DNA of 64,000 bases from Sphagnum magellanicum (lineage: Eukaryota > Streptophyta > Sphagnopsida > Sphagnales > Sphagnaceae). Shown in pieces: positions 1 to 64,000 of the stretch. Position 1 is the first letter of the stretch; the number at the start of each line of letters is the position of its first letter. The notes under the pieces are model-generated. The model was not told where the DNA came from and searched no databases. It saw only the letters and a list, made by a program, of their open reading frames with translations. The position numbers were made by a program, and so were the translations under genes. The stretch is taken from contig CM038907.1 of NCBI GenBank assembly GCA_021904315.1, forward strand, positions 23,877,223-23,941,222, given 5' to 3'.

Positions 1-524
1 AAGAGATTCTTTGAGTGCCCCCAGCACCCCAAAACCCTGAAATCCCTCCTTTTTTTCATAGGAGGCATATTCATGGATATAAGGTCGCCTCCAAATATGA
101 TAGGGAATTTCTCCAAGTGTTGCATGTGCGGTTGAATACTACCTGCAAGGCAGCCGCCACGGCTTGAGTCCTGACCAACACGGTAATAAACAAATAAAAA
201 TGAAAGGAGAGAAACGTTCCTCAAAAAGGAGATCTCTTTTCTTTAACGCGGCAGACATGCAACTGGCCTCTCAACTACGCTTGCTGACGAGGCTTTCGTT
301 TCCAAGTGGCGACAGCCCCACACTCCGCGTTTTAAGGATTACACAGCGGATGACGTGGCGAGCTCATGCACACGTTTAGTGGTCTTGACTTACGGTTGCC
401 CGTTAACTTAATGAGCCCCGGTGACTTGGTTTAAGTCCTTGGCCTCTGGAATTGGGAAGGCCATAAAAAATATGCCACATGTCGTCATGTCTCTTGTCTA
501 TTCAGTATCTGTTGACATGTCATC

Positions 525-640
525 TTATGGTTGGTGCGTGGGCTCTCAATCAAGAAAAGAAGTAGGTAGCCGGACTGAGGTGATTAATTCATGTAGACAA
601 CCGGAGCCTGGTTCGAACCGTGGTCATCGTGGGAGCAGCT
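525..640 (+). repeat. Possible tRNA-derived SINE head (degenerate)
   Basis: A block at about 608-618 reads GGTTCGAACC, which matches the B box of RNA polymerase III promoters. A weak A-box-like stretch (TAGCCGGACTGAGG) lies about 35-40 bases upstream. This spacing is typical of tRNA genes and tRNA-derived SINEs. No cloverleaf with a paired acceptor stem can be drawn, so it is not a working tRNA. No poly-A tail or target duplication was found. The rest of 1-1270 shows no recognisable gene. Confidence 0.2.
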
Positions 641-1309
641 TTAGTTTGGGTAAAAGAAAATCAACACCACACGAGGACAAAAAAAAAGTCTTGGTTGTGG
701 TTGTATATAATAAAATCAACACCATGAGGAAGAACAATGTGATGCGTGTGGATGTATTTATTTGACTTTGTCAAGATATTTTGCAAGAGCAAAAGAGTAA
801 TAAGATCTTTTTCCCATTACCAAAAAAGAAACCAGGATAATATGTAGCCAGACTTTCATGAGTTGAAATAAAAAAGGGGCTATATTCGGAAAGTTTGATC
901 AACAAAAATCTTACCCTAGCATACCTCAAGTGAAGCAGGTCCTCCAATCACAAATGTTGAGAGCAGAAGGCCATTGGTTGATTTGAAATTTGAGGTCTTG
1001 TTTTTGATAAGAAAACTTTTTCTCACTGTGGCCTCCCCGCACAGCCCCCCCCCTCAGAGGCGGTACAGAAAAAGAGACTAGTAAAAAAGTTTGTTACTGC
1101 CCCTCTGCTACATCAGGTATATTAGTGCTTTTTCTTTCTTTGTTCCTTAAAACGTGGGGTATTTGATCACTGGCAGTACTTCAAAAGGATCTCACCAGTT
1201 GCTTCTATGGATTTGTAAGCATCACCAGGATAACTGAATATTGATTTTGGATGAGATTTAAATCATCCTCGGTTTTACATTCTCCTGAGCTTCATGTTAA
1301 TGGATGGTA

Positions 1310-1585
1310 GTGAATTTTTTGACACATTTTGTCATTTACAAGAAAAGAAAAATGGAATTTTTTAATAAAAAATGGTGTAAATTTGACAAATTTTTCATTC
1401 AGTGAAAAAATTCCCCAAATTTTCGATATTTTATAATTTAAGAGAAAAAACCCAGAAAAAAACCTTGATGGGTGCCGGGTGATGTGAACACACATCCCTT
1501 GCCCATCTGGAAATTCTCGATCACCTTGGGTCGTCGTCTCAGGCACCTTATGGAGCACAATGGCCTATACCCCGCATGTCCTTTA
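1310..1585 (-). repeat. Possible tRNA-derived SINE remnant
   Basis: Read on the minus strand from about 1585 down, the sequence contains an A-box-like stretch (GGCCATTGTGCTCCATAAGG), then a GC-rich core with GTGCCTGAGACGACGACC, a weak B-box-like block (GTGATCGAGAATTTCC), and a short hairpin around GATGTGTGTTCACATC. An AT-rich body running to about 1310 follows. The order and spacing resemble plant tRNA-derived SINEs, but this is recognition by eye and no target duplication was found. The open frame across it is not coding-like. Confidence 0.3.
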
Positions 1586-2199
1586 AAACAAAATGGCTAA
1601 TCCTATTTGGTAATTCCAGACTTCCTTGCCCACCACCAAATTCCCACACGGAAAAGTGTGCACACCGGGCTGCCCAGTTGATAAGTTACCCAGTCAAGGT
1701 CAACCACGGTTCCATTTCAGAGACTGGCTCTCATTGTACACTAAGCTAAAAGTGGTGAATCTGAGAAGCCACTCATTCATGTTCCTGTCACGCTAGAACC
1801 TTCTTTGGGTAGGGTTTTCCCCTTAGATCCAGAAACTTCCCCTGCCCAAAAGCGGAAACACAATAAACATTGAGAAATTCTAGTGTTTGCTCACCCCTCT
1901 CATAAACAGTGATTTTATTGGACATATTTTGTGAAATATTTGGAAATTTCTATTTTTGTAGTGCAAATTCGACTAATTTTGCTATCTTTTGGGAATAGGG
2001 AAACAAAATCCTGTCCCGTTCAGCATGTCATGAAAAAGATTTTCCACCAGGTTAGGCAAATAACGTTTTCTTTCGTGGCCTAGGAGGGGAGTGCTTGGGA
2101 ACCTGCCGACAAGCAAAGGAACGAAAGGAGGCGGAAAAAGCGCGTGAAAAAGCGTGGAAAAGAACGCACTAGAAAGCAAGTAGGCAGACTGGCAATAGG

Positions 2200-2643
2200 A
2201 CACGCGCATTGAGTCGGTCCGAGCCCCCGTCGGTCTTCCGTGTTTCTACCACCACCACCATCGCTCTCCCCACTTGCTTATATCTCTTGCTGCCTACCCT
2301 GTCTCTCCTCATCATTCCTTGTCTTCTCAAGCGATTTCTGCTTATTACTCATAACCTACCACTCGCACTCCCAAATTCATTTCTTCTTGCTGCAAAAGCG
2401 TTCGCAGTTGTAAACAGCTCTTCTCTTCCACTCAGCTCTGTTCCGACTTTAACTTGATCTTTTTCGAAAAGTGGCCTTTCGGGAAATTGTGTGCGAATTC
2501 CAGGAAATTTGTACGGGAGAGTTTTTGCTGCACTTTCTGTTCCAGGATTGTCGTAGTAAGCGTTGGAACTGTCTCCGAGTTCTTGAGCGGCTTATTACTA
2601 CTGGTTGTTTCCGTTTGAAGTTTGTTTCCTTATTGCAAGGAAT
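2200..2643 (+). promoter_or_regulatory. Probable promoter/5' leader of the small gene
   Basis: This stretch is richer in GC than the flanking DNA and has long pyrimidine-rich runs (about 2230-2460, with repeated CTC/CTT and ACC triplets). It leads straight into the small gene's ATG at 2644. CT-rich leaders are common just downstream of plant transcription starts and occur at other genes in this window. No clear TATA box was assigned. From 1586 to 2199 nothing else is recognised. Confidence 0.3.
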
Positions 2644-3105
2644 ATGGGAAGCTTGGCCAGGCTTGCACGCATCTCAGCGTGGATAGGAGCGGCGGCCTTG
2701 ATGGGAATGGAGGCTAGCGTTTTATATTCTCACAACGACGACCCCTCCTCAGAATCTCGAAAGGTATTGGAATCTACTCTACGCATGCCTTTGATTTTTG
2801 TATTTTGTAAAAAGCAGTGAACAGATTCTCTCTTCTTGGCTCGAGCGTTGGCAGCGTGGTTTTTGCCCGATTGATTTATAAGAGGAGAATTCCTGGTATG
2901 AAGTCTTTGTTCAGTTGTCTCACGGTTTTGCGTTTTTCTAATTGTTTTGCAGAACTGCCATGCTCAAGAGCAAAAAACTGCAGATCAACAATGTTCCAAA
3001 CATGAGAAGCAGTCGAAGCCTGTTCCAATAAAGTGCGCTCCAAAGATGGCGCCACAGTTTGATGGGCTCAATTTCTACGAGACGTTCATATCTTCTCAGA
3101 GATAG
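2644..3105 (+). CDS. Small two-exon plant protein of unknown function, 90 residues
   Basis: I read two exons, 2644-2763 and 2953-3105. The first ends at a GT donor (AAG|GTATTG) and the second starts after a pyrimidine-rich acceptor (TTTTGCAG|AAC). The joined frame is 273 nt, stays open and ends in TAG. The N-terminus (MGSLARLARISAWIGAAALM) is basic then hydrophobic, so it could be a membrane anchor or organelle targeting segment. The middle is rich in Lys, Gln and Glu. The C-terminus carries APKMAPQFDGLNFYETFI, which looks like a conserved motif followed by a basic end. I do not recognise the family for certain and give no function. Support comes from the splice sites, phase 0 junction, GC-rich leader and coding-like second exon. 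The main doubt is that a short protein can be open by chance. Confidence 0.55.
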
Positions 3106-6100
3106 CGCATATCAGTTTGAAGAAGAACAATTTTGGATTTCCTCAGTACGGTAGCGAAGAGAAATTCTTTCTGAAAATTTGCTATTCAGGATTTATTACA
3201 TCCCTAATGTGTCGTAGATGACCCCCCTCACATTTTACACATCAGCCATATTTGTTGGTGCAGAGTCAGTAACATCTTTAGATTTGCTTCCATCATCAGC
3301 CCTTCAGATTTTACCATCTGTATTGGTTGGGATTGTACATCATTTAAAGCTGTAAATACTCATAAAACATTCTTTTCAAAAGTTTGCTTTGTGCTTCCCA
3401 CACACCCATCCCTTGCCACTTCTAAATTCTATTATATCTCATTGTTTGGCCCTTTAACATTTCTCAAAACATTTCTTTTCCTTTTCAACATATCGTTGCA
3501 GTGTCTTCAGCACTCAAGGTTAGGCTTGCTACTGTGTCAATGTAAGTATTTGTGCAGTCTGGTGATTGAAGCAAAACAGGTGTGGTTATTGACTTTGACA
3601 TCTCACTATGAGGGCTGTAGTATTAGTTTACTAATTTACAAAGGGTGTGGAATAGGCTTGTGTGTGGAAGTGAAGTGTCCACCTTTTGCTCCTATTTAAT
3701 ATTTAAGTAAAAAACCTGGGAATTCACCGGGTGGCTTTAACAAGCTCCATCATCTAATATGTATTTTTTTCATCTTCCTTGTTATTATAATTTGTTCCTA
3801 TGTAAATTTTAAAGGCCAAGTTTGGTCATCCATGGCCTTCCAAGGTTAAGAGTCCATATTCTTATGGTCATAAAACATAACTAGATGTTTTGTTTAGTTA
3901 GTGATTGACATTAGGCCTTGTTTACCCATCCAATTTGATTCATTGTTTTTACTTCTAATCATTGCCCCATCCCTTTTTTAATGAATATTGTTTTGAAAGG
4001 TTTGAAGCAAAATACATCTAAGAGTTGGAGAGCATGTTACATGTGTGAAAAGGTTGAAGTGATCATGTATTAACCCAAATTATTGTGCTTTGAAAATAAT
4101 AATTTAGCGTAACATGTCATCCAAGCTTTCATTTACATTTCAATAATTTTCGTGGTTTGCAAAATTTGATGTAATGATCCTACAATCACATCCCAAAACT
4201 TGCCCTCCTTCCATGTATTTGTCCTTTTGTAACATTTCAACAATGTGTTCAACATTTGGTGTCGATACAATCATTGATATGATGTTGTGATGGCATTGTA
4301 ACACATTGTGATATATATTTCAATGTCATCACAATATCATATAACACTTAACCTAGAACACATTATTAAAGTGTTGTAAAACCTTAGATACTTGGAGGGG
4401 TCAAGTTTGTGATACATTCATCTATAAAGATGTAGAATCTTGGAAATTTTTCATTTGTTACATTTACAACACAATTAATAGTCAATCATTCTTGAGACTT
4501 GGGAATAGTGTTGTAAATTTGATTTGAACATTTTATAGTTCAAATCCTTGCTCTTGTTTGGATTCCTATTCCATTCGAATTCCAAATACATTCTACATAA
4601 TTACAATGTACAAATTGCAAGTATTGTTAGAATGTATTTCAACACCTACAAGTTTTTTGTGAAATGGAATACATGAATTACTTGTCAAACCTTGTGGCTT
4701 GTAGACTTTTAGTCCTTCCACCTGTCAAATGTTCAATTATGGGCATTTACACTTGAACCAAAACCATTAACTATTCTTTTGTACACCACACTAAAAGGTG
4801 TTGGTTTAGTTGTGAACTTTGCCACCTTCATTTTGAATTGTTATAAGGTTATTGATAACCCACATTTTTGCATAACTAAGGTCTAAGCAACTATTGTTAT
4901 ATTGTCTTTTTTTGTTGGCACATAAATGTTGGCCCTATTTTCCTATATATTGTTTTGCCATTCAAATGGTCCAAAAGGGAGGACATGAATATCTTCCATG
5001 ACCAACTAGCCTTCCTCACTGAACATTTCCTTCTTTCCATTACATTTGTTGCTTCTTCTAGTGATACATTTGTGCATTCATTTTTCCCATTAATTATTGC
5101 AATGGTTTTATTAGCTTTTGTTGCTTTGTGTGTAATGTTTGATGTAAGTTGGACATTTTTTTGTCCAAATTATTATTTAGTCTAGCATGATATTTTGTTA
5201 CCTACGCACATTGAACATCATGGTTTCTTGAAGCCTCCTAGCCCCAATCTCAAGTTCTAATGGCGGTGTGCACTTTGGCTTGAAGAGAGGTAAACTTTCA
5301 TCCTTTTTATAGTTAACCCAAGAGGATAGAAACCATGTTAGGTTTGGGTACATCATAAATACATGTTTATAGTACTAAAATTCAAGGCATATATCTAAAA
5401 ATTCCTTGGGCCATACTAAGTTGAAATTTTTTGTTGTTGTGCAAATTGTTGGTTTGTTCATGTTTTGGTGCAATGAACTTGAGTTTGTTGGAATCTATTT
5501 CTTTTTTAACTTCTTGTTCTATAATGTGAAACTAAAAACGTCATGACTCAATGATAATATAAGAACTTTTTGTACTTCTCATTGTATACTTTGTTTAAGT
5601 AAAAAATGCCTAGATTTATTTTATTTTGAATTTTTTTTTCTATGACACTACAACTATTTTTAGATTTGATTGCAATTTCTTCATTTTTTATTTTTAGTTT
5701 GATTTGCAATCCTTTACTTTAGATTTCAAGATTATGGAACTGGGTTTTTAAAAAACGATTGTAATGTATCTCAAGCACACTTGTTGAAAAAATTTAGAAT
5801 ATAAAGAATATAAATTTGATTTTCAATTGTATTCATGTTTGTCCCGATTGTTTTTTAATGTGTTGTTTTGTTTCGGTTGGAATGTAATGTGCACAAAGTT
5901 GGGGGAAATTTGCAGGGTGTGCCTTTTAGACTACTCATAAATATTCAATATTTAGTGTCCAAAGTTAATGTTCTAAGGTATTGTGTTCAATTGGTTTAAT
6001 TCCCATTTGTGCATTGGAACCCATTTATGTTTCTTGCAAATTTATGGTGAATTGTCTTTTGTTTAATCGGACCCCCAATTCCCATCACCAAACAACACCC

Positions 6101-7224
6101 TTTTCAATTGCATGCCATTGTTTGAAATTGCCCCAAAAAATGCCCATAACCAAACATTATAAAAAATTTCACTCCCATCTTTTGCACATTTATGGTCAGT
6201 TGTACACACTTTGTGTGTTCATTTCACCCCCTATGACCAAACATTGCTACCCATAAAGATGCATTTTATTTTTCATATTTGTTGAAATTTACACTTATGA
6301 CCAAACACAAATCTCATCCATTTGGTCATGTGTTGGAATAATTTAGAACACAAGTTTTCAAAACTAATGAATGTTCAATCATAAACAATATTTTGAACAA
6401 TGGAGAAGTCTCTTGTATTCATTAACCATCTTGTTCATGATACATTATATGAATGTCCAATCATTGATGGGTATATTTACCATAATTAAAAACAAGAATA
6501 AATCATTTGAGTGACAAAACCTCAAATTATAAAAAGATGCCATATTGAAAACCATCAATGCATACAACTATTCCTATCTATGAACATTTTATTAAAATGT
6601 CATTTCACATGTAACAATAATTCACTTCAACAAGTAGCGGTTGCAAATAGGGTACCATAGAAACAAAAGTACTAAAAAACTTTTGACAACAAATTTTGGC
6701 AAATATCAACAAAAACTTAGAACTATTGAACAACAACCTCCAAGCTTCCTCAAAAGTTGTTTCAAACAACAACTGAAATCAACTCAAATGCAAATTAAAG
6801 AAATAAAAATAAAGAAGAAGGTAGGAAATGTAAATTGGTTGATGGGGACAAAAAGGGAAAACTAAAATGTTGAAATAACAAAAAGTTCAAAAGCAATGTG
6901 AAAAATCAATAAAAATATGATCTTAAACCTTAATATACCCACAATTAATATTTATAAAAATGGTTAAGGTGGAGGCGAATATTTCAATTTTTAAAAAAGT
7001 GATATAATTATCAAAATATAGATCCAATAGCAATTTTCAATTTTTATCAAACATTAGGTTCAAGTTTGAACTTAATTTTTCACTTTGTGTAGTGATTTTG
7101 ATTCAAATTTTTTAACATAGATGATCGAATTAAAATTGACAATTCTTACATGCCCAACTAGATATCTAACCTTGTGGAAATTTCATTTAATGACACCTCG
7201 TGTTGACTTCACACCCAATTCTTT
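3106..7224. other. AT-rich intergenic DNA without recognised genes
   Basis: After the small gene's 3' end the sequence is AT-rich with only short chance open frames. I see no exon with good splice sites and no known domain. One near-perfect hairpin (4277-4342) is listed separately. The last ~55 bases before 7280 resemble part of the tandem repeat at 12.1 kb. Confidence 0.6.
4277..4342. repeat. Near-perfect 22-bp inverted repeat
   Basis: Arms 4277-4298 and 4321-4342 pair over 22 positions with no true mismatch. Two positions would be G-U wobbles if the + strand were RNA. The loop is 22 nt. It lies in intergenic DNA. It may be a MITE tip remnant or a small RNA-like hairpin, but pairing does not extend past the arms. 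Confidence 0.6.
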
Positions 7225-7280
7225 ACATTTAATTATAAACTTCCAATTTTTAGTTATTTGAAAAAAAAATTGGTTCCACT
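7225..7280 (+). repeat. Left fragment of a 162-bp tandem repeat split by the copia insertion
   Basis: The 55 bases before the copia left LTR (AT-rich, ending TTGGTTCCACT) match 12086-12140 to the right of the element, including the run ending TGGTTCCACC. The left flank is therefore the end of one unit of the tandem repeat whose next units continue at 11974. This places the insertion at a repeat junction. Confidence 0.6.
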
Positions 7281-7640
7281 TATTGGAAATTGACAATGGA
7301 TTGATGAGAAAATATAAATGATAAAATCATTGATTTACAATGAGCTTTCCACCCAACTATAGGATCACATAGATGTTGTTATAAACATGTGATCCACCCT
7401 TGAACTTTGGCCTAATCTGAATAGGAGGTGAACACCCCCATGTACATGTTACCTACCTTAAAAGTGCATGTAGAGGCACGTGCACAAGGCCATCATTTCA
7501 TGCATTGAGATATTTCACACTGAATTTAACTAAAGATATTTAAGTAAACTTACTTAACATATTTCATAGTCCCAAAAATATGCACATGTAATACAAATAT
7601 CTCAAGTAATTATAACTTGGTAAGAAGTTGATATCCAACA
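7281..7640 (-). repeat. 3' LTR of the copia element
   Basis: This aligns along its length with 11591-11973. In plus orientation both copies share TTGACAATG near the left end and end in GTTGATATCCAACA, so the element strand begins with TGTTGGATATCAAC. The outer left end is slightly decayed (TATTGG where the other LTR has TGTCAA). I set the border by the TG/CA rule, the primer binding site of the partner and the flanking duplication. Confidence 0.85.
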
Positions 7641-10600
7641 CCCATAGTCAACAAGTTCTATCAAGTTATGCACTTAATCACACCTATCAAGTGTTGGAAA
7701 TATTCATGTTTGTCAATAGAAAGTCCCTTGATCAAAACATTTGCAACCATATTCTCTAAGTTGCAATACTCCAACTTAACAAAGCCTTTTTCAATACTTT
7801 TTTGCACCAAATGATGAATTTCGATACGCTTCATGCGATCATGAAAAATTAGGTTTTTTAATAAAAATATGCAACTTTGATTGTTGTGATATTTGACAAT
7901 GGGTTTCATTTGTGGAACATTAATGTTTTCAAAAAGTGATGAAAACCACATTGCTTGCCTTGTTGCTTTTGAAATTGCCATATATTCAACTTTTGTTGAT
8001 GACATAACAATAGAGGTTTGCTTATTATTATTCCAATTGATAGCATCATTTCCCAATATGAACACATAATCTAATGTGGATTTGCAATCATCCATATTGT
8101 CAACCCAATTTCCATCACAATAGGCACACATTTGTATGTTTCCATAAACAATATCATAATCCCCAATATTGGGACATTATAACTTTAGTAAACATCCATT
8201 TTGGAATACACTTGGCCCATATTATTTTTGTTAATTCCTTGGCTATGATAAATGTTCCTTTCAAAACATGCTTGGCCCTCGATGTTCAAGTTGGGTCCTT
8301 AGTCATGGCTTAGGTTTCTTTTGAAACGCCTAGCCTTGGCTATGGCTTACATTCCTATTAGAATGTGCATGGCCCCAATTATGGTTTACATTCTAGTCAA
8401 AATGCACTTAGCCTTTCATGCTCCTTTCAAAACTTTAGTTGTGGTTTACATTTTTGTCAAAATGTGCTTAACCTTTCATGTTCCTTTTGAAACCTTAGTT
8501 ATGGTTTATATTCTTGTCAAAATGCATCTAGCCTTCTATGTTTTGTTTGGAACCTTAATTATGGTTTATGTTTCCATTGAAACCTGTAGGCATCGACAAT
8601 GATTAACATTTTTGTCAGAATGCACCTTGCCCATAATAACATCCTTGATGTTTTTTTTAAAACACATACCAAAATCCATTGTGCCTTTGAAATAATGGAA
8701 ATTCTTTTTCGTTGCAATCCAATGCGATTGTTCAAAATTAATCATAAATTGATTCACAACCCCCATTGTTGTGTAATATCAAGTCTTGTGCATACCATTA
8801 CATAAACGGGACTTCCAATATCATTTCAAAACATGATAACCCACATTGTTTCCAAGTCTACATCATTTTGAGGATTCATATCCTTTGAAAAATTGCAATT
8901 AATCATAAAGGTAATTCGCACTAGCTTATTTTTAACCATTCCAAATTGTTTCAATATACCTCCAATATATTTGTTTTGGTTCAAATAAATTGTTCGATTT
9001 TGTATCCTTAAACAATATTGGACTTCACCTAGATCCACCGTTTCAAAAAAATTCAAGAGATTATCCTTTGTCCCCTTTAACAAAATCAAGTCATTAGAAG
9101 GCAAAATCAAATCATCAATGTACAAAGTTATGATCACAAAAAAAAAATCTTGAACTTTTAAAAAATAAACATTATGATCAACAAAGTTCCTTTCAAATTC
9201 TTGAGATAAGAAATATGCATTAATCTTATGGTTCCATTCACGAGAAGATTACTTCAAACTATACAAGGATTTTTGTAATTTACATACCATATTATTTTTA
9301 CCCTTGACCATAAAGCCCTCTAGCTATTACATATATATCTCCTCTAAAATATTTCCATTCAAAAAGGCAATTTTAACATCCATTTGATGCACCTCAAGAT
9401 CTTCAATGGTTGCAATTGTAAGCACAAATCAGATTGATTTCATTTTTATAATAAAGGAAAATGTTTCATTGAAATCAATACCTTCAACTTATGTAAATCC
9501 ACTAACCACCAAATCTGCCTCATGCCTTACTAAGAACCATTGACATTATATTTGATCTTGAAGATCCATTTGCAATTCATTGGTTTGCGATCAAGTGGAA
9601 AAAAAGTAAGTATCCAAGTCTTATTGTCTTGTGAAGATTGAAATTTAGAATCCATGACCTTTTTCCAATGTTGTGAATCTTCACCATTCAAAGCTTCCAC
9701 AAAAGAATGGGGTTCATCAACATCAACATAGAAAACACATGAAGAATTCATATTTTCTTTAACCATTGTTGGATTTTTTTGCATTTGTTGAGGAATTCTT
9801 TCAACCTCCATCTTTGGCTCTTGATTTAAAATCACATGTTCTGATCTAGAATCAAATTTTGAAACCATTATTTCCTCATTAATTTTTTTGGATTCATCAA
9901 AGACAACATCACAACCAATGATAACATATTGGTTTATAGGGTTGTATAATATGTACCCCTTAGTTTCTTCACAATAGCCAATACATATGCATTTGACACC
10001 TTTGGAATCTAACTTTGTCCTTGCTTCCTTCAACACATGAGCAAATGTGACACAACAAAAAACATGAAAATGACTTATGGAAGGTCTATATCCACACCAA
10101 CCTTTTCTCATGTCATGTTGAAAATTGACTTGGTAGGAATTCAATTTTAGATATATGTTGCAGTTACCAATGCTTTTGCCCAAAATCTATGATCCAATTT
10201 CATATGTTGTAACATACATCACGCATTTTCAACAAATGTTTGATTTTTCCTTTTAGCTCCACCATTTTGTTGTGGCATGTATAGAATGGTTGTCTATTTC
10301 ACAATGCCATTATTTTTGTAGATTGCATTGAAATTCTTGATATTCCCCACCTCCATTACATTTAATTGCCTTGATTTTCTTTCCAATTTGGTTTTTGAAC
10401 TACCATAGCTTTGAAAACTTTAGGCTTGTCAAGCACACCAAATTTAATTTTCATGGTATAAAAAAATGTTTCTTTAAAAAAATGATCAATGAAGTTAAAA
10501 AAAACTTTGCCCCTCCATGAAATGCTCTTGTTATGGGACCACATAGGTTTCCTTTGCATGAGAACCCCCACTCAAAGGAAATGAGGTATGATGGTGTTTA

Positions 10601-11353
10601 CCATACATACATCCATCACAAAAGTTCAAGTCATGATTTTCATTGAGATCCATGCCTTCAATAAGGTTATTTTTGTCCATGGTCGTTAAAAGCTTGCATA
10701 AAAACATGTTTGAATTTCTAATGCCACAAGTCATTCCTTTTAATCTTGGTGTTACATGTTGCAACCAAGGATTGAACAATTCCAATCAACTTATATAACC
10801 TTCTTTTTTGAATAACTTCAACAATCACCTTGTTTGAATTGGAAGACTTTAATCAACATTTGGTGGTTTTAAATTCCACCTTGAAGCCTTGCTCTTTTAA
10901 TTGACTAATTGATAATAGATTCTTTGCCAATTCTGAGACATACAACACATCTCCAATACATTTGAAAATCCCATTTGGCAAGTTGAAAAGAATGATGTAT
11001 TTTCTACATACATCAAGTGTATTGTTGTCTTCAAAATATACTTTATGACTCCAAATAAACTCTTCAAAGGTTGAAAATACTTCCTTTTGAAGGGCCAAAT
11101 GTTGTGAAGCTCTATAATCAATAAACCATGCATCCTTGAAAATTGTAGAAATAGATAAAACAATCACAAGAAGTTTAATTTTGATTATTATGATTATTTG
11201 TGAAAAACCTTCAAATTTGTTTTTCTTCTTGAATAAGCAATGTTCAAAAATGCCTCCAAGAACAATTTCTTCAAATTCAACTTTTAGTGACAATAATTCT
11301 CTTAATGTGATCACTCACAAAACTTTTTCATGCAAGAGAAATTCCATCTTCAA
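7641..11353 (-). pseudogene. Broken copia pol: protease, integrase, RT, RNase H
   Basis: Minus-strand fragments cover the full pol order. At about 11130 is a protease core (WFIDYRASQH, decayed from the usual D-S-G-A site). At about 10620 is the GAG-pre-integrase zinc region (CDGCMYGKHH). At 10250-10560 is the integrase core, where the usual SDNGGEY motif reads CNGGGEY, so a catalytic Asp is lost. At 9540-10183 is the integrase C-terminus running into the start of RT. At about 9110 is the RT catalytic box (YIDDLIL). At 8700 is HW-A---FHYFKGT. At 7661-8120 is RNase H (YCDGNWVDNMDD, then MSSTKVEYMA). Stops and frame changes separate the parts, and it cannot make a working polyprotein. Confidence 0.9.
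8200..8625. repeat. 60-bp tandem array inside copia pol
   Basis: From about 8340 to 8600 the plus strand repeats a 60-bp unit recognisable by ATGGTTTACATTCT-GTCAAA starting at 8381, 8441, 8501 and 8561. Weaker and shorter related copies run back to about 8200 and forward to about 8625. The period is exact over four units. The array lies between the end of the RT domain and the RNase H start. Because 60 is a multiple of three, it creates an apparent repeated open frame on the plus strand (8321-8602), which I do not take as a gene. Confidence 0.85.
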
Positions 11354-11419
11354 CTACCATGTAAGAAAGTTATTGTCATTCAACTTCTCAATACTTTGAG
11401 CATCAAAAGTGGATGTCAT
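11354..11419 (-). pseudogene. Truncated copia gag start
   Basis: The minus strand from ATG at 11417-11419 reads MTSTFDAQSIEKLNDNNFLTW and then meets a stop. The segment EKLN-NNF-TW is typical of the N-terminus of copia gag. The remainder of gag, including the CCHC zinc knuckle, is absent. The next recognisable segment upstream of 11314 is already close to the protease. Most of gag has been deleted. Confidence 0.6.
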
Positions 11420-11578
11420 GATTTTGAGGAAAAGAATGCTAAAAATTAAAACATCTAGAGCTTTGAAACTTTTAACAAAATGCTAGAAAAAACACACATA
11501 CACACACACCCAATGTTTCAAAACTTTCAAAAACTCTAGAAAACAATTTCAATCACTTTTTCCCTCAAAAGTAACCAT

Positions 11579-11590
11579 GCTCTATTACCA
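11579..11590 (-). other. Primer binding site of the copia element
   Basis: On the minus strand the 12 bases next to the 5' LTR read TGGTAATAGAGC. This is close to TGGTATCAGAGC, the site complementary to initiator methionine tRNA used by many plant Ty1-copia elements. Its zero-base distance from the LTR supports the LTR border at 11591. Confidence 0.75.
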
Positions 11591-11973
11591 TGTCAAAAAC
11601 TTGACAATGAATTGATAAAAATATAGAGACGATAAAAACATTGATTTACAATGAACTCTCCACCCAACCTTAGGATGACATAGATGTTGTTTCAAACTCG
11701 TGATCCATTCTTGAGCTCTAACTTAATCTAAATAAAAAATGAACACTCCATGCAAATGTTACCTATCCTAGAATTGCATGCAAAAATATATGCACAAGGC
11801 CGTCAACTTGTGCATTGAGATATTTCACACTAAACTTAAACTAGAGATATTTAAGTAAACTTACATAACATATTTTATAGGGCCAAAAATATGTGCATGT
11901 AACACAAATATCTCTAGTAACTATAACTTGGTAAAAGTAACTTAAGTAAGTTATAAAAAGTTGATATCCAACA
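11591..11973 (-). repeat. 5' LTR of the copia element
   Basis: This is the partner of 7281-7640 and about 20 bp longer. One local gain is AGTAACTTAAGTAAGTTAT near 11936-11953, which the other LTR lacks. It ends next to CCACC, the likely right-hand target duplication. Confidence 0.85.
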
Positions 11974-12255
11974 CCACCTACCTACACCTGCCCTCATATT
12001 GAAAATTTTCTAGGTATTAGCATTATACAACCAATAAAAAATGATCGCCTGCACAAGAAGTACAACCACCTACAACCTTTTTAAAATACATTTATAAACT
12101 CCCAATTTTCAGTTCTTTGAACAAATAAACTGGTTCCACCAACCTACACCTACCCTGAGATTGAAGATTTTCTAAGTATTAGCATTATACAACCAATAAA
12201 AATGATCACCTGCCTAAGAAGTACAACTACCTACAACCTTTAAAAAAAAGTGAGA
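11974..12255 (+). repeat. 162-bp tandem repeat, target of the copia insertion
   Basis: Units begin at 11974 and 12136. Each starts CCACC(A)-CTACACCT and shares TATTAGCATTATACAACCAATAAAA, GTACAAC-ACCTACAACCT, and in the first unit a tail AACTCCCAATTTTCAG up to TGGTT. The second unit breaks off near 12250. The tail of a preceding unit is found left of the retrotransposon at 7225-7280. Confidence 0.8.
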
Positions 12256-12631
12256 TGTGCATTGTGCATGCCAAGGAAAAAAAAGACGAGCTTAGGTGCA
12301 TGAGACCCAACACCTGTTAAAAAATTGATACAGAGGCCAGTTTTGATTCTTGCAAAAGGCTTGTTTTGGTTCCAGTTCTGATCAGACAAGAGGCCAGTTC
12401 TAAGTCTGGTTCTTTTTTGCCCTTGACTAACCTATGGTTGGAAGCAGTGTTGGGTGATTCTTGACTTTTAAGAAGGACCTTTGATTCTGGTTCTGAAAAA
12501 TAAATTCAAATTGTCTCAATTCTGGTTTCACACAGAAATAGAAGTGAAATCCAGTTTCAGGTTTGATTCTTCAAAGAAATAATTCTGATTTTGGATTTTG
12601 AAAATCAATTGTGGATTTAGCTATTTATTAG

Positions 12632-12859
12632 GCGTTAGCTACTTATGGTGATAAGCCAGAGATAGCAAAGCAACCATGCATCTATGGATGTCATTCAAAA
12701 GCTGCTTTAAAGAGGCTACGCTTAGACTGCAATGTAATCCGAGGCAATATGCCAGGCTATGAAATTTGTGAAGCAACATGAAAGAAACGCTTTCTTTTGG
12801 GTGGTCCCATTAAAGTAGAGATGTTACCCAGTATTGGTATGCATGCTAAACGTATGTAA
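12632..12859 (+). pseudogene. Coding-like remnant of unknown origin
   Basis: One frame reads ALATYGDKPEIAKQPCIY, then GCHSKAALKRLRLDC and NMPGYEICEAT up to a TGA at 12779-12781. It continues in the same frame as KKRFLLGGPIKVEMLPSIG until TAA near 12859. The composition (charged, Cys and Gly in plausible places) looks more protein-like than the surrounding AT-rich DNA, but the in-frame stop argues for a decayed gene or transposon fragment. A further open frame at 12905-13150 may belong to it. I do not recognise the family. Confidence 0.25.
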
Positions 12860-13861
12860 GTTGGAAAGGTACCACGCTAGATTGGTAACCCTTTTCATAT
12901 TCTGATGCAGGTAATTTGGGGGACTATGCTAATCCTCCAGCGACCTTTCATTGAAAGCAGAACGAGCAGGCTTCTCCTCCATGATATAAATAAGTTCTAT
13001 AGGCATCACATAGTTTCCCAAGGCATGCTTGACTGGATATCTGAAGAAGCTAAACAGTTATTTCATTCCTTCAACCTGAATCAAATGCAGAATTTCTTGA
13101 AAGTCCAACAAGGGGTAACTTCCAGGAAATTTTTAACTAATCGAAACTGATATACTACTGCCTAGTAGCTGAGTATGAATCATAGAGGGCAGAACCAAAA
13201 CATCTCCCAGTAAAAGGGCTGAAGGCAGGAATAGCTAGCTGCCTTGGGTGAAGCAGAACTACACTGGTACCCTGGTAAAAATCAGTGTTGTTTAGTTCTT
13301 GATTTTGAAAGGAACCCTTGATTTTGGTTTTTAGTTTTATTTTTATTTCATAGAGCCTTCGGTGTGAATAAGTTTTTAGATTTACAAAATTTAGATTTCA
13401 AAAACTTCCCAAGTTTTTAAAGCTTGATCTAGGTTAAGAAGCAATTCAGTTCCATTTACATTGCATCAGACAAAAGTTAATAACCTACATAAATATTTAC
13501 TCACATTCATGAGGAGTGAGATATTAAATGCAAGAGAAACTTGGAGAGATATGCAATAAAAAAAACCTGCAAACCAATGAAACAAGGCATCAAACCCATG
13601 TTTTTTACCCATTTGAAAAGGGGTGGCAGGTTTCTTTAAGAGAAGGGGTGCACTTTTAAAAAGCTTTGGTGCATATATTTTCAAAGAACCTGAACTTGTT
13701 GAACAAGGATATAAATCCAGTTTAGATCTCGATTTCAATTTTCAAAAGAGACAGTTTGAAATCTAGTTTTCTCAAATTTTTGGTCTTCTGTTTGGATACC
13801 TCAAAATCTAACCTAAAACCTGAACCTGCCAATACCGATAAAAACCCCAAATATTTTGGGG

Positions 13862-13979
13862 TTGTTTCTAAACATTATATATATCTCATCCCTAAATTAA
13901 ATCAGATCTTTGAGTTCCCAACATTTTCTCCATTAAATACTAGTTCTAGGAGGCCTTGCTCAAGAAGGTGAAGGTACCA
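13862..13979 (+). repeat. Dispersed repeat, copy 1
   Basis: This segment matches 35157-35283 in the same orientation. Shared stretches are TTG-TTCTAAACATTATA-ATATC-CATC near the left end and CTCAAGAA-GT-AAGGTACCA at the right end. The overall match is roughly three in four bases by eye. The family is not recognised. Confidence 0.65.
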
Positions 13980-14577
13980 ATGTACCAATGGAACTTCAAA
14001 GCGCTAGAGAGCCCTCCTCTTTCTGGTTTGGTTACTTTTCTTTATCAAAAAAATTCAATTACATTACGAAGGATGCAAGCATCCTCCAACTTAAGTCAGG
14101 CAATAGCGGTAGGTCTAGCTACTTACAGACTTCCACCCCTTCAAAACACACCCCCATCACCACAGCTGACCTCTTTCAAGCAGTCAGTTGTTGAGACAGA
14201 GAGATTTTGACATCTAATATGTGTTAGTTTCACGTCTTGTAAATCATCCTTTTCATTTTTCTTTTTCTCTCTTCTACGTGTTTTGGATCTGCAATGTGTT
14301 TATTAATAAAGTTTTGCAGCATTAACAAATGTAAGTGCTGATTCACCCTGGCCAGAATATCCACCCACACAAGCATGGAAAATAAGTTACAAAATATGTA
14401 ACAACCTCCATGATGATTCTTCCTAGTGTAGTTGAAGGCACCTTATTGAATGAAATCTATAAGTGAGCATTACAAAAAGTGAAATGCCCATGTTAGCTTT
14501 TAATTTTTTTATCATGATACCCAGTGGCTACCCAGCTAGTACCCAACCATGTATCAATGTGATGGGAAAATTCCCTT

Positions 14578-14659
14578 GGGCTGGGTGTTCCCAAAATAAT
14601 GGGCAATCAGCCTCTGGCCTCCAGCCTTGGGGGTCTGTTATTTGGGGAACACCCGGCCC
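14578..14659. repeat. Imperfect inverted repeat (hairpin)
   Basis: The arms GGGCTGGGTGTTCCC(AAAATAAT) at 14578-14600 and (GTTATTT)GGGGAACACCCGGCCC at 14637-14659 pair over about 23 positions with a few mismatches around a 36-nt loop. It is GC-rich within AT-rich DNA. It may be the tip of a small foldback element. Confidence 0.6.
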
Positions 14660-16791
14660 TAGGCCTGTAGCTATTATCTACAACAAAAGACTCAAAGAGT
14701 AGAAAGTCTAGATTTGTTCTGTTCTTAATGCCTGTTTTACGTTAAGTCGGAGCCCAAGAAATCTCCAGCCCACCTTATCCCACTCACTGTGACTTCTTGA
14801 AGCAACTGGAGTCCATATATTTTATTTTAGTGACCTAAGATCAATTGGTCTTATGGGCCCAAGACAAAACCCCTTCCTTATGTACTTGAAGCTAACTTCC
14901 TCCCTTCCACATCTTGAGAGATAGTTTCCAACTAATGCCTAATCTTGCAAAAATATTTGTATTTAGGTCAATGAGACAACTTTTGTGTTTAGATTCCATT
15001 TCCATGGTTTGGTCCAAGAATTTGTTACCATAATAATCACCTTTAGGTGAACATTGCATTCTTCGTCTCTTCAGCTTGCGTGTTGGTAAAGCCAATTGGT
15101 CCAGTTTGGAACCATCAGCCCATATGAATTTCCCATTTCAAATTGGGTTGCTCTTTGCGACCTAAAATCAAGTTAGCCTACACACCAAACTCAACTTCAG
15201 GAAATAGTTCCTGGATTCCGAACTCATGATGCATGACAATGACCCAATGCATATTTGGCACTGACAAAGTGATAAGTCATATGTTTCTTCTCATTAGGTA
15301 AACATGGGCCAAAACCAATACATTATTGTATGTTGGTTGGAGGAGAATCAGGATCCCCTGAACATTAATTGTGAGGAAACTTCAAAGGAATGTGTATTTG
15401 GAAGAAAATTTCAAAGGTTGTTGAACAAGAAACTCAAACAATTGATCCAAAGAAAAAATGGACATAATTGATGAATTGTGATCCACCAAAGTGCTTTCAA
15501 AATCAAGGGTCAATACATCTTTTTAATTGAATCTTTATATTACAGCAAAGAAAATAAGGCTTTTTTTTGGGGCACATATACCAAATATACATAGGCCCAT
15601 CACTGAACATAGGCTTACAACCAAACATTCATTTAGTGCTAGGGGTTGCTGGTTATGGAACATACACAATTGTATGGGTGTTTTAAATTTTGCCTATGAC
15701 CAAAATGTTTGGATACGAAGAATCGTGTTCTGAAAATTTTTGGCATATGACAAAGATGTGATTTTTATGTTTGATCATAAGCACAAATTTAGTCATATTT
15801 GCACACCTTCTTGTTGCTTTAAAGTGTGAAAGTAGTTGGTGATGGGGGGAAAGATGACCATAAAATTGAAAATAGTTGAATATCAACAAGCACAAGAGGG
15901 TTTCTTTTTGTGTTTGGTTTTGGGAGTGCAATAGGTTTGTTTACAAAATCCCATGTTTGCGCTAGCAAAATAGAGTTTGGTGATATGCTCTAGCATGAAC
16001 AACAAAATGAGGAGAACATATCTCAGTAGGCAAGGGCAAACAAGTGGTTGTTTTAAGTGTTTGCTTTAGGGGATGACTAACCCAAATTTATACAACAATA
16101 TGTTGCAATAGGTGTTTTATTACTGGCAAAATTAAAAATTAAAAAATGGAGTTCAGGGTTTCAATTGTTAGAAGTTTACAACTATAGGGAAAATTTTGCC
16201 AGATTGCTAAATTTGCTTTCTGTAAGGAGCCAGAAGTGTAAAAGAATTAAAATTATTGTGCTTCATATTTAGTTTATAGTCAGATTTGGCTAAATCTTCC
16301 TAGGGATGTCGCCACTTTTTTAAACATCTTAAGTGGAGAATGGCAACTCAGGCTGCATAAAAAAATTCTCAAAGGAACCCACTGGACCCTCACTTGCAAG
16401 GATTTACCCAACTTCGCAACCCTCTTTCAAGAACTAATCATGAATTAATTGAAGCAACCAAGTAGAGGCATGGCCTAACTAAAATGAGACATGGGATTTG
16501 AGAACCTAAAGCTGAAATACGCAGTGTTGTAAAGATACACAGAACCAGCATATGATTGGGCATTATTATGAAAAAAAACAGGTTCTGACTCATACTTTAT
16601 CTTCAAAGCTTGGGATGAAGCTAATTATGTACAACAAATTTTGATAGGCTTGCAAACATCTCATATCCACTTTCTTCATTCTATATGCCAGAAGAAAAAG
16701 GTAGATTTGATGTGGGTGTAGTGAATAATTATGAACTTGATAGTTGCATGTTTTAGGTGGAAAGTGTGGTGTCCCATTATGCTTTACACTA

Positions 16792-16926
16792 TCATCATTC
16801 TACTATTTACATTAGAAAATGGGTTGGGAAATTGGAAACGCCTTGGTTGGGAATCCTGTCATCATTCTAGTATATACAATTAGACAATGGCTTGGGAAAT
16901 TGGAAATTCCTTGGTTGGGAATCCTG
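16792..16926 (+). repeat. Tandem duplication, 67-68 bp, two copies
   Basis: Copy 1 is 16792-16858 and copy 2 is 16859-16926. Both start TCATCATTCTA and share GGGAAATTGGAAA-, then CCTTGGTTGGGAATCCTG. About nine bases differ by eye, so the duplication is not recent. Confidence 0.85.
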
Positions 16927-19900
16927 TTCCTTCTATGAAGAGTCTAATTATTAAATGCAAATTGCTAATGCAAATGTCGGAAGACAAGTGACATGTCTCT
17001 ACTTTTGTGAGCGCACATTATTGGCCATCCACACATTGGCTAGACTCTTACAATTTTCTACATATTACATGGGGTCACCTCATGAGTTTCCTCACTCATT
17101 GTATGGCTTGCTTTCCGCCTTAGAGATTGATAAATGTTGCTAGTGCTTGTGGACTATGGATCCAATAGAGCTTGCACGTATCCTTTTTGATCTAGGTTTA
17201 AGGAAACAATTATGGACAGTTAAGATCTTGAAGAATTTGTTGTAGACAAAATATTTGGTGCGTTATCATATACCTATCAATGTGGGCTAGGAAACAATTC
17301 TCTCCCTTCCCTTTCAAACCTGCCCTCAAAAAATGGGCACCCTGGAGTCATAAAAACTGCATGGTTTGTTTGTTTTGTGTGTTGTTGCAGGTAGCCTTAG
17401 AGAGCATAAGACATTGACATGTGTTTCAAAAGAAAGTAATGCCCTTGGAGTTGGGCATTTTGTTTTCAAAAAGCAGAGCGTTTTTTTCCCCTGTGTTACC
17501 CTGCAGGTGCCCAGTGGGTATCATGGGATTAAAAAAAAACCCAAGATGGTTTTCACACCATCTAAAGGCCTTGGGGGCAGGTTTGTTGGGAATTGGGTCC
17601 AGGCTCAGCTCCAGCCTCCACCTTGTGGGGCCCTTATTCCCATAAAGCCTACCCCACTGGCTTTACCCTACACTAAAGTATTTGCCAGCTAGGTACAGCA
17701 CAATCTGCAATATGATTTCCATTTAGCATTTAGTTGCCAAAGGAAAAAATGCCAATTGCTAAATGAAGGTTGTAACTGGTAAGGGAATAATTTGAGTGTG
17801 AACTACCATCAGTTGCCACCTGCTTGTATATTGCTGATTGCTTGCATTCAGGAGTGATATGTTTCTATGGCCTCAAGTCTTGAATAGTTTAGGTATGGGT
17901 CCTCAACCCCAACCTCTCTCCTAAACAAACCAGTGAATGATCAATCAGCCCAGAAGTCATTGGTCATGGACTCCTCTATGTGGGTCACAAGAGAGCTTTC
18001 TTCTATAGGTGTACTGGGTCCAGTTTTCCTTGAGCTACTACTTACCCAATCATGCCTTGCCAATCATCATTTGCTCAAAAGCCAGGAACCGAAACAGGAA
18101 CCTTTGCATCAAAGCTTTCTACAGTGACAAGGGGAGGAGCAGGAGTGGGGTAGGACAAGACAAGACATGATAACTGAAAGAGCCATGATTGTGAAGTACA
18201 GTTGAACTGCCACTGGCCTGCCAGACCCAAGGCCACTTCATAAAATAGCTCTAATTGTTCCCGAAAAGTATGTTGGTAGTCCCCCCAGAAATTTGGAAAG
18301 AAAAATGTTAGAGTTTCATATTGTAAGAGTCTGACTATGGGTGATTTCAGAAAATCCATTATTAGTAATTTTGGGTCAATTCTAAACCAATCACCAAAAA
18401 ATCCAGAAAACCCATGTAGTCCTATACAAAGTGTTGTTGATGGTCATACCAATGTGTCCAATGTTGTGTTTGAGTGTTGTATTCTTGCTGTAAACATGAG
18501 AAGTGTGTTTGTAATTAACTTCTAATCTAAGATGGATGAATTCCAATTCCTGTGTGCAAGGGTTGTTTGTGCATAGGAGTTTTTTTTGCCACCAACCAAA
18601 GAAGCTTTTCTGCAATGATCTCACAACAGTCTCTATCTCCTGACTTTTCTCTTTTGTTGCTGAAGTCATACAGCTATGTCACTCAGAATAATTGGCATAA
18701 AACATGATGTAATATGACATGACTCCAAATTCTGAGAGTATTTGTGGTTGTCCATGAGGCGGCTTGGATGGAGGACAATTTCTGGTGGTATTATTGGCTT
18801 GGGTGTAGCTTATGTTGCAGACTTCACCTCTCACTCATTTCATGATTTTGGGGTGGACCTGTTTTGAACTTTCATATGAAATGTATTTAGTTTTTTTGGA
18901 ATACACCTTTTTGTTTAGAAAAACTATTATTGAGAGCTTATTCCTCTTTTATGTTCTATGATAAATTAATGTCAAATTTTGATAATACCTATGCAAACAC
19001 TCAAGCATCTGTGAGTAGATTACCATCTTCAGAGGGCTGTAGTGATAAGCTTTTGGAGGTATGTAATATTAATGCCACCATCTATTCCAGGTAGGGTTAA
19101 GGTGCCCACAAGCCTGAAAATGACAATTTCAACCTCTCTTGCCCTAGTTTGGCCTTTACAACAAGTTTTTTCTCAAAATAAATTTCACAAAAGAGCAAAA
19201 CTTTGTCATTGAAAAAGTCACAGGTCTGGTGGCCGGCCACTCAAGAAAGGGGCATACAGAGTAAAGGACTACACTGGTCCTTCCACTTAGAGGCTTTGTT
19301 CATATACTTAGTCATGAGTTTGAACAGTGGTTTAGAAATTTAGAATCAGCATCTTCTCAATTGACCTCTGGAAAGCTTTGTAGTTTGTACTTTGGTGAAT
19401 TACCCCTTTGAATGCCCTTCAGAAGGGGCTTATATGTAGCTCCATGTCTAGTGGGAGGTCCTCCTTTATTACTTGCAGGTTCTAGTCATTCTTGTAGGCT
19501 TGTAAGTTCTCAACTCCAAAATAACTAAACCATGACTGTTCCCAAAAGAATGAACCCTGTTTGTTATTTTGTACATATCTATGCTACTCTTAGTTTTTGG
19601 ACTCCAAAATGGCCATTCTTCATGTTGACAACTTAAGCTCTTGTTTCTTGCTGATGTTAGTGAACCCAGTAGATCTTTCAAGAAAAATAAATTATGGTTC
19701 AATTTCAACTAAGATCACAAGAAATCTCTAGCGACCACCTGGATGACACAACTCATTCCATTTTATTTTTTGGGAGGGTGGGGGGTGGAGATACAAAATT
19801 TGTTTCTTCCAAGCAGAAATTTATACTCCACCACAAGTTAAAATGACCACAATCTGAGTATATTTCATCCAAGCACAACTTAATCCATTCACATGCCATT

Positions 19901-21306
19901 TGTATTACCATAGGTTGTTGCCGAGCAGGTCCAGTAATTTTGATGTAAAATATTTTATAAAATTTCTCCCAAAACTCCGGGCATAATCATTTAGAAATCA
20001 TGAAGGTGTACTGTTTACTTATTAAGTACACATCAATAGAATTTCACAATTCCTGAATTATTTTACTCATAGTTATTTAGTGTGGAACTTGCTAGGTTAC
20101 TATATGGTCTTCTGAACTAGAATGTAAGGTCTATTACGGCTGTGGCAAATGATCTTTGCAAACAGTGATGCTTTGTTTTAGTAACAAAATTTCATTGGCA
20201 AAATTTTGTCAATAATCTTGAGTTTGCTGTGTCAAAATATGTTCATAAATTTTATGTACTTAACAACAGGTCTCAATGTTTTCATACCCAAATATGGCAT
20301 ATGAAATATCAGCAAAAAATCCTCCAAATTAAAAAAAAATTGTCCAGAAATTATACCACTGTAGTAAGACTATGAGCCTTGGGGTGTTAAAACACATGGC
20401 ATAAGCTATGTATATACATTTCAGATATGCCATTTAATTTCCCAGTTTATCAGTTTAGTGAAGTATTATTTTACATTGTCAATATTTTTTGAATAAACCA
20501 GATACTTACAGTTGAGGTTAGGTGCATGAAACAGCCAACTTCCACATAATCTTATTTAGATAAATAGAGGACTACTACAAGGGAAAGAAATTAAGGTCAG
20601 AACTCAGAACACCATTGTCTCATGCCATTCCCTTAATTAAAACTAAGTGTTCTTCCTTGCTCCTGGGAACCCATTTAGATAACTGAATTTTGGTTCCATG
20701 AGTCCTGCCTTGAAGTTGAGGTGGTGGTTATATAAAGCTGGCAATTTTCTTTCTCATAATACTTATCATACAACATCTCTTTGTTTATATGTCTCCACAA
20801 CCTTGGCATTTCTCATAGGGTTTGGATGAGAGTTTAATTGGGCCTCCTTAAAGAATGAAAATAGTCCATGCAACTAATTCATGTCAATGAAAACCTGAAA
20901 AAGGATTTCCAATGGTCAAAACGATTTTAAAAACATGTTCTTTGAATTTTTTGTGGCAAATATTTGCCATTTTGAGAAAAATATTTTGCAGAAAATATAT
21001 TCTGTCACAAATTCCCTGCTTACAAGGAAAGATTCAATTAAAAAAAATTCGCCAAAAATTGCCTACAATATGAAAGGGTGTTTAAAGCTTTTCTACTTTC
21101 ATATTTTGAATATCGCCCAAATTTGGCTAAATACAGTTGTTATCAACGATTGCCATTTGAGCAACATGACAAAATTGGAAAGAAAAACACTGTAATTAAT
21201 AAAAGGTGAGGTGGGTAATTAGGCGCAGAAGAAGAGACATTGTTTCCATTGGGTAAGGTTCTAGCAAGTTTGTTTAGCTCACACTAAGCCGCTGCCTTCA
21301 ACATGA

Positions 21307-21312
21307 CACGTG
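21307..21312 (+). promoter_or_regulatory. G-box (CACGTG), distal copy
   Basis: This is an exact CACGTG, the core bound by plant bZIP and bHLH factors. It lies about 1.26 kb upstream of the O-fucosyltransferase start codon, at the left edge of the GC-richer promoter zone and 67 bp from a second copy. Function is inferred from the motif only. Confidence 0.4.
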
Positions 21313-21372
21313 GTAGAAGCAAGCCGATTCCCTGGCGGAATCAGTAGGCTTTCAGGGCCTACGAATAGACCT

Positions 21373-21380
21373 CCACGTGG
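21373..21380 (+). promoter_or_regulatory. Palindromic G-box (CCACGTGG), proximal copy
   Basis: This is an eight-base palindrome, CCACGTGG, about 340 bp upstream of the putative TATA-like element at 21715. Together with the copy at 21307 it forms a pair spaced by about six to seven helical turns. Confidence 0.45.
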
Positions 21381-21713
21381 TGAGCGTGTTGGCGGTCTGT
21401 GACCGGCGGCAGCCCGTGCGCCTCATTTGTTTCCGGTGGTGGTGGCAAGGGACGGAAACTGCAGTTTCAAGTTTAAACTTACCAACTAAATTAAGCATTT
21501 ATTACCATACCCATTTCTTTTACCAACCCAACTGCGAGCCCTTTATTTTGGTGGTGTCACTTTGTTTTTCCTCCTTTGGCTTTCTTTTGGGCCCCCCGGA
21601 AAAAAAAAGTATCTTTTAAATTCTTTTACTGATTCTTTTCACAGCCGGTTGGTTTCCTTTTATTTTCTTTTTCTCACAAACCCCCACCCCTTCAGTTACC
21701 GCAGGTGTGGCTA

Positions 21714-22565
21714 GAGTTTAAAAGGACCTGAATTTGAGAAGTAGGGCTCGTACTGTCCCCTCTCTCTAGTCACTATTTTTTTCTGTAATTTCTTTTCGCC
21801 TTCTTCTTCTTCTTCTTCTGCGCCTCGCCTGACCTCGCCCGGCGCCTACGTCTCTCTCTCTCCAGCCTTCTGCACAGCAGTTTGCAAACGTCCGCGCTGC
21901 GTCCCTCCCGCGAGGCGAACGCTTGCACACTCGCTCGCAGCTTAGTGCTCCTGTAGTAGCGCTTCATCGTACACCTTCCTTCTGCTCGCAAAGCTCTTGT
22001 CTTTTCCACTTTTTCCTACTGTTTGCACCCTCACACCTCCTCCCCCGACTGAATCTCCAGCTCAACTCATCTCAAGTTGTGTTCTGCAGCTTTGGATTGG
22101 CTACTACAGAGCGGTTCCTTCTCGTTGCGTAGCTCAGAGGACAGGAGAATGCAAGGATCTGGGTTGCGGGTGCGGGAATTTTTTCGGGAAGTGGAGAAGA
22201 AGTGTTTGGCTTGATGGTTTTTTTTCCTTTTTCTACCCCCGCTGCGGAGCTTGTATACGACCTAAGGGTTTGGCTTGACAACTTTGCCGTGGCAGCTCGA
22301 TTGCGGAAACGAGAGAGTGGGATGGGAATAGATTGGGAAGGGATTGGTGGAACTCTTGTGTGAAAAGCTTGCTTGCACGGATCAAAGCTCTGCTCCCCGG
22401 ATGAGGTGAGAGAGACATGGCGTATCGAACAAGGAGAGAAAGCTTACCCTAAGAGACGAAGGCATCGGGACAGGAGAGAGAGAGGGAGAGGGAGAGAGAG
22501 AGGCGTACTTCATTGCAAATGGATGAGGTACAGTGGGTTGGAAGAAGAAGAAGCATCACCCGCTG
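21714..22565 (+). promoter_or_regulatory. Core promoter and long 5' leader of the O-fucosyltransferase gene
   Basis: A TATA-like GTTTAAAAGG lies at 21715-21724. About 25-35 bases further on, the sequence turns into a pyrimidine tract (CCCCTCTCTCT, 21757-21767) and then a GC-rich, CpG-containing leader with CT and CTT repeats. The leader is about 800 nt and contains upstream ATGs with short frames (for example 22147, 22214-22363 and 22519-22566). A leader intron cannot be excluded. Confidence 0.45.
22214..22363 (+). other. Upstream open reading frame, 49 codons
   Basis: An ATG at 22214 opens a 49-codon frame that ends in TGA at 22361-22363, fully upstream of the main start. If the leader is unspliced here, it could lower translation of the main frame. 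Nothing suggests that its peptide is conserved. Confidence 0.25.
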
Positions 22566-22566
22566 A
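22519..22566 (+). other. 15-codon uORF ending in TGATG over the main start
   Basis: An ATG at 22519 opens a 15-codon frame (MDEVQWVGRRRSITR). Its TGA (22564-22566) shares its last base with the main ATG (22566-22568), giving the sequence TGATG. A second ATG only four bases later (22523) is in a third frame and runs out of frame over the CDS to 22909. The arrangement suggests translation control by leaky scanning or reinitiation, if the transcript includes this part. Confidence 0.4.
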
Positions 22567-23016
22567 TGCAGAACAACAAGGATCACATGCATGTGTACGC
22601 ACGGCCATCAGGGTTGCTACAGAACGGCCATGGCGTCGCATCATCTCCACCAGGATCACCGTCTCCCCGCATCATCCGCAATGCCAGAAGCAGCACGGGT
22701 GGAGGAGGACACACACGGAGCGCCGCCAGGATGGTGCACACCGGCAGCGGAGCTCTTTCACAGGGCCCGCCGCGCACTTTCTTACAGAAGCTCACAATTT
22801 CATTGCTCACCTTCTTTCTGAGACGCCCTGGGGTTCTCCTCCTAGCGCCCTTCATTTATTTCACCGGTATGGTGTTGTACATCGGAGGCTCCTCCATGGA
22901 GCTTCCTAGGTTTCAACCTCGCCATATCCCCGGTTCCTACTACCGCAGCGACGAAGTTTTCAGGAATCTCTGGCCCGCCATGCAACGAGCCGATGTCTCT
23001 ACTGCACATGGGGTAG

Positions 23017-23054
<38 letters not shown>

Positions 23055-26000
23055 ATCTTTTTCCCCGTCTCCCATCTTCTTCTCACATTCAAGACATTCC
23101 AATTGCTTCCCTTACAAATGGCAACTCCAGGATTGCTAAAGGACCTGACTTTGACATCTTTCTGTCATGGTTTTCTCCTTCTCCTGTCTTCTTGTTGCAC
23201 TCAAGAAATTCCAATTGCTTCCCTTACAATTAGCAACTCTGGGATTGCTGAAGGACCTGAGCATGACATCTTTCTGTCTTCTTTTTCTCCTTCTTCTCCC
23301 AGTTTCTCCTCACATTCATGGAATTCTAGTTGCTTACCTTATGAACAGCAACTCTGGGATTGCTAAAGGACCTGAGCATGACATCTTTCTGTCATCTTTT
23401 TCTCCTTCTTCTCCCAGTTTCTCCTCACATTCATGCAATTCCAGTTGCTTACCTTACGAACAGCAATTCTGGGATTGCTAAAGAACCTGACTTTGTCCTT
23501 GTTCTCCCATCTTCTTGTCACACTCAATGAATTCCAATTGCTTATGTTACAAATAGCAACCCCAGGATTGCTAAAGGACTTGACTTTGACATCTTTCATG
23601 TCTATTGTGTTCTCTTTCAAGATGTGAAAGGCAAGGTTTTTACATGTACTAACTGCAATTTTTCTGTTGTGGATTGCACATTTGGAGAAGGGGGGGTGGG
23701 GGGGGTTTGTGTGCCCAGTGTTGATCATCAATGTTACCTTGATTATATATCTGATTTGCATTTTGGCTGCAAAACTTGCAACATCTTTTATGGAAAAATC
23801 TTTCTACCTTCATTTTTTTTCTGAGAGAGTGCATATCTGAAACCCTTTTGAAATTTTAGAGTTTTTTGTATAGGGGAAGTCCTCATCCTGAGGGACTCCA
23901 TGATATGAGGCCATGCTTGTGAGGGTGGTAGCCCAAGCAGGTGGTGCTGAATTCTCCAGGAAGTCAGAATCCCCTTCAGAAAAACTGTGGAATTTTTCTT
24001 GGAATTTGGAGCTTATGGCAAATCCCAGGGACCTTACAGGGCTCCCAAGGGTATAATGCAGAAGGCATGGGGGGCTCTGATTCTGCATCAGAACCCACCC
24101 TAGAAATACACTTGACAAAATTTCCATGGTTTTTACTTGTAATTGTGTAATCCACTGTATAATGTTGATCCCTTACTATTTTAAGTTCTTTTGTTTAGAA
24201 GCTTATTCAGGATTGTTGCAGATGGACTGTTGTTAGCTGTTGACTTACCATAGAAATGAAAGGCAGAGTTATCATGATGGTAGAGAAGGTTGGGAGAATG
24301 ATTTTTGGTGTTGTGTGTGTAGGCTGGATTTAGAGTGTTGAAAGAGGACTCAATGGGTCATGGACGACAGGTATTGGCAGCATGGGAGTATCCTAAGGAG
24401 GGTATGGGCTACAGGCCCTGCCTTCATGATCTACATCATGACTCCTTTGAAGGTGGTAGCATTTTTTGTCTCTTCTTGATCCATTGAGATTTTGTGTTCT
24501 AATAGTGCAAAGCAGATCAAGAAATGTGTTACATCATGGATACACTGCTTATTGTACAAGGGGTGGTTGTACAGTTGAATACAGAGGTTGAAATCCTGGA
24601 CACTGTATGACTGGAACATAATGTGGGGGTCTATGTGGGTGTTTGCAATGGTTCAGGTTTGCCTCTGTCCAATGGGTACATACTGGTAGAGGCAAATGGT
24701 GGCCTCAACCAGCAACGCTCCACGGTATATGTCCTTTTCATCCTATCTTGCATGCTTTAGAACATGTTAGACAGTGAGTGTGAAAGCACAAACTAATATT
24801 TTCTGAGGCTCATTTGTCATGATGGTTACTGTGTACAATTTCTCATATTCATATGTATCATGCTCATGCAGATTTGCAATGCGGTAGCTGTCGCAAAGCT
24901 GATGAATGCCACTCTCATTATTCCCCTCTTTCATTTTAACAGTGTATGGAAAGATCCAAGGTAGTGCTTTTTCCCTGGAGATAGCATGCCTTTTGTTGTG
25001 AGATGTCCTTAGAAGTTGCATCAAGACTTCTGCACCTGTTTTGATGAAAAGCCAAGCCAGACTTAAAGTAAAAAGTTGTGCATGAACACTCTCTAGGGCT
25101 GTGTTCTTGCACAGCTGCTTGCTTGGTTGTAATTGCTAAATCATGGTTGGTTCATCTTGGGTTTTCCAATAGTCAAGGGACATGTGTTTTGACTGCAAGC
25201 ATTTCAGAGCAGTCCTTAACCAGTAGAATGATTTTGTGCAGTGTTTTTGGGGATATATTTGATGAAGAGCATTTCATCAATTCATTGGCACAACAAGTCA
25301 GGATATTGAAGGAGCTACCCAAAGAAGTAATGTCAAGATTTGAGAACATCAGCATGATTCAAAGAGTGAAAGTGAAGGCATGGTCATTGCCTCGATTCTA
25401 CCTGGAGACAGCACTTCCATTACTCAAGCAGCATGGGTGTGTTACTGCTGTTTCTCTTGATCTGCTCATTAGTATTTTCCCATGTACTGTTCTCAAAATG
25501 TGACTGCACTTGTCATGACTTGTGCATTAAGTAGAAAAACCAGGGTTCACCATATTTTCTTAATAGTGTGGTGGACGTGCACATTACAAATAATGATGAT
25601 GTGGGCTTTGTTATGATGATGCATTTTGCAGAGTTGTTAGATTTACCCCATTTGCAAACCGGCTGGCATATGATGGAATACCAGGAGGGATCCAAAAATT
25701 ACGTTGTTTTGCAAACTTTGAGGCCCTTCGATTTGCACCACCCATTGCCACAATTGCGCAGTTGCTGGTGAAACGCATGGCAGCTAAAAGTGCAAGCACC
25801 AATGGCAATTATGTTGCCATCCATCTGCGTTATGAACAGGCAAGTTTAGCTGTACCTCATTTTGGTAGACTAATAGTGCGATGACTCCCAATTTTAGATC
25901 AATGAAACTCATTTGCCTTTTGGGTTTTACTTTATTTCATTTGTGAAGGAGTAATGCCAACTTTTATGCACCTTGATAATGTAATTCTCAAGAGTCAAGA

Positions 26001-27272
26001 GATTTAATGTGACAGGATATGGTGGCATTTTCACGGTGCGTGTATGAGGGAGACCAAGAGGAGAAGGTGAGACTGGATAATGCACGGGAGAGGGGATGGC
26101 GGGGCAAGTTCAACAGAACTGGTCGTGTGCAGGCAACACCAGAAGAAATTAGGAGGGATGGGAAATGCCCATTGACACCTGTAGAGGTGTGCTTTCTCCC
26201 ATCTTGCAAGTCGTACAATGCTTTATGTACTTCATTTTCAGTTTTGTTGGCTATCCAGCCTCGATTGTAGTAGTGTGGGGAGTGAATTGGGCTCAAATTG
26301 TGTTAGCAGGTGGGCATGATGCTTCGAGGCATGGGTTTCAGCAACACAACCCAAATTTTTCTAGCAGCTGGGAAGATCTATAATGAGGAGGAGAGCATGA
26401 AGCCCCTCCGCAGAATGTTTCCTTATCTTGAGACCAAACAAACACTTCTCTCCCCAGAGGAGTATGCTCCATTTGAGGTATTGAGCTGTAAATATGTACA
26501 TATGAAGCTTTATAGCCAGATGCTCAAAACCTGAAGAGTTTTCACTTCAACATGTTATACAATTTATGACACTAGTCCTCAAAGTCAATGGAAGTTTATA
26601 AGTAGTGATTAAGGAGGAGTCATGATGGGATTATTGTGGTTATGCGACAGGGGTATTCATCACGCCTGGCTGCAATCGATTATACTGTGTGTTTGCACAG
26701 TGAGGTGTTTGTGACAACACAAGGGGGCAACTTTCCACAAATCATGATGGGGCACCGCCGCTTTTTAAACAAGGGCCACTCTAAGACAATCAACCCCGAT
26801 AAGCGCAGTCTTGTTAAGTTAATGGATAATCCCAAAATTAAGTAAGTTCAATCCAAACCCTAACTCTGTAATTGTGGACAAGTTGAGCAAAGGTCCAAAC
26901 CAAGAGGCTGTTCTCTTTACCTATTTGGGCATTGAAAGAGACCTTCCTTCAACATTTGATTTGTGGATATTCAATTAGATGTCCACAAATATGGCCACTA
27001 GGGAGTTTACTAGGGCTTTAATTGATTGATGACATCTTAATCTTCTCTTATGTTGGTTTTATGTGCACAGATGGGAGAAATTTGCTGGCCACTTGGAGGA
27101 GATGCTCCGACACATTGATTCAAAGGGCCTTGCATTTCGCAAGTCATTACCCGTGTTGCCAACACAACTTTTTCAAAACCCTAAAGCTTCACTTTACACC
27201 TGCCCAGTGCCAGAGTGTATGTGTCCAGAAAATCCAAATTCCATCGAGACAGAATTGCAGGATTCTGAGTGA
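22566..27272 (+). CDS. Plant GDP-fucose protein O-fucosyltransferase-like, type II membrane protein, 622 residues
   Basis: I read ten exons: 22566-23012, 24323-24452, 24657-24724, 24872-24960, 25242-25436, 25632-25839, 26016-26186, 26310-26477, 26651-26841, 27071-27272. All borders are GT-AG except the donor at 25840, which is GC. The 1869-nt frame is open. The N-terminus is a Ser/Gly/Arg-rich tail, then one membrane segment at about residues 85-107, as expected for a Golgi type II enzyme. Family marks are [29 protein letters not shown] (about 204-214), [42 protein letters not shown] (about 374-386, the sugar-nucleotide-binding Arg), and [19 protein letters not shown] (about 511). Arabidopsis members act in cell-wall and cell-adhesion glycosylation, but the acceptor for this one is unknown. 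I chose the ATG at 22566 because the frame has a stop just upstream (22524). Confidence 0.9.
23019..23050 (+). repeat. (TC)n microsatellite next to a splice donor
   Basis: A run of TC/CT dinucleotides begins only six bases after the intron 1 donor (GTAGGCCA). Its length would be expected to vary between individuals. The nearest intronic splice context may be affected by its length. Confidence 0.85.
23090..23600 (+). repeat. Intronic minisatellite, about 115-bp unit, five copies
   Basis: Within intron 1 of the O-fucosyltransferase gene, the word ATTCCAATTGCTT (variants with AATTCTAGTTGC or AATTCCAGTTGC) recurs at 23096, 23208, 23323, 23438 and 23531, giving spacings of 112, 115, 115 and 93 bases. 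Each unit continues with AGCAACTC-GGGATTGCTAAAGGACCTGA and TCTTTCTGTC. The repeats hold open frames in several phases, which explains the ORFs here. They are not coding. Confidence 0.85.
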
Positions 27273-28970
27273 AGCTTCATCTCCTGATGTCAAAAAATAT
27301 TTGTTTCATGGGTGAGGGGTTTTGGTGCTTTTGTGAACCTAGTATTAATGGGGGTTTCTTCTTGGTGACCCCCCTTCCCCCCCATCTTCAATGCCTTTTC
27401 ACTGTAATTTATTCTGCTGCTTATCCATTATTCTCTGTAATTAATACACAGGCTCTGGATGTCACTAAGAGTCCTTCTGTGAATAATGGCACCATTCTGT
27501 TGTCATGCAGCATTGCAATGTTTGTCTTCTATTAATTCCAGGACTCTTGTCTCTATATAGACAATTGTTGTCCTTCCAGTGTTGTGCAGATGTTCACACA
27601 GATGTTCCTGCAAAGTCTGTGATGAAATGGCTTCTCACAGACGTGATTTTCTGTGATCACTCCATCAAGAGTGTGTCAAACTAGTTGCGTACGTCATGCT
27701 CTTACTATACTCTTGACCTGTTAATGATCTCGCTGAAGTGACCAGGAGAGAGGCCAAAAGATAAAGTTGGATTTTTTCAATTGCTAACAGGAGTTGAGTG
27801 AGGACAAAGGTTGGCAGCTGCTACTGTAATTATTCAGGAACTTTGATGGAGGAATTGCAGCAGGAATTTGCATGATAATCCTCACAAAATATATATGGAG
27901 TCCACAGCACAAATACCATCCATTGAAGAAGAAATAAGTAAGAAAGATGGCAACCTGAGAGCTGGAATTTGGAAATTTGTTTTGAAAATGAAGAAAAATA
28001 GACATTTAATTTGGTAATCAAGTGCAATTGAGTCATCAGTTGTGTTTTACCTTATTTGGTTAAAAGGTGAACATTTTGTTTTCATGATGATAGAAATGCA
28101 TTTGCTTTTCATGAAGGTAATAATAACCATATAATGTGAAAAGTCTCTTGCTTGCTTACATCTGCACCTGGTACCCACTTGCAAGTGGCATCATGTTTCA
28201 TCTGTAAAGTACTGGTGAAAGGAAGATAAGATGGTTTGCAAGGAGGTGTGGAGAAGAAAGATACAAAGTGTTGAATGTGTGTACATTTTTTCCCAAGCTC
28301 AATATTAAAATAGAGACGCAAAAGTTATGCCTCATTTCTTGTAGTTGAACTTTCCAAACAAAATCCAAGTGAAAAAGCTGAAGCACAAGTGTAACTAATA
28401 GCTTGTGATGCCCAATTGTAAAGTTTCCACTACAAAACTAATAAACAACAATATACATAATGATATCAAAGGTCTGCTTTGAGCTAGTGTTATGTGGGTA
28501 TTGCATTTGGTCCTGGTATGCTCAATATGATGGGTGGAGGAGACCAGCCTACTCCTGGAATGTAACGAAACACAAGAAAATGATATAAATAAAAGGTGTT
28601 GGCAAGCTTAATTTCAGTTTCGGTATGAGCATGAAATGGTATAATGTTTTTGAAAATTGATGTTAGTGGGTGTATGAACACTGGTCTGGTATGGCACTTT
28701 TGAAGAATCCAAACAAAGTTTGGGTACAATAACTTTGAAATACGTGTCAAATATATGTCTATATATCGAAGAAAATTGTGTTCATCAATTTGTGGACTAA
28801 AAAAACCTAATTCCTGAAGCCCTAAATAATTATTTAATAGGGAAAGCCAGATGTTTTGTGCCTTTCTCTATGAAGGTGTAACATGTCCACTTCCGTCTCC
28901 AAGTTCTCTTACCTTAAAAGAATAAATTGGTCAAAATAGTATGGGAAAAAATAGTGCCCACTTTGGATGG

Positions 28971-29084
28971 ATAGGGAAAGAATTGGGGGAGATGTAGAAT
29001 GAAGGAGAGAAAAAAGATAGGGAGCAAAAGAGAATGTGGGAGAAAGGAGAAGGAAATTAAGGGAAAGGGAGAAGAAATAAATAT
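28971..29084 (+). repeat. Polypurine tract, about 110 bp
   Basis: The plus strand is almost all A and G for about 110 bases (GATAGGGAAAGAATTGGGGG onward), with scattered T and C interruptions. Long homopurine tracts can form triplex DNA. This tract is not a simple dinucleotide repeat and shows no coding signal. Confidence 0.6.
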
Positions 29085-29229
29085 TGCAAAAGGGTAAAAT
29101 TTGACACATTTTGTAAAAGAAGATATGAAATTGACATCAACAATAAGCATATACCATATGCATGAACAATTGTTCATAGGTGAATATTGATCACATGGTT
29201 TAACATATGGATGAAATTGAGAACACAAA

Positions 29230-29450
29230 TTAATTGTATGATATGAATGAATATATGTCCTTGAAATCTATCACATGAATGAAAATGAATCCCATGAATG
29301 AAAATCGCAATATTGGTGATGTTGATAACATGAATGATGAAAAGCATCACTTGAATGAAATTCAATGACATCGATAGAATTGACCAAATGATCAGATTTT
29401 ACAACAGGGATGAAACTAAATTCATAAATGAAAATGACCATCATCTATAG
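29230..29450 (+). repeat. Degenerate short tandem repeat (ATGAATGAAAAT-like)
   Basis: Words such as ATGAATGAAAATGAATCCC, CATGAATGAAAATCGC, ACATGAATGATGAAAAGC, CACTTGAATGAAATTC and AATGAAAATGACC recur every 18-30 bases. It reads as an old, eroded simple repeat. Confidence 0.5.
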
Positions 29451-31069
29451 GTGGATGTATATGTCCATGTGGAGGCCTACATATTTACCTCTTGCTCCCC
29501 TTACAAACCTCCATGTCTTTCCCAGGAAGGAACTTTTCCCCCCTTAATAAACCTACCTCCTGATTGCAAACTTGAACCTTCATTAAAATTACTTTCAAAC
29601 CTGTTCTAGTACTCCTTGCAGTTTGCAATCATTAATGGTAGAATGGTCCAAAAGCAAGCATATGTGAAAAAACTTGACAATTGTTGTTCAACTATACTCA
29701 TGAAACTATCCCTAAGAAAAAATAAATTCTAATTGCCCAAATGAATTGAGGATTGCTTTTTTTTGGATGAGTAGCCCAAACTTGATGTTGATTTGACCCT
29801 TTCTTCTTCAACAAACTTGCCACCATGGCAACAGAAAAATTGTCACCAATCACAACATCCATGAAAACTACGTGCATTCCAATTATCTACCTATGACTGA
29901 AATTTCGCACTTCTTTGCCAAATATTTATTTATTTTCAAAAATTAGGTTTGGCAGTTTCAAATTTAATCTTCCAGAATTTCAACAGTAAAGGATTAGGTG
30001 TGCAAAGTACACCTTGTATCATGTATTTGTAATAATAACCCAACGGAGTTTGATTTTGAACAATTTTGACAAATATCAATAATGTTTTTCTTTTCTTTTT
30101 TCCAGCAAAACCTTTTTGTGAATTATTTTGTCCCAAACATTAGAGACTATAGGTACAGTAGGCAAAAAAAAATTTAATAAGTATTTGATTTCATGCCAAT
30201 AATGGGATAAGCAATTAGATATCGTAAACTTTCATATTGAGCAAAGTAATTAGTTCATATATACTTTGATATTCATGTCATAGTAAAGGCAAACCAAAAT
30301 GATCTTTTTTGAGTAAACTTTTAAGGTGAGGTTATATATTGACCATTTATTACTTACATGCATTATTCAGGTTAAACTTCAATTTCATTTTTCCATTTCC
30401 AAATGGCATTCCTACCTTCATGGAGAATGACAAAGGTTCCACGTAATTGTTTGCAAAAATCAAATTCATTAAAGTTGTATTTGAAAGATTAGAAATTACC
30501 TCAAATAGGTGATGGGATGAAAAAGTTCAACCTACAAACTGTAAGTAAGCTACGTGAATATGAAACCTCTTGGTTCTATGGTTTAGAAGTGGTAGGTATC
30601 AGAACACTTGTTTATGTAAAGATCAAAGTTTCGGATGAACTTAAATATATTTGTTCCAACAAATTGTTCAGAGTGAAGGATTGACAGACAATTGCTTATG
30701 AAAGGTGGCATTCAACAGTGTTCATTCCAGCCATTTTAACTTCTATAATTGTGTTACCGAAAGCCAAAAAACTTGTGACTGTTATCCCCACATTGGTGAT
30801 TGGAATATTCATGCTCTGTTGAGTGTTGTTGATGTGCATGTTTTATTGTTATGATTTTTTCTGGTGCTAGAGTCCAATATCAAAGTCTCGGGGTTCTACG
30901 TAATACTTCATTGAGGTTGTGGCAAGAGCCCAAGATCCAATAATGGCAGTTCCAGCTAGCACTCTCCTCCTGATCATCTGCTATTGGCATGCCAGAAATT
31001 CAGGATTCAATCAGGCCAGTTGTATAGTGAGGCATAGATGCCACCATCGCATAATGACCTCAGCTGTAG

Positions 31070-31130
31070 GCCCTCCTGCTGTATGGAGGGTATTTCAAAA
31101 AGTGAAACACGCTCTGTACAGCAGGAGGGC
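31070..31130. repeat. Perfect 14-bp inverted repeat with 33-nt loop
   Basis: Arms 31070-31083 (GCCCTCCTGCTGTA) and 31117-31130 (TACAGCAGGAGGGC) are exact reverse complements. The hairpin lies about 600 bases beyond the stop codon of the receptor pseudokinase gene on its minus-strand 3' side. It could lie in a long 3' untranslated region. The stem is too short for a plant microRNA precursor. Confidence 0.75.
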
Positions 31131-31720
31131 TCTGCCCTTGTTACAAACAACCCCCTTGTTAAATGCCCCCGCAGCCTCATTCATTCATGCTGAGAAACAC
31201 CCTCAGATCAGGGCTCCACTCTCCGGTCCAGGGCATAAATCCCCAGCTCCTAGGGCGTTTCACTACACGAACCCAGTTGCAGGAAAAATGACTACACAGC
31301 AATTGCCTCAATCAACTAAGACTTGAAGACCACACAAATTTGCATACAGCAACCGAAATCCAAACAGACGTTCAGAAATCCTGCTACTCCACACACTGCT
31401 GAAAAGCCCAGAATCATGCAGAATCCAGCAATCACCACTTTGGCAAACTCGGGTGCTAAAGTTACAACAAAACATCAAATGATGAGCACGTGATCACACT
31501 AGAGTCTCACAGTTCAGAAGCTCAGCAAATTCTCACTGTGGGATTCCTACAATCACACTGGCCCACAGTTCTGCAACATGATTGCAACTTAATGACCACT
31601 ACAAAACATCTGGTTGGTCCTCTCTACAGTGCCACAAATAGAGCACACTGAAAGTACTATCCTATCCTTTCTAATAGCATTAAGAGTTGGTACTCAGGGG
31701 TTAATGATTATATACACTGG

Positions 31721-33601
31721 CTATGACACTGAGACAACAAGCTCGTACCCTGCTCTTGGGCCTGAGTCTGACATGTTTAGGGAATCATCATGCTGATCAG
31801 AGAAATTGTACTTTTGCCCAATGGCACACAACAGTTGGTAGACTTCATACATGGAAGGTCGCTCCCTGGCAGCTGAGTTAACACATAACAATCCTACCTT
31901 CAATACCTGCTTCATCTCATCATCTGCACCTTTGCCGACCAATGTCCTCTCTATAGCATCTGTTATGCGGCCACTGGCAGAAAGCATCCCAACCCAGTCC
32001 ACCAAAAGGCCCTTGAAGCCAGTGTCCATCAACACATCAACAGGTTTTTGACCTGTAATCAACTCAAGCAAAACCACCCCAAAACTGTACACATCACCCC
32101 TTGTTGTGGCCATAAGTGTGCGCACATACTCTGGTGCCACATAACCCACATCCCCAAAGTTGCCATTGACAAAGGTGCTGATATGTGTGTCAGGTACAGT
32201 GTTCATAAGCCGTGCGAGCCCAAACTCTGTGATCTTTGGCTCAAACTCCTCGTCCAGTTGTATACTGCTTGCACTAATGTTGCGGTGAATGATGCGTGGA
32301 TTGCAGGTGTGGTGCAACCATGCAAGGCCCCTTGCTGCACCAATGGCAATCTTCAGACGAGTTGGCCAATCCAAAGTCACCTTCTCAAATGTCTCATGTA
32401 ATTGGTACTTTAGGCTCTCATTAGGCATATGTTTATACACCAGAAGACGCTCACTACCTGCCACACAGTAGCCCAGCAATGGAACCAAGTTTTGGTGCTT
32501 CAGCTGTCCAAGTGTGTCCATCTCTGTCCTGAATTGTCGCTCACTGTGAGCAGATGAACCATGCAACCGCTTGATTGCCAGAACCAAACCATCACGAAAT
32601 TCGGCTCTGTACATTGTGCCACTAGGGCTGGAGCCTATGCAAGCATCCTTGCTAAAATCATTTGTGGCCTCCATGAGATCTGCCAGCCTAATCCTCATCA
32701 AGGGCTGCTCAAACATTGCAACCCCAATCAACTTGGGTCCTCTAATGCGCTTGGCCCACTTGCTTTCATCCCGCAACATAGCTGCCTCTGCTTTGTTGGT
32801 TCTGTGTATGAGAAGCCAGAAGACCAGGGCTCCAATTGCCAGTACTGCAGATGCACTTCCTATTGAACTTCCGACAATAATACCTGCACTTGTCACTCTC
32901 TTTGCTGGTCGATTATCACATATCTTGCGCAGAGGTGGCCCACATAAGCTTGGATTGTCCTCGAAGCTGCTAGCATCAAAGCCTGGCAATTTCTCATTTT
33001 CTCGGTCCACAAAGGTACTTGGGATTGATCCTTCCAGAAGGTTACTTGACACATTGAACTTCTGAAGACGATCCAAAATCCCAATTTGTGCAGGTATTGT
33101 GCCTGACAGCTGATTGTTGTTCAGCATGATGTTATTCAAGAAAAAGCATCGTGCAAGATTGGGAGGGATGTTACCAGTGATATTGTTTCTCGAGACATCC
33201 AAGTCGACCAGATTAGGAACAACATCTGAGCACAGGCTCTGGGGAATAGGGCCTGTAAATCTGTTGTCCGATAAGTCCAGGCGTGTCAAGGCTTTACAGC
33301 TGCTTAAACCATCAGGGAAAGATCCTGTGAGTTGTGAACCTGCAAGCTGGATGAAGTACACAGGGGGTGCATTGTTGCCATAGCATGTCACTCCATGCCA
33401 GTCACAAATTGAAGCACTCGTGTTTTCATTCCAGCCTGCTAGAAGCCCTAAAGGATCCCCAACCGACTCCTTGAACTTCTGCAAACAAACCAGATCATCT
33501 GTGTCTGATACCACCATGGCCACTGTTTGCATCCACGCTAATCCCAGAAATAACCTCATGACCAAGCTGTAGTCAGTCACCATCAAAGCAGATCTTGCCA
33601 T
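31721..33601 (-). CDS. BIR-type leucine-rich-repeat receptor pseudokinase, 626 residues
   Basis: This is one uninterrupted frame, as usual for BAK1-interacting receptor-like kinases. It has a signal peptide (about 1-31) and an LRR N-cap (DDLVCLQKFKESVGDP, then W-GVTC). Four to five LRRs follow (LTRLDLSDNRFTGPIPQSL, LDVSRNNITGNIP, NNQLSGTIP, FNVSSNLLEGSIP), then a membrane segment (about 229-256). The kinase-like domain has the VAIK Lys (LAIKRL), but the glycine loop is IGSSPSGTMYRA, the catalytic loop reads HRN instead of HRD, and the metal-binding DFG reads EFG. The activation segment THISTFVNGNFGDVGYVAPEY is typical of BIR1-BIR3. In Arabidopsis these proteins bind BAK1/SERK co-receptors at the plasma membrane and restrain immune signalling. 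Loss of both catalytic Asp residues points to a scaffold-like role here. Alternative starts are Met7 and Met15. Confidence 0.92.
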   Translation of the reverse strand: MARSALMVTDYSLVMRLFLGLAWMQTVAMVVSDTDDLVCLQKFKESVGDPLGLLAGWNENTSASICDWHGVTCYGNNAPPVYFIQLAGSQLTGSFPDGLSSCKALTRLDLSDNRFTGPIPQSLCSDVVPNLVDLDVSRNNITGNIPPNLARCFFLNNIMLNNNQLSGTIPAQIGILDRLQKFNVSSNLLEGSIPSTFVDRENEKLPGFDASSFEDNPSLCGPPLRKICDNRPAKRVTSAGIIVGSSIGSASAVLAIGALVFWLLIHRTNKAEAAMLRDESKWAKRIRGPKLIGVAMFEQPLMRIRLADLMEATNDFSKDACIGSSPSGTMYRAEFRDGLVLAIKRLHGSSAHSERQFRTEMDTLGQLKHQNLVPLLGYCVAGSERLLVYKHMPNESLKYQLHETFEKVTLDWPTRLKIAIGAARGLAWLHHTCNPRIIHRNISASSIQLDEEFEPKITEFGLARLMNTVPDTHISTFVNGNFGDVGYVAPEYVRTLMATTRGDVYSFGVVLLELITGQKPVDVLMDTGFKGLLVDWVGMLSASGRITDAIERTLVGKGADDEMKQVLKVGLLCVNSAARERPSMYEVYQLLCAIGQKYNFSDQHDDSLNMSDSGPRAGYELVVSVS

Positions 33602-34885
33602 GGTGTCTTCAGTCTGGAAGCTTTTTTTCTGGCTGCAGTCTGCTCAATAGATGATGTATGTAGTTAGTTCACCGAAGCTGTGTGCAGCAGCAGGGCGCAA
33701 GCTATGCTGAATGACGACCCGTGCTACAATTACTTGTGTATCCAAGCAGCAGCTATTGATTCAAACCCTAGTTCTGGCTCACAGTTCCGAGCATCTGAAT
33801 TTTGCAACAAAAAATGTCTTCCAGCACCTGCAGCTGTGGAAGAAGACCACCCAACTTCAAAAATCTGCATTACAGTAAGTCAAGCTAGCAAGGTTCAACA
33901 GGAAAGAAACCCGGGAGCTGGAAACAACAGAAAAAGGTCGACAGGGATCACGAGCTCTACGACAGGCTCACACCAGCCTTCAGTAGCTCATACTACACGA
34001 GCTCGAGACTGTCCAAAGCCCTAGCTGTGTACACATACCTTATGCCACTGTGCTGTAAGTAGAGATCAGGTGGAAATCCCGCGGAGTCCTCCTACTAGCT
34101 GCTGCTGCTGCTGCCCCCGACCCAATGCCCCAAATGGGTAGAGCTCTAATGCAATGTAGCAGCTGATACACAGAAGGAAACACTAATCATCGACATCCGA
34201 AGCTGCAAGAACAAGAGTAGTCCCTCATTCCAACTTGCTCTTCAAGACACGGAGCAGCTAGCTAGCTAGCTAGCGACCGAAGTACAACAAGAGTTTGCTT
34301 GCAGAGGGAGAAGCAAGCAAACTTGCAAAAGATGAAGATCAATGGCGTAGCTGCTGTACTAGCGCAGCAGACTGGGAGAGTACTGACTGTGCTGCGACGA
34401 CGACGACAGAAACAACAACGACAACAACAAACAAGCCGTGTTCACGCCTCTTCCATCGGGATGCGGGATTGAAACAAGACAGACAACAGGACTCTCGTCA
34501 GGAGTCAGGACAGGAGGAAAAAAAAAAAGGTGGCAGGAAACACACCCACAGTCTCCAAGTCCCAGGTTCCTCAGACGCTCTCAGACATGACCCCACATGT
34601 CAGAACAGAACACAGGGACTAATTTCTTTCCCAATATCCCTTGACCCAACAAAAAAACAAACACACTGCGCGCGCGCGCACAGACACTCACTCTGTCTCT
34701 CTCTCCCTGGTGACTAGAGAGAGAGAGAGAGAGAAAGAGAGTGAGAGTCCCGAGTCAGGATTGACTGGAAAATTGAAATGCTTGAAAATGAAGTTGGGTG
34801 GACCTGATTTTCATCATTTGTTTGTCAGCTTCTGTGCTCCATTTTTCATTCCACTTGTGTAATAAATAGGGTAGTAATATATATA
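33602..34885 (-). promoter_or_regulatory. Putative promoter and leader of the receptor pseudokinase gene
   Basis: On the minus strand a TATATATA box lies at 34885-34878. About 130 bases further on there is a CT-repeat tract (GA on the plus strand, about 34717-34741), then a long GC-richer leader down to the start codon at 33601. The leader includes a (CTAG)n run at 34257-34275, CTG triplets near 34100 and an alternating CG run (34668-34679). The leader may contain an intron. Only the TATA and CT features are directly seen. Confidence 0.4.
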
Positions 34886-37800
34886 GGTACTATTCAATGG
34901 GTACTACCCTGGTCTTCAAAAAAATCTACTATCTCTGTTCCATTTTGCATTCCACTTTGTGTACTAAATAAATACTAATAAATAGCTACTACTACCCGGC
35001 TACTTTTCCAAAAATCTATTACCTTTGCTCCTTCTCCATTGCACCAGGTGCTGCTGCATGTTCACCCAAGGCATCTATTATTTAGAAAATAAAGAAATAG
35101 AACCCACTTCTATAATCGTACCATGGTAGACCCAATTTTTATTTTTATTTTTTGCATTGCTTCTAAACATTATAGATATCCCATCATCCCCTTGCCCAAA
35201 TTAGGGGCTCAGAATTCAAATTTAACATGTCCTCTTTAAATTATTAGCTCTAAATGGCCTTACTCAAGAAAGTTAAGGTACCAGTGTAGCTGCTGGTTTT
35301 CACCCTGGGGGGCGGCCGTGGAAGGGAAGTTTCCACATTTTCCTCTCAAACAGGCCATGTTTTATCATTCACCATTTACACCTTTTTCGCCCAAACAAAC
35401 TTTGTATGTACACATGTACAGACTATAGTACCTATTTTTGTGTCACCTGTTAGTTTACTGCCTTGCATTAGAATGGGTACTGTGGTACCTAGCCTGGTTT
35501 GGCACCAATTAATTATTTTTGGGTGGTTTCCAAAAATTTCTGATAAATAATACCTGCTTCTTCACGTGCCAAAAACCTGAAAGAAACTCTTGACTAAGCA
35601 CACTAGGCTCCTTAGTTAGTGTAAGACCAAATTGTTTATTTAAAAAATTACTACTGAATTTAAATGATTCAAAAAAAAATTTAAAATTATTAGGCACCTT
35701 GCTGCTGAACCAGGCTAAGAAGTACTACTGTAGTTTTCTTTAGAAGCAAAGGCTCATCAATAATAGAAATAATAACAATTTTCTGGGCGTCTGTTCCTAA
35801 TGCCTATTCCTATTCTGCCTCTGCAATAGTACATGTGTACTACACAAATGTTTCCCCACCCCTTTTGATCTTCCCACAACTGTGGTGTTGTTGCAAGCTT
35901 TACTTCTAATAAAGAACTTGTTTAGCCTACATGAACTGAATCCAAAATCTAGCAGTTTGCAAGAATGTGTTTTTTTTTATAATTATGAATTTAATGCCTT
36001 GGGTTTCTGTAAGAGAGAGTAGTAGATATGCAAAAAAATTTAACCCACCTTATTGGGTACTGCTAGACACTGAGATGCCATTATTGTAAGTGGGGTGTCA
36101 GCACATGATATAAAATAAAAGGTTTTTTGAAGTCAAAAGTCCTAAAGTGGTCAATACTACTCTGAGTTCCATGAAGTGGCTTTTTAGTATTAAATAAAGT
36201 TCTATGCCCAACTTGATTGAGCATGTGAAAACAAACATGGGTTCCAGGCTCCAGCGCAAGACCATCTGCAATTGAATTCTAAAAATATTTTTGTTTAGGT
36301 GAAAACCAGGGAGCTGAGCTGAATCGTTAAGGAAACGACTTCCTACCATGGTTTCTTGTAAGGATTTTGTGATGTAGCCAAAATGGCAATCATCTACAAA
36401 TAGTTTAGCCAAATTTGGTTACAATACCAGAAAAAAACAAGATCCTTCTATATTTTTGGCTAGGGTAGAACCACCCATCACCACCCACACCCATGGATGA
36501 TCAAACACCCAGATAGTTCAGAAGATGGCATGTTATTAAACATCAAACCAACTGGTAAGCATTCAATGATACCCTATAACTGACTGAATGAATGATTTAA
36601 AAACTTGTGGTTGGGATTTGTAAACCTTTCAGTCAGAGATGGGATTTTTTGTGTTCATGAGTGGGCTTCAAAACTCCCCCCCTATGTCAAAATGTTTCTT
36701 CCTTTCATTTGTCTCTTTGTGTTTGGCAAGGGTAATCACTCCTCATAGTCAATATTTTTTTATTGTCGGTAATTTTCATCATTTACTTTTCACTTTTTAA
36801 AAGGTAAATTGTGTATGTGCATATGTGTTCATTGTTGTAAATGGAGTTGTTTGAAATAAAGTTTACATTGTTCGGTAATATGAAGGATATTGTCTATGTA
36901 TAAAGTTTGGCACTATGTTTAGTTATATGATGCACTTAAGTTGCAATGAAAGAACATGTCTTCATAAGAGGTTGGACTATTTCTTTCAACCCCTTTACAT
37001 TGAGAAATTTTATCTTGCTTGTTCAAACCCAAATGGAGGTCCTTAAATAATTGTAGGGGTGGTTTTTTAAATGTTGGCTCACCAACCTATCTTCCCTACC
37101 TACTAGGACTTATCATAGAACTTTGGTGATTTGGAACAAAAAAAATCTTTCAAAATGTTGCTAATTTGAGACTTTTTTTCATGAATTTTCCTTCTTGTAG
37201 GCTAAATTCATATTTTAATGTCAAAATTTGGTGAAAATTCATCAATTAAAAAAATATTGCTTCCAACATCATATGTAAAGTGATTTCTTCTCCTCAAATT
37301 TATCACCTTCCCTAGTGTTTTTTTTCTACTCCAAAACCCAAGTTTTATTGGATGGCTACAAAATATCTAATGGGGAGGCAATGATGGTGAGTTGGAAATG
37401 CCAATGTAAATGACATTGGCTAAGATGCATTTCAGTTAGGCAAATTGTAGCTATTTATGCACTTAAATAGTTGAATGTGGGTAATGATGTTTGAAAACAA
37501 ATGATAATGTGCGTTGGTGAAACAATGTTTTAAATGGTAATTTATTTGATGATCAAGTAAATGCAAAGGTATGTGGAACTTTCAATGATTTGGTGAGCTT
37601 GGAAATAAAACCTTGGTAAGGAAAAGCAAAACTACAACAAACATCATGAACATAACTTCAATTCCACACAATGACAAAATAATATACCATAGAAGACCAA
37701 GAATATTGATGGACTTGAGGAAGGAAGATTAAGCCCTAATCTTTTTGATCCTGCCCATTGTAGCACAATTTAGTCCTTCACAAACCACACACATTAAAAT

Positions 37801-39850
37801 CATACTTGCCTACCCACATAGTATGTACTACCAATACAAGCTACATAAATGCAAAACACCAACCCAAAATTTAATAATAGTTTTAAAATAGAACAACAAT
37901 CATGCAATGTAAAAAATTTCCAAAAAAAACAATTCTAACAAGGCAAAAAAGAAAGTGGGGTGGAAATGAAACCTCCTTTACTTTATATTTTTTTATGAAC
38001 CTTGGCAAAAATTGGCATACATCATGTGTGAAGTTGAATTGCTTCAACTACCAACAATTATAACATCCTTGTGCCATTGCAAATTGTTGACATAATAGAA
38101 ACATTAAAAAACTTGCACCATAAATTACTAGCTGAAATTGTAAACATTCTAACAATGCGCTGCATATTTTTCTTATTCTTTGCCCAATCCTTGATGGCAT
38201 CCCCAAAAGGAAAAGTATCCAAACCATCACCAAATCCAAATGTGTAGTTACTTGGTTTCACAACTTGGATTTCATGAATGACAAGGTGAAGAAACATCAT
38301 TCATCCTCTACATCCCTTAAAATCATAACTACAAAAAGTTTTGCCAATGCAAAATACTCAAAAAATCAGTGTTGCAAGAGGTTGTTGGATGCTAGTTTAG
38401 ACCACAATCAAGTGATAGTGTTGCACATTAATGGGGTTCTAAAGTAGCATCATGATTGCTTTGCATAGTAATCTTGAAAAAATAAACTAATAGATCAAAT
38501 TTCCTTTCATTAAGAAGGGCATGGATCTTCACACAATCAATCTTTGGGCCAATGATTTTTTCAAAATAGAATGAGCCTTTAATAAGGCCAAGTGCCTTCA
38601 AAACATATCATCAACCAACATTGAAAATAGATGATACTAGTTGCATTCATTAATTCTAGACTTGGAAACCATCATTCAAATTCAAAGATCAAAGGAATGA
38701 TAACATGTGAACATTGAACTTTGACTACTTCAACATCACAAACTTCCCATCAAATGATTTGATAATGGAAATTGTTCAAAAATCATTATTTCATGAGTTC
38801 ATATTTTTTACATGTAGATATCATGGATCTAAAACATGTATGATGCACATACCATTGAAAATATATCATCATACTTATATGTGCATCCAACATGTTTTAA
38901 ACACACAACATCCAAGTGGAAAAAACACAAATCTATGAAATAACAATTTTCGTGTGAATGTTGAACAAATGGATGAAGTTGGTACGTTTGCGATGAAAAG
39001 TTATTGTCTAATCATCTCATGTGGCTTAGGTGAACACTAGTAAGAGGGCACTTTTTTATGCAATTGATATTGTTTGCTCGTGAAGTAAAAATCACAAATT
39101 ATATGTTTATTGCAAGATCAATCCACCATCATTTGTACACATGTGCAAACTCAAAAAGGCCTTGAAATTCTCTTAATTGAATTTCTTATTTGGATCAAAA
39201 TACATGTTGTATAACTCAATATAATACATTATGATAGATGTGACAAAATGACATACAAAACTATTTCATCCCTACACAAAGTTTATGATATGTTTGACCT
39301 CTAATAATGGCATGACACTAGGAGAAAAAAGGTTTTTTTTTTCCAACCAATTTTTGACTACATGTGATCCATAACTACATTTCAACTACATATTTATATT
39401 CATTTCAAGAAATTCCACGTGGATGGCTTGGCACCTTGAATAAATCAAACTACTGATTAATTTGGTAAGTTTACAACATTGACCATCAATGGCGGTTGAC
39501 TTTTGAAAATACAATTGAATTGTAGTCGAAAAGTTCATTTTGAGATGATGGACCAAGTTATGTCATGTCAACCGCTTGATTAATTCAATGGAAATTGAGA
39601 TTTTGTTACAATTATGTTGTGATTAGTTTTTTAATTTTATTGAAAATTCATGACACCTTTATCAAAATCTATAACTTTCATGACATTACCTTGTCACTAA
39701 ACATCCTAAGTGGGCTTCAAATTGTGCAAAATGGTGTCTAGGAATAAGACAACATGTACACATCTTAGTTTAAGGTCATTGTGAATGCTATCACAATGAT
39801 TAAAAAATGTCCAACACAAAATTCACATGCCCTTACTTTGCAAAATATAT
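34886..39850. other. AT-rich intergenic DNA
   Basis: No gene is supported between the pseudokinase promoter and the TAGG-rich repeats. One dispersed repeat copy (35157-35283) is present. The open frames here (for example 36098-36412 minus) have no recognised motif and no splice context. Confidence 0.5.
35157..35283 (+). repeat. Dispersed repeat, copy 2
   Basis: This is the partner of 13862-13979, in the same orientation about 21 kb away. It ends with CTCAAGAAAGTTAAGGTACCA, where copy 1 has CTCAAGAAGGTGAAGGTACCA. Sequence beyond this border differs, so the right end of the match is sharp. Confidence 0.65.
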
Positions 39851-40130
39851 GTAAGTAGGGTGTAAATTATAATGTTAGGTAGGAAAGTAATTAATAGGTT
39901 ACTAGGTAGGTTAAATACCTACTTATTATGTAAGTAAGGTACAAGTAAGGTAATAATATATAACCTTCCTACCTATTGTTACTTACACCCTATTTATATA
40001 TTACCAACTACCTACTTACCTAGGTAACTCACAACCTACCTACCTATACCTACTTAAGTAAGTCAAAACCTACCTATACTTAACTTACTATCTACCTACC
40101 TACCTACCCAAGTTAAGTTAGGTAGGCTAA
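39851..40130. repeat. Foldback zone of TAGG/CCTA motifs
   Basis: The left part (39851-39960) is rich in GTAAGTAGG and GTTAGGTAGG, and the right part (39963-40120) is rich in CCTACC and ACTTACACCC. Segments 39851-39890 and 39963-39995 are approximate reverse complements (GTAAGTAGGGTGTAAAT against ACTTACACCCTATTTA). A smaller palindrome, AGGTAGGTTAAATACCTACT, lies between. This is a degenerate inverted-repeat structure made of one tetranucleotide-like motif. Confidence 0.65.
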
Positions 40131-41601
40131 GGTAAAAAACTAAGTTAGGCAAGCTACATTAGTTTAACAAAGGTTTAGCTATGTTGAAGAAACTTGTATA
40201 TTGTCTTGGAGGTGGTTTTAAAGATGGATGATTGGATGAATTTGGATGAATGGGTGATGTGACATGTAATATGGATGCATGGATGATATGACATATAATA
40301 GTGGCACCAATGTGTTGGCAGGAAATTTGAAATTTGAATTTGTTCAAGTCGAAAACTAGTTAAAAACATGTCAACTTGCATAGTTGAAAATTAATCAACA
40401 TCTTGACTATAACCACACAATGCAACTCCACCTTATATTATACTCTCATTCAAACTTTGAACTTTCCCTTTGCTTTAGTTTCATTTTTTTTAATTAATTT
40501 TTTTTTAAGGCCATTTTATTTATCATTTTAACCCACATGTAGTTTATTGATTTGTGGATTTTTTAAAAAAAAGTGCACCTTGCTATTTGCTTGTGGGAAA
40601 CTTCAAGTATTTCACTTTGGGGGTTCAAACTTTCATTATCAATTTGTTTTTAAGTGGTTTTCTTTGCTTCATTACTTTCAACTAGTTTTTTCTTTTCTCC
40701 AAGTGTTGCGCTTTTTGAATTCTTTAGTTATTAAGCATATTAAAGTCAAGTGCATTCATGGTTAGATCACCGCAACAAGAACCATGACACCCATGAATGT
40801 TCTAAGATGTTAAATAATGAAAGGGGGATTTGTATGTTTAGGCTTTCAACCAATAAATGTTATAATGAATAATTCAAATCAATTGAACAAATTTTGAATG
40901 TCATGTTCAAATATAAACCAAAAAGGAATGCAAGACTACTTAGACATTCCAAAATGACATACTTTCATTTGGACTACCAAAAATCTATTAAAAAATCAAA
41001 TAATGTCTTTTTTTTGTAACACCCACATCTCTTATAATTTTTTCCAAACCTTTGGAATGTAGATTTGTAATTAATAATAACAATTTGTTTGTCTTTATTC
41101 ACAAATTCATTTTATGAAAAAATTCAAGATTTTAACATTAATTCCACAAAATTTGGTGATTATCATACTAAAAATTTATGCCATGACATAAAACATATTT
41201 TATTCTATTTCACTACAGGAAACTTGAAGAAAAAAAATTACCACTTGCAACTATTTTCTAGTTGTAAAAGACATTTGCTACTAAAAATTGCCTAGTTGCA
41301 CCAACAAGTTGCATTAGACATTATTTGCAAATGTGGATGAAATCAATGGTCAACAAATATTTCACCATCCGTGTACTATTCTATGCCATCTATATATTAC
41401 AATAAAATCAACAAATAATGACATGATGCATAATGACATGTGGCAATTGAAAAATATTTTAAAAATAATTGTTTAAAAAATAAATAATGGATCATCTAGT
41501 TTAAATGTTTTTAGGTTGTGACACATGGCACAATACCAATATGCCATGTGGCATTTTTGCATTTTGGTCAAAACGAATAAAAATAAATATTTAGGGAAGT
41601 A

Positions 41602-41652
41602 TGTAGGAAAAGGTAAGTAGGTAGTTAGGTAGGTTAGGGAGGTAGGAAAGTA
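41602..41652 (+). repeat. TAGG-motif cluster, G-rich strand on plus
   Basis: Runs such as GGTAAGTAGGTAGTTAGG and TAGGTTAGGGAGGTAGG are densely packed. The motif is like the left arm at 39.85 kb. The cluster borders the start of the AT-rich island. Confidence 0.55.
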
Positions 41653-41869
41653 TTTAAATTTTTTAAAGGTTTAACCTTTGGGGTTAAACTTTTTAAAGGG
41701 TTAAACTCCTTTGGCTCATCCCAATTGACATGTTTTTTTTATGTGCAAGTATTAGACAAAACCTCCTCCTTATATAGTTTTCATTATGGAAGTGGAAGAC
41801 AAAACATATGGGATAAAAATTAAAGTCGCAACTTAATTGTAAACTAGGTTGCAATTAAAAAGATTATTT

Positions 41870-42732
41870 CATATCTTTTGTCCTCCTTTTTAATTTTGTA
41901 AACGATATAACTAAAAAAATAAGTAGCGAACTAAATATTTAAATAATTAAATTAATAGTTAATTTAGTTATACATTATTAATTCATAATTCATAAATAGA
42001 GAAATAAACAACTATAATATTAGCCAACTAATAGCAAATATCTAAGTAATAACTAACTAACTTACTAATTATAAGTAATTAAATAATACCTCATAATTTA
42101 ACAATAGATTATAATAATTATTATCTATGTAACAAATAATTTTTAAAACCATTAATTATAAGTTTTTGTTTTTTCATAAATAAATGACTAAAATTTTAAT
42201 TAATTAATAATGAAATAACTGACTTATTAGTTATTTATTTTCATTAATATTTTTAAATAATTGTACAAGTAAATATAATATTAATTAATCGTTAATTAAT
42301 ATCTAAATAATAACCAACAACGTATTAGTTATACATTATTAACTAATAGTTCAGAAATTTAAAAATGATTGATTAGAATATAATTAAATAACCAACTTAT
42401 TAGTTATAAGATTTCATTAATGATTATTAAATAGTAAAATAAATAACTGAAATATTAAGTAATTGATATTTAAATAATAAATGATTGAATAAATGATTGT
42501 AATTTATTATTTAATTATGATATTATTATAGTGTTATCTAATTAATAATCATTAACTAACCAATAATTAACTAACTAATTAGTTATAAATAATTGATCAA
42601 TAGTTCATAAAGAAACATAAAAATAACTAATATATTGCATGATTATGAAATATTAATCATAAATACTAAGTATGAACTATTAATTATCAATTAATTAAAT
42701 ATATGTAACTAATTAATCATCGGTTAATTAAT
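41870..42732. repeat. Extremely AT-rich low-complexity island
   Basis: About 860 bases consist almost wholly of A and T, with words such as TTAATTAATAA, ATTAACTAAC and TTAGTTATA recurring on both strands without a fixed period. G and C are rare. It is flanked by TAGG-motif clusters at 41602-41652 and 42733-42870. It may be an eroded satellite or microsatellite expansion. No coding potential. Confidence 0.7.
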
Positions 42733-42870
42733 AAGTGGGTAGTAATTTACGTTAGGTAGGTAAATAACAAGTACATCGTTAAGTTAGATAGGTAGGTAAA
42801 CATATAAATAGATAGGTTTGTAGGCTAAGCTAGGTAGGTAAACAAGCATATATAGGCAGATAGGTAGTTA
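42733..42870 (+). repeat. TAGG-motif cluster, right of the AT-rich island
   Basis: Contains GTTAGGTAGGTAAATAA, AGATAGGTAGGTAAACATAT, GCTAGGTAGGTAAACAAGC and GCAGATAGGTAG, spaced at roughly 40-50 bases. It is on the same strand as the cluster at 41.6 kb. Confidence 0.55.
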
Positions 42871-43171
42871 TTTTGCTTAAATACAAACTAAATACAATTT
42901 TATAAATACACAAATGGAAACATACCCCCATTATACCCCTAATATAACTTAGCAAAAATACACATACCTTTCAAAGCTTCCTAATACACCTATGTATACC
43001 ACTAGGGGCTATGTTGACACCCTAGAGCTGTAACAAAGTTTGGTTCCATTTGCAACTAATGGGACATATGGACATGATCATGGATGAAAACAATCTTTGA
43101 GATGGAGGTGAGATTATTTTTGTTTGTCAACAATTATTTCTTGCATAATTTAAATTAAGCAATTGTGTGAC

Positions 43172-44259
43172 TGTCGCGCCCCCCCCTAGTTCCTTGTGGA
43201 CCCACTTGAGGGTCTAAGTATGCGGCGATGCGGAAGCGATTAGAACTTGGGGCACGATCCCGACTTCTAGCACTAGAAAGGGGTGAGAGGGGCGTGCTAG
43301 AAGCCCCGGGAATGACTAGGAAGAGTGGACAAGCTTGACTCATTCACACGGACCCTCCATGAACCACTCCAAGTGGTTAGTCCAAAGTTGGAGCACCTTT
43401 GGTGTTAGGAAGAGCCACGGCCCGGACCTTGGGGGAAACCATCACCTTCCCCTTTAGAACTCATCATGGAACCTTTTTGGTGTTGGGGCAAGCCACGGGT
43501 GAACTCGGACTCACTTTGAACACACACACACTCCGGGCTCGGGAGTAAGCCACCACCTCACTCCCTTGGTGGGGAAGCCAGCATCTTCCCCCCTTGGGGA
43601 AGCCAACCACTTCCCCCTTATAGTATACTATGTGCCTCGCCGCGGGGGTGGCATCCAAATGGCCATTTTGTCCCGGGACTCCCGGGACTCCCGCGTGAGA
43701 ATCCCGAAATCGCGCAAATTCGGGACTCCCGCGACTTTGAAGCTTCATAACTTTCGGAGCAGACCTTCGATCGATTTGCCGTCTGAAGCAAAGTTGTAGA
43801 TCTCGTCGAGACCTTTTCAACGGTATGTCGCACGTTCTCTGTAGTCAAGTATTTCGGGTCGATTCCCAACTTTTAGTGGTCGGGAGTCAAAACTGGCAGA
43901 CTCCCGAGAATTCGACTCCCGCCCCCTTCTTTTGGCCATAACTTGTGTTTCATATGTCCAAATGAGCAATGCGAGCCCATTTTGGACATCTACACTTCAA
44001 GACCTTTCCATTGATATAAAGAACGCAACAAGCCATGGAGTTTTGACCCCTCAAAACGCTCTCTGAATTCCGGGAGTCCCTTTGGGACTCCAACTCTCAC
44101 CAACTCCCAACATGGGAGTTCACTTGGGAGTGTGAGGGTTCACTCCCTCACACTCTTTGCACTCCCGGGAGCATGTGATATGACTCCCGGATCTACTTAT
44201 AGGCCCGCAACCTTGCAACCCCCTTGCCTTGGTCACGAGCCAAGGCTAGGGTTGCGACA
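43172..44259. mobile_element. Solo LTR, copy 1 (1088 bp)
   Basis: The segment starts TGTCGCGCCCC and ends GGGTTGCGACA, giving TG...CA ends with a TGTCGC/GCGACA terminal inverted repeat. It is flanked on both sides by GTGAC (43167-43171 and 44260-44264), a perfect 5-bp target duplication. It is GC-rich inside AT-rich DNA and carries no transposase-like frame. These are the marks of a solo LTR left after recombination between the two LTRs of a retrotransposon. TGTC-CGCCCC starts are often seen in plant Ty3-type LTRs, but the superfamily is not proven. The open frames inside (43464-43869) are not genes. Confidence 0.85.
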
Positions 44260-44457
44260 GTGACATTGGTGCGTTGGATATTTTTGAATTATGTGTTAAC
44301 TTATAATTGCACTGTTCATCATATGGAGATTATAAGATTTTCATTATTAGTTGATAATGATAAGTAGATTATGCCTTTATTGTGTTTTGATTTTCTTCAG
44401 TTATTTTAGTTGGGTGGATTGTTCCCACACTCTAGCTTTGGTAATTTCATAATTGTG

Positions 44458-44600
44458 ATTATAATCCAACTTTTTGTTTTGACTAGATTTTGACTATAAT
44501 CTATTTTTTGTTAACTAAGTTTTGATTTTTTATCAATTAAATTTGACTAAAATTCAACTTTTTGTCAACTAAATTTCAACTAATTATGCATGAGATAACT
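44458..44600 (+). repeat. Degenerate ~35-bp tandem repeat
   Basis: Three to four variants follow one another of the pattern GACTATAATC-AACTTTTTGT followed by -AACTAAATTTT. Example starts are near 44458, 44490, 44522 and 44551. This is an old tandem array in AT-rich DNA. Confidence 0.45.
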
Positions 44601-44869
44601 AGCATATTTGTAAACACCATATGGCAACAAATAATTCACCATGGTTTTGACTCATGACATTTTAATTTTGTCAATGAAAATAAAGATATTTTGACAAGTG
44701 TAAAGTCAACAATGGCTACCAATTTAAATTGAGTGTTGAGATTTTGCCACTTGTCATTTTATATCATAAATCTATCCAAAATTTTCAATATATATAATTT
44801 AGAAAACTCCTTATCATACACATGGCATGCATCAACTATTTTATTTTTATGGAAGCCCACTAATGCCTA

Positions 44870-44927
44870 ACTATTTAATCTAACTACCTAACCTAGCTAC
44901 CTATTCTATCTACCTACATGTGACCCA
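44870..44927 (-). repeat. CCTA-motif cluster (reverse strand of the TAGG clusters)
   Basis: Reads AACTACCTAACCTAGCTACC and TATTCTATCTACCTAC on the plus strand, which is the complement of the motif seen at 41.6 and 42.8 kb. The strand of the motif has switched relative to those clusters. Confidence 0.5.
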
Positions 44928-45285
44928 TTTCATTATTTTGAAACAATTGTAAATATAAGTCAAACCTTCAACTTCACTAAGATGGATGAAATGATAAGTT
45001 AGTGGATGAAGTCTATACTTTTGGTTAAATATAGTTTTAAATGGTTTTTTTGACTAAATTGATAAATGTTGACCATGAGTTGACACATGGTTGTTGTGTT
45101 CAACTATTTATTGCACTTGATTTTTTGTTATCAACTTTAAACCTTTACAATTGAAAAAAATCCAAAATTTTAATTTCAACTTGAAATTGCAATTTTTGAC
45201 TAAAATTATAGTTGAAACACATAGTTCCAAATTGGGGGGGGGGGGTTTCTCCTAATGTGATGTAAATCAAATCTATGTCCATTTC

Positions 45286-45332
45286 AATGTCACAAAGATA
45301 CCCTAGATATTATATGTTATCTTTGTGACATT
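45286..45332. repeat. Perfect 15-bp inverted repeat with 17-nt loop
   Basis: Arms 45286-45300 (AATGTCACAAAGATA) and 45318-45332 (TATCTTTGTGACATT) are exact reverse complements. It sits between the two solo LTRs, just after a homopolymer of about a dozen G (to 45245). No gene is nearby. Confidence 0.75.
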
Positions 45333-46067
45333 AGTGTTCACATTATAACCTTAAACTACAACAAGCCACTTTGTTATCAATTTGATCAATTATTGGCCCC
45401 TATATTCCATCAAAAACCCCAAAATCAATGTGATGAAGTTATTTGCAAAACCTTTACCAACCACCTTTTCAAGATTCAACAACAATGCCATTTTCTTAAA
45501 ACCATCAACAACATAAGTGTGCACACTACACTAAGATGATTGTTAATTGTTATAATTTCATCACAATTAACAACGAGGTACTTGATTATTGCACAACATC
45601 TTTGATTTGTTTAATGACAATTTGGAACATGGTCTCTACCATTTTCCAAGCAATGGATTAGACCAATGTTTATGCGACATGTTTTTTGCTTTCAAAAATT
45701 CAAAAATGTGTTTCATGTTCTCAAAGCTTGTCAAAGGTAAACCAAATTTCAAGAACCAAAAATGGCAGTGAAAAGAATGAACTTGTGTTTCTTATTTTTA
45801 ACAATTCTTGTGCTAACACAAACCAATTTAGCAACAATGTTTTGACCCCTAGTAGTCCATAGACACTCATTTTTCGCATGTTAGTTCTTTATTGACATGA
45901 AATATTGGCCCACAACAAAGTCAAGGAGTGCAACCTTACATTTTTGCTTGCATGTGTGTTTTTTTCAAAAGTCAAATTCAGGTACAAATATATTTTCTCT
46001 ACCCTTGATTTCACTACACACTTTGCAATGAACCATAATTGATTTTCCCATCACACTATACCATTAT

Positions 46068-46973
46068 TGTCGTAACCCTAATCTTGGGCTCACAACCAAG
46101 GCAAAGGGCTTGCAAGGGTGCGAGCTAAGACTAAGCCCAATAGTTGTATTATCATGTCCCCAGGAGTGCAAAAGAATGTGAGGGAAAAAACCCTCACACT
46201 CCCAAGTGAACTCCCATGTGGGAGTTGAAGTCTCGATGAACTCCCAGATGTTCAGAAAATGATTACAAGGGTCAAAACCCAATGGATCGAAGAGTTCTTC
46301 ATAACATTGGAAAGCTATTGAAACGTGGATGTTTAAAATGGGCTCGCATGACCCATTTGGACATCTGAAACACAAGTTATGGCCAAAAGAAGGGTTGGGA
46401 GTCAAATTGGTTCTCGACCACTAAAAGTTGGGAATCACCCCAATATCCTTGCGTGCAAGTGGCGTGCGACATACCATTGAAAAGATCTCAACGAGGGCTA
46501 CAATTTTGTTGTAGACCTCATCTCAATCGGAGGTCTGCACACAAAGTTATGGGGCCCCAAAATCGTGAGAGTCCCAACTTTGGCAATTTTAGGACTCCCA
46601 CTTGGGAGTCCCGGGACAAAAAGCCATTTGGATGTGAGCCTTGTGGAGAGGCATAGAGTATACTATAAGGGGGAAGGTGGTGACTTCCCCCAAGTCCGGG
46701 CTGTGGTGAGTCTTGTGAGTCCGAGCTGCCTGTGGTTTGTCTTAACACCAAAAGTGCTCTAACTATGCACTAACCACCTTGTGTTGGTTTTGTGCAGGTT
46801 CATGTGAGTAGTTGATGCTTGTCACTCTTCCTAGTCCCATCTCGGAGCTCCAACACGCTCCTCTACCCTTTTAAAGTGCTACAAACCAGGGAACGTGCCC
46901 TTACTCTTTGCTTTTCTGTTGTTTTCAATTTAGACTCACATTTGAATCCATTAAGGAGCTTGAGGGTGCGTCA
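46068..46973. mobile_element. Solo LTR, copy 2 (906 bp), inverted relative to copy 1
   Basis: This is the reverse complement of copy 1 over most of its length. It begins TGTCGTAACCCTA (matching the end of copy 1) and ends GAGGGTGCGTCA. Inside, GTATACTATAAGG at about 46659 matches the complement of 43617-43630. The flanks ATTAT (46063-46067) and ACTAT (46974-46978) agree at four of five bases, which fits an eroded target duplication. It is shorter and more diverged than copy 1, so it is probably older. Confidence 0.75.
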
Positions 46974-46978
46974 ACTAT

Positions 46979-49900
46979 TTCAACCCATGGTAATTTCACA
47001 ACCCACATTTCTTAAAAACATGATTCAACTTTCATTATTTTTTTTATGTTTTTTCTTTATTTTTTGGCTTTGGCTTTGGAGATTTAGTATCATGATCAAG
47101 AGATGAAGATGGTGATAAAGGATTAAAGATAGGAAACTTCAAGATGATGAAACTATGTTTATTGGATTTGGCCTTTGTGCATTAAAGAAAAACTTATATC
47201 TAAAATTCAAAGGCTATTATAGGGGCTCATTGTGAAGACAAATGAAATATATAATAAATAATAAATAATAAATAATTACAATTGCAAAAATTTCAAGCTT
47301 TTAAAAAACATTACCACTCCTCTTCCCCCCCCCCAACCCCAAGTTCAACCTTTACACAAATGTTGAAAGTAAAAAATTGTCTTACCACTATGGGTGTTAA
47401 AAGATGATAGTATTGTCACTAGATGGTAATTATCATCAAATGGTAAAACCATTACAAGAAAATGTTAGAATGAAGGTGTTTTTTGACAATAGTATCGTTA
47501 GTATAATGAACTACCTTCATGGGGTAGAATAATCAAAAGTTAATTCTAGGAGGTCCAATTTAATGAAAATAATATTAAAAATCTAGTTTGCTTAGAAAGG
47601 CATCCTAGTAACTATTTTTTAATTACTAGTGGTAAGTATCCTACTTACCATCTTCTATTTACTAGGGGATGAAGTCATTTAAGTTATTAAAAGTGGAAAA
47701 GGGATGGATGGATTCTTTTTAACTACGATGTGTGAAAGGGATTAAAATAAAAAGGATAAAGAAATCTAGGAGGATACAGACTCAACCTTTGTGTGGTGAG
47801 TATCATTCTTGGGTTTCTTATTTATTCTTTGGGAAGAGTGAAAGATTTCATTATATTAATTTTTCATTAGCTTTCGTTAGAAGATTAGATTAATTTTAAA
47901 GCATTAGGAGAATGTTTATGTGTGTATGAGGAGAAGAGAATAACATGAAATAATATTGTACTTGGTGTTATGTAATGGAGAATGGTTGAAGGTTGTCAAG
48001 TGCATTGTTTATTTTTGTTTGTATTGATTTCTAAGAAGGTAGGGAAAGTAGTTCATTTTTAGTTGATGTAGACTATTAGTTTTTCAGTTTGGTTTTTTTT
48101 TTTTGTACAATGAAATATGTACTTGCTTCTTGAATATGAAGGTAGATTTGTTGCAAAAGGGTAGTTGCCACTAGAAGGTAGTAGTAAGAAAGTAGCTACT
48201 CCTTTTGAAGTTTGCAAAGGGTAGAAAGTTGTTGTAAATAGAAGGTAATAACTACAAAGGGTTTGCAAGTGTTACAAATAATTGACAATAATAATAGAAG
48301 GTCATGTTTGAGTAGGTATTGATAATTGTAGGATTGTGTTAAGCTTCAAGTTGTGCATACTTATTCTAACCTAGTACGAGAAATTAATATGTTATTCAAC
48401 AATGTTATTTGTGTTTGCAACCAAAGTGGCAATCATCTAATTGAAAAGTGACCGTAATCCCTAATAAGAAATTTAGTATAAATATATAATCTTCTTTTTA
48501 TATTTTTTGTTATACATTGAAAAATAATTATAAAAATTTAATGATTTAAACTTTTTTTTCTCACTTCTAGTGATGGAAAACTTCCAAAATCACTTCAGTT
48601 TTAAAATTTGAATTTTGCATTTTTCTTTTTAACCAATTCCATACACTTGTGCTTTTGCATCTCAATCATTTAAAGTAAAAATTCTAAATAGCAATGACAA
48701 GTGGAATCAAAAGTTAGTGCAACAAGACAAAAGGATGTAATGATAACATAACAATCTACTATACATCTATTCTAATAGTACAACACATTTTTTAAAAAAA
48801 ATCACTTCATATACATTTGGATGAATTCAAATCAAAGTCAAACAAAGTACAATGAAAAAGATAACCTTGGTCTATAACACAAATATCTTATTTTTGTAAT
48901 TTCAATGATAATAAAATTTGGATTTGGCTTAAGGATCAAACCTTCACTTCTATATCATTCAAGGTTTAATACTTTCTATCCAACTCTCAAGATGATTGAT
49001 GCCATTCCAATCCATAATTTTGTGACACCTTAATCTCAACAATATGACTTGCTTTTTTTTTCAATAATGTTGACAAACCATATAATAATTCAACCACTCT
49101 CTTTCCTTTTTAAACACTCCCAATCATAAACCAAACATTAAAATTGTCTTCCAATGTTGTGGCCCTTTTATAGTGACACTGTTGAAACATTTACCTCTAT
49201 TCTTTCTTCCTCCTTACGATATGGAGATACCACTTTCCCTTGTGAAAATGTTGGAGTTGGTAAAAAAATTTCATCTCTTTGTTGACATTCTATTAAACTT
49301 ACAAGTTTGAAATCTTTCACTTTATCTCAACATTTATTGACTTTTTCTCTTGAACAATAGACTCCCATTCATACATATGTTTTTTCTTTGTTGGTCAATT
49401 GATTCTAAAAAAATGCATACCTTTAGTCCCAAATTTTTCCACTTTTGTAAGCATTCACATGTAGTGGTAAATGTTCTTGACCACAAATAAGTTGTAATTT
49501 TTGCTACATGCTCTATTCCCACACAAGTTCCTCACTTGAGTTGTGAATTTTCCTTTGGTTATCATCACATACTAACCATATTCCTATTTCTATTGTCAAA
49601 TACATTATTAAAAAGCTTACATAGTGGAAGAAAAGGCTATAATTTATCATCTAAACACACAAAACCAAAAATATTTTTATTCTCAACCTAACGAATTTCT
49701 CTAGAAGCTTATCTTCTTGCCTACACCACATGTGTCATGAATTTTTCTTATGCTCCTTTGCAACACTCCACCACAAATCTTGCATCACCAACAAGCTTAG
49801 TTTCATTCATTTCAAGCTCTCATACACTTTCATTCAAAAAAGAAGTAAATGCCATCACCTGCACATAAGTAAAAAGAGAAAACAAACACACATCAATTAC

Positions 49901-51230
49901 ATCCAATGACAAAATTCTTGTTGCATCTTTCGTCTAAAAGTTATTATTGTAAAGAGACAACAATCATTTCAACATGCTACCCCATTTTGTCAAAAATGGA
50001 TTTGATCGACACAAAACCTTAAATAGTCTCCCTTGACATTATTTTTGACCTCCATCACATGAACTATCAATTTGTTTTCACTCTACTTTGAGCTACATTA
50101 GCACTTAGCACCTCCTCAAACTAATACACAAGTTGTGAGAAACAAATTTGAGGTAGGGTTAGACACTTTTGCATTAAATAAATTTGTAGTGGAAAAAAAA
50201 CATTTCTCTCATGCATTCCATATGAAAGTTGCAAAGTTCAAACCTTCTTTCTAAACAAATATAGTTGTGAAACAAAATAATAGGAATTTCAATTGTTTGG
50301 AATCCAACCTCCAATATAATTTAGATCATGTATCATGAATTTTGGTAGCTTGTTAGCACTCTTTTTTTTCCTAAAGATGTTTTTAATCTTAGAATTCACA
50401 CATATGTAAGGATGTAAGGGCAATTTTGATTTCTTTCAATCCATCAATCCTTAGAAATTGCATTGTAATTGATGGATTCGTGTCAAATAATAAAGAAAAC
50501 TAAATCCTACAACACCAGCTCTTTGGCTTTTATGCTGTGGGTGTCATTAGTGCAACTGCCTTCTATTCTGGTGAACAGAAACCTTTGGTATTAAACCCTC
50601 AAAGAAGACATCTCCATACTGCCAAAGGTACCTTTAGAGAGATATATACCTTTGGAGATACATACCTTTGGAGTTCAACCTAATAGATTTGCTACCCACG
50701 TTGGAAAAACCAGCATTTAAGGCGTTGCAAAGATAGCCAAAGATGCATTCTTTCAGCTTGCAAAGCATGCTCAACTCCAGAGAACAAACAAAAATCAACA
50801 CCCAAAAACAAATCTGTTAAGAAGGTGATAACAAAGAGCTTCATCTGTTGTTGATGCCCTGCACCACACAGAAATCTGGATTTAAATTTGAGATGGCCTT
50901 AGAGAATTCGTTGTGAAGATAGAGATAGAGAAGGGCTCAATGGGGTCACTTCCATGTTTTCTCCAAATGGTGTGCAAAAGAGTATAGGGTGTAACTAATT
51001 CAATAGAAAATAGAATTTATAATTTACTCAAGCATTTTGGAGTGTTGGAAATGGAACACGTTTTGGTGTATTGAGAGTTGAAATATGGCAACAAAGCGTT
51101 TTCATGAGGTGGAATAGAGGAAGAAGTTGCGAGCATGCCAGCCATAATTTTGTTTTGTTTTGTGTGCCAACAAATTTTATGCAGTCATGTGCTGATCTCT
51201 CATCAATCATATGCGCTGATTTTGGTTTAT
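46979..51230. other. AT-rich intergenic DNA
   Basis: No gene is supported here. It contains short low-complexity runs (AATAATAAAT near 47250, a C-homopolymer near 47325) and a small repeated word, ATACCTTTGGAG, near 50647-50672. The last few hundred bases should include the 3' untranslated region of the minus-strand gene that ends at 51231. Confidence 0.5.
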
Positions 51231-54200
51231 TTAGGTGGGGAACGATGCAGATGTGAAAGTAGCAACAAAGCTTGGCAATCTGCTGATGGCAAAACAAAGC
51301 GAAATTGTCTGCACCAGCAGTTTGGAGCCGACTCGCCACACCTCCACCTCATGTTTGTAGGGTGGTTGTTGCGACGACTCCGCGGTTGTCGACTTGTTCT
51401 TCAAACTCTCCTCAAGCTTTTGCAGTCTCATTCTTAGAAAAGTCACCTTCACATCTGCAATTGCCTTCATCATCCTAATAACCTTAAGCTGATCCACAGC
51501 AACAATGTTGTTGTTCTCTGCAACCGCCGACGTTGTTTGTTTCCCCCTTGTAATGGACCTTGGGGGGGTGGTGGTATCCGCCATGTTCTGTACAACAATT
51601 TTGCTGCTGGGGGGTCTAGTGGGTGTCGTCGAAGGTTTCAACGGATTTGCGGCAGCGTCTGGCGGGGGAGATTTGATTTCGGACTCATCTTCTTCCCCAT
51701 AGTTGCAAATGCTGTCTTGTGCTGCTAATGCCTGCACTTTTTCATCGTATTTTCGTTTGGCTTCCAGTGCTGCCCAGCGCTTGAGCTGCTCGTCCAGTCG
51801 AGCCGGGAACTGCTGCAATTGCTGCGAGACTTCTTCAAGCTTGCGTGCTTGGTAGATGCAACTCTTGCTCAGCTCTTCAGCGCGCTTCTCTATCACGGAT
51901 TTCTCTTCGTCCTCTTGCACGAACGTCTCTTGCACTGTATTCAGTCGCAGTTTCAATTGTGGTGGTGGTGGTGGTGGTGATGAACCAGCAGCAGCAGCGT
52001 GTACAACACTAGTAGTACTGCGGGACTTCGTCTTAAACTCTGCTAAACCTCCTCCTCCTCTAATGCGAGGCACTGGGGCTGTTTCTGCCACTTCAACTCC
52101 TCGCATTATCATCGCAGTTGTTGCAAAAGAGGGGCGAGGAGTAGAAGATGTATTATTATGATTATTATTAGTTTGGCAGGCTTCCGATTTGGTGAAGAAG
52201 CGTCTCCAGCCCGTCATCGCCCCCCTCTGTTGTTGTTGTTGTTGTTGTTGAGATGCTCCTCCTCCACCAACAACACCACGACCACCAGGAGTACTGCCTC
52301 CACTCACCTGAATTGCTGCACAGCTTTTGCAGCTTTTTTCTGGAGGGACGTCAACGCTGTTTGCAACTGGACTCCCCCGCCCACCTGTTTGAGGAGGGGA
52401 GGGGCCGCATTTGGCATGAAGCAGGTCGCTGTAGATTGGAGAGGGAACACTTGAGTTTTGTGTTTCACATCCATTGGGACAACGTGCATGTTGTGCTGCA
52501 GCAACCGCTGCCATGATCTTTACCTCCTCACCATTTGTTTCACAAGCCAACGATTCTCTATGATGATGAGAATGCTGCTCCTCTTCCTCATCTCCAATTC
52601 TCAGGGACAAGATATCATCAGATAATGGGATGATCACTGCTGAAGCTTCTTCTTCAAGCTCATGATCCTTACAACAGTCATCAACAGAAGAAGGTGGAGA
52701 CGGAACCCTAATCTTTAGGGTTTGAAATTCAGGATCCTTGCCCTGAGGTGAGACAGAACCTGGTCTTTGAGAATCAATCTTGCCTTCCGTCTGTTGCATG
52801 AAATTAGCTGGCCACAGCCCAGCAGCAATTTCACCTTGTGAGTGACTCAAACCATCACCCTCTTCATCTTTTTGTGTTGCAGTAGTACTGGCACCTTCAT
52901 GGTTTAAGCCCTGAACACCAGCTTTGTCCTGAGCAGGACCTGGCCTGGGGTCACGAGGATATAATCTCTCTTTTTCAAGCTTTGGAAAAAACTGAGCTTC
53001 CTGCTCAAATTGAAATGCCTTTCCTACTGGCAGTTGAGAACAATCATCACTCTGACATGGGTCCCACGATTCTTGAGCTACATCAATCGCTCTTGATTGG
53101 TGAACCATCATGTCAGGCATGTATCCCAAGTCCTGTGTTATTATGCTCATGCTGGTTGGAAGTCCATTGCTAGCTGGAAAAGGGAACATCATTGAGTCAT
53201 CAATTATCTTCTTCATTGGAAGTAACCGAGAGAGAAATGAGGCCTCAGAAGCAAAGGACCTTGGTGAGCACCCTTTCTCCAGTTTCAATGGCTCTGAGCT
53301 TAGATTTTGAGGTGAAACACAGATGGAGTTGAGTTTACAAGAATTGGAATCTTTGAGAGAAACAGTTTCTGGAGTTTCTGCAGAGCTATTGGCAGCAGCA
53401 AAAGCTTTGTCAGAACCTGCTCTTGTTGGACAGGCAGCAGCATGATCACCCTGGGAAGATGCCGTTTTACTAATGGATGATGGTGATGGGGATTTCGATG
53501 GTGATTTGCATTGTGGGGAAGAAGGTGATCTAGATTCAAGTGGCTGACTGACAATACTTGTCAATGGGAGGGAGGCCACCAAATGACTTGTTTTAGCTGT
53601 GATCACTGTTGTCATTGGTTCTTTGTTTTCTGACCTAAATATCAGGCTACCCTTTCCCATTCCAATTTCCAAGGGCAAGCTAGCAGTAGTTCTCTCAGAC
53701 TCCTGATTAACCTTCACCAGGGATAGAGGTTGAGAGGAGCAAGTAGCCTCAATGGAAGAACTTTTATTTGTCCGCTGTGGATGTTCCCTCCTCTTGCTGG
53801 CCTTCTTCAAATGAGGAGCTTTCTTCGCTGGCAAATCAGATGTACTGGTGGCACTCTGGGAGTCAGTCATTTCAATGTCTTCAAGGTTGGCAACATGCTG
53901 AGTATGCTGCTGCCTTCTTTCAATGCCTTTCTTGATAACAAGATATCTCTCAGTTGACGACTCAGATATGCTCTCAGTTGGAAGGTCAGTCATTTCAGTG
54001 TCTTCACTGAGGCTGTCTTGAACATCCTTTGTGACCTGCACTTGCTGTTTTTGCTTAATTGCCTTCTTGGCCTGTGGAGATTTTTCAGTCACCAAATGGC
54101 ATACTCTCCTCCCACTTTGAGGGTCAGCCAATTCTGCATATTCAACCGCATTGTCATGAACCTTTTGTGATTCGCATTGTAAGCTAATTGATGGTTGCAA

Positions 54201-55935
54201 CTTATTGGCCACACCGCAAACTGGCAGATTGACAAATTCAGGGTGAGCTGAAAAGTGATCTGGATTGATCTGAATTTTTCTTAAGAGCTTGTTCTTCGTG
54301 CGGTATTCTCCAAGTTTCTTGAGGAAAAGATTTATCATGTTTGCGAGCTCTTTCACTTTCACTGCTTGGTATGAACACACCACTCCTAGATCCCTTGTTC
54401 GATTCTTTGTTGTCTCAATAATGTGGTTTGCAACTTTAACTCGTTGCTCAGCATTTTTTAGTCTGCTCTCCAGTCCCTTAGAGTTTCTCTCGGCAACATC
54501 TGCTCGTTGCTCTGTCGCTGTTCGACTCAATCTCTCTTCCAGAAGCACTTTCTGCACACGGTGCAGCCTCTTCTTCAAATCTCTTACTTGGAGACCATAT
54601 GCTCCAACCTGCTTGAAAGATTACCAAAATAGGGTTGCCAGAGATGTTGATGACAGATCTGGAGGGACTGTAAAATCAAAATGAAACAGCTAAATTAGTT
54701 AGTTTGAGCCCAAGAAAACCGAGTCAAAGTATGCATGGAAAAAAGTTTAACAGACCTGCTTTGTGAGCTCAGCTATTTTCCCCTTCTTTTGCTCTAGCTC
54801 CAACTTTGCCACATGAGGAACTTCAGTAGAGCATTCCTGAAGCAGAGGAGCTAGATCTGCATCTGCATCGAGGGCACCTTTCCTGCCCATTTTGGTAACC
54901 CTTCTCTTGAAGGAATTTGCACTTTCAAAACTAACTGCTGTCATTTGCAATCCCTCTGCAAGCCCAATTTTTTTGAAAATATCAATGATTTTGCACTAAC
55001 TTTTAGGTTCATGTTTGCATGCTCCATCAGTAACTGTATCTAGAACTGAGCAGCTTGCAAAAAATTCTACTTGAATATCCATCATGTTGTCTGTGCATTC
55101 AATAAGGCACCCAAATTGGTGTCATGTGATTTGAAACCCAGGGCTTGCATGGACCCAACATGGAAAACATTGTCTAGTCATTGAAAAGGTTAGCATGTAT
55201 TGTGGCAAGAAATGTCTCCACTGCTTTGTGTGTTGTTTACAATCTAACTAAAATCTAAGCCCTCCTACAAGTCCAAAACATTTTGGTAAACAAGCTATGT
55301 TTCAGATTGCAATGTTTGAAAGTTTGTAAACGAGTTCAAGGCGTAATTAGAGGGTTGCAGACTTCTCAACAACCCATTCTACCAATGTTTAATGTCAAAG
55401 AATCCTCAATGATGGGCACCTTGTTTCATGCTCATTGTAGATGTATCCACACAAAACTTCCTATCTGTTTCTCATTGGATAGCTATGCTGGATGTCAACT
55501 GAAACATGGGTGGAAGGGAAATCTAAAATCCTCACATGCATTGTACATCGATATCTGGAAGATAAAGCGCCTTTGAAACTCCTGCTTGTGAAGAAAGGTG
55601 ACTCAAAATCCAAAGACAAGTGAAAGAAACAGGGCACCCTCACCTTTTGTGAAGGGAGTGCACAAAGACCCAGTCCGGGTTGAGGGTGAGAGGAAGATTT
55701 CAGCCTGAAGTTTAATTGGCGCAGTAACTAAGCCAGCAGCAACTCCAGGTTCTGAGATGAACTGGCACTGAAGCTTCTCAGCCTGTGCCTTAACTGGTAA
55801 GTCAAGAAACATTTCATTGCCAGTTTCACCAGGTAGAATCAAGATCTCAGTCCTCACCTTGATTGGCACATTTATGAACTGTCGGTCATCCTTGGTTTTT
55901 GGCATAAACACTGAAAAGTGGCCTCGAGGTGACAT
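51231..55935 (-). CDS. Large charged coiled-coil protein of unknown family, 1289 residues
   Basis: Three exons on the minus strand: 55935-55644, 54955-54756 and 54608-51231. Introns are GT-AG (AAAAG|GTGAGG...TTGCAG|AGGG and AAGCAG|GTCTG...AGCAG|GTTG). The 3870-nt frame is open. Exon 1 holds three imperfect copies of a P-K-QAE motif (VPIKVRTEI, LPVKAQAEK, APIKLQAEI). Residues about 145-275 are highly charged with heptad-like spacing (LELEQKKGKIAELTKQ, then DLKKRLHRVQKVLLEERL), so a coiled coil is likely. Residues about 320-450 carry three acidic-basic repeats around A-LADPQS, TEMTDLPTES and IEMTDSQSAT. The middle is Ser/Pro-rich and disordered, with a Gly run and eight Gln near residue 950. 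A second helical segment follows near residues 1070-1130 (EKRAEELSKSCIYQARKLEE), with another near the C-terminus. No enzyme motif is seen. I do not know the family. A scaffold or chromosome-associated role would only be a guess. Confidence 0.8.
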
Positions 55936-58900
55936 CTCACTTGCTGGTCAGTGGGATACTTAATTTCTGCACTGTACTACATTCAACTGGCACCCAAGAG
56001 AGAAGCTCTGAGCCAAATTTGTTTTTGTGGAGAATTCTCTACAACTTGTGCAAGAAAACCGCAACTACTATGATGTTCAGGACATCCTTCTGACACAATT
56101 TTCCACTATGTGAATCTTGATTCCAAGGGTTGAGGAAGGAGGAGTATGTATGAGCTGTCATCATGAGGAGGAATACAGATGTTCAATCAAGGAGAGTAGA
56201 AAACAACATAATGTCTACTCTAGCAAAATTTTTGCTAATGCACACTCTTCTCTCGTTTGCTTGTGTCCTCAAAACCACATCCTTGACTGCTTTTCTCTGA
56301 ACTGACAAATCTTTGGTGGGCCTACCTGATCTGTTGAGCATTTTGTGTTTCAGGAATTTTAGGTCACTTTGAGGCCCAGAGAAAGCTACCTAAAGACAGT
56401 GGTACAGGGGTGTTCTAGAGCTTTGCCAATTGCTTGCTGGGGTGATGGTGCCCTTTAGTAGAGACAACGCTTCAACTTAAGGTGAATGAATGAATGGATG
56501 CACCTTTCCACAATCCATCATTTGTGTCTCTTGATGCTCTTAAGCTCCTCTCTTGGTGGGCACAAATACCCAGCAAGTGTGAGCAAATGCACAGCCAGTA
56601 ATTTGCAATTGCAGCCACAATTTGGACCATTGAGAACTACCTTTTGCATATTATCAGCTGCTTTTGTTACAACTTGGATTTTATCAATATCATTTCTGGC
56701 TCTTTTCCAATTTTTTGCATTGTAGCATGTGTTAATGGACATTTTTGGATCCTAGGTGCACCAAATGTTCGCAAACCATGAGAAATGTTTATGACATTGC
56801 TTTGATTAGGTCCAAACATTATTGTTACAACTAAAAGTATTTGCCAATTGTGCCACCATAACAAAGAAAGCTTTCTTGTGGAGAATTTATTGGCAATAAT
56901 TGCAACCATTGCAAATGGGAAAAATGGACAGATGCAAAATGAATTGGACAACTCAAGCATTGTCACAAAAATGATCATGATGTGATTGTGTTTTTTGATA
57001 CCCCTTGTAAGAACATTCCAATACTGTTTTGAGATTTTGATTCAAAGTTGATTTGGACCTCCAAATGAGATCTTGAAAGCTATCTAAACTTTTTGACACA
57101 AAAGATACAACAATTTTAGATGTAAAAGATTGGATCTTATTTGTGCATGTGAGGGCATCGTGTTAACAAAAGTCCTCCAAATTCACTCACATCGACATGA
57201 TGTGGAAAAAAAGGAGATTCATGCCAATGTGAATCCCCATTTCCAAATGTGTTGGAAAACTTAGACACCCCTCCTTTACTTCTGCAAAACTTAATGGATT
57301 GGGACATGCAGCAACCCATTTTCCTTTTACCCCTCATCACTCATTCTCCAATGTTGTTTCAAGATTTGGATTCAGAGTTGATTGAAAATGGTGCCTTGCA
57401 TGTAGTTTAAATGTTTGCTTCAAATGTATTCACGTACTAAATATTAAATAATGGGTTTTAGTCCCCAATGAGGAGAAAGTCAGATCAATATGAGTCTGGG
57501 TGTCCACTTCCAACGACTCATAGTTGTTTTGAAATCATGAAAAAAGGCAATGTGTTGTGTGCTAGCAAGGGCTCATGAAAAATATTTGGTGTCCACGTTT
57601 GGGGAGTTAGACCAGTCTGTGCATGAGTCCTTGTCTTGAAGATAAGATTGCAACTGGAAGAGAATGAAGTGGTTTGAAATGCATAAATCAAAATGTTATT
57701 TTTTCACACCTATAGTTACCATATTTGTAATGAATATCAATTTAGTATGTTCAAAGTAAACATCCCTTACATTTTTTCCTCCTATTTTTGCTTTTTGGGT
57801 GTGAATTTTAATTTTTGAAATCCATTTGTAGGGATTTTGCTAATGTGGTTGGATATTGATGATACCAATTTGTGACCTGGTGCTTAGTGAGCAATGTGCA
57901 GCTTTCCACCAAAACTCATGCTTATCACATTGTGTGACTTTGTTCAGTTTTGGTAATGGACATGTGGTGTGCATAAAATTAGTAGTGCATGACAATGGGC
58001 GTGGTTGTTGAATATTTTGAGAAGTGCATAGCAGATTGCAATCTTCTCAAAGGAAAACATCATTCTTATGAATTGTGTGGTCCACTCCATGGTCACTCTA
58101 ACCTATACCATATTACATGCGAACAAAGGAGGGGTTTAAAGAAAATTGGAGCATTATCTTCTAATCAAATGGTTTGCACAAGATATACAAACACGAAACT
58201 ACAACCTCTATATAGTTACTGAATCCACAATGAGTAATCAGCAATGGATATACATTGTAAAGAACCTAAAACCCTAAGACATTTCACATTCCTCTTACTT
58301 CTTTCTGACATGACTGTCTTTCATCTATGTTAGGAATCGTTTCCAAAGGTGAGGCAACTTCCAACTCAAGCAATTATGTTGTATATTTTTTCCATCAATA
58401 GGGACTCATTAACATTTCATGCTGATTTTGTAAAACATTTAAGCTATACAGGTGGATTAAATAACACGACTTTCTTCACCTTTAAATAAAAAACAGAAAT
58501 GCTAGTTCTTATCTAACTAATCATTGAATTCTGTATTGAAAGAGAGCGATTTCCTAAGTGACACAAGTATAGGTGTAAACAAAATTATCAATCCCACAAA
58601 AGGGTTGGGGGAAAAAGAGGCTCTCACAATCACTCACTTTTCAGAGTTTCAAGTCAAAGTTTATACAATTAGCAAGTTGAAAGCCTATAACCCATGCTGA
58701 GATTCACATGGTCTTTAGGTATCCAAAAGAAAGAAAAGATTTTTTTTTGAAAAAAATCTACAAATGTTGATACTCCATTGGCTTAACAGCCAAATCCAGA
58801 TCCCTGAAAAGACGTCACCTGAGACCTTATATGAAGGTCAACCACATGGCATTGTTCACACAAGTTGCAAAGAATTCTCTAACCATCCCAAAGGAGTCAA

Positions 58901-59630
58901 GTGCAAGCTCTCACAAACCATCTAAAGAAAATCCTTGTCAACACAGTTCTGTATAGTCAAAAGGTTGTGATATATGAAATTCTTGTTTAGTGTGAACCTG
59001 CAGCTATGTCAAACATTGCAGCTTGAATTCTGTGTGCACAATTGGTCCAGAGATGTCACCCAGTACCTACTCCTTGATTGCAGGTAGGTACCAGATGCAA
59101 GCACCAAAGAGTAAGTAGTTTGGTATATTTTCATCACTACAAGGTTTCTTTTCTGCATCCAAGAATTCTTGTAAAGGGCCAGCAACATTTTCGCCTAGTC
59201 TGGATTTCCAGTCTGCATTGTGAAACCATGGCCTGTTCAATGACATTTAAAACAGGTGGGTCGTCACCCAAAAGAGAAGGTACACAGTGGCGTAAAACCA
59301 GGTAGGTCACTAAAATTAAAAAAGTGTGTGGCAGACTCTCAAGTAATCCCAAACGTAGTTCTAGGAACAGCCTGCATTATAGCTAAACAATCTCAGAACA
59401 TTAGTTCTATGGTTGAACTCTTTTGCTGTTGTACAAATCAGACTTGGTCAATGAATTTGCCCTGCCAGAGAAGCTTTGCTAATTGGAGGTCCTAAATATA
59501 ACGCTGTAATTAGGTTGGTTACAGCCTTTTGGTTGTGAGGACAACTTTTTTTATGCATGGAATTTCATGCTTCAAGGCGTATAACGTCAAAAGTGTTGGC
59601 CCCCAAACAAACAAACAAAAAGTGCTTGAA
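55936..59630. other. Intergenic region, upstream of the coiled-coil gene
   Basis: This lies between the 3' end of the phosphatase gene and the start of the coiled-coil gene, both on the minus strand. It should hold the promoter of the latter, close to 55936-56300, but no clear TATA or CT element was assigned. The remaining sequence has only chance open frames. Confidence 0.5.
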
Positions 59631-62316
59631 TCAGGAAAAAGCTGAAGCTGATGATGTCTGAAATGTGCTTCCTAAGAAAACAATGACAATGGTAATATCA
59701 TCATGATATTTTCGTCTCCGGCCAATTGGAATGCTCCTCAGTTCATCCACTGTTAAGCCTGGCCCAAATGGACAGTCAAAAGATCAGAAAATACATCAGT
59801 GATTTATCTTGTCATGTAGATAAATAAAATCACTTGTATTACACAAGCTGGAACAAAAAGGGTAAATTTATAAGGGAAGGAAAGTTGCATGAACATACCT
59901 ACAACAAAGCAGAGTGAGGAAACAAAACCAGTGAGGTAAAATACACAAGTCTGGCACAAACAGGAATTTTTTTTAAAAAAAATCCTAAACCATAATTTAA
60001 TCATAGATTGAGAAATGTAGCTAATTAACATGATACCTGCATTATCAGCCACTCGGAGAAGGAGGTGGTCAATCATGAACTTGGCAGGATCACCAGCAGG
60101 ATGGTCACACAAAAACTGATGAATGTGATTGACAACCTCATCATTTGTGAAGAAATCAAACAGGCCATCACTCCCGATGATCACAAACTGATCATCAGGA
60201 TCCACCCGCAGCATATTAACGGATGGGTCAGCAGTCAGATATGGTGGACTGGTCAAATGTTGAACCCGCAAAATCCCCATCAGAGCATCGTTCATGTTTG
60301 CCTGCATCCACAGATGGTAAAAGAAAAATCACACTCACACTTTGAAACTGTTACTATTAAATGAACTATATGGCTTTAGTATCACCATTTGCAACAGTCT
60401 AACTGAGTGACTAATAACTGTAGCAGGCTTCACAGAGTGGGGAACCAAAAACCCTAAACCATGGAATGCGCACAGTTCCACTATTCATGTGGTAAATTCA
60501 ACAATGCAAAACAGACAGTAACCAAGTTCAGGTATCCATGAACCAAACTCACTTTTTTCAGATAGCCTGCACCAACAGCACGAGTGACTCGAAGCTTTCC
60601 TTTTAAACGTCCACTTGTTATTACAAACGGGTCGTCAGGATGTTCTCTCACCACCCGCTCTCTTTCAACAGCAACGTTTATCCCATGCAGCTCTGTTAAT
60701 TGCACTGCCATCAATGATGCCCCAGCAGCAGGTTGAGCTCCTGTGGGTTGATCCCGAGATTTGTGAGTGGCAAGTACGGCACGGCTGTCACCCAAGTTAA
60801 GTGTATACAAATTCTGGCCATATATTAGCACGACCAAAACACACGAACCAACCATGACAAGATCTGGTCGCTCGTCCATTTCATTCTCCACCATTTCCAG
60901 AAAATCATTCTCTGTTTGAAGCAGTGCATCCCGTAGCCCATCCAACACACCTTGTTGGAACTTACTCTCTAAACTTTTGCTCCCATCCTGTTCTTCCATT
61001 GACATAATCAATAACCACTGAACAATGTAAGACTTTGAGCAGCAGAGAGCACACTCCACCCTCATGTAAAGACCTGTCAGAATTTTCATAGGGGATTCAG
61101 ACAGCACCTTTCGAAAAAACATAATGTCACTGCCTAAAAGAGGGGCATCTCACGTTCCAGGGCAGGCTTTTACATTCTGTAAGGATCCACCTGTTTTCTT
61201 TAGGCAATGCTTAAAATCCTGGCTGTTAAATCAGGAAATAAAATTCTAACAGGTCTATACATGTGATACACCGCTCGGACAGAGGTGTTACCAGAATTTG
61301 ATTGGCTACCACCTTGGGCAGGCACCTTATTCTGGTAACTCCACCCATCCTTGGGTACTTACGTACCACTTTCCTCAGGTACAGAATTATTGAACATGAT
61401 GTGCATAACATGGGAGGGATATGTACAGTGCGGGGATGACAAAATTAGGGTTTTGGGTTTCTGGACAACTTACATTATCTATTCTATCTTCACCCTTTGT
61501 TTCCTCTTGATGAAGTCTCTGCTCCAAAGCACGTAAATGCAATCCAATATTCTCATACAGCATCCCAGCCAAAAAGTCAGCTGCATCACGTCCATTAAAT
61601 CCATCATAGACTCCACAAAAGAGCCAACCGTGTTCTTCTGAGCAGACAGCTTGCACACGGTCCTCACCAGCTGCACCGCCTGCCATCTGAACATCCCCAG
61701 CATTCAAAAAGCTTGTTGAATCCAGCGTACTGGTTGACCGGTAGAGGTGAGATTCCTCAGCCATCATCAAAGAGGGATATGATTGGTTCCTGATACTCAC
61801 GAGGGTGCTTAGTGTCGAAGAGATAGAAGAGTCTGTGTTTAAAGATGAGGTTCGCAAGATTGAACCCATGGGACGGAATGTCTTAGGTGAATCAAGACCT
61901 GGGAGAATCTCCACCCCAAAAATCCCATTACCGAGACTGGTGTTTGCTAGAGTTGCGTTTGCACCTATAGCTGCTCCAGATAAACAAGTAAATGACCCAT
62001 TTCTTCTGGGTTGCTTCCAAGGCTCACCCTTTAGGCTGACAGAGAGTGTCTCTTCAGACGATTCTCCAGTTGCACTTTCAAAGACTGAGATGGTTTCTTC
62101 AGGACTTACAGGCAGTCGATGTCCTGAAGAACTGCTACCTTGAAAGAGATAACCAAAATGGACACTCAACTCTTCATTTGTTTCTCCTTCTCTGTGAATC
62201 TCGATTGGTTCTGGAACAGTATTGTTGCTGCCTGTAATAGCAGTATCACCATCTTCATAAGATTGCAATTGATGCAGATCCTGGATCTGTTTTCGAGAAG
62301 AGATTCGAGCCCCCAT
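59631..62316 (-). CDS. POLTERGEIST-like PP2C protein phosphatase, 566 residues
   Basis: Four exons on the minus strand: 62316-61474, 61017-60553, 60301-60037 and 59758-59631. All introns are GT-AG, and the 1701-nt frame is open. The N-terminus MGARISSRK fits N-myristoylation (Gly2, Ser6), which plant POL/PLL phosphatases use to reach the plasma membrane. After a Ser/Thr-rich region comes the split PP2C domain: [23 protein letters not shown] (about 235-248, the clade's replacement for the usual DGHGG), [22 protein letters not shown] (about 356-364), [14 protein letters not shown] (about 423-436), [15 protein letters not shown] (about 477), and [13 protein letters not shown] near the end. The metal-binding Asp residues are present, so it is likely active. 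In Arabidopsis this clade acts in CLAVATA-related stem-cell signalling and as receptor-kinase partners. The start of exon 2 is set by phase and AG only. That short join is the weakest point. Confidence 0.92.
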
Positions 62317-64000
62317 TTCTATACCCTAAAAACTGCCTGCCTCTCTCTCTGGACTTTTGTACAGTAAAAAAAGGAGAACCCTAAGGATTTCAAAGACTGT
62401 GCACCCTAAGGTTTCTGAAGCTGATTGCAAAGTTTTACTACAGGTTACAAATACCTGGCAAGATACATGTCATCCTTGGTTTTCCAAGAGAAGAAACACT
62501 TCCAAGGTTTTGTAGACTTTATCTCTCTCTCACTTATGCTTCACTCCTACTCTTTACTATTGACATACATACATTGATTTCCAGACTATTGCAGGACAAC
62601 AATGGTATCATCGAAGCTGAAAACAAAGGCCCCAGAAACATCACTTCTGCATCCATACATGAAAAACATACTCCTGTTAGTCTCACCATCAAATTGTACC
62701 ACACTTGACAATCAAGGGTGCATAGCCAGATCTTTCACACTGGAAACATCATCATCGCCAGAATCCTATGCTGCAAAATGTACTATGGAATGGTACAGTG
62801 CCTGAAAAACTCAGTTCCTCGGTGGGTTTTTCTCAAAGAAAGAAAATCTGCTGAATGAGGTGTTCCTTGGCTTGATCAAGGTTGGGAAAATTCGCTTGAG
62901 GTCTGTCTGTGATTTACTTGCCCTCACAAACAGAAAAACCATGAATGCAGTGATACAAAGATCTAGAGTTACAAACCTCCAAACAAGCTCCACCTGTGAT
63001 CCTCAAACCAAAAGCCATTGGAAACTTCACCTCCCCCTTTGGAGCTTCGTCATTTGACCTCCATTTCTGCTGCTGCTCATGTGCCAGTTGCTGCTGCTCT
63101 CAAGCTCCCATCCAAACCCTGCAAATAAAAACGCCCTTCTTCTCTAAGTCCTTTCTCTCTTTCACTGCTCTTTTCGTTCCTTTCACCTCGTCTGAAAGAA
63201 AGACTGCAATTTTCCAATCACCGCAACTTCAGTGTCTTCGAGACCAGAGGAAAACTCTGGATTTTTTCTCATGCCCAAAAGACTTCGAAACCAAAAAGCA
63301 TGGGCTCTGAACTCGACTACAAACCCAACATTTTAGACCTAACTCACAAATTGAACTCTCTCTGTCTTTCTCAAGCAGTTTTGGAGAACACCAGTACATA
63401 AAACTTGAGAAAGATTTGGAATTTGCTGAAGATCCTGATTTCTCTCTCACCCTCTCTGAATCAAATTTTACCACAAGAAAGAGTCATCACGTCGATCATC
63501 CATCATCACCCACAAACCCAAGATCGCTGAATCAAGTACCCCCACAAGCCCGAATTCCGAACATGATTCCCCCCGCAAACCAAGGAGAAAATTTCAGTCC
63601 TAAAAATAAACCAAACACCCCACCCCCAAAAAAGACAGAAAAAAGGTTTCAACCACGTACCTACAAACTGGATTTTGTATCCCCCTAAACCGCCCCTCCC
63701 AGAAACTCCGATTTCAAGCCCTTCACTTCACCAAAGCCTTGAAAAACAAAACTGAACCAATTCTGCAAGCAATCCACAAAGAATAAATAAAATAAAACAC
63801 CTCACTTCTTCTTCTTCTTCTTCGCCTTCTTTCTTCTTTCTCTCAAGGCCTCAAGGCAAACAAATGACTACCAACCGGCATCCCTCAATCACGATAGACT
63901 GCTGACAAATTATTCCACACCCCAATCCTTGATCTTCTCAACTTGCTGCTCTCTGAGTTGTCATAAAGAAAAAACATAATACAAAATCCAATCAAATCTT
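62317..64000 (-). promoter_or_regulatory. Upstream region and probable leader of the phosphatase gene
   Basis: CT-rich stretches lie next to the start codon (62341-62350) and at 62522-62534 on the plus strand, and a CTT/TTC microsatellite lies at 63804-63823. Base composition is richer in C than the rest of the intergenic DNA, as in the leaders of the other genes here. The transcription start was not placed, and a leader intron is possible. The open frames at 62996-63688 show no domain and lack splice context. Confidence 0.35.

Follow-up and report, generated by a model that had tools for sequence, protein, structure and literature searches.

Extended coiled-coil proteins are defined by a coiled-coil domain of more than 250 residues, and the long coiled-coil clusters that are specific to Arabidopsis and rice are, in the accessible part of the survey, mostly of unknown function (PMC1322226). 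A second described system, the kinetochore protein KNL1, has in Arabidopsis a coiled coil together with an RWD domain; as far as the accessible part of the report goes, plant KNL1 is reported to lack a conserved MELT motif, so that a search for this motif is a weak test in plants (PMC12526889). Here we analyze a locus of the peat moss Sphagnum magellanicum, situated in a stretch of 64,000 nucleotides (the window), which might encode a protein with some likeness to both. We give about an even chance to the reading that the locus is a moss protein-coding gene, single-copy save for one decayed relic, whose product would be a mostly disordered coiled-coil scaffold; this reading is based on the sequence and on structure models.

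Gene structure and coding evidence

The gene model is composed of three exons of 292, 200 and 3378 nt, which join in frame to 1289 codons and a stop codon (Table 1). All splice junctions follow the GT-AG rule, with the donors AAAG/GTGAGG and CAG/GTCTGT and the acceptors TTGCAG and AAGCAG. Between positions 50401 and 51420 there is a single AATAAA, the first base of which is the last base of the TAA stop codon.

Table 1. Positions of the gene, its repeats and its predicted structural features in the window
Feature	Position	Strand	Remarks
Exon 1	55644..55935	-	ATG at 55935; residues 1-97 and one base of codon 98; contains triple P-[IV]-K repeat
Intron 1	54956..55643	-	688 nt, GT-AG
Exon 2	54756..54955	-	residues 98-164
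Intron 2	54609..54755	-	147 nt, GT-AG, phase 0
Exon 3	51231..54608	-	residues 165-1289 and TAA stop
Three P-[IV]-K-x-[QR]-x-E units	55699..55866	-	residues 24-30, 47-53, 73-79
Three degenerate acidic/basic units	53769..54146	-	residues 319-444; 0 of 500 shuffles match self-alignment score
N-terminal basic long helix (predicted), exon 3 part	54294..54608	-	residues 165-269; heptad z 2.6-4.5 in six windows; AlphaFold helix
Ser/Pro-rich stretch	53241..53750	-	residues 451-620, 31% S+P; pLDDT <50
C-terminal helix (predicted)	51717..51935	-	residues 1056-1128; block pLDDT mostly 61-75
C-terminal helical pair (predicted)	51252..51506	-	residues 1199-1240 and 1247-1283; block pLDDT 42-62

Exon 3 lies within a stop-free run of 1129 codons, whereas the longest run in 200 simulations of the same region (order-2 Markov model with the region's own trinucleotide statistics) was 296 codons. 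The long, open and coding-like frame which the preliminary description had put forward is confirmed. When the codon score is trained on the receptor kinase and PP2C genes nearby, exons 1, 2 and 3 are all positive in frame (0.137, 0.23 and 0.20 per codon), and the score of exon 1 is matched or exceeded by 1.6% of 5000 intergenic windows. The true frame of exon 1 is, however, outscored by its +1 frame (0.232) and by one reverse frame (0.294), and a reverse frame of exon 3 scores about as high as the true one (0.206), so that composition alone cannot settle the frame. Among the minus-strand frames of at least 30 codons between 49000 and 59800, exon 3 ranks first, exon 1 second and exon 2 fourth, the scoring table including exon 3 itself; the third-ranked one overlaps exon 3 but is read in a different frame. 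Antisense to exon 3, on the plus strand, there are three frames that outscore exon 1 (39.1, 30.3 and 27.7 versus 27.5). Judged from the sequence, the three-exon frame is probably a real protein-coding gene, with the C-terminal end, that is the last 50 residues or so, being its least certain portion.

Two of the neighbouring genes could be assigned. On the minus strand at 59804-62325 there is a PP2C gene in pieces, presumably resembling the POLTERGEIST group, with the PP2C domain of Pfam matched in two of the three frames scanned. An LRR receptor kinase is encoded by a single minus-strand frame at 31721-33643; among the plant LRR kinases its kinase part is closest to PDB 4l68, which we take to be BIR2. 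The window also contains a degenerate LTR retroelement (7287-11935) with flanking repeats 78-89% identical and 4.31 kb apart and with copia-like frames, recognized by eye, in between. An imperfect palindrome of about 3 kb at 43596-46690, with arms that are 76-79% complementary in three blocks, is possibly a foldback element. Finally, units of about 115 bp form a tandem array at 23053-23620, into which a 279-codon open frame (22527-23366) runs.

A decayed copy on contig 16

The genome searched comprises 438,994,042 bases in 31 contigs, the window being part of contig 1. Among the best candidates, which were scored, the exon 3 protein finds at E<=1e-3 only itself and one place on contig 16, where a relic matches the exon 3 frame with 49% identity over 60 residues (E 8.1e-6) and two stops. 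For the C-terminal 285 residues the best match besides the gene itself, again among the best candidates scored, has an E value of 0.48. The N-terminal 300 residues recover the three exons, the contig 16 relic (E 4.4e-6), a second piece of the relic and a weak match at another place (E 9.5). This second piece derives from exon 1 (80% identical, E 0.33 when taken alone) and lies where expected, about 0.8 kb upstream of the other piece and on its strand.

At the DNA level the pieces of the relic, whose identity is inflated since they were chosen as local matches, share with the gene 56 of 60 aligned bases for the first part of exon 1 (55902-55843), 223 of 316 for intron 1 and 140 of 179 for the end of the coil in exon 3; their order is kept, with gaps between them. 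The relic has no DNA match to exon 2 or to the greater part of the coil. Conservation is significantly higher in the exon 1 piece than in the intron piece (Fisher p 8e-5), and the difference between the exon 3 piece and the intron piece is not significant (p 0.07). Because exon 1, intron 1 and the coil end are represented by collinear pieces, exon 1 is tied to exon 3 independently of the choice of splice sites. The decayed partial copy shows that the gene, or at least a part of it, was once duplicated and then lost.

In the surroundings of the relic we noted by eye a frame resembling histone H2A about 2.4 kb upstream (3504-3968 of the extracted contig 16 locus) and a copia-like frame about 1.8 kb beyond the relic. 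In addition, an 85 bp stretch 3' of the gene (50944-51028 of the window) is 72% identical to a site just upstream of the relic (5882-5962 of the extracted locus), although out of order.

Retroelement-like remains are found elsewhere in the window and, by eye, near the relic, and one could suppose that the open frame is derived from a transposon or is non-coding. We consider this very improbable, since the genome searches show no repeats of the gene at E<=1e-3 beyond the one relic and no transposon domain of Pfam was matched. The best reading of the searches is rather that the gene is single-copy in its genome except for one decayed, truncated relic.

Internal repeats, helices and linker

The protein contains two sets of internal repeats. 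For the N-terminal triple repeat P-[IV]-K-x-[QR]-x-E the preliminary description holds: when exon 1 was shuffled 100,000 times, two or more copies never occurred, the motif having been defined on these same data. The self-alignment score of exon 1 is 38, which is reached by 1 of 500 shuffles, and that of the acidic/basic region is 61, whereas none of 500 shuffles exceeds 50; the split step of the scan was coarser for the shuffles (3 or 4) than for the real sequence (1), so that the latter has a slight advantage. The three acidic-then-basic units, proposed to be 41-46 residues apart, lie at about residues 322 (AELAD), 368 (TEMTD) and 409 (IEMTD), so that the spacing of 46 and 41 stands, but the EMTD motif is present in the last two units only.

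At codon positions 1, 2 and 3 the exon 1 units show 17, 10 and 23 differences out of 39, and the acidic/basic units A and C show 17, 12 and 22 out of 39. These units differ most at the third and least at the second position, which suggests constraint at the level of the protein; an exception with the opposite trend is the acidic piece, 11 codons long, of units B and C (3, 5 and 2 of 11).

The N-terminal repeats depend on the choice of the exon 1 donor. With a simple consensus score the donors at 55858 and 55644 tie at 26.0, the exon 2 donor reaches 24.5 together with three others, and the highest-scoring donor of the region (52308, score 27) lies inside exon 3. The N-terminal 97 residues could therefore be mis-modelled, with exon 1 stopping at 55858 (AAG/GTGAGG) and joining GCAGAG/GGA at 54953, or with translation starting in exon 2, in which case the last two of the three P-[IV]-K units would belong to the intron. 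This joint, derived by hand, stays in frame (78+198 nt) and gives 1217 aa, and the conservation of the relic ends at 55843. We nevertheless regard such a shortened N-terminus as rather unlikely, as the frame stays open through 55644 with three similar units that show the codon-position pattern given above. The relic does not discriminate between the two donors, because its next aligned piece begins at 55520 and the remainder of exon 1 is missing there. It is likely, as far as the sequence allows us to say, that the N-terminal repeats belong to the protein and that exon 3 is uninterrupted.

The charged coiled coil of the preliminary description could be confirmed in part. With an in-house heptad score (not MultiCoil) strong periodicity is seen in six proline-free windows of 28 residues, but all of these lie within residues 148-238, so that the signal begins in exon 2 and does not extend over the whole N-terminal helix. 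AlphaFold predicts a helix at residues 166-269 (2-105 of the exon 3 model), with block pLDDT values of 65-87 in the first 70 residues and 44-67 thereafter. Overall the model consists of this helix and of helices within residues 1056-1283, with low confidence between; it was calculated from a single sequence (mean pLDDT 39.8, pTM 0.29), and low pLDDT is thus no proof of disorder. The exon 1 model is uninformative (pLDDT 33.1). The Ser/Pro-rich middle is as proposed, composition and low pLDDT agreeing with a disordered stretch, although the charge-hydropathy rule disagrees here. According to this rule residues 165-280, 319-450, 621-800 and 1040-1195 are disordered and residues 451-620 and 801-1040 are not, in partial disagreement with the picture of helices and linker. 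The whole protein contains 23 SP/TP sites compared with a shuffle mean of 15.2; in a motif scan CDK sites, D-boxes and other short motifs were not clearly above shuffles. As to the second helical region, AlphaFold does predict helices with moderate to low pLDDT, but a strong heptad pattern is missing (top z 2.4, residues 1065-1092).

No known domain had been recognized at the outset, and an AlphaFold-based fold search had been suggested. Our searches agree with this: no Pfam family was above the curated cut-off for the exon 3 frame, the N-terminal 277 aa, the C-terminal 268 aa or exon 1 (the best E value, 0.029 for a C-terminal piece, being below cut-off), no PDB sequence matched below E 0.07, and viral contigs and GTDB genomes gave no significant match. 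Foldseek against PDB, with the single-sequence, low-confidence AlphaFold model as query, gave none at E<=0.001. Pfam covers coiled-coil and disordered proteins poorly, and it is quite possible, if somewhat short of an even chance, that the same gene is the diverged orthologue of a coiled-coil protein already described in land plants, e.g., a cytoskeletal, nuclear-matrix or meiotic scaffold. Consistent with this, most of the Arabidopsis- and rice-specific clusters of long coiled-coil proteins have no assigned function in the accessible part of the survey (PMC1322226). The Pfam and PDB results speak against such an orthologue, both being weak tests for plant coiled-coil proteins.

Possible role and comparison with known proteins

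The protein is probably an ordinary scaffold. The basic, heptad-bearing N-terminal helix would self-associate as a coiled coil, and the short units in tandem, N-terminal P-[IV]-K and acidic/basic after the coil, might contact a partner weakly and repeatedly. A second partner could be docked by the two or three C-terminal helices, with the long, low-confidence and partly Ser/Pro-rich linker joining the two helical ends and its Ser/Pro sites permitting control by phosphorylation. Given the basic patches, a nuclear or cytoskeletal location is plausible. We hold it to be unlikely, and put it forward as a tentative proposal, that the protein is a scaffold specific to peat mosses or mosses in which short tandem binding units, expanded independently into two sets, flank the coiled coil, left as a single copy after the duplicate decayed. 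If the gene were moss-specific and expressed, it would be a further candidate for cell structure confined to one lineage, in a moss of ecological importance. If not, it is one of the ordinary coiled-coil genes that lack a characterisation. The observation itself is sound, the gene is probably real and could not be named, and nothing marks a new kind of system.

The acidic Met-Thr units led us to consider a kinetochore hub of the KNL1 kind, in which disordered repeats are read by a checkpoint protein and a coiled coil is present. The likeness is superficial and consists of the long linker, the short acidic Met-Thr repeats adjoining the coiled coil and the coiled coil itself. The MELT motif of animal and yeast KNL1, M-[DE]-[ILMVF]-[ST], has no match in the protein, and RWD was found neither among the Pfam matches nor, with the single-sequence, low-confidence model, by Foldseek at E<=0.001. 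In Arabidopsis KNL1 the coiled coil and the RWD domain sit at the C-terminal end, whereas the coil of the moss protein is N-terminal. A hub of this kind is very unlikely in our view, and KNL1 was set aside as there is no match to MELT and, within the Pfam and low-confidence Foldseek searches just given, none to the RWD domain that is described with the coiled coil in the accessible part of the report on Arabidopsis KNL1 (PMC12526889).

From the plant long coiled-coil proteins the moss protein, as we read it, differs in extent: its strong heptads cover about 90 residues (148-238 by our own score) and its predicted helix in exon 3 ends at residue 269, compared with a coiled coil of more than 250 residues, and most of the chain is a low-confidence linker. 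With these proteins, including PICC and PICL, which are likened by description, as far as the accessible parts of the sources go, it shares that it is a plant protein with a coiled coil and without an enzymatic domain (PMC1322226; PMC3581476).
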